Shown here in pieces: positions 1 through 64,000 of a stretch of 64,000 nucleotides of DNA. The notes under the pieces were generated by a model, which was not told where the DNA came from, searched no databases, and saw only the letters and a program-made list of their open reading frames with translations. This DNA comes from Undaria pinnatifida (taxonomy: Eukaryota; Sar; Phaeophyceae; Laminariales; Alariaceae). Numbering within the stretch: the stretch's first letter is position 1; each line of letters begins with the position of its first letter. The position numbers and the translations under genes were made by a program. The stretch is taken from NCBI GenBank assembly GCA_012845835.1, contig JABAKD010000009.1, positions 10,042,785-10,106,784 on the forward strand, read 5' to 3'.

Positions 1-1100
1 ATGTAGCTGAGTCCTGGTAAGACAACTTCAGTCACCTCCCAAGGTCCGGTCCAGTGTTCGTGGGCTAGTTTATGTTGTATCCCTTCCCTTGCCATCACAG
101 ACTCCGCCTCCTTCACCAGCACCTTATCTCCGACAACAACACGGGTGCCTACCGAGGTCCGACCGATTTCAGCATTCCGACTCTCACGACTTTTCTGCCT
201 GTCTTCATGTCTTTTCGATAGAGCCATCCGTACATCCCGTACCTCCTTGTACGCTTGACGTTTGTCGGCCACGTAACTGTGCATCCCGCCTCTGAAATCA
301 CCACCATCTATCTCAGGGTGCGTAGCATTAAGTTGCGTGCGTGCATCACGACCGAAGAACAGACGGAAGGGAGTTGGATTCCCCGGCAGGCGCAGGTCCG
401 GCGTGGTACGATGGATCCACAGTGCCGGTTGTACGTATTCGTCCCATCTGCGAGGCCAGGTCTTGCACAGTTCTCCTAGTGCTTCGTGTAGCCACCCCCC
501 CAATCTCTCCACTGTCCCCTGTGCACGTGGATGATCGGCAGGCCCATAGGCGATGGTCACGTTCAACCACTTACATAAGTGTTGCATCACCTCTGCCGTG
601 AACTCGGATCCCGGATCACTGCGAACATACAGCGGTAACCCAAAAGTAAGCATCACTTCGAGCAGTTTTCTCGCTACTCCGATTGCTTCTTTCGTAGGGA
701 GTGGAAAGGCGAACAAGAACTTGCTGGCTTCGTCAACCGCTACCAGTAGAACTTTGTTGCCTGCGTCCGACTTCACCCCCATGTCCTGGATGTCGACTTC
801 GAGTACTTCTCCGGGTCGTAGAAACCTCGACGGTAGCATGGCAACCCGTTGACTCGCTGACCGCTTGCGACGTCTGCACCAACACGAGAGGACGTAGTCT
901 CTAACGTCCTTAATGAGGGTGGGCCAGCAGTACCGATGACTAATCAAGGCTGTAGTTCGTGCCGTCCCCGGATGCCCATAGGTGCTGTGCGCCAGTGCCA
1001 TAATCCCTGGAACGAGAGACCGGGGAACTGCAAGTCGTGGGATCTTTCCCCGAGGTGCTACCCACAAGAGGCCGTTATCATCTATCACATATTCGCCACC
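1..1100 (-). mobile_element. Integrase region of the Ty3/gypsy fossil
   Basis: On the minus strand, around 850-1030, there is a His-His-Cys-Cys zinc-binding motif with the typical wording GHPGTAR, then HRYCWPTL and a CxxC pair followed by basic residues. This is the N-terminal domain of retroviral-type integrases. Downstream (lower coordinates) follows a core-like segment with an early VDIQDMG stretch and DPGSEF near 600, as expected of the catalytic core. The region continues to the left window edge. It belongs to the fossil element and is not a host gene. Confidence 0.8.
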
Positions 1101-1817
1101 TCCTGATCCTCGGTTTCCCGCTTTCTGGAGTTCTTTCCGAATCTTGCCCAGTACCATATCTTCGCACTGCCTCTGCGTCAGCTGTGGCAAATCCTGGAGA
1201 ATAGCTGTCACCCTTTCCAACATGGATGGCTCTGACCGCTGGGGTCCCTTGGCCTCTTTCCCTGATCCGCTTGAACGGCTGCTGGTGTCCTTTGGTGACT
1301 CCTTCAACGGATCACGTTGCCGTTTCGGTCTCGGGGTGGGCTCTCTCTGTCCCCTGCGTTTGCGTGGGCGATCAACTTCCACTAGTAGTTCAGTAGTAGT
1401 GACCGTTTGCGCCGTTGCATTCTCCATCTCCTCCTCAGGTAACGGCGGTTCTGCCTCCCATACAACCTCCGGTTCCTGGAAAGTGGCCTTTGCCTGCGAT
1501 CTCGTGACCGCTCTTGTCACCTCAAAAACTTTTGATGGTGCGAGTTAATCTTCAAACCTCCTGCAGGCGTCACCGACCACCACGTCTGGTTTCACCTCTC
1601 TCAACATGGTTAGGCATTTCGGCGACCCTGTTGTCACCCTAAGTAACTTCGCACCTTTGTCCAGTCCGTTTGCTCTGATGCATTCCAGTGCTCTCCAGTC
1701 CTGGTCTACTGCTCCTCTGACCGTCAGCAACCCCTCTGATGCAAGGATGCTGCCTCCCCCCCCACAGTCGAGCATGACCACCACTGGAAGCTCCGGTGCG
1801 ATGACAAGTTTGGCCTG

Positions 1818-2327
1818 TTAAGTATCTGCCTCTGATGGGTCTGCGGGTGTGAGTGCGACGGCTGCAAGTACTGTAAGACTTTGAGCACTAGATCCGTCCA
1901 CATCTTCTACGCCTAAGGTTTCGAGGTGTACGCCGTCGAGCACTGGCCCCTGTGGCCCTTTGTAAACGTTTGGCAACGACTCGTCTCCTGGAAAAGAGTC
2001 GTCGAAATTTTCGATCACGATGCTCTTGTTCGGTAACCGCGACATGGCGTCTGGGAGCTGATGTTGTGTCCCCGGCCTCCACTTCAAGGTTATGTCGTGC
2101 TCCATCAACCTCAGAGCCCAGCGGTGATATTTCGGTGTGAGAGATTGGCTTTTGAAGAGCCAAGTCAACGCCGAACAGTCCGTGATGAGCGTGAACGGTC
2201 GTTCCCAAAGATAGGGTTGGAATTTGTTTACTGCCCACATGACCACCATGCATTCACGGTCCGTTGCTGACCTTTTGGAGTCTCCTCTCGACCACCTTTT
2301 GCTGCCATACGCGATCACCTTTTCCAT
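1818..2327 (-). mobile_element. RNase H region of the Ty3/gypsy fossil
   Basis: The minus-strand frame shows the classic retroelement RNase H wording: YGSKRWS, SATDREC, a TDCSAL core and the closing PDAMSRLP motif that precedes the linker to integrase. It lies directly downstream of the reverse transcriptase region. The stretch from about 1100 to 1800 between RNase H and integrase is a proline- and charge-rich linker with no domain that I recognise. Confidence 0.85.
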
Positions 2328-2336
2328 CCCTTCAAC

Positions 2337-3476
2337 TCATTGTGTTAGCACCGCTCCTGCTCCTGTCTCACTGGCATCGGTGGACAGCGAGAACGGCTCT
2401 GTCCACACCGGCAGGGCTTGGATTGGAGGTAACGTCAAAGCTTCGATAAGCGCATCAAAAGCTTTGTTCTGCTCTTCTCCCCATGGGACTTTCTCTTTCT
2501 TCGCTCTCTTGGTTCTGAACCTTGGATCTCTCAGCAAGTCGGAAACGGGCGCCACCACCGTGCTATACTGGGGTACGAACTGTCGTAAGTATCCTGTCAT
2601 GCCCAGCAACACTCGCACTTCCTCCACCGTGTTCGGCCTGGACAGCTGCGTGATAGCATCGATCTTGCTCGGGGCTGGCCTGGTACCAAGTCTATCCACG
2701 ATCATGCCGACGAACTCCATGACCGACTGACAGAAATGCGATTTCTGAAGATTTACGGTTAAACGTCCTTGCCTCAGACACTCTAACGTTTCTCGCAGCA
2801 GTACCCACTGACCTTCAAGGGTTTTCGACGGGATGGCGATGTCGTCCAACCAGTTCTTGATTCCCCTATCCTTGACGGTTAACAGTCGCCCTCCAACGTA
2901 GTTGGCAAACGCCGAAGGCACTGTCTTCAACCTGAAGCCGCAGCGAACGTATTCGTACAGCTTTCCGTCAGCGTCTCGAAATGCTGTCAGGTGTCGATCA
3001 TCCTCATGGATCTCGAGCTGTAAGAATCCTGAAGCTAAATCGATGCTAGAGAAATACTTCGACCCTTCCATCTCATCCATAATATGCTGCAAGTCCCCGA
3101 GTCCACCACTCTGTGATTTGAGAAGCGCATTGATACCTCGAAATTCCTGTACAACCCGCACTGTCCCATCTTTCTTGCGAACCGTCGAACAATTGGCGGC
3201 CCACTCGGAAGTTGATTCCCGAATGGATCCATTCTTCAGGAGTTTCACCACCTCCGTTTGTATCATCTCGCGCTGTTCCGGGCTGTAGTGTCGAATGGGC
3301 GCCACGTATGGCTTGACGTTGGGATCTTTGAGCTCCAGTCGCATAGGCACCCCTTTGCACGCTGGTACGCTCTTGGGGTTGACCGCGAACACATCGATGT
3401 ACTCGTTGAGAATGCCCATCAATGTGCCCTTTTCGCTCGGACTGAGCTGTTCGAAGTTGGCCTCTCTCAGGTCCAC
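2337..3476 (-). mobile_element. Reverse transcriptase region of the Ty3/gypsy fossil
   Basis: About 380 residues on the minus strand read as a Ty3/gypsy reverse transcriptase: an EFRGIN fingers motif, YFSSIDLASGFLQL, a QK-containing connection segment (NLQKSHFC), LLGMTGYLRQFVPQYS at the thumb/connection border, and FSLSTDASETGAGAVL at the start of RNase H. The catalytic turn reads as an LDD-type box. This segment identifies the family best. It is part of the fossil element. Confidence 0.9.
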
Positions 3477-4027
3477 CTTGGGGGCTTCGTTCGGAATCTC
3501 TGCGATTTCACCCCCTTTGTTGCATTGCTCCGGTGGTCTCCCTTTGTCTTTTTGATCCCGTCGTCCTGTTTGGGGCTTGTCGGTTCTTCCGACACCGGGT
3601 TCATGCGTGACTTCATGCGTTCCCGATCGTAATTGTTAACAGCGTAAACCGTGGCAATCACCAGCCCCCCCTGGATCTTCATATTATCCTGGGTAACATT
3701 CGACAACTTACATTGAAGTGGTATACCTGGGAACCACCACTGTGCCCCCCTTGGCACTCCTAGATCCACTCCTAGTTTAAGATCATAGCGGTTAGTTGGC
3801 TCTACCACTACGAGCTGCTGCACTTGAGGCTGAGGGCCTTTGACAAAAGCGTCTACCTGGATACTGGTACCACCTGGAACCTCTACGTCTTTTGCAATGC
3901 GTAGTTTCCGGTGCAAAGTGCCTTCGTCCTCCCATACAGAGTTTCCTAACTTCATAATCCCCGCCGGGATCTTCGGTCCCTCCAATTCTTCCGGTTCTTG
4001 CTCGTCCGTTGACGGTTTCACCGCGCA

Positions 4028-4531
4028 TTAGTGGTCCCATTCGGCACACATCGCTCCTGCCGCGGCCTCTCCGACCTCCTTCGGGGCGAATGGTACCCTC
4101 GCTGAGGATGGTGTCGGCCGGAAACCCTCCTCACCATCGAAGCTGATGATACTTCGATTGTCCTTCATGAACGCGGCTCCAAGCACCATCGCATACGGAA
4201 GTCCCTTCACCACCCTGAACTTCACGCGGAAGATTTGGTCGACCGGTGCAAAGACTAGTGGTAGCAAGCACGAGCCTACCACTTCCATCGGGGGTACGGC
4301 GCTGTTCTTTGGGTTTGCTGTGCGGAGAAGGCCGTCTCCCGTTGGATTTATCAGCGACTTTCCGCAACCATCACGTTCTTCAATGTGTTCGATGAACTGC
4401 CGTGACACATAGTTTTCTCCAACCGCCTCAGTATCCACCAGCACCGCCATCGGAAGCCGGCTCGAGCTCGTTGCATGCCACAACGTTGCATGAACCCAAA
4501 CCTGTGACGTCTTAGTTTGCAGTGCTCCCAT
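4028..4531 (-). mobile_element. Aspartic protease-like region of the Ty3/gypsy fossil
   Basis: The minus-strand frame contains a retropepsin-like active-site context (AVLVDTE followed by SRQF) and a later VLGAAFM segment matching the second conserved block of retropepsins, then ISFDGEEG. It lies between the Gag-like low-complexity region and the reverse transcriptase, where the protease of a gypsy element is expected. Bases 3467-4021 join it to the reverse transcriptase and show no separate domain. Confidence 0.6.
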
Positions 4532-5400
4532 TCCCGATCGGTGAGCGGAACTCTCTGAACTTTGGCTGCTGTTGACCAGTGAACCCTCACTGCTGTTGGC
4601 CAGCGAACCCTGGCTATTGTTTGACCAGTGAACCCTGGCTGTTGTTGGTCAGTGAACCTTGGCTGCTGTTGACCAGCAAACCCTGGCTGAGGTTGGCCAG
4701 CAAACCCTGGCTGTTGTTGGCCAGCGAACCCTTGCTGTTGTTGGCTAGCGTACCCTGGCTGTTGTTGCTGCGACGGCCTTGGCGGCATCGGTGGCGCCAT
4801 CGGAGGTCCTCCTCGCGATATAGGGTTCGGTGGTTGTTGGCTAGCATACCCTGGCTGTTGTTGCTGCGGCGGCCTTGGCGGCATCGGTGGCGCTATCGGA
4901 GGTCCTCCTTGCGATATAGGGTTCGGTGGTGCTCCTCTTGGGGCTGCCTGTGGACCCCATCGTCCTCCGATTCCGAAGGGTGACGGTAGGAAGGGAGGGG
5001 ACATCTGATTGTACCCGCGTCCCGCTCCTACAGGATTTGCCGGTCCTGCTGCCCCTCGTCCTGCACCGCCCTGTGGGCCCCATTCAACCTGGCCGCCCTG
5101 TGGTGAGCCTCCAGCCTGGCCGGTCTGTGGCGGGCCACCCTGTGGTGGGCCTCCCCTCGGGTAAGGTGTACCAAAAGGTCCCCAAAAAGGTTCCCCTCTT
5201 CCTGCCATGTCATTTCCTCCAATCACTCCTCCCCCCCCGTCCCCCAAAAAGATCCCCCTCTTCCTGCCATGTTATTACCTCCAATCATTCCTCCCCCCCC
5301 GTCCCCTCGGGTAGGGTGCACCAAAAGGTCCCCAAAAAGGTCCCCCTCTCCCTGCCATGTTATTTCCTCCAATCACTCCCCCCCCCCTCCCCGGGACGCC
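4351..5400 (-). mobile_element. Gag-like Gly/Pro/Gln-rich region with tandem repeats
   Basis: The minus-strand product is very rich in glycine, proline and glutamine. Units such as QQQQPGYASQQ and QQQPGFAGQ recur, and the longer unit PNPISxGGPPxAPPMPPRP occurs twice (near 4790 and 4900). A DNA repeat of roughly 105 bp encoding the phrase PFWGPFG..YPRG occurs about three times between 5150 and 5400. This is the expected position of Gag at the 5' end of the element, but no capsid or zinc-knuckle motif is visible, so the Gag assignment rests on position and composition. Confidence 0.5.
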
Positions 5401-5900
5401 GCCCGTTTCCCTTTGACGAAACCTCTCGCTTTCCTGTCGTGTAGAGTAAGATGACACGACGGACTCGACGACGCTGTGTTGTATCCGACGAATGGAGCTG
5501 TGCAGTAGGAGCTGTGCAGTATGCGACGGACTCGATGAGGCTGCGTGGTACACGATGTACTCGACGAAGCTGCGTCGTATAAGGTGAAGATGATATCCAA
5601 CGATGCAGTCTAGGGAGACGAGTGGAGTCCAGGGGATCGATGGAGTCTAGTAACACCAAGTCGTCCGCACTAAACGGGTATAAACAGTGGCTTGGGACAA
5701 GGTGGGTGGGAAAGAGGGGTGGTGAAAGGTTTCGAGTACATGCATATTTACCTTCCTGGTTTGTTGAAAGTTGTCCCCTTATCATAATATACACGTAATC
5801 CTTCGGAAATGCCGCCCTTCAAAAGCTCGAGTCTTTACCAACAGAGTAACGTATGGAATCCCTTAGGCATCTAAGACACAACACTGATTGATATTCATGT
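5400..5900. other. Degenerate short repeats next to the retroelement
   Basis: This stretch holds loosely repeated phrases around ACTCGACGAAGCTGCGT and GACGGACTCGA at irregular 35-55 base spacing between about 5455 and 5580. It may be the 5' leader or terminal repeat of the neighbouring fossil element, but no second copy in the window allows a repeat boundary to be drawn. No gene is seen. Confidence 0.4.
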
Positions 5901-5924
5901 ATTCTTTACAAACCTCAAAATTCC

Positions 5925-6003
5925 AACGTACTTATCAAGCTTCCCCCTATTGATGCATTATTTACAATCCCCAGAATTCCAACGTACTTATCGAGCTTCC
6001 CCC
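5925..6003. repeat. Two-copy tandem repeat of about 52 bp
   Basis: The phrase TTCCAACGTACTTATC followed by A/G-AGCTTCCCCC occurs at about 5926 and again at about 5978. The two copies differ by very few bases, so this is a recent local duplication. From 6004 to 6640 the sequence is AT-rich with no gene that I can support. Confidence 0.7.
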
Positions 6004-6640
6004 CTTCCCATTCCAATATGATAATGTTCCTAAACCATGTTTCCAATTCCGGTAAGTTCTTAGCATGACAAAGAGCAGCTATAGAAAGGCTTACATTCCC
6101 CATACAGAATCAAAAACCAGAACCAGTATGCAGTATCACTGCTCTTGAAACACCTGTGAGAACGACCTTGCAGTGCCTATACAACCTGCGAAGACACAAA
6201 ATCCCCATCACAAAGGCCAAAACCAAATTGCCTGCAAAAAAACCCTTGCCTTACGGTCGTCTCACCGTATGCAACAAGTGTAGATCAACTAACAGACCCG
6301 AACTCATTTTCAACCCGTATGATGAACGCAAGCACATCCCTACAGTGACTTATTACGTATGAACTTACTCGTCATCGGCACTGATGATAATCCTTTCCCG
6401 ATGTCCTATTGGTCTCGTATTCTTTAATCTACTTCCTATATTTTATACAACTTAGTCAGCCCTTGCCATATTTTTCCAAAATAACCCAGCCCGTAGATCA
6501 CGATTTCGAGTAGTATAAATACCAACTTGTGTACTATTCTATACAAGGTAAAATAAGCAAGACCAACCTGTATACTATTCTTCCGTACAGCAATTGCTAA
6601 TCCTCCAGACCAAACAATTTCTCGTGCTATAGACGACTGA

Positions 6641-6874
6641 TTCTACGATAGCCCCCCCCAAAACCAGCGATATTTTTTACGAACGTTTATTGGCTGATCG
6701 ACGCGAGGAAGGATGCTCTGAAACGTACATCTCAATGTATTTTCTTGTTTGCGAAGGACTATCGGCCGATGGCGTCGGGGTGGCAGAGGGCACCATGTTC
6801 CTGGAGACACGGCCGGGAGCTGGTTTGAAAACCAGCGACTTCGTTAAAGAAAAGTTGGGGGGGCTATCGTAGAA
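6641..6874. mobile_element. Small inverted-repeat element (MITE-like), copy 1
   Basis: The element begins TTCTACGATAGCCCCCC and ends with the inverse, GGGGGGGCTATCGTAGAA. Its interior shares long stretches with copies at 21671-21912 and 59209-59467 (for example GTGGCAGAGGGCACC, ACGGCCGGGAGCTG and TTCGTTAAAGAAAAGTTGGG). At 234 bp with no coding capacity, it looks like a non-autonomous DNA transposon. All three of these copies are preceded by CGACTG, so the true end may lie a few bases further out. I could not see a clean target duplication. Confidence 0.75.
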
Positions 6875-8369
6875 CGGCCCAGACTATCAGGAGCAACAAA
6901 CAAGTAACCCCGATAATAACGTATACATATAATACTCAATACTCACAACCTTACACTGTTTTGACCATATAGTCTATACAGCAGTAGTAGTTGGTATATG
7001 TATGAGCAAATGATGTATAATACGTAAAACAGATATTGTCAAAATTAAAATACACTCCAGTCGTGAGATCGCATGGTACCATCGCTTGCTGTATGCATCC
7101 GTTATTGATTGAGTACGTACTGGTACCCAAACAAACGAAAAATATTTTTTTAGGCAGGTATACCCGGTCAGTTTGGCGTCAAAAATGGCGCAGCACAAAA
7201 AAACAAAAGCATATCACAAACGACATACAGAACATATGATACGCATGTATACAGCATGATGACATACATACCTGGTACAACAATGCAGAAGTACTAGTCG
7301 TAAGAGTAAGTACGAGAACGAAAGCAAAAAAAATGCATGCTTTGCGGAACAATTTATACCATTGATGCATACGTACCAACGTTTCGTCTGCAACGCATAC
7401 AAAAAAACAGTGTGTCAGTCAAAGCGGGGAGAATCTCGTTTGCTCTCTGCATGTACTGCTGTGCGTAGCATGGACTGCGTGACTCCTCATCATGTATGAA
7501 CTATCAAGCGTCTCATTCCTCGCCTCGACTATCTAGAGATCACGACGACCGATTCTCATCACTCATGCGGCCTGCTGTACTGCTGCTGCTTCTATTTTTG
7601 CGGTGTCTGCCTGTGGTTATCCTGCCGCGTGTGGGGTTCGCGATGCTGCTTCAAGCGAAATTTTGCTACACAAGCGAGATTTTTAACATGATAATATAGA
7701 GTTGAACTGCCATGGAATTTTCTTCAACATCCTGTAAAATTCATTCAATTTTAGACTACTCCTTTTTTCCCATGCTAAATTCTATACATTATTTCAACCA
7801 AAATTGGCTTGGCATGCAGCTGCACTTCTACCTGCGCATTTACGACCGTACTTCTACCTGCGTCAAGCGAGACTATCAACCCACACGGATCCCAGGTGAA
7901 GCCCCATGTAACGAACGAAAAATAGCTATTTTAGTCACACGTACCCAAGTCTCCAATCCCTTGTCCCAACTCTCCCACCGCTTCAAGTTCGTTTCCTCCG
8001 TGTCTACCTTCAGGCTGATCCCTCCCGTCTGCTTGTTGCAACAGCTGCCTGCAAACACCGGTCTCGTACCACGCAGTCCTCCTCCAAGCGCTCGTAAAAT
8101 ATAACAGATCTCCGAACGAAACCTCCAACAATGCCTCACGGTAACGATAGCTGTACTCAAGCTCGGTTCGCAGTCACTCACACTCGTGTCAGATCAAGTT
8201 CAGGTTCCTTTTTCCCTCGTTTGGTTTTGTGTGTTTTTGGACTGAGGCCCGAGCGGCATGCTTTCTCGACTGATCGGCGTTATACAGACCTAGGCAGCAT
8301 TCCGCCACGGGGTTTCATGTAACAATCATGTCAATCCGCCGCAACATGAGCACTGCTGTGCGAATGTAT
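6875..8369. other. AT-rich stretch with no convincing gene
   Basis: I see no supported gene. Open frames are short and overlap on both strands. A 101-codon minus-strand frame at 7876-8181 has no motif that I recognise. A fragment near 7045-7080 (AAATACACTCC, then GTGAGATCGCA) resembles the start of the dispersed repeat at 8370-8552. Confidence 0.5.
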
Positions 8370-8552
8370 AGTATATTATAATAAAAACAAAAATACAATC
8401 AAGCTGTGAGATCGAAGATTTCGTCAAAACTCATCTTTGCGAGCTGTGTGCGATGCTTCGATCGCGCGTATTACTGAGTGTGTGCCCTCATTAAAGTTAT
8501 AGATCGGCGACTCCCCTTGCAACTACAGTGTAGCTATCAGGGTCAACAGGGT
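8370..8552 (+). repeat. Dispersed repeat, copy 1 (inverted relative to 49036-49205)
   Basis: About 180 bp, beginning near an AAATACA run and passing through GCTGTGAGATCGAAGATTTC and CTACAGTGTAGCTATCAGGG, matches the reverse complement of 49036-49205 with only scattered differences. Shorter relatives containing the core CATCTTTGCAAG occur near 36957-37010 and, inverted, near 51345-51400. It has no coding capacity. It is probably a non-autonomous transposon or a fragment of one. Confidence 0.75.
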
Positions 8553-8560
8553 GATGTTAA

Positions 8561-8880
8561 TCAATCTGTGCGCGGAAACTATAAAACCCGTGTTTGAGGG
8601 GGACAAAATCTGACGACCGTCGAAAGAAATTCATCCGTTCATCAAGTATATCCTGTAAGTCGTTTAACCGGTGAGGGGGGGGCGGAGGTTTTACGGGCGT
8701 AGGGGCCGGGGTTTAAACAAGAGTGGAGCGAGGGGTGGGGGCGGGCGGGGGCAACTCAATCTGTGCGTGGAAACTATAAATCCTTTAAGGGGACAAATCT
8801 GACGGTTGTAGAAGGAATGAATCAGTTTATCATGTACATCCTGTAAGTCGTACAACCAGTGAGGAAAGGGTGGAGTGTTC
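8561..8880. repeat. Two-copy tandem repeat, unit about 195 bp
   Basis: The phrases TCAATCTGTGCG-GAAACTATAAA, GGGGACAAA-TCTGACG and CATCCTGTAAGTCGT-AACC recur in the same order at 8561-8672 and 8756-8866. G-rich runs separate the copies. No gene is seen. Confidence 0.7.
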
Positions 8881-8899
8881 GAAGGGTGGGGGGGAAGGG

Positions 8900-9500
8900 G
8901 GGTTTATAACAGATTTAGGTCGCATAAACGTATACTGTTAGGAGCTTGCTATACGCGTGGTGTTAGATCTAGGCGATAGTGCGGGTGGTGGGGAAGGAGG
9001 GGGCGCTGAGGGGGGGACGGGGGGGCAGGGGCGGGGGGCGGGGTACGAATGGGAGCTACGGCATGTATGGCCAGAAAGGTAGTGAGGGGGTATCAACTGT
9101 CTGGTACCTGGTAGTGTTTATTCTTGTGGCAGATTTTGAGTTTAGGTGGGGCGGCGGGAGAGAACAAAACGAGCAGGGGGGGCGGAGAGGAGAGAGAACA
9201 AAACGAGGGGGGGGGGCGAGGGGGGGGGATGAAACCCCTTTAGGTCGCATGAATGTAAACCTGGGAGGAACTTTACGATTGTGCTAGGTCTAGGCGATGG
9301 TGCGGGTGGTGGGGAAGGAGGCGGCAGGGGAGGGGGGGGCAGAAATAAATGAATTGGAGCTACGGCATGGCTAGTTGAATAGGTAGTCACGTGATATCAC
9401 CTGCCTGGTAGTGTTTATTTTTCTAGCAGATTTGATTTTAGGTGGGGTGGCCGGGGAGGGGTGGGGGGGGGGGGGTTGTCAGGGGGGGGGGGGGGATGGC
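8900..9500. repeat. G-rich tandem duplication with many G-runs
   Basis: Two units of about 300 bp are recognisable: TTTAGGTCGCAT, then TCTAGGCGAT-GTGCGGGTGGTGGGGAAGG, then GAGCTACGGCATG, then CTGGTAGTGTTTATT occur in that order from about 8913 and again from about 9240. Long G-runs separated by short spacers pack the plus strand, so quadruplex formation is plausible. The glycine- or proline-rich frames that cross it come from this composition and are not genes. Confidence 0.75.
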
Positions 9501-10007
9501 GTTTCAGGAATGTCCCATATATTCCAACGACCAGGCCTGGCTATTTATATGAATGACATTTGGTTTGTTTGTGTTCGTGTTTGAGTTTTTTTCTTAGGTA
9601 TTCCTCAGCTCCAGAGTGACTGGAGCCTGCCCTGTGACCACGGACTCGATTGTGCGAGTTAATGTGAGAACAACAACAACAGCACCATGAATACAAGACA
9701 ACCATTTGGAACAACCATGTTGAACTGTGGTATACGATGTGTTATAACTTCGTGGTGTGTTTTTTTACATGGATCTCAAGATAAACTATTATAATCGACA
9801 GGTGCAACCATGTAGTATTACCATGTTTTTTTATGTATACCTCGCTGCTGTAGTGAGTGGTCGCTGTTGGAGGAGGGAGGGCGCTCCCTCCGTTGAGATG
9901 ATACCCGCGAGGGAACAGAGGCTTCGGGCTCGAGCACGGACCATGGCGAGGTGACCGTGGTAGCAGGCAAGAGGCAAGTGACTCCTACCCTGGTGGATAT
10001 TGCCTCT
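9501..10007. other. Intergenic stretch, no gene seen
   Basis: The sequence is of mixed composition with no supported gene. Two short phrases around CAACCATGT and ACCATGTTTTTTTA recur between about 9710 and 9835. Confidence 0.5.
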
Positions 10008-10350
10008 ATTGGAGCACCTCGTACACGGCGTTGCCTAGGTCATCATGTAGTGGATCATGTCAAGGTGGGAGCCGTTGATGGGCCCTCGGAAGCAGTCGTA
10101 AAAAAAGGCGCAAGTATGCATATTATCGTAGTTTCCGCCGGAGAAGAAAGGGCACTCTGAACATGCACACCCGAAGACAACTACAAGAAAGAGCAGTAAC
10201 AATACATTGGGCCAAAGTGGGCTCAGCTCGAACATATCGAAGATTGGGACCGCCAGTCATATCGATAGATCTACTCTATCTACCATCTCCGTAGATTCTA
10301 TGCAATCATACACACCATACATCAGACTTGTGCGCAGGCATAAACCAACA
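10008..10350 (-). repeat. 343-bp direct repeat, copy 1
   Basis: This segment is nearly identical to 11772-12114, with no net length difference that I can see. On the minus strand it encodes the C-terminal part of the zinc-knuckle frame seen in full beside copy 2, then a short peptide starting MFELSPLW with a strongly hydrophobic core (VLLLLFLVVVF). It looks like a fragment of a mobile element that was copied locally. From 10351 to 11771 I see no gene, and the sequence is AT-rich until about 11100. Confidence 0.8.
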
Positions 10351-11771
10351 TTCCCCCTGCCTGTGTGCACGTCATGATAACGTTGAACCAAAGCGCGCGA
10401 TACGGAACCTTGATTATTCAAACAAAGTACATGACTCAAATACCCAATGCCAATTTCAAACCAATGGTCTAGTGCCTCTGCTCCAAAAACCCGAACATTG
10501 ATATCCAACGCCGTAGCTAGCGGAATTAAACCGCAGTAATCGTAACGGAAATCGCTGATAATAATATGAGCGATCAAGAGTGCAGTAGGATTAATCCGTG
10601 GAAAACCAGGAAGAAAAAGTTTTGATCGTTGTTCAATAAATCAAGAGCGAAAAATAACCCCAAAACCAAACAATATAGTATTATGCCCCCAAATTGGTAT
10701 ACCTCCAAATATTCAATCAAGCATCCTGCCAGCTCGACCTCCAATTAATATCACAAACAATCCCCTTACACCTTGTACATGAATCCCTTACCAACATATG
10801 GCACTCCCTGATTTTTGTCGACCAAGATCAAAAGTCATATTTTTGGCAGTAACCGTTTTTCCTCAACTCTTTGGAACTGAGGGAAAATGGTTTATTATAT
10901 TGGAAAGGAACAAAAGTACCAACTCGTATTATACACTATATAAAAGTCAGTTTTCAGCAGTGCACTGACCATATCGTCAGGCAATCAAGCATTACATCTC
11001 CTATCGTATCATAGAAACGAAAAATCGACTTGAACTTTTCAGGTGCTAACGATTCTACTAAGCTTACGTACCACCTGATACGCACACAAAAACAACACAT
11101 CAATTAACTCTTGAGAGAAATATGGAACAACACAAAAATCAAGGGAACCGAATACGTGCCTTTTGTGAGCCGAAGCTCGTGCTGGCGCGGAAGGGGCGGT
11201 CCCCTCCTCCCTTGCTTCGTCCTGCTCCCTTCTTCCCCTGACCTTACCCAAATCCCCTGCTGTGCACATGCATGCTGCTGCTCCACGCTCGTTCCCATTA
11301 GCTTCGCCGGCTGTCCTTCCACTGCCATTCCCCCTTTCCCAAACATCGTCGTGCAGAATTGCTCGTAACTGCAGCTCAAAAATTAGCCCGAAATCGCTCG
11401 CTCAATGCAAACACGTACAAGGTAGTCTGGCTAGCAGGTGAAGGACCGTGGCTCTTTTGGCTCACGCTGTCTATCAATGACTACTCTGCCTCTTCCTGTA
11501 TCTGGTTGTCTTAGACTGCGTCTCGACGGTCTTGCTCTCTGTTGCTGCTGGTGTACGTGCGGGTTCCGTCACTGTCGTGTAGGGTGGAGGTCGATGACGA
11601 AGAAAAATTACTCCCGAAGCATCCGGGGAAAAAAGTGTCTTGAGTCAGCCCCGGTCCAGCGCGTTCACCTCCGCAAGCTCAGTTCCAATATAATCGCCAT
11701 CGTTCACTAGTATGAAATAGTGTATAGGCTTCCTCGTAGTACGATCTCTGGTGACGTCACCTCGCTAGCGT

Positions 11772-12114
11772 ATTGGAGTACCTCGTACACGGCGTTGCCT
11801 AGGTCATCATGTAGTGGATCATGTCAAGGTGGGAGCCGTCGATGAGCCCTCGGAAGCAGTCGTAAAAGAAGGCACAAGTAAGCATATTATCGTAGTTTCC
11901 GCCGGAGAAGGAAGGGCACTCTGAACATGCACACCCGAAGACAACTACAAGAAAGAGCAGTAACAATACACTGAGCCAAAGGGGGCTCAACTCGAACATA
12001 TCGAAGATTGGGACCACCAGTCATATCGATAGATCTACTCTATCTACCATCTCCGTAGATTCTATGCAGTCATACACATCATACATCAGACCTGTGCGCA
12101 GGCATAAACCAACA
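11772..12114 (-). repeat. 343-bp direct repeat, copy 2
   Basis: This is the partner of 10008-10350, about 1.76 kb away in the same orientation. Its right edge continues into a longer minus-strand frame carrying a zinc knuckle, whereas copy 1 leaves that frame at its border. Copy 2 therefore looks like the longer-preserved locus. Confidence 0.8.
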
Positions 12115-12368
12115 GCCTCCTCCGCTGATTTACCGTCTCGGCGGTAGTAGACCATGCGTGCTCGCCAACGTCGGTATGCGTCATCGTCGCCAAGTTGGAC
12201 AAGTTCAGGGTTCAAACAGCCACTCGCATTAATGAAAGGATGCCTACAATGCTTGAAGGAGTGATTGTCTTCGTGGCAGTTGAGGCAAAGCCCCCGATTT
12301 TCTCGGAGGGCGATGAGCGCGAGCGCTTTGGGCGACCCTTTACTGTACTGCCCCCCTACACTGTGCAT
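12021..12368 (-). mobile_element. Gag-like zinc-knuckle fragment of a retroelement (fossil)
   Basis: The minus-strand frame of about 115 residues contains CLNCHEDNHSFKHC, a CxxCx4Hx4C zinc knuckle typical of retroelement Gag proteins and some nucleic-acid-binding proteins. It is followed by RHPFINASGCLNPELVQLGD and an RRWRARM stretch. No protease, integrase or reverse transcriptase lies alongside, so this is an isolated piece. The family is uncertain; a copia-like Gag is a reasonable guess. It is incomplete and treated as a fossil. Confidence 0.5.
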
Positions 12369-12429
12369 AGGACAAATGCTTCTTGTTCACCGCATACCAA
12401 ACCCCCTTACTTCGGCTATCAATAATCAC

Positions 12430-13840
12430 CCATCCGACTACAGCACCATACTAATGAAGGCACAGCATCTCAGGGTGACAAGATCACTTTAACGTGAAAT
12501 ACACAAACATACTTTCCACCATCAGTAATACCTTATAATACGTACGTGAATTGTGCTAATTATCATGTTATTTCCTCGTAGTTTCTTATTCCCGCGGTGT
12601 CTTTCCAGGTGAAAATGATCGCACTATTATGGGGCTCCCGTGAGGTTGGGAACCTACGATCATCCCGGACGTACACAGTACTGCATAGGATAAAAGACCG
12701 GCCTCCTACGCTTGTCCGACCAGCTAATAATAAATATTTTGACCATCTGGCTATGATATGTAAAAACACGGTATCCTGTCAAATGAGTAGAAAATCTCGG
12801 AAACCAAAGCTCACTAACCGTTTCGGGCGGACGTCCAATGTCTGATTGGAAAAATTACATCACATTGCATGCCGAAAATAAATGTATTCCAACTACGAAC
12901 CCTAGCAGTTACCGCTTAAATAGCAGAGCTAAAATACCACAGGCTCAGTTGCCGGGGAGGGCGGGGGGAGATGCAAAAGTATTCAAAATGCCGGTCCCTC
13001 TGCCCTCTGCTACAATTCAACGCGAGAAGCAAATCATAACTGCATGCAAACACAAGTCGTCGTTACGTAGGGCTGCGAACAAGCGAGAAACCGTCTCACA
13101 CAAATACATGTAGTCGTCATCCATCACCACAGCAAGCATTCTTTGCTCAGATAAAAGGCGTGAATAAACAGCAATGACCACATTACTGACATCCGACATC
13201 CACACATTGATGGTGATGTAGATTCAAGACAGTACAAACAAAACGAAATGCTCAAACAAAAAACAGCTGAGAACAAAACTGCTGCCTAATCTGGCGGGGA
13301 AAAAAAAGAAAATATTCTCCACCTGGGTACCAGCGCCGCCAGCATCCTCCTTCGACGTGACATAACCCTGCTGCAGGTCCCGGCTTCCTCCCAAGCTCGC
13401 GCCGATGCCAGCTCTTTCCCAGACGTCGTTGGGGTGAGCAACCCATACTCCCACGCAGCACGATGAATACGACTCATAGTTCAGTTTCACAACCAAACCG
13501 CCGAGCCATCTCTTGTCCCCCCAAGGCTCCCTCACGCTGTCGCCTTGATCGTTCTCGAACTCAGCCAGATTGAGCGGCAGCCAAGCAGGGGGTGGTGCCG
13601 CCGGGGAGTGCAGCTGCAGCTGCTATTGCTGTGGCAGCGGCGGCGGCAATAGCTCCTGCGCCTCGTGCTCTCCAATATCTACCTTCCCACTTTTCCCTGT
13701 CTCCGCCGCACGCTCCTTCCGTTACATCCTGCCCACAACAACATCTACTTTTCACTCCCTATTCTGCTTCCTCACCCACAACCATCACCCGTGACGGTTC
13801 CTCTTTCTCCATCTCATGCTGCTGCACTGCTGCTTTGGAG
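12430..13840. other. No convincing gene; several overlapping short frames
   Basis: I see no gene that I can defend. The best candidate is a minus-strand frame at about 13224-13570 reading LAEFENDQGDSVREPWGDKR onward, with a plausible protein-like composition but no family that I recognise and no clear splice partners. Alanine-rich frames at 13561-13755 come from a GCAGC-rich patch. Confidence 0.45.
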
Positions 13841-13846
13841 TGCTCT

Positions 13847-14155
13847 TGCTCCCAGTACCAAGTAGTGGGGCTACAAGCTTAGGTCCACACTTTTGGCCGC
13901 GCTCGCACCCTTATATATTATATCTGGGCATCATCAGGGTGGGATTTCTTTTCACATCTCCTCCTGATGCTGCCGCTGCTGCCGTGCAGCGACCTCGCTC
14001 CCAGTACCTGGTGGTGGGACCGCCAGCTCAGGCTCACAATTGGCCACGCTCGCACTCTTTTCTTGCATCTGGGTAACGTCAGGCTAGAATTCCTTTCACG
14101 TTTCCTCTTGTCGTAGCAAGAGCCATATTTCCTCTTGTCGTAGCAAGAGCCTAGA
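13847..14155. repeat. Tandem duplications of about 147 bp and 26 bp
   Basis: The phrase CTCCCAGTACC, then GTGGTGGG or a variant, then GGCC(A/G)CGCTCGCAC occurs from about 13849 and again from about 13997, making a diverged tandem pair. Directly after it, TTTCCTCTTGTCGTAGCAAG occurs twice head to tail at about 14100 and 14127. Confidence 0.65.
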
Positions 14156-14244
14156 AAGCTCGAGGAGCACAAGCGAGCACTCGCAAATGATGAGTTGAGT
14201 TTTCTCGATTTGATGTTTGGTCTGACAAGAAAGATCTCAACCCC

Positions 14245-14416
14245 CAGCCACCTGGTCAACGGTCCGAAAATCAGAAGAGACACCACCCTCGATATCTTTT
14301 TCGAGTCCATCCCTCCTTCTGAGTAGCACTCAGCCACCTGGTCAACGGTCCGAAAATCAGAAGAGACACCACCCTCGATCTCTTTTTCGAGTCCATCCCT
14401 CCTTCTGAGTAGCCCT
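14245..14416. repeat. Two-copy 86-bp tandem repeat
   Basis: The unit starting CAGCCACCTGGTCAACGG and ending CCTTCTGAGTAGC is present twice in a row with very few differences, so the duplication is recent. No gene overlaps with confidence. 14417-14940 shows nothing that I can support. Confidence 0.85.
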
Positions 14417-14950
14417 CCCTTCTCCAATGTCGTTATCCGTTGGGGCCCTCAGCCTCTCTACCACAGCTTTCACGCCCTTCCGGCCCCCAGTGGTCTTGCT
14501 CTCCAGCATGATTCAAATAAGAGCACCCAGCTTGTTCTCCTCCCGGGAGCGCCCTTTATGCGCAGCACCCACGATCCATAAGTCCTGAGTATTCTGACAA
14601 TCGTGTTTCCTGGACCCTGGAAGCGTCACCGGGGTGGCCCGTTGCGAGGTACAATCACTGGATCGGCGGGTTCACCAGCCCATGGTGAAAAACATCATTG
14701 AAATATGAATCACGCTCCTCGGGGGTCCATGTAAACATCAAGCATGTAGACAATTAGAGGTGCAGTAAAAGACTCTTAGACTACGGGTTCGTGTCGCGTG
14801 CGGCTGCACCAGTAAAATTGAAACGCCGCCCAACCGGGGATATTCCGAAATGATTATCTCACTACAACAACGTCTATCTAATATTGTTGGAATTCCCTAC
14901 TCTTCAACCATTGTCATTCGTATCCTTGTCGTATCTACAAGCACACAATC

Positions 14951-15118
14951 AACAGGTTCCCTATGCGGTGCAACCATCACTACAATCGAGAGATTCGCCA
15001 CCTTCGATATATTCCTCGAGTTTCATGACTTCTTTACGAGCAAGGTTCACTATGCGGTTCAACCTTCATAATACTCGAGAGATTCGCCACCTTCGATATA
15101 TTCCTCGAGTTCATGGCT
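14951..15118. repeat. Two-copy tandem repeat of about 89 bp
   Basis: AAGGTTC(A/C)CTATGCGGT-CAACC, then CGAGAGATTCGCCACC and then TTCGATATATTCCTCGAGTT occur twice in order with a period of 89 bp. Minus-strand frames at 15059-15463 cross the second copy and are open but unrecognised. Confidence 0.75.
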
Positions 15119-15779
15119 CCTTACGAGCAATGCTTGAAGTTCCGACACCCACATCCGTTGCAGCCTCTCCGCTCTCTCTGCTATCTCTTCAAACCCCAAT
15201 CTGCTCCCTTCGACTTCCATCCGGCATGGTTCGAACCAGAACACTCAGCTAGCCCAGTCCTTGTAGCACAATACCCTGGCTTCTAAAGGGTTCGTACTAA
15301 AGTTTCGATGAATCGTGTTTCTTGATGATCGAAGCATAGCGTTGAGCTTACCCGTCGTGCGCATACATGTAGTGTTCATGTGGCGGGGTTGCCGGTCGGT
15401 TGTCAAAATCTGACGCATATGTTGAGCGCCCTTTTCGAGTATCCATGGACAATCTTTAAACAATCGAAGAAGTCTAGTACGGGCTCGGGTATTCCATCTT
15501 CATGCAAAATGCGCCACCGGGGGATTCCGCTATGAATTCCGCACTACAATATGGCGAACCTACAACAACTGGAGCTCCCTAGTACCGTTGAACCACTGTT
15601 ATTGCTGTATCATGTCCATGTTCAAGCACAGTAAACAGGAACCCTTCTCAACTCTGCACACAGCGGTATACATGCCGACACGTCTCTACCACAGCCACTG
15701 ACCACCATAGCCTCAGGTGCTTCACTGACGTCGAAGCGCGGGACCCTCTACTGACGACGCAACCCTTGTTTTGTTGCAG

Positions 15780-18255
15780 GTTTGCTCCTCATCTTAAGCA
15801 CGGTGTTATGGCCCCTGCTCCCGATACTGGTACCGTCGCACATCTCGGGAGCTCTGACGATAGTCGTGACGCTGAGGTGCGTCTTACGAAATACACCTGC
15901 AGTGTAATGCGTACTCTTGGCTGCTCTGACATTGAGATTTCAAATAGACTCGGCCACGGGAAACATCTCTACGTAATAAATGGCTAGTACTGGATGGTAC
16001 AGCAGCTAGCTGCACACGAGTTAACAAACGCATGGGGAACCTAGATCTGGCTTGCATGCATGAGTATACTGTTGGGTCGATCAAAACAAACGGCCGCGGT
16101 CCGTTCACCAGATCTAATACCTGAAAGGGTACACTGCAATGCCTGCACACGCTGCCAGCTTTCGTTCGCAGCTGAAAGGCGGGGCAGACGTCTCACGTTT
16201 TCTCACGCGTGCGAACGGAAATACGAGTAGCGCCAGCTCCAGGGAACCTCCCGGCATTTGTTCGGCTTAGTCGCGAGGCGCATCCAAAAACAACCCTAAC
16301 CTCGATGCACAATCAATGACCCCGGCCCGTCGGCGTTTCGGTCCAACCCGTTATGTCGGGTCGGACCTGGTCCATCACGGATCTTCCGCCGTTACATAGA
16401 CACGACCAGGACGGTAGCTCTCATATTTCGCTCAGTCGCTACTAGTTGCGAGGACAGTGTACATGGTACATGCCCTATGTGGAACACCGGAAAGAGCTGT
16501 AAGTGCCCTGTTACCAGCTGTTACAGACCTCCATGTGCGAAAACTAACTATCTGGTATACGTTTTCAATAATTTGGATTTGAGTTTCCGACAGCAGTGTA
16601 CCCTCATTGTGACTCTACCCCGCGCTCGAATGCCCAGGTTGGAGTCGAACCACGAAACCCCGCGCCAGTGTACAGCGCGGCGCATTCGTCGCTTTTGCCA
16701 CTACCCGATGATTGCGGTTGTTTTCGTGGTGGAACACAAAATTGACAAACGACGCTCTGATTGCCCTTCGTTATTGACAGCCATCGAGTGGGGCAGAATT
16801 CGTGCCATCGTCTAAGCCATCTCCCTTATCTCCTGTGCTTTACTTGCCACAGGTTCTTTACCGTGATAAGAATGGTCGACGTCACACACACGAACAACCT
16901 CCTCATGTTTGGTGAGAGGAGTGCACAGCTCAAGCTAAACGATCACAGCCATGCAGTGTGTGTGCAGTAACATGGCGACCCAAACGCCCACGCATGTGTC
17001 TGAACTTACGCATCCTTGTAAACCGTTTGAGAGCGATAATCATGTTTAGGTACAATCTTTTCACACCTTATGGTTGCGTGCTCAAATGATCAAACTTTTG
17101 CGCAAGCTGGTTAGAATGATCTTTTGCACGACGCTTGCGTAGGAGGTCCGGTAGACCTAGCTGCACGTGTCGTGTTGGCACGGTATGTAAGAAGGTCGCT
17201 TGATGTTGATGAAGATGACATCGGGTGTCGTCGTTGGCCGTGAAGTGCTCCTATGCTCCGGTGATGGTAGCAGCCACTATTGATCGCAGGTCCCTCGTGA
17301 TAAGCAAGTGCAGAACTACGACGCCAGAGAGTCCGTGCTTGAGCACGTCAAATGGGAAATGCCGGCAACTTATCTGCCGTGATGGACTCGACTGCGTAAT
17401 ATGTGACCACATCTTGCAGGTGTGCCGGTCCTTTTGGTCCCTTTCTCCTACGACTTCGAAGACGCTATTTGCGTGGCAACCCTCCTCGGATTCGTTTGTG
17501 GTATCGGGAACAAGGCAATGTCGCGAAAAATGCCCGAGATAAGCAATGTGGGAGTATCAAACTTGGAGGTGGGCGTCACTCGGGACATGATAATGGACTA
17601 CGAAGCGCAGCGCCGTCCGTCACTGACCAGGAGCAAAGCGAATGTGTTGAGCACAATCGGTGACGGGAATAGCAGCAGCCCAACCAGCTTGCCAGATAAT
17701 GATGATTCAAATCACATTACAGAACTTTCGTTGCCTCTTCAGACGCAAGGGCGGAAGGGCTTGCTCCCAACTTTTACCAGGCACAAAGTGCTGCCAGATA
17801 TACCGTTGATCGCTACGCCAAAAATTGAGAAGGAAGAGTTGAAACGGTCCGATTCGGAGCCGGAGATGAAGAGGAAACGATTAGAGCGTATTGTCTATAT
17901 ATTTTCTGGATGCAAACCGCGGCAGTCACGCTCCTACACTAAAGATTTGGCACTGAGCGAATCGAGTGCAGAGCTGCCGCTAGATAGTCATGTGCAATCC
18001 TGTCGGACGCTGACCTCGCTTTCAGCAATGGGGTCCTCAAAACAGTATACCTCCGGAGGGATCCCGCAGGTCGACGCGGGCCCGCAATCGAAGCTCCACA
18101 GGATGACTGTACCAATCCAAGGAACCACAAACTATCGCCAGTGGAATTCGGGCGAGATAGAATCGGGAAATCGTCCGTCTGTTCACTGGAAACTTGCGCT
18201 CGTTGCGACGCTGGAGCTGGCGCTCAAAGTAATTGCTGACCAGTTTTATGCATAG
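15780..18255 (+). CDS. Multi-pass membrane protein with hydrophilic C-terminal tail (partial, three exons)
   Basis: Three exons with matching phases are visible: 15780-15876, 16853-16911 and 17420-18255, the last ending in a TAG stop. Acceptors read TTGTTGCAG, TTGCCACAG and ATCTTGCAG; donors read GAG|GTGCGT and TTG|GTGAGA. The joined product starts in a hydrophobic stretch (LLLILSTVLWPLLPILV, then SGALTIVVTL), continues through FFTVIRMVDVTHTNNLLMF and a further hydrophobic segment around VPVLLVPF and ATLLGFVCGI, then gives about 240 charged, serine-rich residues. This suggests at least three membrane spans and a cytosolic or regulatory tail. I do not recognise the family; a channel, transporter or receptor is possible. 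The N terminus and upstream exons were not found. The conserved splice phases make a real gene likely. Confidence 0.6.
16340..16375. other. Perfect short inverted repeat (hairpin)
   Basis: GGTCCAACCCG is followed within a few bases by CGGGTCGGACC, giving an 11-base arm with one mismatch and a very short loop. It lies in the intron between the first two visible exons of the membrane protein gene. Its role is unknown. Confidence 0.5.
16623..16710 (-). other. tRNA-like fragment (possible SINE head or tRNA pseudogene)
   Basis: On the minus strand a GGTTCGACTCC box-B-like motif is preceded by a CCGCGC/GCGCGG hairpin in the place of an anticodon arm and a GGGTAGTGG box-A-like motif. The acceptor stem does not pair, so I do not call a tRNA gene. 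It sits in an intron of the membrane protein gene. Confidence 0.25.
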
Positions 18256-21200
18256 TTCGCAAACTGTTAGCAGTCGGCGACAGGTCAACCTTTCCACGCC
18301 ATTCTGCATGCAGATGACTCGCCGTGTGGTACGAAGACGGGTGGTGGGGACGTGGGGATGTTGTCTGCCTCGTACAAGTGTTGCGAGTGTCTGAAGTCTT
18401 GGAACTGGAATGTATCCGATGTGGGTGGGGGTAACCGATAGCCAATATGTCGAAAAGAGAGCGTGGCGGTAAAAGCATCTCCGTACGAGCGAGCTTGTTA
18501 ATCCGACGGATGTAACCGTGCACCCTCCAGGTGTCAAAGCTTGACGTTCCCCCGCACGCCCGATCATTTCGGTCTCTCCAGAATACCCGGCTCGTTTGTT
18601 CATTCAGCGTCGGGAAAGGTTTCAGCAAACGTCAGAGGCAAAAGAGGGTTGGGCACCTACTTCCCTGACCACTATCTATGCAGTTTTGAAATGTTTCGCG
18701 ATTTGGACGGGGTACTAAATTATATTATGGTACGAGCTGGGCTGGCCAAGATCAGCTTTTTAGTTGGCCAGGCACTTTCTCAATCCGTTTTTCGCGTTTT
18801 GATCTGAAACTTGACACGTTCTTCATAGTAGTCTTCCGAAGGGATTGCCTACTGCGCACCTTTTTTTTTTTTTCGCCAAGTAACTAGGCACATTTAAGAA
18901 AAATCCGCAAACAGGTTTTAGCCACAACTGACAGAAAAAAGAAAGCCAAGAGGCGCAGCATGCAATGCCTTTGACTTGCGCTTAAGTAGGACGTATAAAA
19001 ATTCCAAGCCAAAAAACAAAAATTGGAGGGAGAATCCCAGATTTTGTGTATGTTATTGTATTACCTTAAATATATAGCGGATCGTACGCACGCCATGTTT
19101 CTTGGTGCACGGCGAATTAGACGATGGCAAGGATATCGGTGGATGTATCATGTCTAAAGGAAGATGAACACCGATTTTGAGCGAAGTCCGCGAGACAGGG
19201 AGTTTAGACTCTAATGCACCTGATACAGTCTAATATCGACATAGACATCTCGTTCAACCAAAAGGCATGTTTTTTCCTGTTTTTTTTTAATGTTTTTTTA
19301 CGAAACTACCTCGGATTTTGAAAAGTCTAACGTCGGCAAATGCGCTGTAAACTCAGGAACACACTGCTACTACATATGAGTCGTAATGATTCAAAATTGT
19401 AGAGAAACCGCCGGACGAGTGAAAAGGCGGTTTTGGCCAGCCCAGTTCGTAGAGATTTTGTATGGGATCAAAGAAGCTTCTCTGAGGTGGCACGGATTCA
19501 CACCCATTGTTTCTATGTCGTCGCTCGTTAGTATCGATTTTTGAGTGGCGTTTGTTTCTCTTCCTGATTATACCCAAACGCCTAGACGAGCCCCTCAGGG
19601 GTCCGGCTGCTGTTGGTCGTCCCGTGCTAACGCTGCGTACGGCAGTGAAAACGCGACTCGTCTATAGACGCCGTATCGCGTGAGCGCTTGGCTCCCCACT
19701 GATCCCCTCACTCCTGCGTATCTTCCGGCTACGGCCACAGATCTCCACTCATTCGACGTACTCCATGAGAACGTTCATCTGCCCCGCCTACTCGGAAGGA
19801 GTGCAAAGAGTCCCGTTTGTCCTCCATGCCCGCTGCTCGCAAGAAAGCCTAGAAGGGCTCTGAAGGTTCGGGGTCATCTCGGCTCGTGTCAGCGCCAGAT
19901 TCCCTTTTATATCAACTTACTAGGACACTCGAGAACGGGATATCAACTATCCGCAAGCGCCCACTGCACGGACGCTGCGGCCTGTCGATACCCGATCATA
20001 GCCACCACAACACAAATTTTCGACAGTCGATGATCTTTCGCACTGCTACCGAGGACTCACGCATTGTTTTTGCCAGCAGAAAATTAAACGTGAACCTCTT
20101 TCCCCCCGGCATCTGCAACACCTGTAACGTGACCCGCTACCGACGGTGCGAAACCGCGCTTCACGCGTGTGGAATGCGACGCAACAAAATCACCACGTCT
20201 CGGACGATCGCTGAGCGTGCTGCCGCACTCAGTAGAGTGACCACGCGTCGTCGCATGTCTATGACCAACTTTGTCAACTGGCCTGCCACCAGCGGGGGCA
20301 CATGTTTCACCGACACACACCCTCGTCGATGCTCCTCCTGCACGTTCGACAGGTAAACCCTCCCTAACGGGCGCGCTAATGGGTTTCCCCGTCGCTCAAT
20401 GGGCTCCCAGTCACTGTGCTTGCGGAGCTGCTCTAATGTAGCACATTTTAGCCTCGAAACGTGCCCCTTTTCTAAGAATGCTGCTGCGTGTACCGCTTCC
20501 TACACTAGTCCTCTGGCCTGCACTGCACGCAAACGGTCCGACCTCGCCCTCGGGCACGTCACGGCGTGATCCAATTTCGTGATGTTCCCTCGTAAGTCTG
20601 GCCATCAGATCTACTCGAAGCCGTCTACGTCGGTTGTAGCCATCCAACCCAAATCGCTCGACGTTCGCGTGTGAAAGAACGCGTCAAAATCGTCCCCTGC
20701 CCGGCATTCCCGCCGTTAGCCGGTGTTTTCTGTCAAAACCTGCAAGAACACCCACAGCTGGTGGAGTATCGTCAGTCGAAGACGGATGATATCGTCCCGC
20801 CCTGGTCTAGTGATTGCGTCGGCTGACTGGCTGTTTGCTGTCGGCATTCGTGGCGGGGACAGCCGGAAGCCTCGATCCACTTCTAACTCGAACAGTCCGA
20901 CAAGAAACCCAGGGGTGGTTGGGTTTTTCGACCGATCCCTGCTGAAGGGGGGGCAATGGATGGCCGCTGCCCTGTGGCGGCCAGCGCTGGGAGCGCTGGC
21001 AGACGAAAACCCCTTCGCTTCTTCAGCACGTAACATCGCCCAGCGGCGTTCGAGACCTGCCCTCACGCCCACCTCTCATACCCGTCTCCCAACACGCCAC
21101 AACGAGCCCATCACCAAGGGAGGGTTCGAAGGGCTGACGCCCACAGCGGCAGCTGTCGTCTGGTCGGTAGCCTCTGTTTCTTATTATAACCTCCTTTTAC

Positions 21201-21329
21201 ATGTCGTTTTTCTGTCGGGTATTGTAGACAACCACGGAGTGGAGTCACCGTGCTCATAACCCAAGTAGCATCAAGAGGATTTCCCAAATATGGAACGCTC
21301 TGCTGACGTCCCCTCTTTTCTGATTTCAG
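18256..21329. other. No supported gene
   Basis: GC-rich blocks (18.3-18.7, 19.6-21.2 kb) alternate with an AT-rich block (18.8-19.4 kb). The longest open frame is plus strand 20723-21259 (178 codons); it has no motif that I recognise, competes with a long minus-strand frame, and has no clear splice sites. I see no repeats shared with the rest of the window. Confidence 0.45.
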
Positions 21330-22164
21330 ATTACCATAATGGAGTAAGCCGCGATTGTGGCACCCGCCAAAAAAAACGATTGGGCACAGCTTACGCAAAC
21401 AGGTAAGTGCACTAACTATTCAAGAAGGTTTGAAGTAGGGGAAGACCGCACGCAGAAGCTAAGACCTGACCGGCGCATACATCACCAATAATAAAAGCAA
21501 GTACAACAGATAACAGGATTTCCACAAAGTAGTGTATCATGCCGTAGTATGCTGTGACAGACAAGCAAGCCCAAACGACGCAGATGGTGAACGTGCTAGG
21601 GGTACGTCAGACAGTCCACACAAAGTAGACAAGCACTGTCAGTCGGGGTCAACCGCCTTGTTTCGACTGATTCTACGATAATCCCCCCCAAAGCCAGCGA
21701 TTTTTCTTCAACGAACGTTTCATGGCTGCTCGACACGAGGAATAATGCTATGAAGAAAATATCTTCATGTATTTCCTTGGCTGCAAAGGACCATCGAACG
21801 ATGACATCGCGGTGGCAGAGGGCACCGCATTTCAGGAGATACGGCCGGGAGCTGATTTCAAAACCGGCCATTTCGTTAAAGCAAAGTTGGGGGGGGGGGG
21901 GCTACCGTAGAACAACTCTTACATGCGATTTTTCAGTTCAACCAAAATTTGTTGGTGTTGAAAACCGGGCGCTCTCGAGGGGAGAAGGGGGCCGAAAAGG
22001 GGGTGAAAAGAGGAACATCGATCAGAGTGAGCGAGGTGGGGCTTAAGTGTACTCACTCTGCGATCTCTCTCGTGTTCCTCTTCTAGAATCTTCTGCCCCG
22101 GACCACTTATTAGAAGTTCTGGTTCGCGTGAAACTGCATACCTGGCAAGGAACACGTGCCAAAG
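21330..22164 (+). CDS. Candidate two-exon gene fragment of unknown function
   Basis: Two short exons have good splice sites and matching phases: 21330-21402 (acceptor TCTGATTTCAG, donor CAG|GTAAGT) and 22087-22164 (acceptor TTCCTCTTCTAG, donor AAG|GTACTT). Joined, they read YHNGVSRDCGTRQKKRLGTA and then IFCPGPLIRSSG onward. A MITE-like element lies inside the intervening intron. I found no start, stop or further exons and recognise no family. The strong splice signals are the only support, so this could also be part of an untranslated transcript. Confidence 0.25.
21671..21912. mobile_element. Small inverted-repeat element (MITE-like), copy 2
   Basis: It begins TTCTACGATAATCCCCCC and ends CTACCGTAGAA, with an interior closely matching the copies at 6641-6874 and 59209-59467 (GTGGCAGAGGGCACC, ACGGCCGGGAGCTG, TTTCGTTAAAG). 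It is 242 bp and non-coding. A G-run of about 12 precedes the right terminal repeat. Confidence 0.75.
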
Positions 22165-25100
22165 GTACTTTTTCCTTGACCATGGCCTTCTCACTGTAAA
22201 CGACTTTATAAACGATCAGCGACTCCGTAGGCTACTGTGGCTATAGTTGCTGTTGCAAAGGGTCGGGCAATAACACGACCCCTCGGTGGAAGTGATGCGG
22301 TCAAACTTTCTTGAAGACCACCGAAAACGATTTCTGAATCCATTTATTTTAACGTGCTGGTGCTTGATGATTGCTGCAACTGTCAGGTCCCTGTCTCGTA
22401 CTATTTTGTCGTGTAGAAAATCGCTCATATTGTCGTCACGTGGAATACTTGACTGTATTTGTCTTCTTATTTTCGCGAAAACCCCGTTAATACATGTCAT
22501 AGCAAAGGTTCGCTACTCATTTGCCGCGTCGAAACAGCATAGACCGTTCCTGCTTCGATTTTGACGGGTAGTCAACCCTTTTTCATCCAACGCAATAGCT
22601 ACAATGCTTATTCTGACAACTTAAAACCGTGCTGTTTTCTCTTTTTGCCTTGTAATTCTACGTTTGGCCGCTTCATTTACATGGTGCACCCGACGCTTTC
22701 CTGGTCCCAATCGGAAGTAATCCAATCTTTCGGGTGAGAGATGTCGAGTGAGAGCCTTTTCGCAGCTGCCTTCGGCTGACTGTCACGGAGGCAACGCCGT
22801 TCTTGGTCAATAGGGAGTGACTGGTATATCAACTTCCAACCGTATCGCATGTTTCAGAGCAGTAGTTATTATACACAGCAGCAGTAGTGGCTGCAGCGAA
22901 AGCAGAGGACGCAACAGAAGCAGCAGCAGCAGGCATGCGCTGCCGTCTTAAGCAGCACCGGTTAGTACCTCGACTTTACGTAAATGTCGATCGAATTTGA
23001 TGGGTCCAACTTTGGCACAAGTAATGGAACCACAGATCCGATCGAAATGTCTCGGAACGTATGCCACAAAAAGATCACTTCTTCTTTTCTTCTTTTCGCT
23101 CCCGAAAACCTGGTGACCACAGTTATGCACAAAAAACAAATCTTGACACCATCCCACCCAACCGGCAGTAGTATCCATAGGCTTGAGTACCCAGATCATT
23201 TACAGGTACTAATCCCGCTCAGAGTATACGATACGCTAGCCTAGCGTCCACTTGCGCGGGAGGGCATGCCAAGTGAGGACCTCCTGCCGGCTCAGGAGGC
23301 CTCATCCGAATGCAATACTTACATTGAGTGATCCACGGTACTGAGACAGAATACAGCAACAAACTAGGTATGCGTATTGTCGTCAACTTTTTTTTGTGGG
23401 CTCATCAGCTCTCCTTCATCACACGGTGCCAAAAGCACTAGTCTATTCATAGACCATAGATTGAAAACCTCATTTATTTCAAGTGGATTTAGGAAAGATG
23501 ACTAAAAAAGTAGAATCAGAACGGAACTCAGACAGCTGGACTCGGAAAAAAGAAATCACTTCGTCTAATCATCTACGAATCGCGCTCCAAGGGAATGGCT
23601 TAAGATAGAGAACCAAAGAATGAATTATTAGGAACCAGTCTATTCGATGTTCATCTTTCAGCATGCCAATGTCGCATATGATATCTAACTGGTATGCTTC
23701 TTTCATACGTCTGCCCACGTGACAATCCCGCATGTACGTGCCAAGGATTACCTCTCTGATTCCGTATTGGTGGGGTAGATTCGCCGAAAGCCAAGGAAGC
23801 GGAGCAGATCTCCGCCTGTGATGCGTACCGCTATCCTGCATACAATATCACTCTGTACATGCCAGTTCATTCCCAGGGGAGGAGGAGCGATAACGGCCGG
23901 GGAGCGAAGGGAGATCGGTGCGGTTCTGCGGTGAGCTCGTACGAGGTGGGCTCTATCTTTAACTCATTTGAGAATCGAAAACGTTTGAAGATTAATGCTC
24001 GTCGTCAAATGAAAGGATATGCTATACCGCGGGGGGCTGACCTCAGCTCTAAGGGAGAGCTCAAGATGAGAGAAGGGCCGATGCAACGCCATCGTGTCAT
24101 GGGGTACGACGGTACATGCAAGATTTGTGGGTGCCGGCGCAAGGAAATGAAGAAGGATTCGCTGCTTGACTTGTTTCTTCGTCGCCTAACGCAACTATCT
24201 ACGAAAGATCGCTACTTGAAGTTTGTCGCCGTCGTCGTCGTTCAACACAACTACCGCGCGGGACTCATCTCGTCGGCTCTATGACACAGCTCAAGCTGAA
24301 AGTAAGACCGATGCGACGATATTGTGGATGCGATGTTATCGTGTGGGGATGCACGGTGGTGTGCGAGATGTGTTGATGCGGGTACCACGCCTCGTCAGCA
24401 ATCGGGGTGTACGTCTAGCCACCACCTTTTTTTATACCGTCTCATCAGCTCTTCTCCACCGTACGGTAGTACCAAAAAAAAATAGAAAATAGACTGTCAA
24501 GCCTCTTGAGTTGGCCTAAAAGCGTGGACTTCAACACGGTGAACTAAATAATCGTCTAGGACAATTGCTTCGAGACTATCGCTGCAATAGAGTGGCGTCA
24601 GATTTTTTTTTCACACCTGAGAAAATGTTCTCGGTAGTAAAATCAACTAAGGTTCCAATGCGTTACATTCCTAGTGCTCACGAACGACACTAACTTGTCG
24701 CCAGTAGTTCGCGACTTTCTAGGCTAAGAGTACGAATGATACACGACATAAAATTTCCTAGGCTGACCAAAGTTACGGCGCAAACCGATGAGTGTTTGAT
24801 CTCGTATGGTGACGTTTTGCAGGGCGTCGCTGCAATATATTGAACACCACAGCCGTCCAGCTACGAACATGCGACCACGCAAAGGTCGATACGGTGAGCA
24901 CGGTGTACGGGCTGTGGTATAAGCGGAGGAGATGACGAGGTCGCCGCTCCACGATGGCTCTCTGCGCATGGTGCGCCCTATCATGCCATGTGCACCTACC
25001 ATTTCTCCTCCATTGGCGTTCCATGGCTAGATTAAGATCGATGTGTGCTCGCCGTTCAACGTTAGGATAACAAACAAAAAATGGTTCAAGTAGTAAGAGG

Positions 25101-25470
25101 TGGTGTACGCAAAATTTGCAAACATGCGTTTCTTGGGTGCAAACAATCTGCTCGTCAGCCTTGGCTCCAAACCGTTGTAAAATCTCCGCAACGGGGACAA
25201 GCGCTGCAAGGGAAGGTGAGCGCATATCGGAAGTGGCATTGCCAATTAACGAATCCACCTCGGCGACACTCGCACATTGAACGAACCCACACCATGTTTC
25301 TTCGAGATGAGCGATGCAGGGGAGCTTCCTGGAATCACATGCCGCATTTTTTAGTGCATTTCAGCTTCCCGGAACAAGAAGAAGCCACAAGTTGATGTCT
25401 GCATTCAAAAACAAAAAAAAAATCTTAGAGCGTGCCCTTTCCGACAACGACCAGCTGAAAACCCTGGCCC
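22165..25470. other. No supported gene; diverged local duplications
   Basis: A plus-strand frame at 23859-24284 (141 codons) contains CKICGCRRKE but matches no family that I know. The phrases CTCATCAGCTCT and ACGGT-CCAAAA recur near 23400-23440 and 24435-24475, and AGCTCAAG-TGA, GACCGATGC and ATCGTGT recur near 24058 and 24290, pointing to an old tandem duplication of about 1 kb. A CAG-rich patch lies at 22875-22935. Nothing else could be assigned. Confidence 0.45.
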
Positions 25471-28179
25471 TTATCGCTTCCCGCCAGCAGGTCGTGGAAG
25501 CTGGGATGGAGCGACCTTTTTTGTGCCCTTGGTCTCCTTCTTGAGTCTAGCCAGCTCCTTCTTGAGGTCCCTGCAGGCAAGAGAGCATCCAGATGCAAGG
25601 TCACGGGCGACTGTAGGCAACATGACAATGCACCAGGAATGTTGTCAGCATCGCCTAGTAATAAGAGATGTCTACGGTAGTCTCTGCCTTGACTATCGGG
25701 GTTGTCGAGCGCCGAAAATTACTTGGCTGCTCATAATTGCGTCCTTATTTCCTGGATTTTTTTTGCGTAACGGCATGGTTTCTTCCGGGAGGTAAAGGTG
25801 GTCAATCAAACCATCTAAAGTATGTTAGAGCTCCGGAGGAGAAACGCATACCGGTCTGACCTGGAACGTTATTTTTCTAAGCATCGCACTCGCTGCAACG
25901 GAAATTGGCGGGTCAGCACAGCACTTTGGCAGCAAGCCCGCTCGATCGCGCCGAGGAAAGCCAACGACTCTAAATATGCTCTTTCGTCGGTAAAATGGTT
26001 CCATCGCCGATGCGATTTGATCAATACTGTAGGATGGCTACATTGCGCGGTCGCGTCGTAAGGCGTACCGTGGGACCTTGGAACGCCAAAGGCTTGCGCG
26101 CCACAGCAATTGCAACACTCGAACTCACTTCAACTGAGACGCGCCGTCCACGGCCGAGTTTTCGCAGGCTTTTCCGAAATTCAGAACTCTTTCCGTCTTC
26201 TCTGAGTGGTTGTCGGCCGGGCTCACGCACAAGAGCGTAACGACCTGTCCGCGCGAACAGATTAATCGATCGGTTGGCGATGTTTTTGAAGTGTCCTATT
26301 CCATTGGAAGTGTGAGGTGCTATGCATTGTCCGCAAGAGAGGCCGACTCGTTCCGGGCAAGTTTGCCGATGCCAGGGACATAGTGAACGTTTCCTATGAG
26401 CGTCCACGCCACTTTAATACGTTGGAGCTAATTGATGGGTCCTTTCCGTAACGGAGAATATCGCGCATTGGCAAGCGAAAACAATTAAACTAGTGCCGAT
26501 ACCCCGAAACCTGCATGGGTGCCGATATGGTGTGAGAGAAAGACATCAGTAGTGTCGTTGCGTGTTGTAACCATGGCTTCCCGGACACATCATTATTGCT
26601 GTCCTGGAGTAAGCTTGATCGTCGTGAGAGCGGCATAGTTGATTTTTCTGTCGTTTCGTGTGTCAACCATTGTTAACAATGGCGATAACTGGCTAGAGCA
26701 AAAAAAAATTATGATCATGTCGTGAAAGGTTCTTGGTGGACTATCGTGTCGTCCCAATACCTCACACAGCCAAACTGGGTGCGTCTCCTGCTGGTTGTAC
26801 TCGACCTGATATGGTCACACACCTTGGCCGTGTCCGTTAGGCAACCTTTCGCCATTCCCAAAAGCCCCCCTGCTTCTTCAGGCATTCCAGCCACCGAAGC
26901 AGCCTTCGAACGAATCATCTCCGCAAGTGCTGCCGGCCATGATTCTCCTGGTTTCTCCTCTGCCAGCTCCATGACGACCATTTCGCATGATGACTGTTCG
27001 TTTGTGCTTCTATTTACAAGCTCCACCCGAATTTTTGACAGAAAGTGCTTCGTCTCAGTTCCCTCCGAGGCATTAGAACCTGATGCACGTGACCTGGCGT
27101 CCTCAAAAATTCCCACTGCCTCTTGGGGCGACGACGCGAGAACGGCGCGCCCCCAAAGACGATCTTTTGGAGGAGCGTTCGGCGGAAGATGGGGGCCTTT
27201 GCTAACAGCGTTGTCGCCATCGACATTTTTTGCCTGTTCTGGAGATTCATTATCACCCAAAGGTGGTGGAGGCAGTAGACACTCCACCACTTCATTGGTT
27301 GACCCCACCGCCGGCACCGTAACAGCCGCGGCGCTGACCCAAACTACAAACGCGCTTTGTGCGTTACGGTGGTTCAAGGTGGCAAAGGCTTCGGCCAAAA
27401 GCCGTGGGAAGACTCCCGCCAGAGGTATTGTCTTAGCGGCGACTCCCCCGCCTCCATCGCCTAGCTCCCCCCCAGCCCCGCTGTCTGCAGGAGCCCCTTT
27501 CCCCTTGCCCTTCTTCGTCGGCTTTTTGTCGCTCTGGCTAACTGCGGCTGCCGGCGCCTCCCCCCCTTCTGAAGCCACCCCGCCGTTTGCTTCGACCAGG
27601 AAAAAACCCCCCTTGGTCTTTGCCTCTTCTGGATCCCCCACCAGAGCCAACGTTTTCCCCGTACCTGTGGCGCCGACAGCCATCAGGAGCAAGCTGTGCC
27701 CGTCGGCGAAGGATGTCCCTAGTCCTTCGACCTCACGGTGCAGTTCTACCTGCCCCGCGCTTGTGGCGGAGGCGTCCGCGGACGAGATTTGGAACACGTG
27801 TGTGTACGTCCAGTGCTGCTGATTCTCTGCTGTGAGCAGGGCCAAGGTTTGCTTGCCGTCTCTCAGGCATACCTGTTCAGTGAAAACAAACGTTTGGTAT
27901 CAGAATGACCAACAAAACTGCGGTGGGGGGGACAAAAGGTCCTACGCAGAGAATAAAGAGACGACCAGTATAGGAATCGCGTTCTTGCACAGACGCCGGT
28001 TGATACTATTGACGACACAACGGATTCGGGTGCATTCAGCCTAGCCCTCCAACACGACGAAAGTGGCTCTTTACCATTATCACCTCTTTGCATCCTGATT
28101 CCTTTTCTTGTGCATCCATAGGGCGCACCCGCGCAAAAGTTCTCGCCTGGCCTTTCGTATCTTCGATCTGGTTGTGGAG
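25471..28179 (-). CDS. Kinesin gene, C-terminal part: neck and degenerate motor
   Basis: The exon at 28084-28179 reads LHNQIEDTKG, then TFARVRP, the neck and first strand of kinesin-14 motors. The exon at 26823-27872 carries the P-loop in the form VGATGTGKT. After it comes a Gly/Lys-rich insertion of about 65 residues containing KKPTKKGKGKG, then IPLAGVFPRLLAEAF (the usual GxxPR helix). Where switch I (NxxSSRSH) is expected the sequence reads ASEGTETKHFL, and where switch II (DLAGSE) is expected it reads VVMELAEEKPGE. The exon at 26129-26244 restores the family ending TLLCVSPADNHSEKTERVL, then FGKACE. The last exon gives a short coiled, basic tail. The motor fold is probably kept, but normal ATP hydrolysis looks unlikely. 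Confidence 0.8.
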
Positions 28180-31100
28180 CTGAAACGAGGCACGGAGCAC
28201 CACCATGGTGGCGTTAATTACGTTTCTCCTGAAGCGATAACCACCGTAACCCATGGGGTTCGGTTATGTTTTATACATAATCATCGTTTTTCAGAAGCGC
28301 TCACGAACACGTGTATGTTGATGGAAATACGGCATATAGACCTTCACTTATATTGGTGCGCGCGTAGCTCAACCCACGCCGTGGGCTGAACCGAGGGACG
28401 CGCGTACATTTATTGTGTTGCTGCAATATCCAGATTGTTCGGCCGTTCAGCAAGGCTAAACATATAGTTATTATGTGTCAGAGAGTGAACCACAGATCAT
28501 TAACTTGCGCCGGAGGTGTTCTTAGTGGTGCATGATTCAGCGTAAAGAGAGAGGGGTCACGTTTGCAATGAACAAACCCCGGTGTTGGAGCGGTAGGGCC
28601 AACTGAAGCGTACACACACCGTACTATGCAGCTCTGCCCTGCTAAACAACCGATCAGCACAAGTGACAAGCGTTGGCTCTACCTCGCCTTGAATTATATT
28701 TGTATAAGAACATCCAATTTCAACCCATATTCAAACTAGTCAATCTTGCTTCAAAACATTGACGAGAAACTGTTGTTCTACCTCATTGTACTCACCGTCA
28801 AGTAGGTAAAAGTCGTCGATGGTCAGAAACAAGCACACTTTCGGAAGCGCGAATTTGCGTGTGAGCGTGTTATCGTGCGTTCGGCTCAGCGGTAACGGTA
28901 ACGACTCGCCTGTTTGGCGCGCTCCATTTCTCTTCGAAGGCTTGTGTGAAGCTGCTTGTTCGTCTGGTCGATTTGCTTTGAGTTAGAGTGCTCCACCTCC
29001 TTTTCCTTCATCCATGACCGTGCTTCATCTATTTGGCTTGCTCCCTGCTCTCGACCACGGCCGCGTCAGTCCATCGTGAGAAAATATTGAGAGTCAGACA
29101 TATTATATATATATATATATATATGTCACGCGGGACATCGAAGAAGGGCGAAGGGAACGGGGCGGACACACGATGCCCACCCGCGCCATGCACAGGCTAC
29201 CTAAGTGCTATGGTGCGGCCTTGGAAGGCCGGTAATCACATCACAATAAGCTATTTGTCCGTTTTAGTATAGTTGGGATGGGTTTTCGTACTCGGGATAA
29301 ACAATATTTTGGACGGGCATGGCTCTTTCTTGTTCAGATAGATGCCATCACGTGGGATTATTAGTAAAGCTTCTCTCCGAAGTTTGGGTTTCGCGAAGGT
29401 GGGTAGCACCAACGACATGCTCACTTGCTAAATCTACTAGGGGATACACTATGTCCCACCATTTCACCTCACGAATTGCTTCGTCGGCAGGACTCGAACC
29501 TGCGCGTTAAATCACCATGGGTTTTGACTCGTATTCCCATTTTCGACGAGGTTGCGTAGTTCGTGAATCGCCTTGCGTAGTGGAAAGGAATAGAGCAAAT
29601 CAACAACGCTTTGACTACCGCAACGTGTTGGTAGTGGCGGCATCCTACGGCTTGCCTTCTTCGCAGCGTCTACTGCGCTCTTCGTTGTCGCCGCCGCCTC
29701 GGAAAGAACTTTGGCAGCACCTTGAACAGTTTCTTCCAGTGTCGTGCTCGCCTGGGCAATCTGATCAACGCGAGCGACACGAAACGTCGGCGCAAATAAC
29801 CTGAGACTACCGCCTGGAAGATATGTGTACTTGTACGGCGGAAGCTGAGAGTGTGTTGGTGTTCGTGACACTTTTAATTTGGTCCTGGCGACTACAACGG
29901 AAAAGTTCTAGCTAAAGTATTGCACTGCTGTTCTATGCGACTTGCGTCGACACGACGGCCACCTCGCCACCTAGTTCCTGCCCAGAACTATTGATCGGAC
30001 TGCAGGTATCAAATTTCGCTGCTCTGCCGATCATAATCCTGCGCACAAGAGTAACAAATCCCACGAAAAACGGACTTCCTTCGTGACACCAGTCATTCTC
30101 ATCACCATGGCTCTCCGACAACGACAGTTACTCGTTGCCGATCGGTTGTCGCCGTGTCTTCTACCGTAACGCAGGAATCACGTGCAACCCGAGGCAAACA
30201 CAAGTACTGCTTAAGAGGTGACGGGATGGCGAAGCACTATACGGTATACCTGTTCGGTCAACCCTTGCTCCAACTCGTCTCGCTCGGTTTTCCAAGCCTC
30301 CTCGACTTTGCTCAAAGTGTCGGCAGCTTCAGTTCGAAGTGTTTCCAATTCTGCGGCGTTATCTGATCTCAGTAGCTCAAGTCTGATGCGCCGCTCTTCT
30401 TCCTGTGCTCTCTGCTTGGCAGTGCGCTATTTGGAGCAAGCGGATCGACAACCCACCAGCGGGAAAAAACAGCAGTGGAGGGCGCGGTGAAGCTCGAGTG
30501 ACCGAGTGAATCACGAGAAAGGGGACATCCCCAGCCGTACGAGTTTGGTCATGTATTAAGATGGAACAAGCCCCTCTTCGCACCCCGAAGATTACCAATT
30601 ATCTCATGACACTGCCGGGTTAAACTGAACGCTGGCAAGCGATGATTTTTAGTACATGAACCTGCTGTCACAATCGATAGCGAATAGGAAGTGTTAATTG
30701 TTTCAACGTGGAAAATGAAGTCCACGGTATTGCCACACCTCCTCAAGTGATCCCTTCGCCGCCTCGAGGGTTTCGGTAATGTGGCTGAAGCGCATTCTCT
30801 CGGATGCCACGCGCGCCTTCAGCTGACCAATCTCCTCGGTCAGACGGTCACACGCATCCTGCCCCGCGCTATCATCTGCTAGCGCCGCTTGAAGCTTTTC
30901 GACCTTCCCCGTAGCCTCGCTCGCCTGAACGACGGTGCATGGGGCAAGCTACAAACGTGTCACGCCGACGTCTGCTAAATAGCGCGTACAAAACAAAAAA
31001 AAAACGTATTGGCACATACATGCTACAACGGTAGGGGTCTACCAGTTTATTTCTGAAGTTCTTCGCTCTGAGAGCTCACTCACTACCTCACACGAAAACA

Positions 31101-34100
31101 TATCCCAAACACGCATTTTTGAGCAAACTGCAAGCACAACCCAATGAAAAAAAACACCTGGTCCTGGTATCAAAGGCGGTAATTTAGCTACAAAATAATG
31201 GCACTCCGACGATGTTGGGTTTCGACGGGTTAAGGAAGCCCCGTCCATCAGAAAATATAGTACCGAAAAAATGCTGCCTCTACCGTAATACCTCTAGCGC
31301 GCCTCATTTCAAGCCTCGCAGGAGCATGAAGCTTTCGACACTAGTAATTGAAAACCCTGATGGTAGATGTGAGTCGTACAACTTGTTTCGTTGTAGGGGG
31401 GGCTCCGGTGGTTCGACGGAAGAGCTGGAACAGGGCCTCATGTGAGTACTGTACCTCTACACAGAACAAGCGTAGATTCATTCTCAGGATCGCACGCGGG
31501 CAGTCCCTTCACGGTTTCCCTAGGCCCATCATACATCACGCGGGCTTACCCGCCCGCGGAGCCGTTCACCAAGCATTTTGCATAGTACGCTTAGAAGAGT
31601 TCATACGCAGTTGTCTCGTGCTTTAGGGTACCAAATCTACGCCCCCCGTCCCCCCGCCCCTGCCCGACACCCCTGAATGCGCTTATAAATGGAAATGGTG
31701 CATCACGCGCACCTCTTCCTTTGCCTGAACCAGCGCTGTCTCCCGCTTCTTCATCCTCTCCTGCATGCTTAAAATAGCGCTCTGCTGCTCATCCAGCACA
31801 GCTTTCTGGCGTTGCCGCTCCTCGGTTAGTTCTTTCTCATGCCCCGCGACCGCCTCCTGCACCCCAGGCAATCGCCAGGTTGTAACCACGACACAAGGGA
31901 GAGATGTCAACAATGGCAAGGGGGAAAAAACGCGTGCACAGCCTGCTCCACTGGCGCAAACTGGCGACTACATTCCCGGACGACAGGTTGGTCACAGCCA
32001 GTGCCCAATTTCAAAAAGGGTGCAGGGAGTACACATTACGGATGTGAACGAATCACCCGGTTCTACATCAAAGACGGTCAGTGAGGTAGTTTGGGTAATT
32101 ATTCCAGTCAATATCCCAGCCTCGACCCATGTCACACGTCTTTACGGAGTTGTTGCGTCAACAATCGTAATCACCGTGCGGTGAGGCATGCAAGAAACCA
32201 CCCAATGGCGGACTCGAACGCGGTGGCGCAAGCCAAACGAGCAAACAACCATGAGACAACGATTTGCCCTACTCCTGGAGTCTGCCGTGTCTACGCAGTT
32301 TCCTTTGCGTATCCTCTCGCTCCTGACCTGGTAGTTTTTCTCTCCCTCTGCGCGGAGCACCGCCAGTGTGTCGACGTGCTTGAGGCCTCGCGGAGAAGAC
32401 ATCACCTTGATCAAACTAGGCGTGCTGTCCCGCCTATCTTGCGCATTCGCCGTGCTGGTGCTGCCGTCTGTCTCTACCGTAATCACGGGGGCGCTTGTAT
32501 CTACCGTGATGACAGGGGCGCTTGTCTCCATAGGGACGGCTGAGGGAGTACTCAAGACAGGTCCCGCGACCTCCTTGCTTCGAGTTTTCTCCTCGACGCT
32601 CTGCCATGGCCAACAATACAGCAGTGGAGTTTGGGCCATGGCTCATAGAAGAGAAAACGCCGTATGTATGTCAATGCAATCAAAATGGGCAGTTGTGCTG
32701 ACATGATGGGGAAGTCGGCACTGCTGTCGAAGGGGAAATTTGAACGAATCTGGATGAGGCTTGCTGCTCTGTCCTACCGTCGATCACCGTGATAAACATG
32801 TTCACCAGTGCGTCTGTTCCGGCGCTGACCTTCAATGTACACTCTCGGTTTAAAATACAACTCCAGCATTTTGAGTTATCCTCATTTTCTACCGCACATG
32901 CGATCCTTAGCTATACCTAGAGACAAAGTCCAACTCCCCCATCCACCTCTCGGCGTTTCGTGTGCGTATCCGACCACAAAAAAATTGAAGGTTAATAACT
33001 GCCACCTACGTACCGATGAGGGTGTCGTCGCCTTTTCGTCTTCCTTCTTTATTGGTTCCTCTTCCACAGGAAGGAAGGAAGGAACCGCCAGCGACTCCAG
33101 TTTTGGGGATGACGCGCTCCGGAGAAACTCCCATTCCTTCACGCCGTAGCTTGCCAGCAGAGTTTTCAGCATCCCTTTGAAGTCAGCCTGTTGTTGTTGG
33201 AAACCGCACGGGATGTTGTTGGGTTGTGCTGTAGGCTGTCGGTTGCCGTCAGTGAGTACCTTGGCCGCCGTTCAGCCAGGAATGATAACAGCATGAGTTA
33301 CGAACATCGTACTAAAGAGATACATGCGGATAGTGGCCTGGAAGGGAAATGAGGTTGAGAGGACCAACGTTGACGACAACAACGACATTGATATGCCTCC
33401 GAGAAAATGTCTTGATGCTCGCAACTTGGTCCTACCTTACCAAGGGCAAGAGGCAGGGCCCATTCTGATTCGAACGCGAAAGACTGACAACCAGAGATGT
33501 TGTCACCCATCATTTAGACACCAATCTCGATTTCACACGCGTTTGGGCCCACCTTTCCAACCTGCATGACCAGGTCCAACTCCATCAGCCTCAATGGATC
33601 CACCCGACTGAAGATGGCCACTAACCAGGACCGCACCTGCTCCTGCACCAACCACTCACGAACACCCATTGGGGGCAACGAGGCAGCCACCTCGCTTTCG
33701 GTGCCAGGTGCCGGATTACTGGCGAGGAAGTCCTTAGCGACCGCAAGAAGGTCGGTTTCCCACCACGATTCGCCTTAGAGGATGCACAGGCAACGAATAT
33801 CATTGTGGTTACCTTGACGCTGCACGATATTCCAAGAAGAAGACACTTAGTGGCGTTTGCCGACAAATCTTTACGCTAGAATTGCGCGATACACCAGTTG
33901 CATGGAACGGACTGACCCCAAATTTTCCCGTAGCTGCTCACTTCGTTTTATTTTTTCCCATCATATGCTTGTGTTTTACCACCGGGTTGCCACGGCATGT
34001 GATACTTAATTATGCACCAGTTATTGTATATCGCTGACTTACATAGGTGTGTTGGTGTGTTGGAAAAACGTTGGATGATGTCCCATTTGAACTCATATCA

Positions 34101-36852
34101 GTGATTGGCATGCTGCACAAATCAACGCGCACCGGTTTCGTCGTTCATGTAATATGCTAGTTGCGTCTCCGGGTCCATATGTCGGATCCACAAACCCCCG
34201 CTCGGAATCGCTGACTCTGCACTGTCTCCAGTCTCCATGCCCGCGTAAACATATTCTGCCCCCGCCCACCCTCCGGCGTCATCTTCGCCTCCTAGCAGCT
34301 CTACGATTGCGTCGTGGCCAGCATCTTTGGCATATTTCACGGCGGTGTAGGTGTAGTAGTCTTGGGTCTGAGGAACATCAAGCCGTGCGGAACAGCGTTG
34401 CGAAAGATAATTCGCTGGGGAATTTATTGTCCGTTCCGGGAAGAAACAGATCGGATTTCTGCTCGAAAACAAACAGATATTCCGCAGAGCTACGACTCTC
34501 GAGCGTCTGTAGGACGAGGCAGGGGTCCAATTATGTGACCACATCTTATGCGAGAGGTCCAATATATTGATGTGTGTACCCGATACCCACCGAAAGGATT
34601 GATGAATCGGCCTTGTCGATGAAGAATCTTATCGATATGAAGTACAGCTCCTGGGTTTAGCTCCTGCGGGTTTTGCCTTCTACCGGCGCAAGTGTCGAAG
34701 AATACTACGGGCTGTTACTGAAAGCACTCAGGATGAGCCAACAGCGACAGACAAAAAGCGCGTTTACCATGGCTCCGAATGGCACTGGTGCATCGCTGCG
34801 CCCGCCCAGCGTACACCCACCTAGGCAAGCGAACCGGACCAACACCGTCGATAGCTCCCTATCAAAACACAGTCAGTAATGTCTGACGGTCAGATGTCTT
34901 CCCCTACAGTATAAGATCACCTGTGGCTGTGCGCCGTGCTCCATCAACAAAGAGCAAAGATCGAGGTCCCCTGCGCTGGCAGCGTAATGCAGTGGGGTGC
35001 ACCCATACGTTGTCTCCGCCGCGGACGGGTCAGCGCCCCGCCACAGCAACGCCTCCGCAGCTTCCAACGACAGCGAATCTGAGTAACAAGTGTAGTGCAG
35101 CGGACAGATTCCAACCCCGTTCACGGCCGTGGGGCTCGCACCTTTCGCCAATATAGACTCTACGAGATCCTAGTAGAAACGTCGAAGGGGGAAGGAACGG
35201 GCGCGTAGGGGCGTGCAGGTCTTGGTGGGTGCGTGTTACACTCCGCTGCGCTACCAGTTGTCAATAATCCTTATTCCAAGACAACACCGTGTGATATAGA
35301 CGCAAGCAAGCGCGGCTGTAATCGGTGTGTACAAATGTGACAGGGGTCTGAGTTCCTTAAAATTGACTACTGGTAAAGTATGTGATAAGAGATGGGGAAT
35401 CTCGCCATTCTTCGTCGAGCGCAATAGCTCTGGCTCGCACTTCCCGCGCTCGATGTCAGTGAAACGTCTCGACAAATCATGGCGTGTTGGCAGTCAAAAA
35501 TTGTTATCATCTACGTGTTCGAGACGCGAAACGAGCATCATCTCAGATTCTACACGAATGCTTGAGGGGGAAAAAAATGTTCAACCGGCGTTGCACGGCA
35601 GTCTTTTTATAGTACCAGGTGTATAACTAATTATCTTCGCTACGAGAGACGATTGTGCAGTCTACATTGCATCGCGGTCTGAATCATTTTCGTCATCAAG
35701 ATGCCCCCTTCTCCCCCCCCTCCTCCTGGCATAATGAGCGTCGCACCTCGCAGGCGTGCTGACAGGCGAGGATGAGCAGAGTGTTGCCCTCTTGATCTCG
35801 AACGTCGATTGAGTTGGGCCCCACGCTTGCAAGCGTGAGTTTGACCATTTGGTCCATCGGCCCGTCACTCCCGCCGTAAAAAGGCACCAGACCGAACAGA
35901 GTTCGCATGGTTTCATCCTTGATGAAGTGTCTACGACGATCGGAAACAGCGAACGAGAGGCGTGCGTGGCCAGCCGTTCAGAGAGAGTATAATTTTTAGA
36001 CGCGGAAATATATATGTCGACAAACCTGTTGCTGCCGCAGAAATATAACTACACTCTGAATTGGTTTCTAAAGTGCTTTGCGCCCAAAAATACGAGGTTA
36101 CCCGGTGCAGTTCCAAAGGGATTTGGGTATCATCTCGTATGCGTAGCATTGACCCCTGCTGACGTATATATATACCCAACGTATGCCTGACGCCTACGAA
36201 ATACGACACCTTCCTGCAACGGTAGAGGCGAACCATTTTTTTGTTTCGAGAGCTTTCTCAATTCGGGAATTTAAGACCTGTCCCAAACTCTAATTTGGAG
36301 ATAAGGTAAAACTGCTATGTAATACCGAATGAAAAATTCCATGGAAAAATCCCATGGCCTAGGTACACACAACGAGAATCGTGCACCAAGGAAAAAAGGA
36401 CCGGTTTCCGACGGTTTGGGGTTGAGGGAGCCCTCGTCATTCAGAAACATTTTCAGACGAAAAAGTGTTTCCTCTATTATCGTAGCCAAGCTGCTGCATG
36501 GAAAATCTCGTAGTTAGTTTTCGATGGTAGTGCAAGGCACAAGGCGCGCAGTCTGTAGAGCATGCAAGCACTAACAACCGCGTCCGTTGGCTGTTTCGTG
36601 GTAAGTTCTTGGTCGGCGGTTAACCTTTGATCCTTACCTATTTGTGGGTCGTTTACGCTTCGCTTTCCCAGCCTTTGGCCCGGCTTTATCCCTTTCTTCG
36701 AACACCACCTCCTCTTTGCCCTCGCTGTTCGGCCGCGACCCAATCGGTGCTTGGTTAGGGTCCGCACGATCACCATCGAGGACCACAGGGAAAGCCCCGA
36801 CGCCTCCATCTGACGACCGCTCCTTCTCATTGAAGCTGTCGCGTCTTTGGTC
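25471..36852 (-). CDS. Kinesin-14-type protein with ankyrin repeats, WW-like domain and degenerate motor
   Basis: Sixteen minus-strand exons join in phase, from the 5' end: 36852-36638, 35930-35747, 35169-34921, 34367-34133, 33773-33553, 33187-33014, 32600-32328, 31856-31713, 30924-30739, 30414-30250, 29760-29656, 29044-28910, 28179-28084, 27872-26823, 26244-26129 and 25570-25471 (TAA stop). Together they give about 1215 residues without an interruption, N terminus not assigned. Domain order is a charged leader, ankyrin repeats, a WW-like domain, a Pro/Ser/Thr linker, a long coiled coil, a kinesin-14 neck, the motor and a short coiled tail. C-terminal motors of kinesin-14 type move or cross-link microtubules toward minus ends. 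Ankyrin and WW modules would recruit partners. Two introns (after 29656 and after 28910) appear to use GC donors. Exons came from frame, motif and phase, so a small exon may be missed. Confidence 0.8.
28910..33187 (-). CDS. Kinesin gene, central part: linker and coiled-coil stalk
   Basis: The exon at 33014-33187 begins ADFKGMLKTLLASYGVKEWE. The exon at 32328-32600 encodes a Ser/Thr/Pro-rich linker with the repeat SAPVITV occurring twice. Exons 31713-31856, 30739-30924, 30250-30414, 29656-29760 and 28910-29044 are rich in Glu, Lys, Gln, Ala and Leu with heptad-like spacing (for example KELTEERQRQKAVLDEQQSA and KVEKLQAALADD), as expected of a dimerisation stalk. All five are in phase 0 at both ends, a pattern that allows exon loss or gain without frame change. 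The donors after 29656 and 28910 read GCAAGC and GCGAGT, apparently GC-AG introns. Confidence 0.75.
29098..29124. repeat. (AT)n microsatellite
   Basis: About 12 AT dinucleotides, in an intron of the kinesin gene. Confidence 0.9.
29481..29552 (-). tRNA. tRNA-like sequence, probably a pseudogene or tRNA-derived element
   Basis: The minus strand gives a 71-base cloverleaf-like string: acceptor arms TCGTCG and CGACGA, a D-arm TGGG/CCCA, and a good T-arm GCAGG-TTCGAGT-CCTGC. The anticodon arm pairs badly, so no anticodon can be assigned and I do not claim a working gene. Its 3' end (TGCCGACGA) matches the complement of the primer site of the small LTR element at 39626-40019. It overlaps a kinesin intron. 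Confidence 0.3.
31220..31292 (+). repeat. Dispersed repeat R2, copy in a kinesin intron
   Basis: GGGTTAAGGAAGCCCCGTCC-ATCAGAAAAT followed by GCTGCCTCTACCGTA matches the R2 family also seen at 36390-36490, 55018-55105, 55570-55690 (inverted), 57800-57880 (inverted) and 61000-61060 (inverted). The shared core is GGGTTAAGGAGCCCCGTCAT with a nearby CTCTATCGTAGCA-like end. Confidence 0.6.
33553..36852 (-). CDS. Kinesin gene, N-terminal part: ankyrin repeats and WW-like domain
   Basis: Residues are counted from the first visible codon at 36852. Residues 1-72 are charged (DQRRDSFNEKERSS, then KAGKAKRKRP). Ankyrin units follow: GNTLLILACQHACEDLVESI around 119-138, then ICPLHYTCYSDSLSLEAAEA and GCTPLHYAASAGDLDLCSLL up to about 211, and a last unit YTAVKYAKDAGHDAIVELL. 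A WW-like domain spans roughly residues 274-300: LWIRHMDPETQLAYYMND, then ETGESWWE. The two spaced tryptophans, the YY pair and the TG turn fit the WW fold, with Trp-Trp where Trp-Pro is usual. Exon borders fall inside both the ankyrin and the WW domains, and the phases match at every join, which strongly supports the splicing. Confidence 0.8.
36390..36490 (+). repeat. Dispersed repeat R2, copy in the first visible kinesin intron
   Basis: The phrases GGTTTCCGACGGTTTGGGGT, GAGCCCTCGTCATTCAGAAA and CCTCTATTATCGTAGCC follow the same order as in the other R2 copies. It is the most complete plus-orientation copy outside the 55-kb region. Confidence 0.65.
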
Positions 36853-38136
36853 CTGCGATATCAGGGGAGGGGGGCTTCAGCCCAAGACTTGGCATACAGC
36901 AGTGCCGCGTATTCATAAACCGAATATATACTTTTATAAAAATATTTTGAGGACGTCAGCCGTGAGTTCGACGAATTTCGGGTGAATACTCATCTTTGCA
37001 AGCTGCGTTGTTGGTGCGTGTAATATTCTATGTGGGTGAGTTTTTTAATAGAAGGGGTCCTATTCTTTTGTTTTAAATATGTATACAAGCATATGTTTTG
37101 TTTTTCTCCACTATAATGGTTGGTGTTGGTGTTTTTACTCTAGGTGGGGAAGTTTGAGCTAGATCTAACAACATATCTATTTTACAAGTTTATTACTGTA
37201 GTTTTCACTAGACTATACTGCTCTATCATATTTGGGAGTTTCGGATTGGAGCTCTAAAGAGCCAGAAACAAGGACACATAATTAGGAATAAGGGCCACCA
37301 ACAGCCCGCTTTGGAATTTTCCCGAGAAAATTAAAAGCGGCGGAATCGTCAGGACGAAAATACGGCGCGGGGAACAGGTGGTACAAACCGTGCTGCACAA
37401 ATCGATACGGGCCGCCCACTACTACACATACACGGCGGGTTCAGGTGCTAGCTGTGTCGATGCGCGCCTTTTTTTCCCCCTTTCGCGGTGCGATCTCTGT
37501 ATGTCGCACCCAATTTCTGTAACCCCAAGACGGCTACTACTGCTGCAATACGTACACATCCTGCCGCCCCCTTTCCCGGTCCGTCCGTCTCCGTGTTCAG
37601 GCAACAACTTTTTTCGGCATGTATGTGAAGGTCGTTTTTGTCGTGCGCACAAGACAGACGTCGTGATCTGCGCGCATCGTCAACACCGTGCTGCACGTAA
37701 AACGGCCCGAGGTAGGACGAATGTAGTACGGTTGCCATATTTTACCTCCTGTGCGAGATACAAGTAAGTCTACTTGATTTGTCACCGTGATGCTGCTGTG
37801 CGGCGGTTCTACATACATACATGTAGACTAGTGGCCTGGGGATCGTGAAATTTGATTTTTTTTCCGTGCTTCTTTTTTTCTGAAGGGCACAGCGAAAAGC
37901 TTTTGCGGGCAGCTTTGCTACGCGGATGGAGGCGTCTAGTCTATAACCACACACCAGCGGCCCCACCGAGACACCTAGCACATTCGTCCTAAGCGTACTG
38001 CTGTTGTCTTTCTTGTGGTTGTTTGTGCACTCGAGACATACGACTGAGAGAGGAGCGGCATGTATGTATGTGTTTCAACGAAAAAAAAACAGAACGAAGA
38101 GGCCCGCGAAGAGGCTCCCCCCTCTCTCTCTGTCAC
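36853..38136. other. Intron or intergenic stretch upstream of the kinesin exons
   Basis: I see no supported exon here. It contains a relative of the dispersed repeat at 8370-8552 (GTTCGACGAATTTC and CATCTTTGCAAGCTG near 36967-37005). A long plus-strand frame at 37378-37767 is cysteine- and arginine-rich without known motifs and is probably chance. If the exon at 38137-38464 belongs to the kinesin, this is an intron. Confidence 0.45.
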
Positions 38137-38464
38137 CCTTCTGCGCGAGCACCAGGTCATGGAGTGTGTTCCACTTCTTGCTGACCCTCGTCTTCTGCTT
38201 CGGCTCAGTCGGCTGGGCCGCGGCTGCTACCTGCTTGCCGAGTACCACGGTGACTGCTTCCACCTCCTCGTCATCATCGGACTGCTGCTCCTCTCCTCCC
38301 CTCCTCCCAACCTCCTCCGCGTGCCGCTCGCCAAACTTCCTAAACCCCACATAGCCCGTGGACCGGGTCGCCTGCTGATCACCGGCCCCAGCCTCTCTAG
38401 CCTTTTGGCTAGGATTGCGTGCTCTACCACTGGCGCGCACAATGTTTTTTGCAGCAGCCCGTGT
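38137..38464 (-). CDS. Charged exon of unknown family (possible kinesin N terminus or part of the MGNAAS gene)
   Basis: A minus-strand exon runs from the acceptor CGCGCCCAG to a donor reading AAGG|GTGACA, or alternatively CAG|GTAGCA at 38231. It encodes about 109 residues: TRAAAKNIVRASGRARNPSQ, an acidic patch EEQQSDDDEEVEAV and a basic end KKWNTLHDLVLAQK. Its 5' phase matches the GC-type donor of the exon at 40278-40976. With the alternative donor its 3' phase matches the first kinesin exon at 36852. The chain MGNAAS exon, this exon and the kinesin is therefore possible but not proven. No domain is recognised. Confidence 0.5.
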
Positions 38465-38793
38465 CTGGGCGCGTTAAATCTGGAGAGCTAAAAGAACTCC
38501 AAGATTTAGCGCGCCCTCACGCGGTTTATTTCTAAAAATTACGCTGTTGACTCTTTAGGACTACGGGACTGTCAACTATTTGCATATTTAAGCCGGCTAA
38601 TCCCTAATTATTGTTCCTTATTTGTAGGTTTTGACGACTCCGAAACTCTCTATTATGGTAGGTGGTTTATTTTGTTTTTCCTCCGCTTAAATATCGGGAA
38701 GAGTACGAATACAGAGTATTACTATTAATAGGTATCTAATATGTTAATATTAATACGGCATTCGATAATAAAAGTCGGCTACTCCCAAAAACA

Positions 38794-38878
38794 AGACTCT
38801 GTGAGACTCGAACCCACGGTCCCCAAATTGATACGCTGTCACCCTAACATTTGAACTACAGATAGCATGTACGCGTGA
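38794..38878 (-). other. tRNA-like fragment (decayed tRNA or SINE head)
   Basis: The minus strand contains TAGTTCAAATG, a good box A, and GGGTTCGAGTC, a good box B, with a paired T-stem (GTGGG/CTCAC) and tRNA-like spacing. The acceptor and anticodon stems do not pair, so this is not a working tRNA gene. A tRNA-derived SINE or an old tRNA copy fits best. Confidence 0.35.
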
Positions 38879-39625
38879 AGACAAATTATGTTTTTATAAA
38901 TGACCCTACTTTCCGCTCTCTCATTATTTCGGCTTTATTCTAGTACGAAATATTCTTGTTTACAACAGTACGTAGCTGATCGCAGAATATTAATCTTCAT
39001 ATGATACCGTTTATATTACTGAGTCATGTCATCATGCAAAAATTGGGAAGTTATTTCCCCGCATGGGGATTTTATCACCTGTTAGTCTAATTACACTGGC
39101 TATTTGCACTAGGTTACTGGGTCAGGTCATATGAAGAGTCGATGAATTGGAAGTACACCACTCATCATGGAAAGTCAACGAGTTGTGAGCTAGCATGACT
39201 TGTGAGCCGACGAGTTGTGAGCATGACTAGTGAGTATCATCAGCATGTTGTGGTATACTCATGGTGCTTCCCTTGTATAGGCAGGGCACAGCAGCAGTGT
39301 ATATCCAGTCCATCCCGCCCTTCCTGACTTGTTATGGTCGCTCCAACATGAATGCTTGTATCCCGTCCATGACATGTCATTCTCGTTTTTCCTGGACCGC
39401 ACTCATTTTCAGCTCTATTCACTCGTATATTAACCTCCTTCGTCGCCAAATGTATTGATCGTTGGCATCTGAATACTGCTGTAATGACCACTTCCCGAGA
39501 TTAAGCCGAAAACTGCGCGTGGGGCACCACTCTGAACGCAAATTTAAGACCCGTTGTCGTATTAATAACAATACTAAATGATCCCAAAGTTTTCGTCGCG
39601 CGGGGAGTACGAATTCATGTACGAG

Positions 39626-40019
39626 TGTTACAAGGCTTAGTTCGGGTAAGCTATCGTTTAACCTTTTGCTAGTGGTCAAATGGACTAATACCCCACTAAT
39701 TTCCTTAACAAATGGCGTCGTCGGCACGACCATGGGTTTTTTGGGTCGTGGGTTCGGTCCCCACCATCCACAATAATAAACTTTTTATATTTTCCCCATG
39801 TCGAACTTGAAAAATACTCTCCCTGGTACCCCAGGGAATGAAACGGCTTGGATAAATGACAGGTCCGCCCATATATATATATATATATATATATATCCGG
39901 CCGACCTGCTATCCCGCTGTTTCAGGGGGGGAAAGTGTTATAAGGCTTAGTTTGGGTAAGCTATTGGTTAACCTTTTGCAAATGGCCAAACGGATTAATA
40001 CCCCACTAATTCCCTAACA
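39626..40019 (+). mobile_element. TRIM-type miniature LTR element
   Basis: Two direct terminal repeats of about 85 bp (39626-39710 and 39936-40019) begin TGTTA and end TAACA. Two bases after the left repeat comes a primer-site-like TGGCGTCGTCGGCACGA, the complement of a tRNA 3' end with CCA. Just before the right repeat is a purine tract (AGGGGGGGAAAG). The four bases CGAG flank both ends as a target duplication. With 394 bp in total and no coding capacity it is a terminal-repeat retrotransposon in miniature. The terminal repeats differ at roughly one position in eight, so the insertion is old. An AT microsatellite (about 39873-39896) lies inside it. Confidence 0.8.
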
Positions 40020-40277
40020 CGAGTGTGCAAGGGACCAACCTGCGTGCTGAGCGGCTGGGTCCGTGAACAACACCCCCCCCCCGAATGAAGAAAGTCTGGT
40101 GTAATATATAACGAGTGTGTTGGTAGGGAACGTACGCTCGAACCACTTATTACCCTGGTATAGCGTATCCTTTTGTCACGGAGTACGTGCTGCAGGACTG
40201 CTGCCAGGACAAAACAAAATGTGAATGATACACAGGGGTTTGCACGACGTACTCCCTACTGCTGCTGTATGTCTTGC

Positions 40278-40976
40278 CTGTGGGACAAAGAATGTGTCGT
40301 CGGAAGCGTCGTCGTCCCAGCTATCGTCGGACCCACTACCCCCACTACTGGTGTACGACGAACTCGTGTACGACCCGCCGCTTGAGCCGCTCGCGGTGCC
40401 GACAGAACCAGCATCCTCCCCCGAGCTCCGCCTCCCAAGATCCCCTCCCGACCGTTGGTCCTCCTTCTCTTCCTTGGCATCATCCGTGTGGCTTTTCGTG
40501 GAGTGAACGACCTCGCCTCTTCGTGAATTGCGATGTTGAGCAACTCCCACGTCCTCTCGTTCGTCTCGGGCCCGACTATTAGGCGACCCACCTTCGGTCG
40601 TGTCCTTGTCACCTAACCCTAACCCTCTGCCACCGCCACTGCCAGCAGAACGGACATCGTTGAGAGATTTTCGTACTTTCTCTCGCACGCTTTCGGCTTT
40701 CTGGAGGATGGATGTGGTCCCTGCCGTCTTGGCAGCGGCGGCGGCGGCGGCGGCGGCGGTTGTGCCGTCCCCTCTCCCCTGAGAAAGTGTAGGTACGTGC
40801 TCGTCATGTTTGGACTCCGCTGTCCTAGGCGTTTCTCGGCCGACGCTTTTTTTTTTAGGCCGCTGCGCAGCCGCCGACACGACCGTAACTTTTCGACCGT
40901 GAGAAGCCCCGAACTCTGCAGCGGCTTCCTTCGCAGAATGAAGCTTCTTCGGGATGACGCTCGCGGCGTTCCCCAT
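40278..40976 (-). CDS. First exon of a possibly N-myristoylated, low-complexity protein (MGNAAS)
   Basis: A minus-strand frame of 233 codons begins MGNAASVIPKKLHSAKEAAA. MGNAAS fits the N-myristoylation signal (Gly2, small residue at position 6), which would tether the protein to membranes. The rest is low complexity: an alanine run, Arg/Glu/Ser stretches, then Gly/Ser/Tyr repeats (YTSSSYTSSGGSGSDD) and an acidic end DDASDDTFFVPQ. At that point a GC-type donor (CAG|GCAAGA) joins in phase to the exon at 38137-38464. Without splicing the frame would end at 40176. I recognise no domain. It diverges from the NACHT gene, with about 370 bp between the start codons. It may be a gene of its own or the N terminus of the kinesin. 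Confidence 0.55.
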
Positions 40977-41348
40977 GTCAGCATTGCAGGTATCATGCGA
41001 GTATCCTACATGTGTCAGGCATTAGATCCGGCGCATATGGATGGCGTTCGGCTCGATGTTCGCTTGTGTTTGCTGTCTTGCTTGCCGTCCTGTCGGGACT
41101 GTCTTCAGTAAATAATAATTGCGCCGCATTTTTTTGAAACCGTCGTTTCCTTACTAAATCCTAGTGGTATTTTTTTCATCTTGGAAGATTCCGACGAGCG
41201 TATTTCGTGTAGCATACCAGGTAAGCGATAATGGCATAGTCTACACACAGAATACGGAACCTACACCCCCACGTCCATAAAGCCTCAGGGGAGAGAGTGC
41301 TCAGAGGCTGGGCGGGCGAGCCCGTTCAGAGCTCCGAGTAAAGCACCC
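40977..41348. promoter_or_regulatory. Likely shared (bidirectional) promoter region
   Basis: 372 bp separate the divergent start codons of the MGNAAS exon (minus) and the NACHT gene (plus). The region has an AT-richer middle (AATAATAATTGCG near 41115) but no TATA box or other element that I would name. The promoter role is inferred from the layout only. Confidence 0.35.
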
Positions 41349-44300
41349 ATGTCGTCGACGACACGGCCTCCTTCGCGCCATGTGTGCATAGGGGACATGG
41401 AAGAGGAGCTTCATAAAGCTTTTGCGATGGCAAGGTAAGATCCCGCCGCCGCCGCGGCGTCATGAATGAGATCGTCCGCAAAAAGAGGGTCTTCTACGTA
41501 CGTAGGACGTCCTCCCTTAAGCACGTTGAAATCTGATTTCTACGCAGGGTATCCTCCCTTTTGCTGAAATGTGTTTGCTTGTCCCCTGCGTGCCGTATGA
41601 TATGTCCTATTGCTTTCCACCCTCCCGACAGAGTACCGGGAGGGACTGACTTCGTGTACGAGCGAGATCACGACGCGTTCGCTAGGCTCGACGAATTTTG
41701 CAACTGGAACCAGGTACGAGTAGAAGAACGACACCATGCATGATGCATGCGACGCAACGGTGCTGGCCTGGTGGTCATTCGTACAAATTTTCTGTTGCTA
41801 GCAACTTCGCCTCTACGGCCCAAAAGAAGTGCACCGTACTGCTGGAGTGCATCGCACCGCTGTAGTCGCCGAGTCACACGCTGATGATGAAGGTTATACC
41901 AGGTATGCACGCAGCTGGTTCAGACTTTCTCTCGGTCTGGTCGTTCGCATACCATGCAGTAGGATATTCTTGGTAGTTGGTGGTATTCCTATCAATAAAG
42001 TAGACTACAAGTATTGGTGGGCTTTAACCTTGACCAGACGTGCTGCTGTGTTGTGTCTTCTTGTACCACGTCGCCGTGGATAACACAGATGTCGGAACCA
42101 GCAGCCCCTTTGATCGTATCTGGACCCTCTGGCTCCGGGAAGAGCGCGCTCCTCGCCAACTGGCTTCTACATTTCCGGCGACGCTTGGAGGAGCGGCCCA
42201 AGCACGGGGGGCCTTTGGAAGAGCCCTTCATTTTTACTCACGCTGTCGGGTAAGTATTTGCTATGGCATCCGCCTCATGGCCGCCGCACCTCGAACGTAT
42301 TTCCACCACTTTGTCTGTGCTGCTGTGAGCGCCGCTGAACGGTCTACGCCCAAAATCAAATTGTTGTATATACGAGTACGTAACATACAATACGTTCTCG
42401 CTTAAAGTACAGCACTTTGCCGATATCGTATTACCCGTCATGCAGAGAGGGGGGTTTCGACCATTCAATCGGTCGAACTCACAGATCACGTATCGCGTTG
42501 GAATATCGTTTTATGAATCGTACGACAATGATGACATGATGGCGGTAACTAGGTGTAATTAATCAGTACCCGGTAATATGAGATTTGGAAGAGGGGGTTT
42601 GAAGGTGATATCGAAGTTTTGCCACTTAATCGAAAATAATCGTGTTACACCTTGCCTCGAATTGTGTTGCTTAATGCCTTGCAAGAAAAACTTGCTGGTC
42701 AGGAGCACGGGATGTTAAACACCCAACGGTCTCATGAGGCATCTCATCTCATCTCTAAGGACAATGTTATATTGTTTGCCGGCGTCATGAATGTGCGGGA
42801 TAATGCATATATAGGTGTACTCGACACGGAGTCGACGTCGATCAGTTGCTGTGGAGGCTTCTGGCAGACGTCAAACAGCGGTTCGACTTAGCTCGAAACG
42901 TCCCCAACGAGGCAGAACGCCTTAGCTGGGAGTTACCACGATTCCTCGATTTGGCCGCAAGGAAAGGACGCCTAGTCATCGTCATCGACGGGCTCCATCG
43001 TCTCCAAGACAAAAACGGTGACAACAAACAAACGAGGGGCAGGAGGGCGGATAACCCCTTCTTAGAACTGCATGCACAAATGGTGAAAAACTACTTGAAA
43101 CCACTGTGGGACATGTTTGCTACTATGGCTACTGTAGTATTAAAATGTTTCAAGTGTTGTGCCCTTTCCAAGATGACCGTCACGCGTTCCGACACAATGC
43201 ACGCTTACCAGGTCCTTTTGACATAGTCCCGCGTTGGAACTTTGGTGGTTTGGTGACGGTAGTGATCCCACAACCACGACCAGCAACCAGGCTAAAAAAA
43301 ATGGAGGCGTCGTCACGTTCCACGAAACAGACGGTTTTACCGTAAGAAAGATTTTCTTGTAGGTCGGAGCAACCCGCAGTCCGCGCATTCTACAAAGGAA
43401 TTCCTCTTGTTGTAACCCCCCAGTTTGCGGGCGATATCTGCCGCTCGATTGGCACTGTAATGCGATAACGGCATCGACACCCTTACGCGTCGACGCCAAT
43501 ACGCTCCAACGTTACCGCTTGACGCTGTATTGCAGGGGCCGAGACCGGCCTTCAGTGGCTTCCGCTCCGAGTTCCTGGGAACGTCCGGCTTATCGTCACC
43601 GCCACGCACCCGGACCCAAACTACCTGCAGCTTCACGAGCAGAAAATCCGACAGCACATGATGAACCCTCACCATGCACTAGCGTCTCAATCATCCAGGG
43701 CTAGTAGCTGCGACGGGGGCGAGACAGACACGACATACTTTGACTTCATGGGGGGGAAAAATCCAGACATTGTCGACACCAAGGGAGATGGCGAGGCCGA
43801 ATACGAGAGCAGCCATCGACGGCGGAAGGTTAGATTGTTGAAACGAGCATTCCCGGCAATGATGGGCTAGCCGTTGGCATGCTTCGCTTTGTCCGAGCGC
43901 TTCAAAGTGCCAGCAGCGGATGTCGCTGCTGAGGGCTCCACAATAGACACAGCTCATCAGAAGCAACAATCACATGCTCTATAAACGATGACGGATGTCA
44001 TACGGTAGTCTCGGTTTTCATGCGGCGGTATAATTGCCATACTTCGCGTTCGGATTGCGACTAGAAGGTGATCGTAGCTGTGTCCACGAGACCTCTGTTC
44101 AAAAGCGGCTGGGGTGTGATAGGAGCAACCGGTCGCCCCGGTGGCGTATCAGGTTATCCTCGAGCCTGGTACAGGCCAGTTTCATGAGTTCGAGTCCCCT
44201 CGAGTGCATGCTCGTATAAATTCGTAGGGACTTTTGACTGTGCACAAATTGATTTGTGGAAAGCGCGAGAGCATGAGTTAGCAACACTCGATAAAAAATC

Positions 44301-46802
44301 GACGAGCAGTGGGATTGCTGAACCCTATGCGCGATAAAAATTGAAGGCAAGAACCGGGGGGGGGAGAAGGGACGACACCTGTGATCTCATGGCTTGTGCA
44401 GGAGCTGGAAAGTAGAAGTGTGAAAAAAAAAGACCACAATGCGTGTTTTTTCAGTGATACGTCGTAGTTACTGTGTACAATCCCCACGCACTACTGGCGA
44501 AATAGCAGACGAGAGTGAGCACACACCAAACTCTCGCAGTACTTACTTGCTGATCCTATCGACGGAACACGCACCAGCTTAAGCGTTCAATGTTACCAAC
44601 CGTGCCGCTGCCGAGAGCGTTGGTCGTTCACCCGCTCCAACGGCCGCAAAACCACGCACCCTCCACCGGCATACACGTGCGTTTTCTCTCCTGGAAAAAC
44701 AGGTGCTTATGGAACTAAGTCGACGGAAGTGGCCAACGTTGGACATCGGGCCACTGGAAACCTGGCGAAAACGAGACATTGTGGAGGCGTTCCTTAGGCG
44801 GTCGCTCGTGGGTCGGAGCACCGGGGAACCAACCTCCTTGGCGAATGAGAGCTCGGGCACGCAACGTCAGCAGCAGCAGCAGCAGGGGTCGGCGACCTTC
44901 CTGACGGGAGTAGATGTGACGGATGACCGAGGCATCTCCTTTGCGGCTGACTCGGACGCTGGCAGGGCGAGCTTGGGTGTTGGTGGGCTGGTTCTGTTCC
45001 CTTCGATGATCGAGAGCATCCTCTTGAGGTGGGGGGGTTATAGGTGGTGGTGCTGTGCATGGGTAGAAGGTGAATGCCGCAACCGGATGGTCCCGAAAGT
45101 AACTGGTATCGATATTGGCTCGAGCCCCACGTTACGCATACGAACCCCCGGCTTTCAAAGTTCTGGAGTTTTGCGAAACATCGGTGACCAGCGTTCCCTG
45201 CCCTCATCACAATGCGTTCCCGTTGGAGCGAAGTTGTCGCACAGAAAACCACATGACACGCCTGGTTGGCTGAGAGGCGCCGCGTTGACGAGTTTCGTTT
45301 ACTGATGTCGAAAACATGCCAGGTATCCGGTTAACATCGTAGCGTTTGGCCTGGCCGATCCATTCACCTCACGCCTACTGCACGCAAGGGGTGCAACCAT
45401 CTCCTAACCACCCCCAACCCCGCGTTCGTCCTACCGTATGCCTCAGCGATGCTACCAGCTCCGTGCTCTATCTGCGCACGCTGCTTCGAGCTCTCGACTG
45501 GGCGGCGGTGAACCAGTACGATGTACGAGTGCTGCTGGAGAAAATGCTCACGACAGCAAAAACCGTCGGGGCCCTGTATAACGTGTTTTTCGATAGGTGA
45601 ACGGTGCACAAGCTGCTGTCGTCGCAGGAGCTGTTTCTGCCGGCCCTTGCCGCTCATTGCATGACCGTGCGGGCGTATAAAATACCGCGTAATAGCTAAA
45701 GAGGAGAGCGAAGTCATCGATTTTTTTGCGGGCACTCCCTGCAGGTGCTCTATCCGTGCTTACCGCCACGATGCGCTATTGCCAGGTTCTACAGGGGGGT
45801 CCTTTTCCCGGCGAAGCACAAAAATCCATTCAAAGCATCGAGCCGATAGAACGTGCCGCGTACGCCTGACCTAAGCCCCCCCCCACTCACCGCCCCCTCG
45901 TCGCGTTCCTAATCGCTCGTGCGCTTTTTGGCAGCATTGAATCCGGCAACCATCCTACGGAGGCTTCTGTGCAGAGCGCCCAAGAGGCCAGCGAGGCGGA
46001 TGGCGGAGGTCTAGCGCTACAGGACGCCATCGACGCCCTAGTCAACACAGGACCCGACGATGCAAAAAATGGTGTCGCTGAGTCTCAGGGTGTACGCGAC
46101 CAAAAGCAGGATGACGATGTTTCCCTGGGGAGGGCAGACCAAGACGCTGATACAGGCGCCTGTGCCTCTGGGTCGATGGTGGATCGAAATTTTACGCTTG
46201 CCGCTGAGTCGGTGGTGGATGAAAATGTTACGTTCGCCTGTGGAGACAAAGGCAGAGACAGGAAGAAGGAACAGCAAGGATTACAGAACCAAGAGGGGGG
46301 CGGGGGGGGCGAGGGGGACGAGGGGGGCGGAAGGGAACAGGACAAAGAAGGGGGTGAGGGAAGCGGGAAGGAGGACGAGGACCTCGGCGACGACAACGCG
46401 TACAGCGAAGACAACTACGACGACGAGTTTGACGATGACGAGTTTGACGCGGACGAAGAAGAAAACGACACGGCAGAAGCAGAAAATCAGCCCGTGAACA
46501 CGATCGAGGCCGGCACGGCTTCGAGTGAGACTCCGATCGGGGAAGAGGCGTCAACTAAAGACGCTAAGGGAAAGGAGAACGGTGCTGCCGGCGGAGGTGA
46601 TACACCGCAGGGTGGCAGTGGAACTGCCGTAAACGGAAAAATGGATGAGACCTTGTCTCACTCAGCCACGGCCAGTTTTGATCCAAGCCTTGAGGAAACT
46701 AACGACCCCTGCGTGCCATCGACCCTTTGCGGGGACGTAGGTAAATCATCTGGAAAATATGGAATCGAAGATGTTCCTGTATACTTGTCCGGAGGTAGCG
46801 AG
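41349..46802 (+). CDS. NACHT ATPase gene, part 1: nucleotide-binding core and acidic insertion
   Basis: Residues are counted from the ATG at 41349. [17 protein letters not shown] (about 34-50) is the family lead-in. The P-loop GPSGSGKS is at 68-75, followed by [38 protein letters not shown] (to 124) is the strand-two and helix region, and the Walker B motif [11 protein letters not shown] is at 163-173. The sensor-like strand is [14 protein letters not shown]. The exon at 44703-45028 has [13 protein letters not shown], then a serine-rich part with a short glutamine run. The exon at 45447-45596 has [14 protein letters not shown]. The exon at 45935-46802 then inserts about 285 mostly acidic residues ([17 protein letters not shown], Gly/Glu runs) where relatives have only a few residues before the winged helix. 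A possible exon at 41802-41902 was left out because direct splicing keeps phase and family spacing. Confidence 0.82.
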
Positions 46803-49800
46803 GTGAGAGATCAATTTTTTTTTTACAAAAATGTCCTAGCTTCCGACACCATCAGAATCAGACTGCCCTGTTTTCGGCTGTGTCTGCCGTGCCTCGTTCA
46901 GCGCAAGAATTTGTTCTTCGTCGCAGGAGGCGGTTTCTGCCTGGTAAACGCCTCATTTCGTGTGACATCGAAAGAAGGGCGGGATCGCCACCCTGTCCCG
47001 TGGACTGTCCCCGCACTCGCCGAATGCGCGTGCATTGTTCCTATCTGCAGCTCCGCGTTGCAGGAACCACCGCCTGGATATGTTTCTCGGCCTTGATTTG
47101 CTCGTGGTCCGTCGTCACACACGAAAAAGACCCACGGCGTTCTTGTGTAGAACGGGGAACGTTTAATCAGCGGCACCCCGAGTCATCCCACGGCCGGCCG
47201 GGGTGCAGCAGATTCTAGAAATTTTCTGAGCTCCTATGTATCGTGAGGAGCTCAAATGTCTCACCTCGCCCAACACAAAACGCCGGAAGAATTCGTTCGA
47301 GCAAACCCGGCCATATTTTTATGCGCTAGTAAAAAAAATCATACCCACCGATGGTCCCACCGTTGAGGAGCTCAAGCGGTCAGGTATACCTTACTTTGGC
47401 TACACAAAATTGCAAACCCTACCACCGTGGGACGACTCCCCCGGAACTCTCTCGGCCAAGCGGTCAGGTATACCTTACGTTGGCTAAACAAAATTGCAAC
47501 CCCTACTACCGTGGGACGGCTCCCCCGGAACTCTCTCGGCCAAGCGGTCAGGTATACCTTATTTTGGTAAACAAAATTGCAACCCCTACCACCGTGGGAC
47601 GGCTTCCCCGGAACTCTCTCGGCCAAGCGGTCAGGTATACCTTATTTTGGCTAAACAAAATTGCAACCCCTACCACCGCGGGACGGCTTCCCCGGAACTC
47701 TCTCGGCCAAGCGGTCAGATATACCTTATTTTGGCTAAACAAATTGCAACCCCCACCACCGTGGGACGGCTTCCCCGGAACTCTCTCGGCCAAGCGGTCA
47801 GGTATACCTTATTTTGGCTAAACAAATTGCAACCCCTACCACCGCGGGACGGCTTCCCCGGAACTCTCTCGGCCAAGCGGTCAGGTATACCTTATTTTGG
47901 CTAAACAAATTGCAACCCCTACCACCGTGGGACGGCTTCCCCGAAACTCTTTCGGCCAAGCGGTCAGGTGTACCTTATTTTGGCTAAACAAAATTGCAAC
48001 CCCTACTACCGTGGGACGACTCCCCCGGAACTCTTTCGGCCAAGCGGTCAGGTATACCTTATTTTGGATAATCAAAATTGCAAACCCTACCACCGTGGGA
48101 CGACTCTCCCTCGGAACTCTCTCGGCCAAGCGGTCAGGTATGACTTATTTTGGCTAAACAAAATTGCAAACCCTACCACCGTGGGACGACTCCCCCGAAA
48201 CTCTCTCGGCCAAGCGGTCAGGTATACCTTATTTTGGCTAAACAAAATTGCAACCCCTACCACCGTGAGACGACCCTCCCGCAACTCTCTCGGCCAAGCG
48301 GTCAGGTATACCTTATTTTGGCTTGAAAAAATTGCAAACCCTACCACCGTGGGACGACTCCCCCGGAATTCTCTCGGCCAAGCGGTCAGGTATACCTTAT
48401 TTTGGCTACACAAAATTGCAAACCCTACCACCGTGGGACGGCTCCCCCGGAACTCTCTCGGCCAAGCGGTCAGGTATACCTTATTTTGGCTAAACAAAAT
48501 TGTAACCCCTACTACCGTGGAACGGCCCCCCCGGAACTCTCTCGGCCTGCTGTGTGTGTCGTGACAACCTTAAAGCACACCCAGTCCGCGGTCGATGGAG
48601 TCATGGGTGAGACGCGCTAAAACGTGCGATCCTTAAGCCTAGTTCCCGCTCCAACTTTTCTCTGACCCGCCCGGCTTTTGCTGTGTAGGTGGAAGGCTTT
48701 GGAGTAACGATCGGTCGAGCGTTTGCTCTCCTCCACGTCGTTCGCCACGGCCTGCGGTCCCAGGAGTTGTGGACGCTGCTCGCCGCTTTGAAGGCTTCGA
48801 CATCAGCCCAAGAGAAGGTGGGGTAGGTTGGCTGCCGACGGTCAACCTCTCGCGATGTGAAAGGGTTGACACGGCGGTGTCGGCATATTTTTGGCCTATG
48901 CAAAAATGAGGCGTTAGATCGCTGAATAACATATTGTACACTGAACAAGAACTGGCTAAATAGTACTAATACTTTGATGCCAGAAGCGGGAGGTGGGAAA
49001 GCAAGAGTGTAGCTAGGAAATGATACATATATATGTTGACCCTGATAGCTACACTGTAGTTGTAAGGGGAGTCGCCGACCTATATCCTTAATGAGGACAC
49101 ACAACTCGTAATGCGCGCGATCGGAGTATCACACACAGCTTGCAAAGATGAGTTTCGACGAAATCTTCGATCTCACAGCTGGAGGAGTGTATTTTCATTT
49201 TTTATGATATATTCAGTGACTTTATCGATATAGCTTCTGCAGCGTAGGGAAAACCCCAATCATTAGTCTGACAGACTTGTAACGGACGCACAGTGGTTTG
49301 CTACAGGTGCTGCCATTGTTCAGCACCAGCCTGTTGCAGGGTGGGGGGCAAGATCCGAACGAAAATGAACAACCGCAGTGAACGTCGAACGGTTTGTGTC
49401 CTGGTTGATCGTTGACGCTCGCCCTGCAGCTTTCTACGGTTCATACACATGCAACAGTATGCAGCAGCAGAGCGGGTGCATTTCCAGCGTCGCTTGCTTC
49501 CTGGCCGCTGTAAACATGTTGTAGGGCGCTCATGCTTGTGTTTTAGACCGTACCGTGGAACCGAATGACAGGGCGTTTGTTCACTACATCATATCACGGT
49601 ACGGGAGACGTGAACTCCGAGGCTGAAAGCGGAGAACAGAGGCGTATTCGCACAAACAAACTATATCCAATATGTGACACTTAGAGTGTAGCACGGTTCT
49701 TCATTAAAATGGCCTTGTTGTCGGACGGAGCCACAGGCCGCCCCTCCTTCAACACACTCAACTACCCAACCACCCATCCATCCATCAATCCATCCATCCA

Positions 49801-52800
49801 TCCATCCATCCATCCATCCATCCATCCATCCATCCATCCATCCATCCATCCATCCATCCATCCATTCTATCATCCATACATCCATACATCGATCCATCCT
49901 CCCACCCACCCCAAACAATTGTGCAAGGCGGAAGGCACGGAAGGTGAAGCCGAATCGCTGCTCTTACGCAAGCTCCTGAAGAATCAAAACAGGTTGATTG
50001 ACAGCATTCGGCTCATGGACGAGAATCGGGACGGTGTCATCTCTACCGACGAATTCCGCTCGGCGATTGTGGCCATGGATGTCGGTCTTACCGAGCGACA
50101 AGTGGAGAAGCTTATTCGGTCGATCGACGTCGACAAGGACGGAGAGCTGGACATGCAGGTATAAATCATAAAACAACAGAAGGTCAACACACTGGAGTTG
50201 ATGTATATTAAAACTTCAATGGAAAAATGGACGAGCATAGGGTGGGACGACGGAACCCTCTGAGCGATGAAAAAGGAAGACACGTACCGGGGGGTATGCA
50301 TAGGGGGAGGGGGGTGACACCTGTGACCACGGCTTGTCTAGAAGCGGAAAATAAAAAGTGAGATTTAAAACAGAATATGTGGCGGTGATGGAAATAGGTA
50401 ACGTCAATCTTTGAGGGAGATGATATCCAGCCATTGCGCGACGGCGCGGTTTTCCGATTTGAGTTGTATCACGAGATGATATGGACCAGCCAACGTTAAA
50501 CCGCGCGGTTTCCAGAATAAGCGGGCGTCCGCACCATTGTTTTCCTGACTTGAGCTACCCGGAGCGCTACCGCTCTGATATGGAGCCTTGGTGTGCCACC
50601 GGCGGGCTAACATGGGGTTGAGTGATGGAATGGTGACGAAAACCAAACACGATTCTCGATACGGATACCGATAGGCAGTGAAATACTCGCACAGACAGGG
50701 TCGTTGCATGAAAACTGGAACGGACGCGGATCCCACAAGAAAACCGCTTCTCAAAAATATTGGCTTTATTGGACTGCAGCATGCCTGGTCGAGCTGTGCG
50801 TCAAAAACTAAACTAAAACCGCAGATGGAACCATGGCCACTTGTAAGCGTGGCTGAGAAACAATTTACGCGAAATAGGTAAAAAAAAAAACACCAATATT
50901 GGAAAATGGTTTTGCACCCGCGATTAGGAAATGATCGAGAGGTTCTCAAACACTGCGAGGAAGATGAAGCGTGGAAATGGCAGTGATCGACGACACAGCC
51001 AGGTGAGAGGGACTAGTGCCGCGGCTTGCCGGCGTTGGGTTATGTGATAGGCGCTTGCCATTTAGGGCCTCGCGTGTTCTGGTCGGGGTCAACACGGCGC
51101 TCTACTGCACCAGCAGATACATCCGCCGAGCCACAATTTTACCCCTCGGCGATTTTCAACTCCGACGGTGTAATATCGTGTTTTCGTTTACCTTTGGAGC
51201 GTACCAGGGCATACCCATTGCACGGACAGAGCAGAGGTGGTGGGCTACCAGCGGGTAGATAAATGAATCATGGGTATGCTATTGCTTCCCCCTTCGAGTT
51301 TCTACGAGGAGTGCACTCGGTGGAAATAAGGCGACTAAATAGGCCGAATCTTGCAAAGATGGGTATCGACCATTAAATTAATCGATTTCACATACAATAC
51401 GTCGTATGGCGTATTTAAAAAAATAGTTTCATAAAGTAGGCCGAAATATATCCCGTCATCCCGATATCCCGCTCCTGTACGACGTAGCCAACCCCAGCCA
51501 ATCCATTTTTGGAACATTCTACTATCAATATAATCAACCATCTTCAGAACCGTATCGTGTCTAAGCACACTATCATTATTAGTACTTTTCGCCGCATTAA
51601 TCGTGGATCGGCTTGTTCGACCTCTATTTTGTAACCGTATTTTATCTTAGCACACAATCGACAGTACTTTTCGCCGCATTATGATGTTCGGCTCGTTCTG
51701 CCTCTCTTTTGTGGCAAGTCGTTGCTGGGTTGAGCTTTTCATGGGCGTAAGAAGGAACGAGGATTTTTCAATGATACTTACCGAGGATCATAACCTTTAC
51801 AATGATGCGAATCGAGCCTCTGACTCTGTGATAACAGCTGCAGAGGTGGCACCGAAGTGTCGGTGAAGATCGCTTGTGATGGAGAAGAAACAGACTAGAT
51901 AGTTTGTTGGAAAAGTGTCGCTTATGGCTGCAAGATGAAAATCAAAGAAGAGAAAGAAGAAAAAGAAGAAGAAAAACAAGAAGAAGAAGAAGAAGAAGAA
52001 GAAGAAGAAGAAGAAGAAGAAGAAGAAGAAGAAGAAGAAGAAGAAGAAAGAAAACGAAAAAGAAGAAGAGAGGGATGAACAGAGGGATGAAGATAGGAGG
52101 AAAGGACAAGTAAGGAGTGATCGAGGTGGGACTGACCCTCACCTGATCGATACGGAACAACGCCCATGCCACGGGCAGATGTACTCTACGGGTTGTCGTA
52201 CTTGCCGACAGACCGTCCTGTAGTAAAGCTCCTTGCAATATTCCCTTCTGTGCTCCCTGATACCTACCGTGGTACGCTTGTTACAACTTGAACATGCAAT
52301 ACACCGGCGAGAAGTAACAAACCGAATTTTTCCGCATCTTGTATTTCCCCGCATCTAGAATATGAGGCTCTAGTGTACTCAGGGTAGTGACTACGAATCA
52401 ACCAGATACAGGTAGAGTGCAGAGTTCATGTTCCAAGAAAACAAACCCTTAAAGGCTACATGATCACATCACGTAGGCCCAGTCCTACGGGCGCACACAG
52501 TCACGCCCCTTCCGAAGAAAGCAGGTCGCCGTGCTGTGGCCTATATGTGGAGTCCCCGCTGACCTGACCTCGCACGTCTTCTCGGCGGACGTTGTTGATC
52601 ACCAGAGCACCGGGAAAAGCAGCATTGAGTCTTCCGGGATCTGGACCGAATTCACAGAAGATGTGAGCGCCGGGGATCGCCTCTGAAGCTTGAAATGTTC
52701 AGATACCCAGGATTCGTATCTATCTGAGGCTTGGTCGGCTTGGTTACTCAAATACCCAAAACGAAATCAAGCGTAGCGCTCATTTTGACGGCATCACCCC

Positions 52801-55800
52801 GAGGCATTTTTTGCCTTCTTCGAGTGCGTGGATGTCTGCCTTGAAGGTAGGCCGTGGTCAAAGTAAAATGTTCTATTAATAGCAGAACAAAAAAAAACGC
52901 TATTTATTTATGCAATTTGCTTGTCCGGTCCAAAACACCGTGGCAGAAGAAAACACACTCACCAGAAGAGGGTAACTATGAGTGCTTCTACAATAGCCCC
53001 TCTCAATTTTGGGGCTATTTCCTTAACGAAAAACAGCCAAAAATCGATTTTTGAGCCTATACATCTATGCATTAGTACAACTGTGCGACTTGCTCCCTGC
53101 AATTTTTGATTTGGTCTCGAACCGGCGTCTTGGCGCTCAGATCTTCGTTTTTTCTAGGGGGGGGGCTATCGTAGAAGCACTCTTATGTGGCGATGACTTG
53201 AACGCTCCGCATTGCAATGCATATACTGTCGGTTTTGGTGGCATGCGACCAACGAAAACGAGCGGTGAAACACTGTAGTAGCTGTCTGAAAGACGAAAAG
53301 ACCGCGCAACGCTGCGACGGGTATCGACTGACCTTGCCTAATCATAAGGTTTGTATGACACCCCGTCTTGCTCACCCACGTCGCGTGCCTTCTTAGGATA
53401 CGGGTAGCACCAGCATTCTCGCGGACGGTGTGCGGGCGTCCTTAAAGTCGGCGCTGACCGTGCTGGGCGTCAGCCACGACGGAGTCAAGCACAACGGCGA
53501 AGAGCACAATATATTTGTGCTGGGGCTTGATGCCGAAGACCTCCGGGAAGTGGTACGACTGAAAAATGAAAAAAATAGTGACCACCGAATACGGTTACAC
53601 CTTGTGATGTAACTCCCCAACGCCTCCCGCCTTTGTAAACATCGAAAAAGCTTGCTTGAGAACATTACGCCAAGCGTGGAGCTACCACGTGGTGTTTCTT
53701 GTTGTGTTCGATACAACAGTTATCCTCAGCGCAGTCGTTATTGCGCTTCTTCAAACGCAACTAAAGGGCAACGCCGTTTCGACTTGCCCTGGCTTCTGCA
53801 CACATCAGACAAGAATAGAATCGCACGGCGGCCATCTCGATCTAGCTGCTAACAGCACCCCCCTTCTCCCCTCGGTGCCGCCTTTGACGGAACGTCATGG
53901 CCTCGATTTTACCCCAATCACAATTATTTCCACCTCCCACTGTTGAGGCAGCTTCTTCGTCTTGGCATTCATTGCCCCCGGCCACACGTGTCTCGACGCA
54001 TCACGTTTTTGAGAGCGGCTTGTTCGTCGTCCCCAATCCTAGAAAAAAAATGGAGTTATCGCTTCTGAGATATATTCTTCCTCTCGGCGTCATCCCCATT
54101 CAAGGTATTTCTACGTGCTATTGTTTTGAGATGATGTGCTCGTCTTGGTATTACCCCCCAATCAAAAAGGCACAGCAAAGCACCACAATCTAGGCGGTTT
54201 CTTCGTCTTGGCGTTACACCCTCCCCCAATCAAAAAGGAGAAGATAAGCACCACACCTTGGGTAATCCGTTTTCGTCTCGGCGTTTACCCCGCAACCTAA
54301 AAAAGGTATTTCGACGGTACGTGGCATCGGCAAGCGCTTGGCACTCCCGTCTGGTTCGGTTTTTCCAGGCGCAGGCTCCAAGCCCCCGAAGATGCGAAGA
54401 GCTGCCATGGCACCTGAACAAATGCTATAGATGGCACCCGCTCAAGAACTCCTTGGTCGATCTCAAGACTTTCGAGGCAAGTCCCATCCTCCCGCTGTCG
54501 AATTTGTTTTTGCCCACACCGCTGTGTCTCTTTTCTTTTTTTTTTGAGGTTGGTCCTTACAATAGTCCTCTTACCCCTATAGCAAAACGCACGCTACGGT
54601 AGAGAGGCGTGCACGTAAAAAAAAAATGAGCTCTCCTCGCGCTTGAGGAGCTCTGCCTTTTTTTTCTCTTTTCTTAGGAAAAGGAAACGCAAGAGTTCAA
54701 ACCCTATGGATGTACCGCCCTACGATGGGCGAGGCTGCGCGCATATGCTTCGAAGCATCTTGCAAAAAGCACCACAAAGGTATCCCCCACACTTGCTACC
54801 GTACAAGGTGCGCCCATTTTTTATTTCCGAGGCTCCTAACCAATCGAGGGGTCGTTTGAGGGGAAAAAAATGTTTTCTAGACAAAAAGAAATGAAAGAAT
54901 GCAACCCCGAGAGTGACCAATTCTCCTCCTGTGGCCTTAAGGTATAAAAAAAAAAACAGACGGTAGGTACTACTGTACTGTAGTTATTGCAAAACAAGAA
55001 TGGCGTATTTTTTTCCGACGGTTTTTTGGGTTAATTAACCCCGTCATTTAGGAACGAAACCTGTTTAGCCAACGAAAAAAAAAAAAATGCTACCTCTATC
55101 ATAGCAAGCGTCTCCACGGCGAGGTTTCGGTATGCAGCCCCTCGGTTGAAGGAAGGCCTGCCTCCCAGAGCAGCCAGGGAAAGAAAAAAAAAAAAAAAAA
55201 TGGCCGAAAAAATATCGCCACATCCTATCGTAGGAGGAGGCGTTGAAAAAAAAAAAAAAAAAAAAAACAATGACAGCGAGCGGCTCTGGGGAGTCGTCCC
55301 GCGGTATGTGTTGCACTTTTTCGATCATTGCCCACTCAAGACAGCGAGCGGCCCGGCAAGCGTGCCACGGCGGGGGTTCTGGTTGTTAGTGTAAAGGTTT
55401 GTGAGCTAGCTGCTCCTCCGAGTGTAGAGCTGTCGGTCGGTACGATGCTGCTGACGAGCCTGTTGTTGATGTTTTTCGGGTGGACTGCGGTAGCGGCGCT
55501 CGTTACAGAAACGTTGGTCGGGTTTTGCGCGGATCGGATGTCTTCGAAGCCGTGTTTTTTGTTGCCGGGTGGTGTATTGACGCATGCTAATATAAAAGTA
55601 GCACGTTTTTGGCGAAAATGATTTTCTGAATGACGGGGCTCCTTAACCCAAAATCGTCGGAAACGGACCATTTTTTTTTTCATGGTTATCGTTATGTACC
55701 GAGTACCGTTGGATTTTTCATCCAGGTAGCACTTTTTATTTCTCCAAAACACTTTTTGGGAGAGGTCTTAAGCTCCCAAAATCGAGGGGTAGTATTAGAA

Positions 55801-58800
55801 AACAAGTGGTTCACCTCTATCGTAGCACGCGTTTATCGAGCTCCGCGTTTTGGGAGCTCGGAACCTTCCTCTGCTGCACCCCCAGCGTGGGATAGACTCC
55901 GGGGCAGGGGGTTCGGTATCGGGCCCACCAACTCTGGGTCGGCCAAACTAACGGCACAGTTTTGACAACGATTTTATTTTTGCCAAAGCATGTCAGTGGA
56001 GCAACGGCTAACGCTCCACGCGTCGGACAGATCATCACCGATCGATCCCTCAACTTGATTATCTAGATCTATTTCCAACAAGGAGAAGGAGGAGGAGAAT
56101 CTGTGTGATCTAGCTCGTGTTGCCGGGGTGGAAGCCATGCGATCTGCGTGATCTATCTACCACGTGCTCTCGGGGTAGGATCTGTACTCCACCTATGGCA
56201 GATCCTGCACAACGTATCATAACGGCAGCTATAGCATGAACTGTGCGGATGATCTAGGTGATCTAGATTATCTGGACGATCTAGATCGTAACCTGTCGGA
56301 GGTGTGCAAGGTTCGGGCCGCGCTTGCCTTTGCTTTTAAGCGCCGCATATACGGAGAACGACGACAACACCCTTACGTTGCTTTTTAATATATTTTGCCA
56401 ATTTTTTTTGCCCCGCGCTCAGACCATGTGGACGACGACCCAGCTAAGGAGGGAGTTGATGGATTATTGGAAGCTCCTGACCGAGGGTCCCCTCCACGCC
56501 AGCGAGGAAGCGGCGGCAGCCGATCTCAAGAACGACAGCAAAACAAAACTTGTAAGGTATGCATGGGCTCCCAAAGGCTTGGCTCGCCACGCGTTCCGGG
56601 CGACAGTCGTAACGAAGCTCGTTCGGCTTTGCGTCGTATGTATACGGCGGCCGATCTCTCAAGAACAACAGCGAATCAAATTGGTAAGGCGTGGGCTCTC
56701 TCGCTTTTTCTTCGCTAGCTAGGTGTTCCGGGCGACAGCGTTCGTCTTCCGCAACACGCTTAGATAGTTGCAGCAGAGGTCCCCTCAGTACGGCGATGGT
56801 GTGGCAGAGCAATACCACCGCCTTATAGGAAGCCGCCTCGCACATTCCAGGTTATGAGTGCAATAGTGCGATTCCCCAGTCGCGCCAAGGGATTATGACC
56901 GCCTTGTATCGGGATACCGCCTAAAGCCTCAATGTTCATTCCAGGCTATGAGTGCAATTCCCCAGTCGCGTCAAGTGATCCTGACCGCCTTGTGTCGGCA
57001 TACCGCCTTATATGGGGATACCGCCTTATCGGGGAAAGCCTCAATGTTCATTCCAGGTTATGGGTGCAATTCCCCAGTCGCGCCAAGTGATTATGACCAC
57101 CTTCTATCGGAATATCGCCTTATATGGGGATACCGCCTTATATGGGGATACCGCCTTGTCAGGGGAAGCCGCCTTATTCATTCCAGGCTGTGAGCGCAAT
57201 CCCCCAGTCGCGCCAAGCGGTTCTGACCGCCTTGTATCGGGATACCGCCTTAAGTATATGAGGATACCGCCTTATCGGGGGAAGTCGCCTTATTCATTCC
57301 AAGCTATGAGCGCAATTCCCCAGTCGCGCCAAGTATTTACGACCGCCTTGTATCGGGATACCGCCTTATATAGGGATACCGACTTATCGGGGGAAGCCGC
57401 CTTATTCATTCCAGGTTATGAGTGCAATTCCCCAGCCGTGCCAAGCGATTCTGACCGCCTTGTGTCGGGATACCGCCTTATATGGGGAGACCGCCTTATC
57501 GGGGGAAGCCGCCTTATTCATTCCAGGCCATGAGGGCAGTTCCCCAGTCGCGCCAAGCGATTTTGAACACCTATATATATCGGGATGCCGACTTATATAG
57601 GGATACCGCCTTGTGTGGGGGACCCCTACTGTACTATGATGCCTGCCGTCTCCGTCGAGCGAGGAAACTAACTAACCCTAACCCTAACCCTAACCCTAAC
57701 TCTTGATGCCTTGAATTACCATGAACTAAAATTTGCTTTCACCACGCCCCCGCGGTAGTCGTGGGATGCGTTCTGCGACAAAAACGTGGCATAATTTTTC
57801 TCGGAAAAGGGTTTTTTAATGACGGGGTGTTGCTCTTAACTCAAAAACGTCGGAGAGTTCGTGCTTCTTTTTTTTTGTTTTGCATGATTTTATGAAAATA
57901 TATCCAGGCGGTGGGTTTTCATACATAGGTTGGCTGTGTTTCATCGCCCCCAAATCAGGTTAGGAGCCTCAGAAAGCTAAAGGTGCACCTCTGCCTCTAC
58001 CTCGAAAATGAAAGATCCATTATCTATTTTAGTCGTGTTTACATATATATATACTACGGACTATGCCGTACTTGTGAATGCTACCCTCCCCGTGTGCGTC
58101 GGCAGGCATTTGTCAGCTCGAATGGAGCACGTCGCCCTTCTGCAGCAAATAACCAACCGACCGACCGACCAATCGACCGACCGCCTGTCTGATGGATCAA
58201 CCCGTCGGCTGTGTATGTGTACTTGTCAGTGTGATGATGCAGGAGTCGTGCAATCGAGGGGCGGGAGGGGCGTCCGTGAGCGCGGCTGACATCCTCGCCG
58301 TCGGCAGCAACGGCAACGTGGCAAGCTCTGGCAAGGTAATTGCGCGGCAACGCGGAAGCAATTTTTTAACGACACCGATACTACATCATGGTAGTGCGTT
58401 TGATCTAGACACGTGGTACTTAACTGATTCGCGCAGGGCTTCCGGGCGGTGTAAGGAAGCAAGCAGCATAGCCTGTCCTCGACTAACTTGAGCAGTAAGG
58501 GGGGAACGGGACACTAACGAAAATGAGACTTCAGACGCTAAATATTTTTTTCACGCGGGGAAAAAACGTCGAGTTCAGCGTCGGCCACATGAAGCAATCC
58601 AAGCTGCTGCTGTGGCAGAGATGTGTTGGAACGGCAACAGCCATCCCGCGGTGGGGGTGCAGCGCAAGTTTCTAAGAATTTTCTGAGCCTCCTAACAATG
58701 AGGAAGAAGGAGCTCAATTCAAAAAAAAACTGACCCAACCCAACATGACGTCGAAGGCGTTCGTTCGCGCAGCTCGACCAACGCCTCTGAACCCTGTGGC

Positions 58801-60134
58801 CATTGCCGGGTGGTCATTACCAGGTGGTCATTACCAGGTGGTCATTACCAGGTGGTCATTACCAGGTGGCCATTGCCGGGTGGTCATTACCAGGTGGTCA
58901 TTACCAGGTGGTCATTGCCAGGTGGTCATTACCAGGTGGTCATTACCAGGTGGTCATTACCAGGTAGTCATTAATGGAACAATCGTGTTCCCGTAAAAGT
59001 TACCGTTCTAACCCATGGCGGTTCCGCGCGTGAAGAGCTCGACCGGTCAGAAACATTTGCGCCCTAAAAAATGTGAACCCTACACCGTGTGATGACTTCC
59101 GCAACAACGCAGGAATCTGGGAGGCGAATCATCGTGAGGCATGACGATGTATACTCGGAACGCCTCCAGTGTTTTTCCCGTAGATCCTCTTGAGTAGATC
59201 GCGACTGGTTCTGCGATAGCCCCCCCTCAAAAACCGGCAGTTTTTTTTCTAACAGACGTTTGATGGCACTCACTGCTAGACACGAGGAAGGGTGCTATGA
59301 AAAAAGCATCCTCAAACATTTTCGTGTCCGCAAAGAGTCTATCGATCGATGACGTCGGGATGGCAAGGGGCGCCACCGTATTTCAGGAGGAGATACGGCC
59401 GGGAGCTGGTTTCAAAACCGGCGATTTCGTTAAAGAAAAGTTGGGGGGGGGGGGGGCTACCGCAGAACGTCTCTCGCGCTCGTCGCTTTTCGGTGGGTAT
59501 CACTGGGTTACAAAAATAGTTTCAACGGGAGTGAAATTGATACCATAAAACAGAAAAACTTGTGTCCAGTAGAAAGACCAGCGGATGAGAAAATGCCTGA
59601 AAGACAAGTGTTTGCCGATATCGGCGTGCTAGACGATCCCAATTCGATGCGAGCCAATGGGAGGGAAGAAAAGGGCTGACGTAGTCTCGCGGTAAAAAAA
59701 ACGAAGGCGCGCACCGTAGTAGGAAAGGGGGGAAGAAGAGGCTGCTTAGTGACCCCTGATCTGAGTTACATCTAGGGAGGGAAAAATTAATGGAGAAGGA
59801 AACAGTGCGACGAAAATAGATGGGGTGAGCAAAACAAAATGGGAAAATATCCCAGTGAAAAGGTCAGCACCCCCGATGAATCCGCGCGCAAGTCGGGTTT
59901 AGAAAGCTCAAAACGAAAGAACCCGTTCACCGCGCTTGCTTCTCCTCGCTTGGATCGACCGCGCTCGGTTAACAAACAGGTGGCACCCTTCGATCTCGTT
60001 TTCGAGTACAACCACGCCGTTGAGGGGTGGCAGGCCTCGAGTCGCCCGACAATATCGCGGCTGGGGGAGATGGTACACACTATCGGGGACTTCATGCGCG
60101 AGATGAGCCAGCTCGTGCAGAAGGAATACGCGAG
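41349..60134 (+). CDS. Nephrocystin-3-like NACHT STAND ATPase with EF-hand pair and acidic insertion
   Basis: Plus-strand exons that join in phase: 41349-41434, 41632-41713, 42089-42249, 42815-43017, 43536-43828, 44703-45028, 45447-45596, 45935-46802, 48689-48817, 49928-50158, 50928-51002 and 53397-53552. The C-terminal set is 54375-54476, 56423-56551, 58243-58335 and 59863 to about 60134; one join, between 53552 and 54375, is unresolved. Up to 53552 they give about 920 residues. The core is a P-loop NTPase of the NACHT/STAND class like nephrocystin-3 and algal NACHT-TPR proteins, which act as nucleotide-driven switches or scaffolds. The usual TPR repeats would be expected past the last exon and were not seen. 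The gene spans more than 18 kb because its introns are packed with repeats. The start at 41349 is the first in-frame ATG before a good donor. Confidence 0.8.
44301..44430 (+). repeat. Dispersed intronic repeat, copy 1 (partner 50230-50370)
   Basis: GACGAGCA, AACCCT-TG-GCGAT-AAAA, GACACCTGTGA and GGCTTGT followed by GGAAA-TA-AAGTG occur in the same order here and at 50230-50370. Both lie in introns of the NACHT gene. The pair is diverged. Confidence 0.55.
47184..48545 (+). repeat. Dispersed module A carrying an 84-bp minisatellite (about 14 units)
   Basis: The module starts near CATCCCACGG, then GGTGCAGCAGATTCTAGAAA, TTTTCTGAGCTCCT and an AGGAGCTC that can pair with GAGCTCCT. After GAGGAGCTCAAGCGGTCAGG it becomes a tandem array (about 47373-48545) with period 83-85 bp. 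Each unit contains CGGCCAAGCGGTCAGGTATA, TTGCAA(A/C)CCCTACCACCG and GACGACTCCCCCGGAACTCT. Modules B (58641-59110) and C (61404-61720) share the flanks but not this array. The long open frames on both strands here come from the period being nearly a multiple of three and are not genes. It fills the intron before exon 48689. Confidence 0.85.
48689..53552 (+). CDS. NACHT ATPase gene, part 2: winged-helix region interrupted by two EF-hands
   Basis: The exon at 48689-48817 reads [20 protein letters not shown], the winged-helix start of NACHT/NPHP3-like proteins. The exon at 49928-50158 carries two EF-hand loops, [12 protein letters not shown] and [11 protein letters not shown]. The twelfth residue (Glu) of the second is supplied by the first codon of the next exon (50928-51002), which supports that splice. 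Both loops have acidic or oxygen ligands at positions 1, 3, 5, 9 and 12 and Gly at 6. A basic segment, [16 protein letters not shown], follows. The exon at 53397-53552 then resumes the family pattern with [12 protein letters not shown], the part that precedes RYL in relatives. All these exons are phase 0 at both ends, so the EF-hand exons could have entered as a cassette. Confidence 0.72.
49036..49205 (-). repeat. Dispersed repeat, copy 2 (inverted partner of 8370-8552)
   Basis: The reverse complement matches 8370-8552 over about 170 bp (GTGAGATCGAAGATTTCGTC, CTACAGTGTAGCTATCAGGG). It lies in the intron between exons 48817 and 49928 of the NACHT gene. Confidence 0.75.
49787..49866. repeat. 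(ATCC)n microsatellite
   Basis: About 19 uninterrupted ATCC units with impure units on both sides, ending 61 bases before the acceptor of the EF-hand exon. Frames across it (repeated HPSI or WMDG) are artefacts of the repeat. Confidence 0.95.
50230..50370 (+). repeat. Dispersed intronic repeat, copy 2 (partner 44301-44430)
   Basis: Same ordered phrases as the copy at 44301-44430, including GACACCTGTGA and GGCTTGT. It lies between the EF-hand exon and the next exon. Confidence 0.55.
51003..51977. other. Intron sequence, no exon seen
   Basis: Part of the long intron between 51002 and 53397 of the NACHT gene. A relative of the 8370-8552 repeat lies near 51345-51400 in inverted orientation (CTTGCAAAGATGGGTATCGA). 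No coding exon could be supported between 51003 and 53396 apart from the repeats listed. Confidence 0.5.
51978..52048. repeat. (GAA)n trinucleotide repeat
   Basis: About 23 uninterrupted AAG/GAA units inside a longer purine-only tract (about 51936-52085), in an intron of the NACHT gene. Such tracts can form triplexes and slow transcription. The Lys/Arg- or Ser-rich frames here are not genes. Confidence 0.95.
52980..53182. mobile_element. Small inverted-repeat element (MITE-like), divergent copy 4
   Basis: Ends are inverse copies: GAGTGCTTCTAC-ATAGCCCC at the left and GGGGCTAT-GTAGAAGCACTC at the right, the same TTCTACGATAGCCCC core as the other three copies. The interior differs apart from a CCTTAACGAAAAA stretch, so it is either a subfamily or an internally rearranged copy. 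It sits in the intron just before the exon at 53397. Confidence 0.7.
54375..60134 (+). CDS. NACHT ATPase gene, part 3: helical region after the winged helix
   Basis: The exon at 54375-54476 (acceptor possibly at 54368 instead) reads [19 protein letters not shown] and LVDLKTF, the hallmark segment that follows the winged helix in NPHP3-like proteins. It ends at GAG|GCAAGT, a textbook GC donor. The exon at 56423-56551 reads [12 protein letters not shown], the next family landmark. The exon at 58243-58335 is a glycine/serine spacer. The exon starting at 59863 reads [12 protein letters not shown], then [16 protein letters not shown], the helix pair that normally precedes the TPR array, and probably ends at a second GC donor at 60134. 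A further small exon around 53729 (starting RSRYCASSN) probably precedes this part, but its end could not be fixed. Confidence 0.7.
55018..55105 (+). repeat. Dispersed repeat R2, copy
   Basis: Contains GGGTTAATTAACCCCGTCAT-TAGGAACG and then GCTACCTCTATCATAGCA, matching the R2 core and end. It lies in the intron between exons 54476 and 56423. The segment 54480-56420 also holds several long A- or T-runs and no exon that I can support. Confidence 0.55.
55570..55690 (-). repeat. Dispersed repeat R2, inverted copy
   Basis: The reverse complement reads GTTTCCGACGATTTTGGGTT, AAGGAGCCCCGTCATTCAGA and AAATCATTTTCGCCAAAAAC in the order seen at 36390-36490. It is the best-preserved inverted copy. Confidence 0.65.
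56515..56740 (+). repeat. Tandem duplication of an exon-intron junction (about 133 bp)
   Basis: GCCGATCTCAAGAACGACAG through CTTGTAAGG-T-GCATGGGCTC at 56518-56575 recurs as GCCGATCTCTCAAGAACAAC through TTGGTAAGGCGTGGGCTC at 56651-56705, and GTTCCGGGCGACAG occurs at about 56590 and 56724. The end of exon 56423-56551 with its donor is thus present twice in tandem. The second donor lies in intron sequence. Confidence 0.75.
56838..57625 (+). repeat. Nested minisatellite, about 7 units of 107-130 bp
   Basis: Each unit holds CATTCCAGG-TATGAG-GCAAT, CCCCAGTCGCGCCAAG and one to three copies of GGGATACCGCCTTATAT. Unit length varies because the inner element varies in number, so this is a repeat within a repeat. 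It lies in the intron between exons 56551 and 58243 of the NACHT gene. The open frames across it are artefacts of the period. Confidence 0.85.
57676..57700. repeat. Interstitial telomere-type repeat (CCCTAA)
   Basis: Just over four perfect CCCTAA units, about 50 bp after the end of the nested minisatellite. This is the telomere repeat of many plants' relatives, animals and stramenopiles in its TTAGGG form. It may be a scar of break repair or telomerase action, or chance capture. Confidence 0.85.
57800..57880 (-). repeat. Dispersed repeat R2, inverted copy (diverged)
   Basis: Contains TTAATGACGGGGTGTTGCTC, TTAACTCAAAAACGTCGG, the diverged reverse complement of the R2 core. Confidence 0.5.
58641..59110 (+). 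repeat. Dispersed module B carrying a 15-bp minisatellite (about 12 units)
   Basis: It shares with module A the start CATCCCGCGG, GGGTGCAGC, TTTCTAAGAATTTTCTGAG, AGGAGCTC and TTCGTTCG, and at its far end GAAGAGCTCGACCGGTCAGA and AATGTGAACCCTACACCGTG. Between them sits a different array: about 12 units of GGTCATTACCAGGTG (58801-58973). It lies in the intron between exons 58335 and 59863. Confidence 0.8.
59209..59467. mobile_element. Small inverted-repeat element (MITE-like), copy 3
   Basis: It begins TTCTGCGATAGCCCCCC and ends CTACCGCAGAA, with the same interior as copies 1 and 2 (CACGAGGAAGG-TGCTATGAA, ACGGCCGGGAGCTGGTTTCA, TTCGTTAAAGAAAAGTTGGG). It is 259 bp. It lies in the NACHT gene intron next to module B. 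Confidence 0.78.
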
Positions 60135-60660
60135 GCAAGCGGGGTCGGGCGGGGGGCAAGATTGCTTCGCCTTCTCATGGCGGAAAAAAAGAAAAAAAGG
60201 AAGAAAGACTCGCCATCGGCGACTTCTTGTAGCCGTTTTTTCTTGAATATGCTGCGCTCTCGCGTGTAATTGTGAGCAAATGCTCTAGCGGAAGGCCCAG
60301 GACTAGGCAAACGTGCGCCCACTTGACATGTTTGGCACTCGATTTCATGTCACGAGGTTAAACAAGAAGAAGAAAAAAACGTTTTCATCATGTACAGGAC
60401 TAACAACACGCTCCAGACGTCCCTTGTGCGACCCTCGTCGTCGCTCCGAAAACAGTCTACGCTCCACGTTTCCTCGATAACTCCTTTGCTTTCTTTGGCG
60501 GCAGCACCCTACTGTACACCAGGTATCATTGGACAAGTCAAACATTCCGCCGCCCCCCCAAAAAGCTGGATCTTCCTCTGACGCAACCCTCCGCTCATTC
60601 GTCTACGCTTCGTTTTTGCCCCCCCCCCCCCCTCCCCCCCTTGGTGATGCGCCCACCCAG

Positions 60661-60791
60661 CCCACCGTTTCTTCACATGCCGCTGGACTTCAAAGACTTG
60701 GAAAAAGTTGGCATCAACCGCGAGCTCGTGGCGTTGACGGAGATGGAACCTACCGCGAGTCCGGGAGAAGGGGTCGCCGAAGAGGCGAGCG
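60661..60791 (+). CDS. Candidate further exon of the NACHT gene
   Basis: After a long pyrimidine tract and the acceptor GCGCCCACCCAG, the frame that matches the phase of the proposed donor at 60134 reads PPFLHMPLDFKDLEKVG, INRELVALTEMEPTASP and GVAEEAS, up to a weak donor AGC|GTGACA. The composition is protein-like, but I do not recognise a domain, and the 3' end is uncertain. Confidence 0.35.
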
Positions 60792-60999
60792 TGACACCAA
60801 GACACGAACAACGGACAACACCCCCCCCCCCCCCCCGCGACGACAGAAGAACTCGCCGCGTTTATCAGTTCGTTTCTCTTAGACCATTGCTTGCGCATCA
60901 CAGACAGCGCACGACGTAGAAAACAAACGAAAAACAGAATTTCTGCGCGCGCGCGCCTCTACCCCGTGCGTTTGGACGTTTCTTCTTCTTTTTTTTTTC

Positions 61000-61060
61000 G
61001 AACGACGGGACTTCTTAACCCAAACCTCCGTCTTAAAAATTTTCGATTTTTTTTCTTTCG
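61000..61060 (-). repeat. Dispersed repeat R2, inverted copy (partial)
   Basis: CGAACGACGGGACTTCTTAA followed by CCCAAACCTCCGTC is a partial, diverged reverse complement of the R2 core. Confidence 0.45.
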
Positions 61061-61403
61061 CACAATGTCCGTTGCAAGCAACACCTGTCGTAGGCGTAGG
61101 CCGTGAGATTTTTTTTTCAACGGGAAGCGGTTTCGTTCTCTCCCATGGGCGAGGAGCCTCTCGGGAAAAAGCTCATGGTCGCGCTTTTGCCAGCTTTTTT
61201 GCCGTACATGCATAGCACACGCGTCTCTTTTTTTTTTTTTTCGGGAGGGGCGGCCAACGGCACCTGGCGCTCACGAGCCCGATTTCTTCACACCGAAATG
61301 TTTCCCCTCGTGAACTCGTCTATGGTTGGGGGAAAAATCGTGCCGTTACGTGTCGCAACGTCGTGTCTCCCGCCCGTCCGTCTGTTTTCTCTGCTCCTAC
61401 TGC

Positions 61404-61720
61404 CATGTCCCACGCTATGGGGGCGCAGCAGGTTCTACGAATTTTCTGAGCTCCTGCCATGAGGAGCTCGCTCGAAACTTCTCACCCGGAAACACAACCT
61501 TCGAGGAACGTTCGTTCGCGCGCAACCCAACCAAAAAGCTAGTACGCGCTACAGTCCTAACAAGATGGTATACTCGTCAGATTTATCATACACCTAACCG
61601 ATTTAGTTCCACACATGAGGAGCTCGACCGGTCCGATCGGTCAAAAGAAAAAAAAAAAAAAGTCAGCCCCAAAAAAGCTTAACCCCCACCTTGGCAGGTG
61701 GGATAACTCTGAAACGCGTT
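61404..61720 (+). repeat. Dispersed module C (no long array)
   Basis: It shares with modules A and B GCGCAGCAGGTTCTACGAAT, TTTCTGAGCTCCT and its inverse AGGAGCTC, GAACGTTCGTTCG, and later GAGGAGCTCGACCGGTCCGA. Where A and B hold tandem arrays this copy has only unique sequence and an A-run, so it may represent the unexpanded form. Confidence 0.7.
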
Positions 61721-61805
61721 CTTCAACTAACTTCAACTCCCCGTCGACCGGAAAATATCGGCCCCCACACGCATACCCTCCTGCACAAATTTATTTCGCT
61801 TTCAG

Positions 61806-61898
61806 GGGAGGAGCAAGGACGCCTTCTTGTCGAAGCCAAAGGGGGCCCCGAAGGACAAGCTTTCCCACTACCGTGTAGCCCCGTTCTACTACTTTCAG
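61806..61898 (+). CDS. Candidate exon reading GRSKDAFLSKPKG
   Basis: Acceptor TTTCGCTTTCAG and donor CAG|GTGAGA flank a 93-bp phase-0 exon encoding GRSKDAFLSKPKG, then KDKLSHYRVAPFYYFQ. The splice signals are strong and the composition is protein-like. It could follow exon 60661-60791 in the NACHT gene or belong to another gene. No family is recognised. Confidence 0.4.
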
Positions 61899-61916
61899 GT
61901 GAGACGCTGCTTATGA

Positions 61917-61975
61917 CAGTTGCCCACCCCGAAGAGGGTGGAGGACAGTTGCCCACCCCGAAGAGGGTGGAGGTC
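61917..61975. repeat. Two-copy 29-bp tandem repeat
   Basis: CAGTTGCCCACCCCGAAGAG plus GGTGGAGGA occurs twice head to tail with no difference that I can see. 61976-63240 shows no exon that I can support. It includes an AAATACA-rich simple stretch near 63075-63120. Confidence 0.9.
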
Positions 61976-63269
61976 GTGAATGTAAAATGGGTCGAGGACG
62001 TGCTATTAAAATCCTTCTTCTAAACAAAAAAAGAGGGAGGGGGCACGAAAAAACAGTAGTGGAGCGACAACAAGCTTCCGAATTTACCTGCGTCTCTTTT
62101 GGATTTTTTTTTTCCTTAGCCTGTACTTAATATGCTCCTGATAACCCTGGCGTGATTCTTCGGCCTACGAGAGAGAGAGAGATACAAGCTCTGTGCGCTT
62201 TGGTTGCCAACCACGAGACAGGAGAAAACCCATCGAGCAAAAACAAGGCAGTAGGAGACTTGGCAATGCATATGTATATATGCCAAAGGTGCTGAGTACG
62301 GAAAATAATCACTTAGCTGTTTCCGCAAACAGCGTCACCCCTGCTGCAACATCGCGAATGCACACCTATTGCGGGAGGGACATGGGAATCAGAACCAAAT
62401 ACGGTGAGTAAAAAAAAAATGGGAATGCCAGGGGAGCGAAAAAAAAAAAATCTTACGAGTACCCACACTCTTTTTTTCTTCAGGAGTCAGACGGGGCGGG
62501 GGGAGGGGGGTTACTAACACCAACTAAAAAAAAATGTTTGTCAAGAAAAAACGTCGTTTTCTCGATTCGCACAGAAATCGCAAACGTTCCGATTTTTTTT
62601 TTGTTCGGTTTGACCTTTTTTGGGGGGGGGGGCGTTGGCTCCGTTTTCTCTTTTATTGTTGCGCTGCCCTGGGAATACATGGGTTCTTGTGTTTAGCGTG
62701 GATTCTAATTTGATTAATAGCATACACCATAGCACGGCAGTTGTCCTCCTACGGTGAGCTGCTGTGAACCATCACGCAGCAGCAGTCATCGATCGCATTC
62801 CGTCTATACCTCGTCCGAAGCGCACGGACAAGATAGACGTCTCATATCGTACTGATGCTGCTTTTCCGGAGCCTTTGTTCACTGGTTCTATTCTAAAAGG
62901 CGATGGTGTTCCTCATGCCCGCAGCACATTTCCCCCTGAAAAAAAAAAAAAATCCGCGGTCACAAAAAGAAGGAGGCTACAATACAAAAAGCCTCCCGAC
63001 TGGAGAGAAAACCAAATATAATATGATGTAAAGGAAAACATATAAGAACAGAAAACATCGCCGAAAAAAACAAATGCAAAGTACAAGATACAGGATACAA
63101 AATACAAAATACAGAATAAATAAGGCGGCAGGAAATGACCCCCACAAATGACGCGCCATAAAACCTCCTTCCGTATTCCGCCTCCCACTCTCCGCTCCCC
63201 GGCTTCGATTTGAAAGCGATGGCTCTGGGTTCAGTTCCCATGGATGGCGCTCTCCGGGAGTCGGGTCAG

Positions 63270-63293
63270 CAACGTATCGGTAGCGGAAGCAAC

Positions 63294-63325
<32 letters not shown>

Positions 63326-63447
63326 GGGCGGGGGCGGGGGCGGGGGCGGGGGCGGGAGCAGCCATGGGAGGTGCTGCCTTTGACAAGAGGGGCTATTCCC
63401 TTGGACGGGGTGACGAGAGGGGCAAGGCAAAGGAGGAAAACGAGAAG
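63270..63447 (+). CDS. Candidate Ala/Gly-rich exon
   Basis: A frame starting after TCGGGTCAG reads NVSVAEATT, an alanine and alanine-glycine run, then MGGAAFDKRGYSLGRGDERG and KAKEENEK, ending at a strong donor AAG|GTAAGA. At the far right the window closes with CGTCTTTCAG followed by CAGCATCGC, a good acceptor, so the next exon lies at the edge. The gene it belongs to is unknown; continuation of the NACHT gene is possible. Confidence 0.35.
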
Positions 63448-63479
63448 GTAAGAAACACATAAGAGTTTGTGCGCAACAA

Positions 63480-63970
63480 TCATAAGAGGAGGGGGGAAGG
63501 GGGGGAGGGGGGCGAGGCGGGGGGAAGGAGGGGGAGGGGAGAGGTAGGAGGGGGAGGGAAGGGAGGGGGGGACAGGAGGGAGAGGGGGGAGAGGGGGGAG
63601 AGGGGGGAGAGGGGGGGAGAGGGGGGAACGGGGCGGGCGGGGCGGACGACGGAGAGAGAGGGGAAGGACGGGGGGAGGGGGCGGAGGGGGTGGAGGGGGC
63701 GGGAGGGGCGGGGGGGGCGGGGGGGGCGGAGGGGGCGGAGGGGGAGGAGAGGGCGGAATGGGCGGAGGGGGAGGAGAGGGCGGAAGGAGCGGAGGGGGGG
63801 GAAGGGGCGGACGGACCGGAGGGAGAGGGGGTGGAGGGAGAGAGGCTGGGGGAGGAGCAAGGGGGAGGTAGGGGAGGGGAGGGGGCAAGGAGGAGGAGGA
63901 GGGAAGGAGGGGAGAGGGGAGGCGGGAGGGGGCGGGGGTGGGGGGGGGGGGGGGGGCACAAGGGGGGGGG
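63480..63970. repeat. Purine-rich low-complexity block (G/A)
   Basis: Nearly all bases are G or A on the plus strand, with irregular GGGGGA and GGAGG units and runs of up to about 16 G. It can form quadruplexes or triplexes. The long proline/serine frames on the minus strand are artefacts. It lies in an intron if the flanking candidate exons are real. Confidence 0.9.
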
Positions 63971-64000
63971 ACCTCACTGCACGTCTTTCAGCAGCATCGC

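Follow-up and report, generated by a model that had tools for sequence, protein, structure and literature searches.

The window analyzed here, a 64,000-nucleotide stretch of the Undaria pinnatifida genome, contains a predicted 14-exon gene on the + strand, rebuilt at positions 41349-56551 with 1020 codons and no stop. The encoded modules are, in order, Walker A, Walker B, sensor 1 and a helical domain; the first half of a winged helix comes next, then the EF-hand pair, the proposed remainder of the winged helix and a nephrocystin-3-type region (Table 1). All introns from e8/e9 through e13/e14 are in phase 0, as an earlier note on this DNA had stated for the joins it described, and have AG acceptors and GT donors, with the GC donor after e13 as the sole exception. 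GC3 is 0.70 in e10 and 0.58-0.74 in the other exons. The first exon resembles, by eye, the linker that precedes the NACHT domain in relatives (HEAFARSR segment); the N-terminal profile gave its ORF only E 4.7. Upstream, neither a motif search (30000-42000, + strand) nor the profile recovered the N-terminal SSTFRDM-type region of the relatives. The gene may end soon after e14 by read-through of the donor, or may continue past the window edge; positions 56552-64000 gave no Pfam match on the + strand, TPR included.

Table 1. Exons of the rebuilt gene, in window positions.
Exon	Position	Strand	Content	Support
e1	41349..41434	+	proposed first coding exon; ATG 41349, MSSTT...HKAFAMA	opens stop-free 1020-codon model
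e2	41632..41713	+	pre-NACHT linker, FARLDEF...	
e3	42089..42249	+	Walker A GPSGSGKS	
e4	42815..43017	+	Walker B exon	ORF alone AAA_16 1.7e-5
e5	43536..43828	+	sensor-1 strand RLIVTATHP; insert not present in relatives	
e6	44703..45028	+	WPTLDIGPL and helical domain start, Gln-rich insert	
e7	45447..45596	+	helical domain, ...GALYNVFFD	
e8	45935..46802	+	acidic insert, 289 residues (72 D/E, 19 K/R), at helical domain / winged helix boundary	
e9	48689..48817	+	winged helix H1 and H2	best-ranked window ORF on relatives' profile
e10	49928..50158	+	EF-hand 1 and loop 2 through residue 11, phase 0-0	Pfam, consensus
e11	50928..51002	+	Glu-12 and EF-hand 2 exiting helix, then basic tail (7 K/R in 21)	Pfam, consensus
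e12	53397..53552	+	proposed winged helix H3 and wing, to DLREV	weak alone
e13	54306..54476	+	RRYV...H..L..FF...EELPWHL, GC donor	TPR_NPHP3 9.8e-6 in joined piece; ORF E 3e-12
e14	56423..56551	+	ELMDYWKLL	

Judged by its predicted protein sequence, the gene groups with NPHP3-type NACHT STAND ATPases, which are related to the cilia protein nephrocystin-3. Residues 1-204 of the model, which run from e2 into e5, match Pfam AAA_16 with E 1.2e-12 (49.1 bits, exceeding the cut-off of 32.6), NACHT with 1.5e-5 (25.3 bits, slightly under 26.7) and NPHP3_N with 3e-5 (24.7 bits, slightly under 24.8). In the full-length model NACHT (3.5e-4), NPHP3_N (1.1e-3) and TPR_NPHP3 are all under their curated cut-offs. 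Walker A, Walker B and sensor-1 occur in NACHT order and align with the same motifs in 16 relatives. With the acidic and EF-hand inserts removed, the similarity of the model to prokaryotic relatives extends from the nucleotide domain through the post-winged-helix region (best E 1.7e-37). The e13 ORF matches a profile of that last region, and the TPR_NPHP3 match of joined e9 and e12-e14 covers profile positions 6-68 of 239 with 25.6 bits, where the cut-off is 100. A PDB sequence search for the ATPase gave nothing useful (one match, E 0.75), and plasmids gave no match at E 1e-3. A look for relatives in viral contigs gave four stretches that fit a pattern, none of them confirmed; the sole phage match, 75% identical over 100 bases inside acidic e8, was set aside.

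The EF-hand pair is canonical. In the joined translation of e10 and e11, both loops have 12 residues, with ligands at 1, 3, 5, 9 and 12, Gly at 6 and a hydrophobic residue at 8, and the joined exons match EF-hand_1 (1.3e-11) and EF-hand_7 (1.9e-11) over the curated Pfam cut-offs. The earlier note had described two complete loops, and every canonical ligand is indeed present. It had also stated that the last ligand is split by an intron. The ligand set is divided between the exons, but no codon is split: the codon for Glu-12 of loop 2 opens e11, and the intron falls between codons. A PROSITE-style EF-hand pattern of 13 residues has one match in the six frames of the window, and the first nine positions of the pattern have two, all of them at e10/e11. 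The corresponding means in 100 first-order Markov windows were 0.07 and 0.66, and an in-frame pair of patterns 30-40 residues apart on the + strand occurred in none of the 100. A single joined frame of 992 residues contains AAA_16 (9.1e-12), then EF-hand_7 (4.7e-10), then TPR_NPHP3 (9.4e-5). If translated, the predicted EF-hand pair would very probably bind calcium.

The site of the pair can be placed by comparison with relatives. The predicted model of a bacterial relative (pLDDT 91.3) resembles ADP-bound APAF-1 (1z6t; E 8.4e-8, TM 0.60 by query length, rmsd 6.7). Its winged helix consists of helices 255-265, 272-279 and 288-297 followed by two strands, and a short loop links helices 2 and 3. 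This loop has 2-29 residues in 50 relatives; here it has 16 without the EF-hand exons and 118 with them. The EF-hand pair likely sits, in frame and on the same strand, at the expected loop between winged-helix helices 2 and 3. The earlier proposal of an EF-hand pair built into a NACHT STAND ATPase stands in these respects, and the translations of all four segments that it named are as claimed; the gene extends further on both sides than it had described.

The two halves of the winged helix differ in how well they fit the family. On a profile of 16 prokaryotic relatives, e9 ranks first among 1769 window ORFs (E 0.086), with a score reached by none of 300 shuffles. It is again first on a 47-sequence prokaryotic profile (domain E 0.0013), on which 1458 of the 1769 ORFs scored at all; the earlier reading of this exon as the start of the winged helix is upheld. 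The e12 ORF ranks 12th of the 1458 and, alone, fits positions 6-23 of the 47-sequence profile, not helix 3 and the wing. Of 500 shuffles each, 10 equalled or exceeded the score of real e12 when it was taken alone, 6 when e13 was attached and 14 when it stood inside e9-e12-e13; further shuffle tests gave 5/300 and 8/300. Joined e9-e12-e13 covers profile positions 7-93 of 93 with 22.1 bits, or 19.0 without e12. The position of e12, its frame and the run of its last residues into e13 weakly suggest that it encodes the second half of the winged helix. These same features lend weak support to the earlier claim that the ATPase family pattern resumes there. Joined e9-e12-e13 scores 22.1 bits when the EF-hand module is left out and 21.4 when it is included, and the profile therefore does not discriminate between the two forms.

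The profile search that the earlier note had suggested placed the EF-hands over their cut-offs, whereas NACHT fell just under its own and the joined winged-helix pieces matched no Pfam family even at E 10; NPHP3_hel is present in 11 of the 16 relatives. When the full-length model was aligned to the relatives' profile, the winged helix stayed unaligned. The conserved His of the HD motif that follows the wing, also called MHD-like, is present in 44 of 50 relatives; the other six have 3 gaps, 2 Gln and 1 Asn. At this position the model has SHD in three alignments and Ala in one, and loss of the histidine was dropped on that count.

Every subset of e10, e11 and e12 stays in frame. The phase 0 introns allow the EF-hand exons to be kept or skipped, and frame therefore does not force their inclusion; they are probably included in the mRNA. 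It is nonetheless conceivable, if unlikely, that they are alternatively spliced, with a main product that lacks them and a calcium-binding isoform that is minor or condition-specific. The phase 0-0 arrangement fits this explanation, as does the family-normal 16-residue loop left when e9 is joined to e12, and the surrounding introns are 1110, 769 and 2394 bases and bear microsatellites. A rarely used exon, however, would not be required to keep both EF-hand loops intact. Apart from the microsatellites, the flanks of the EF-hand exons have no long direct repeats; neither a tRNA nor any Rfam family reaching the gathering score was found. A small EF-hand protein nested on the same strand in an intron of the NACHT gene is quite improbable. 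An in-frame ATG at 49709 upstream of e10 and a stop at 51045 after e11 make a short two-EF-hand reading formally possible, but it must translate the CCAT microsatellite at 49766-49899, upstream of e10, and still needs the e10-e11 splice. For a separate gene there would be no need of phase 0 or splice signals at the two outer edges, and beyond the EF-hands no Pfam family reaches E 0.001 in the six frames of 48818-53396, where three weaker families (0.0021 to 0.012) overlap an AAG repeat.

The EF-hand pair could instead be an integrated decoy or docking module for a partner, in which calcium is structural and the ATPase is not gated. EF-hand domains are listed among those fused to plant NLRs (PMC4759884). 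The site, which is apparently within the switch domain and not terminal or interdomain, argues against this explanation, and it seems rather unlikely. The reading preferred here, which is about evenly balanced between right and wrong, is a single NPHP3-type NACHT STAND ATPase gene in which a two-exon, phase 0-0 EF-hand cassette occupies the intron interrupting the loop from helix 2 to helix 3 and makes the switch answer calcium. Against it, the inserts in e5, e6 and e8 indicate that additional sequence is accommodated in this protein, and an insert is thus not necessarily regulatory. Its established part comprises the reading frame, the canonical loops, the family relationship and the likely insertion site.

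On the general view, it is the C-terminal repeats through which STAND ATPases are triggered. In the proposed mechanism, the resting protein would have ADP bound and the winged helix closed onto the nucleotide domain. Calcium in both EF-hand loops would stiffen the module and reorient it, perhaps towards its basic tail or the acidic e8 insert by the winged helix. This movement would shift the balance between closed and open forms or recruit a partner, and the ATPase would then answer a calcium rise besides its usual trigger. If the cassette were skipped, the switch would be blind to calcium. Calcium gating of the ATPase switch is put forward tentatively and may sooner prove wrong than right. 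A version in which the winged helix itself has turned calcium sensor is doubtful; the EF-hand pair, inserted in the loop from helix 2 to helix 3 and next to an HD lock that may be degenerate, would make nucleotide release or assembly dependent on calcium, with splice choice turning this on or off. A calcium sensor within the switch domain, if true, would directly link calcium signals to an NLR-like protein. Isoforms with and without an in-frame splice cassette could be directly compared, which offers a simple test.

Nephrocystin-3-type NACHT proteins (NPHP3_N, NPHP3_hel, TPR_NPHP3) and their prokaryotic relatives share with this gene, by profile and pairwise matches, the same succession of motifs, which starts at Walker A and runs to the region after the winged helix. 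What sets the gene apart from them is the EF-hand pair together with the acidic insert at the winged helix; none of the 50 aligned relatives has more than 29 residues between helices 2 and 3. No EF-hand within the winged helix of a NACHT/STAND protein was found in the literature searched, which lay mostly outside subscription journals. One paper, in the part available, names both NACHT and EF-hand and assigns them to different families.

Fusions of EF-hands to STAND ATPases are known from plants. Table rows of two surveys list NLRs with EF_hand_5 in Malus domestica, Populus trichocarpa and Triticum urartu and with EF-hand_7 in soybean (PMC4759884, PMC10934728). Those are NB-ARC-type proteins, unlike the NACHT/NPHP3 type here, and the rows do not give the EF-hand position. 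A calcium response through two EF-hand-like regions has been proposed for the STAND protein CED-4, described in the sections available as EF-hand 'similarities' only (PMC3358320), whereas both loops here satisfy the full consensus and the Pfam cut-offs. In brown algae, NB-ARC-TPR and ROCO candidate immune receptors are described, in the available portions of the source, as having exon shuffling, symmetric-phase exons and alternative splicing (PMC11378527); the underlying 2012 exon shuffling paper and 2023 NB-ARC-TPR paper are taken here as cited in PMC10197012 and PMC11378527. As far as these sources describe them, the receptor genes have exons in one symmetric phase, as does the EF-hand cassette. 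The ROCO genes shuffle 72-base LRR exons in phase 2, whereas here the cassette is an EF-hand pair, in phase 0, in the switch domain.

Exons e10 and e11 of the proposed NACHT STAND ATPase gene (Table) together specify a 102-residue segment carrying two EF-hand loops ([12 protein letters not shown] and [12 protein letters not shown]), the final residue of loop 2, Glu-12, being the first codon of e11. An earlier note had described an EF-hand pair built into the winged-helix region, and our translations of its four segments (e9-e12) agree with that description. The joined pair exceeded the curated Pfam cut-offs for EF-hand_1 (1.3e-11) and EF-hand_7 (1.9e-11). Scanned across the whole window in six frames, a PROSITE-style loop pattern matched at these two loops and nowhere else; among 100 Markov windows, none contained an in-frame loop pair on the + strand with a spacing of 30-40 residues. 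By sequence, the solved structures nearest to the pair are calmodulins and chains of EFCAB6, the latter match being the sum of many weak stretches. The C-terminal tail of the module is basic (7 K/R and 1 D/E in 21 residues). Microsatellites of CCAT (49766-49899) and AAG (51945-52069) lie in the introns on either side, the former stopping 28 bases short of the e10 acceptor.

Table. Exons of the proposed gene, from a reading with AG/GT borders
Exon	Positions	Strand	Remark
e1	41349-41434	+	
e2	41632-41713	+	
e3	42089-42249	+	
e4	42815-43017	+	
e5	43536-43828	+	
e6	44703-45028	+	
e7	45447-45596	+	
e8	45935-46802	+	289-residue acidic insert, helical domain/winged helix boundary
e9	48689-48817	+	
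e10	49928-50158	+	
e11	50928-51002	+	
e12	53397-53552	+	
e13	54306-54476	+	GC donor
e14	56423-56551	+	

Joined, e1-e14 form 1020 stop-free codons, or 992 residues without e1. Because borders were picked by eye so that family motifs stay in frame, the absence of stops is in part built into the model; what supports this predicted model independently is its profile matches. Intron phases are mixed at the earlier joins and all 0 from e8/e9 onward, and the donor after e13 is the only non-GT donor. Exon e8 encodes 72 D/E versus 19 K/R, with 27 versus 1 in one 60-residue stretch. The intron preceding e9 holds an 84-base minisatellite (47373-48547, 14 copies, 93% matches). To the eye, part of the sequence at and near the end of e14 seems to be repeated just downstream (56500-56690), including a second GTAAGG donor-like site.

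Elsewhere in the window, all on the minus strand, retrotransposon-like ORFs occupy 3-3635, with matches in 3-1544 to an integrase zinc-binding domain (3.4e-14) and an integrase core (2e-10), and in 2340-3635 to a reverse transcriptase (6.6e-14). An ORF at 26718-27899 weakly resembles a kinesin motor (E 9.6e-6, under the curated cut-off). Another, at 40179-40976, lies 373 bases from the proposed ATG of the NACHT gene in divergent orientation and begins MGNAAS, which we take to be a possible myristoylation start.

The model's N-terminal 204 residues, counted from e2 and ending within e5, matched AAA_16 (1.2e-12), NACHT (1.5e-5) and NPHP3_N (3e-5), the latter two slightly below curated cut-offs; a piece joining e9 and e12-e14 matched TPR_NPHP3 at 9.8e-6, far below the 100-bit cut-off. 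The 992-residue model gave AAA_16 (9.1e-12), EF-hand_7 (4.7e-10), TPR_NPHP3 (9.4e-5), NACHT (3.5e-4) and NPHP3_N (1.1e-3). In a single genome-collection scan, a P-loop/Walker B/sensor query matched at least 24 loci, every listed one titled as bacterial or archaeal. Stripped of its acidic and EF inserts, the model reached E 1.7e-37 at best against ORFs from these loci, with separate matching stretches in the nucleotide domain and the region after the winged helix. The alignment comprised sixteen ORFs drawn from 15 loci and omitted the nine others, which had weaker or zero matches; at E 0.01, Pfam found NACHT in all 16, TPR_NPHP3 and NPHP3_N in 12 each, and NPHP3_hel in 11.

The structure of one relative, predicted by AlphaFold2 from the 16-row alignment (pLDDT 91.3, pTM 0.85), has winged-helix helices at 255-265, 272-279 and 288-297, strands at 302-305 and 308-311, and a helix at 314-324. 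Its best Foldseek matches included 8bob (maltose-system protein), Avs3, APAF-1 (1z6t; E 8.4e-8, TM 0.60 by query, rmsd 6.7), CED-4, NLRC4 and plant NLRs, as well as further AAA+ relatives, Orc/Cdc6 among them. Alignments with relatives assign helices 1-2 to e9 and the rest of the winged helix to e12-e13; therefore, e10-e11 would sit in the helix 2-3 loop. The full-length, insert-bearing model failed to align with relatives at the winged helix. Relatives were added from five genomes behind the loci and 18 of 294 genomes sampled from one phylum, and 50 of the 58 matching ORFs were retained (eight were partial or identical). In these 50 the loop spans 2-29 residues; in the model it spans 16 without the EF-hand pair and, by addition, 118 with it.

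The two halves of the winged helix differ in support. With a profile of 47 relatives (the 50 minus three too short), the e9 ORF ranked top in the window (domain E 0.0013), and none of 300 shuffles equalled its score with a 16-sequence profile. The e12 ORF ranked 12th of 1458 scored with the 47-relative profile and alone aligned with profile positions 6-23, not helix 3 and the wing. Its 1.9 bits were reached by 10/500 shuffles; shuffles scored as high in 6/500 cases joined with e13 and 14/500 with e9 and e13, and, with the 16-sequence profile, in 5/300 alone and 8/300 placed after e9. With the 47-relative profile, e9 joined to e13 scored 19.0 bits, and 22.1 bits once e12 was placed between them. 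Thus, the sequence evidence for e12 as the second half is weak, and its placement is supported by frame, position and a DLREV that continues into VFRRYV of e13 like the LRxAVxxRYL of relatives. It is possible that e12 is misassigned; the e11-to-e13 join is likewise in frame. An HD histidine is conserved in 44/50 relatives, and at its site in the model three alignments give SHD and one (47-relative profile) alanine. The intron preceding e12 contains an inverted repeat (52977-53185; 24-base arms, 92% complementary) that might be a small mobile element.

A short separate EF-hand reading can be drawn, with its own ATG at 49709 and stop at 51045, and any subset of e10, e11 and e12 preserves the frame. 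Such a reading, however, would have to translate the CCAT microsatellite, and at E 0.001 six frames of 48818-53396 contain no Pfam family besides EF-hands. Open phase-0 AG-to-GT segments of 225-400 bases are not rare (16 in 48818-53396; two other introns hold 24 and 8), so frame by itself is no proof; the case for one predicted gene rests on the EF-hand content, the position and the strand.

STAND proteins such as APAF-1 and plant NLRs rest ADP-bound with the winged helix closed, and open upon activation. Placed between helices 2 and 3, a calcium-responsive EF-hand pair could change this closure. Because the EF-hand tail is basic and the e8 insert that immediately precedes the winged helix is acidic, a calcium-dependent contact inside the protein is also conceivable.

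No report of an EF-hand within a winged helix was found in the literature searched. For CED-4, a calcium role via EF-hand-like regions is proposed in a passage of PMC3358320. Passages on brown algae state that the majority of NB proteins have C-terminal TPRs (PMC7145615) and describe exon shuffling and alternative splicing of exons in ROCO receptors (PMC11378527). A brown algal source for the window, implied by the earlier note, is plausible. Lists of plant NLR fusion domains include EF-hand domains (PMC4759884, PMC10934728), with a further such listing, its columns garbled, in PMC8832786.
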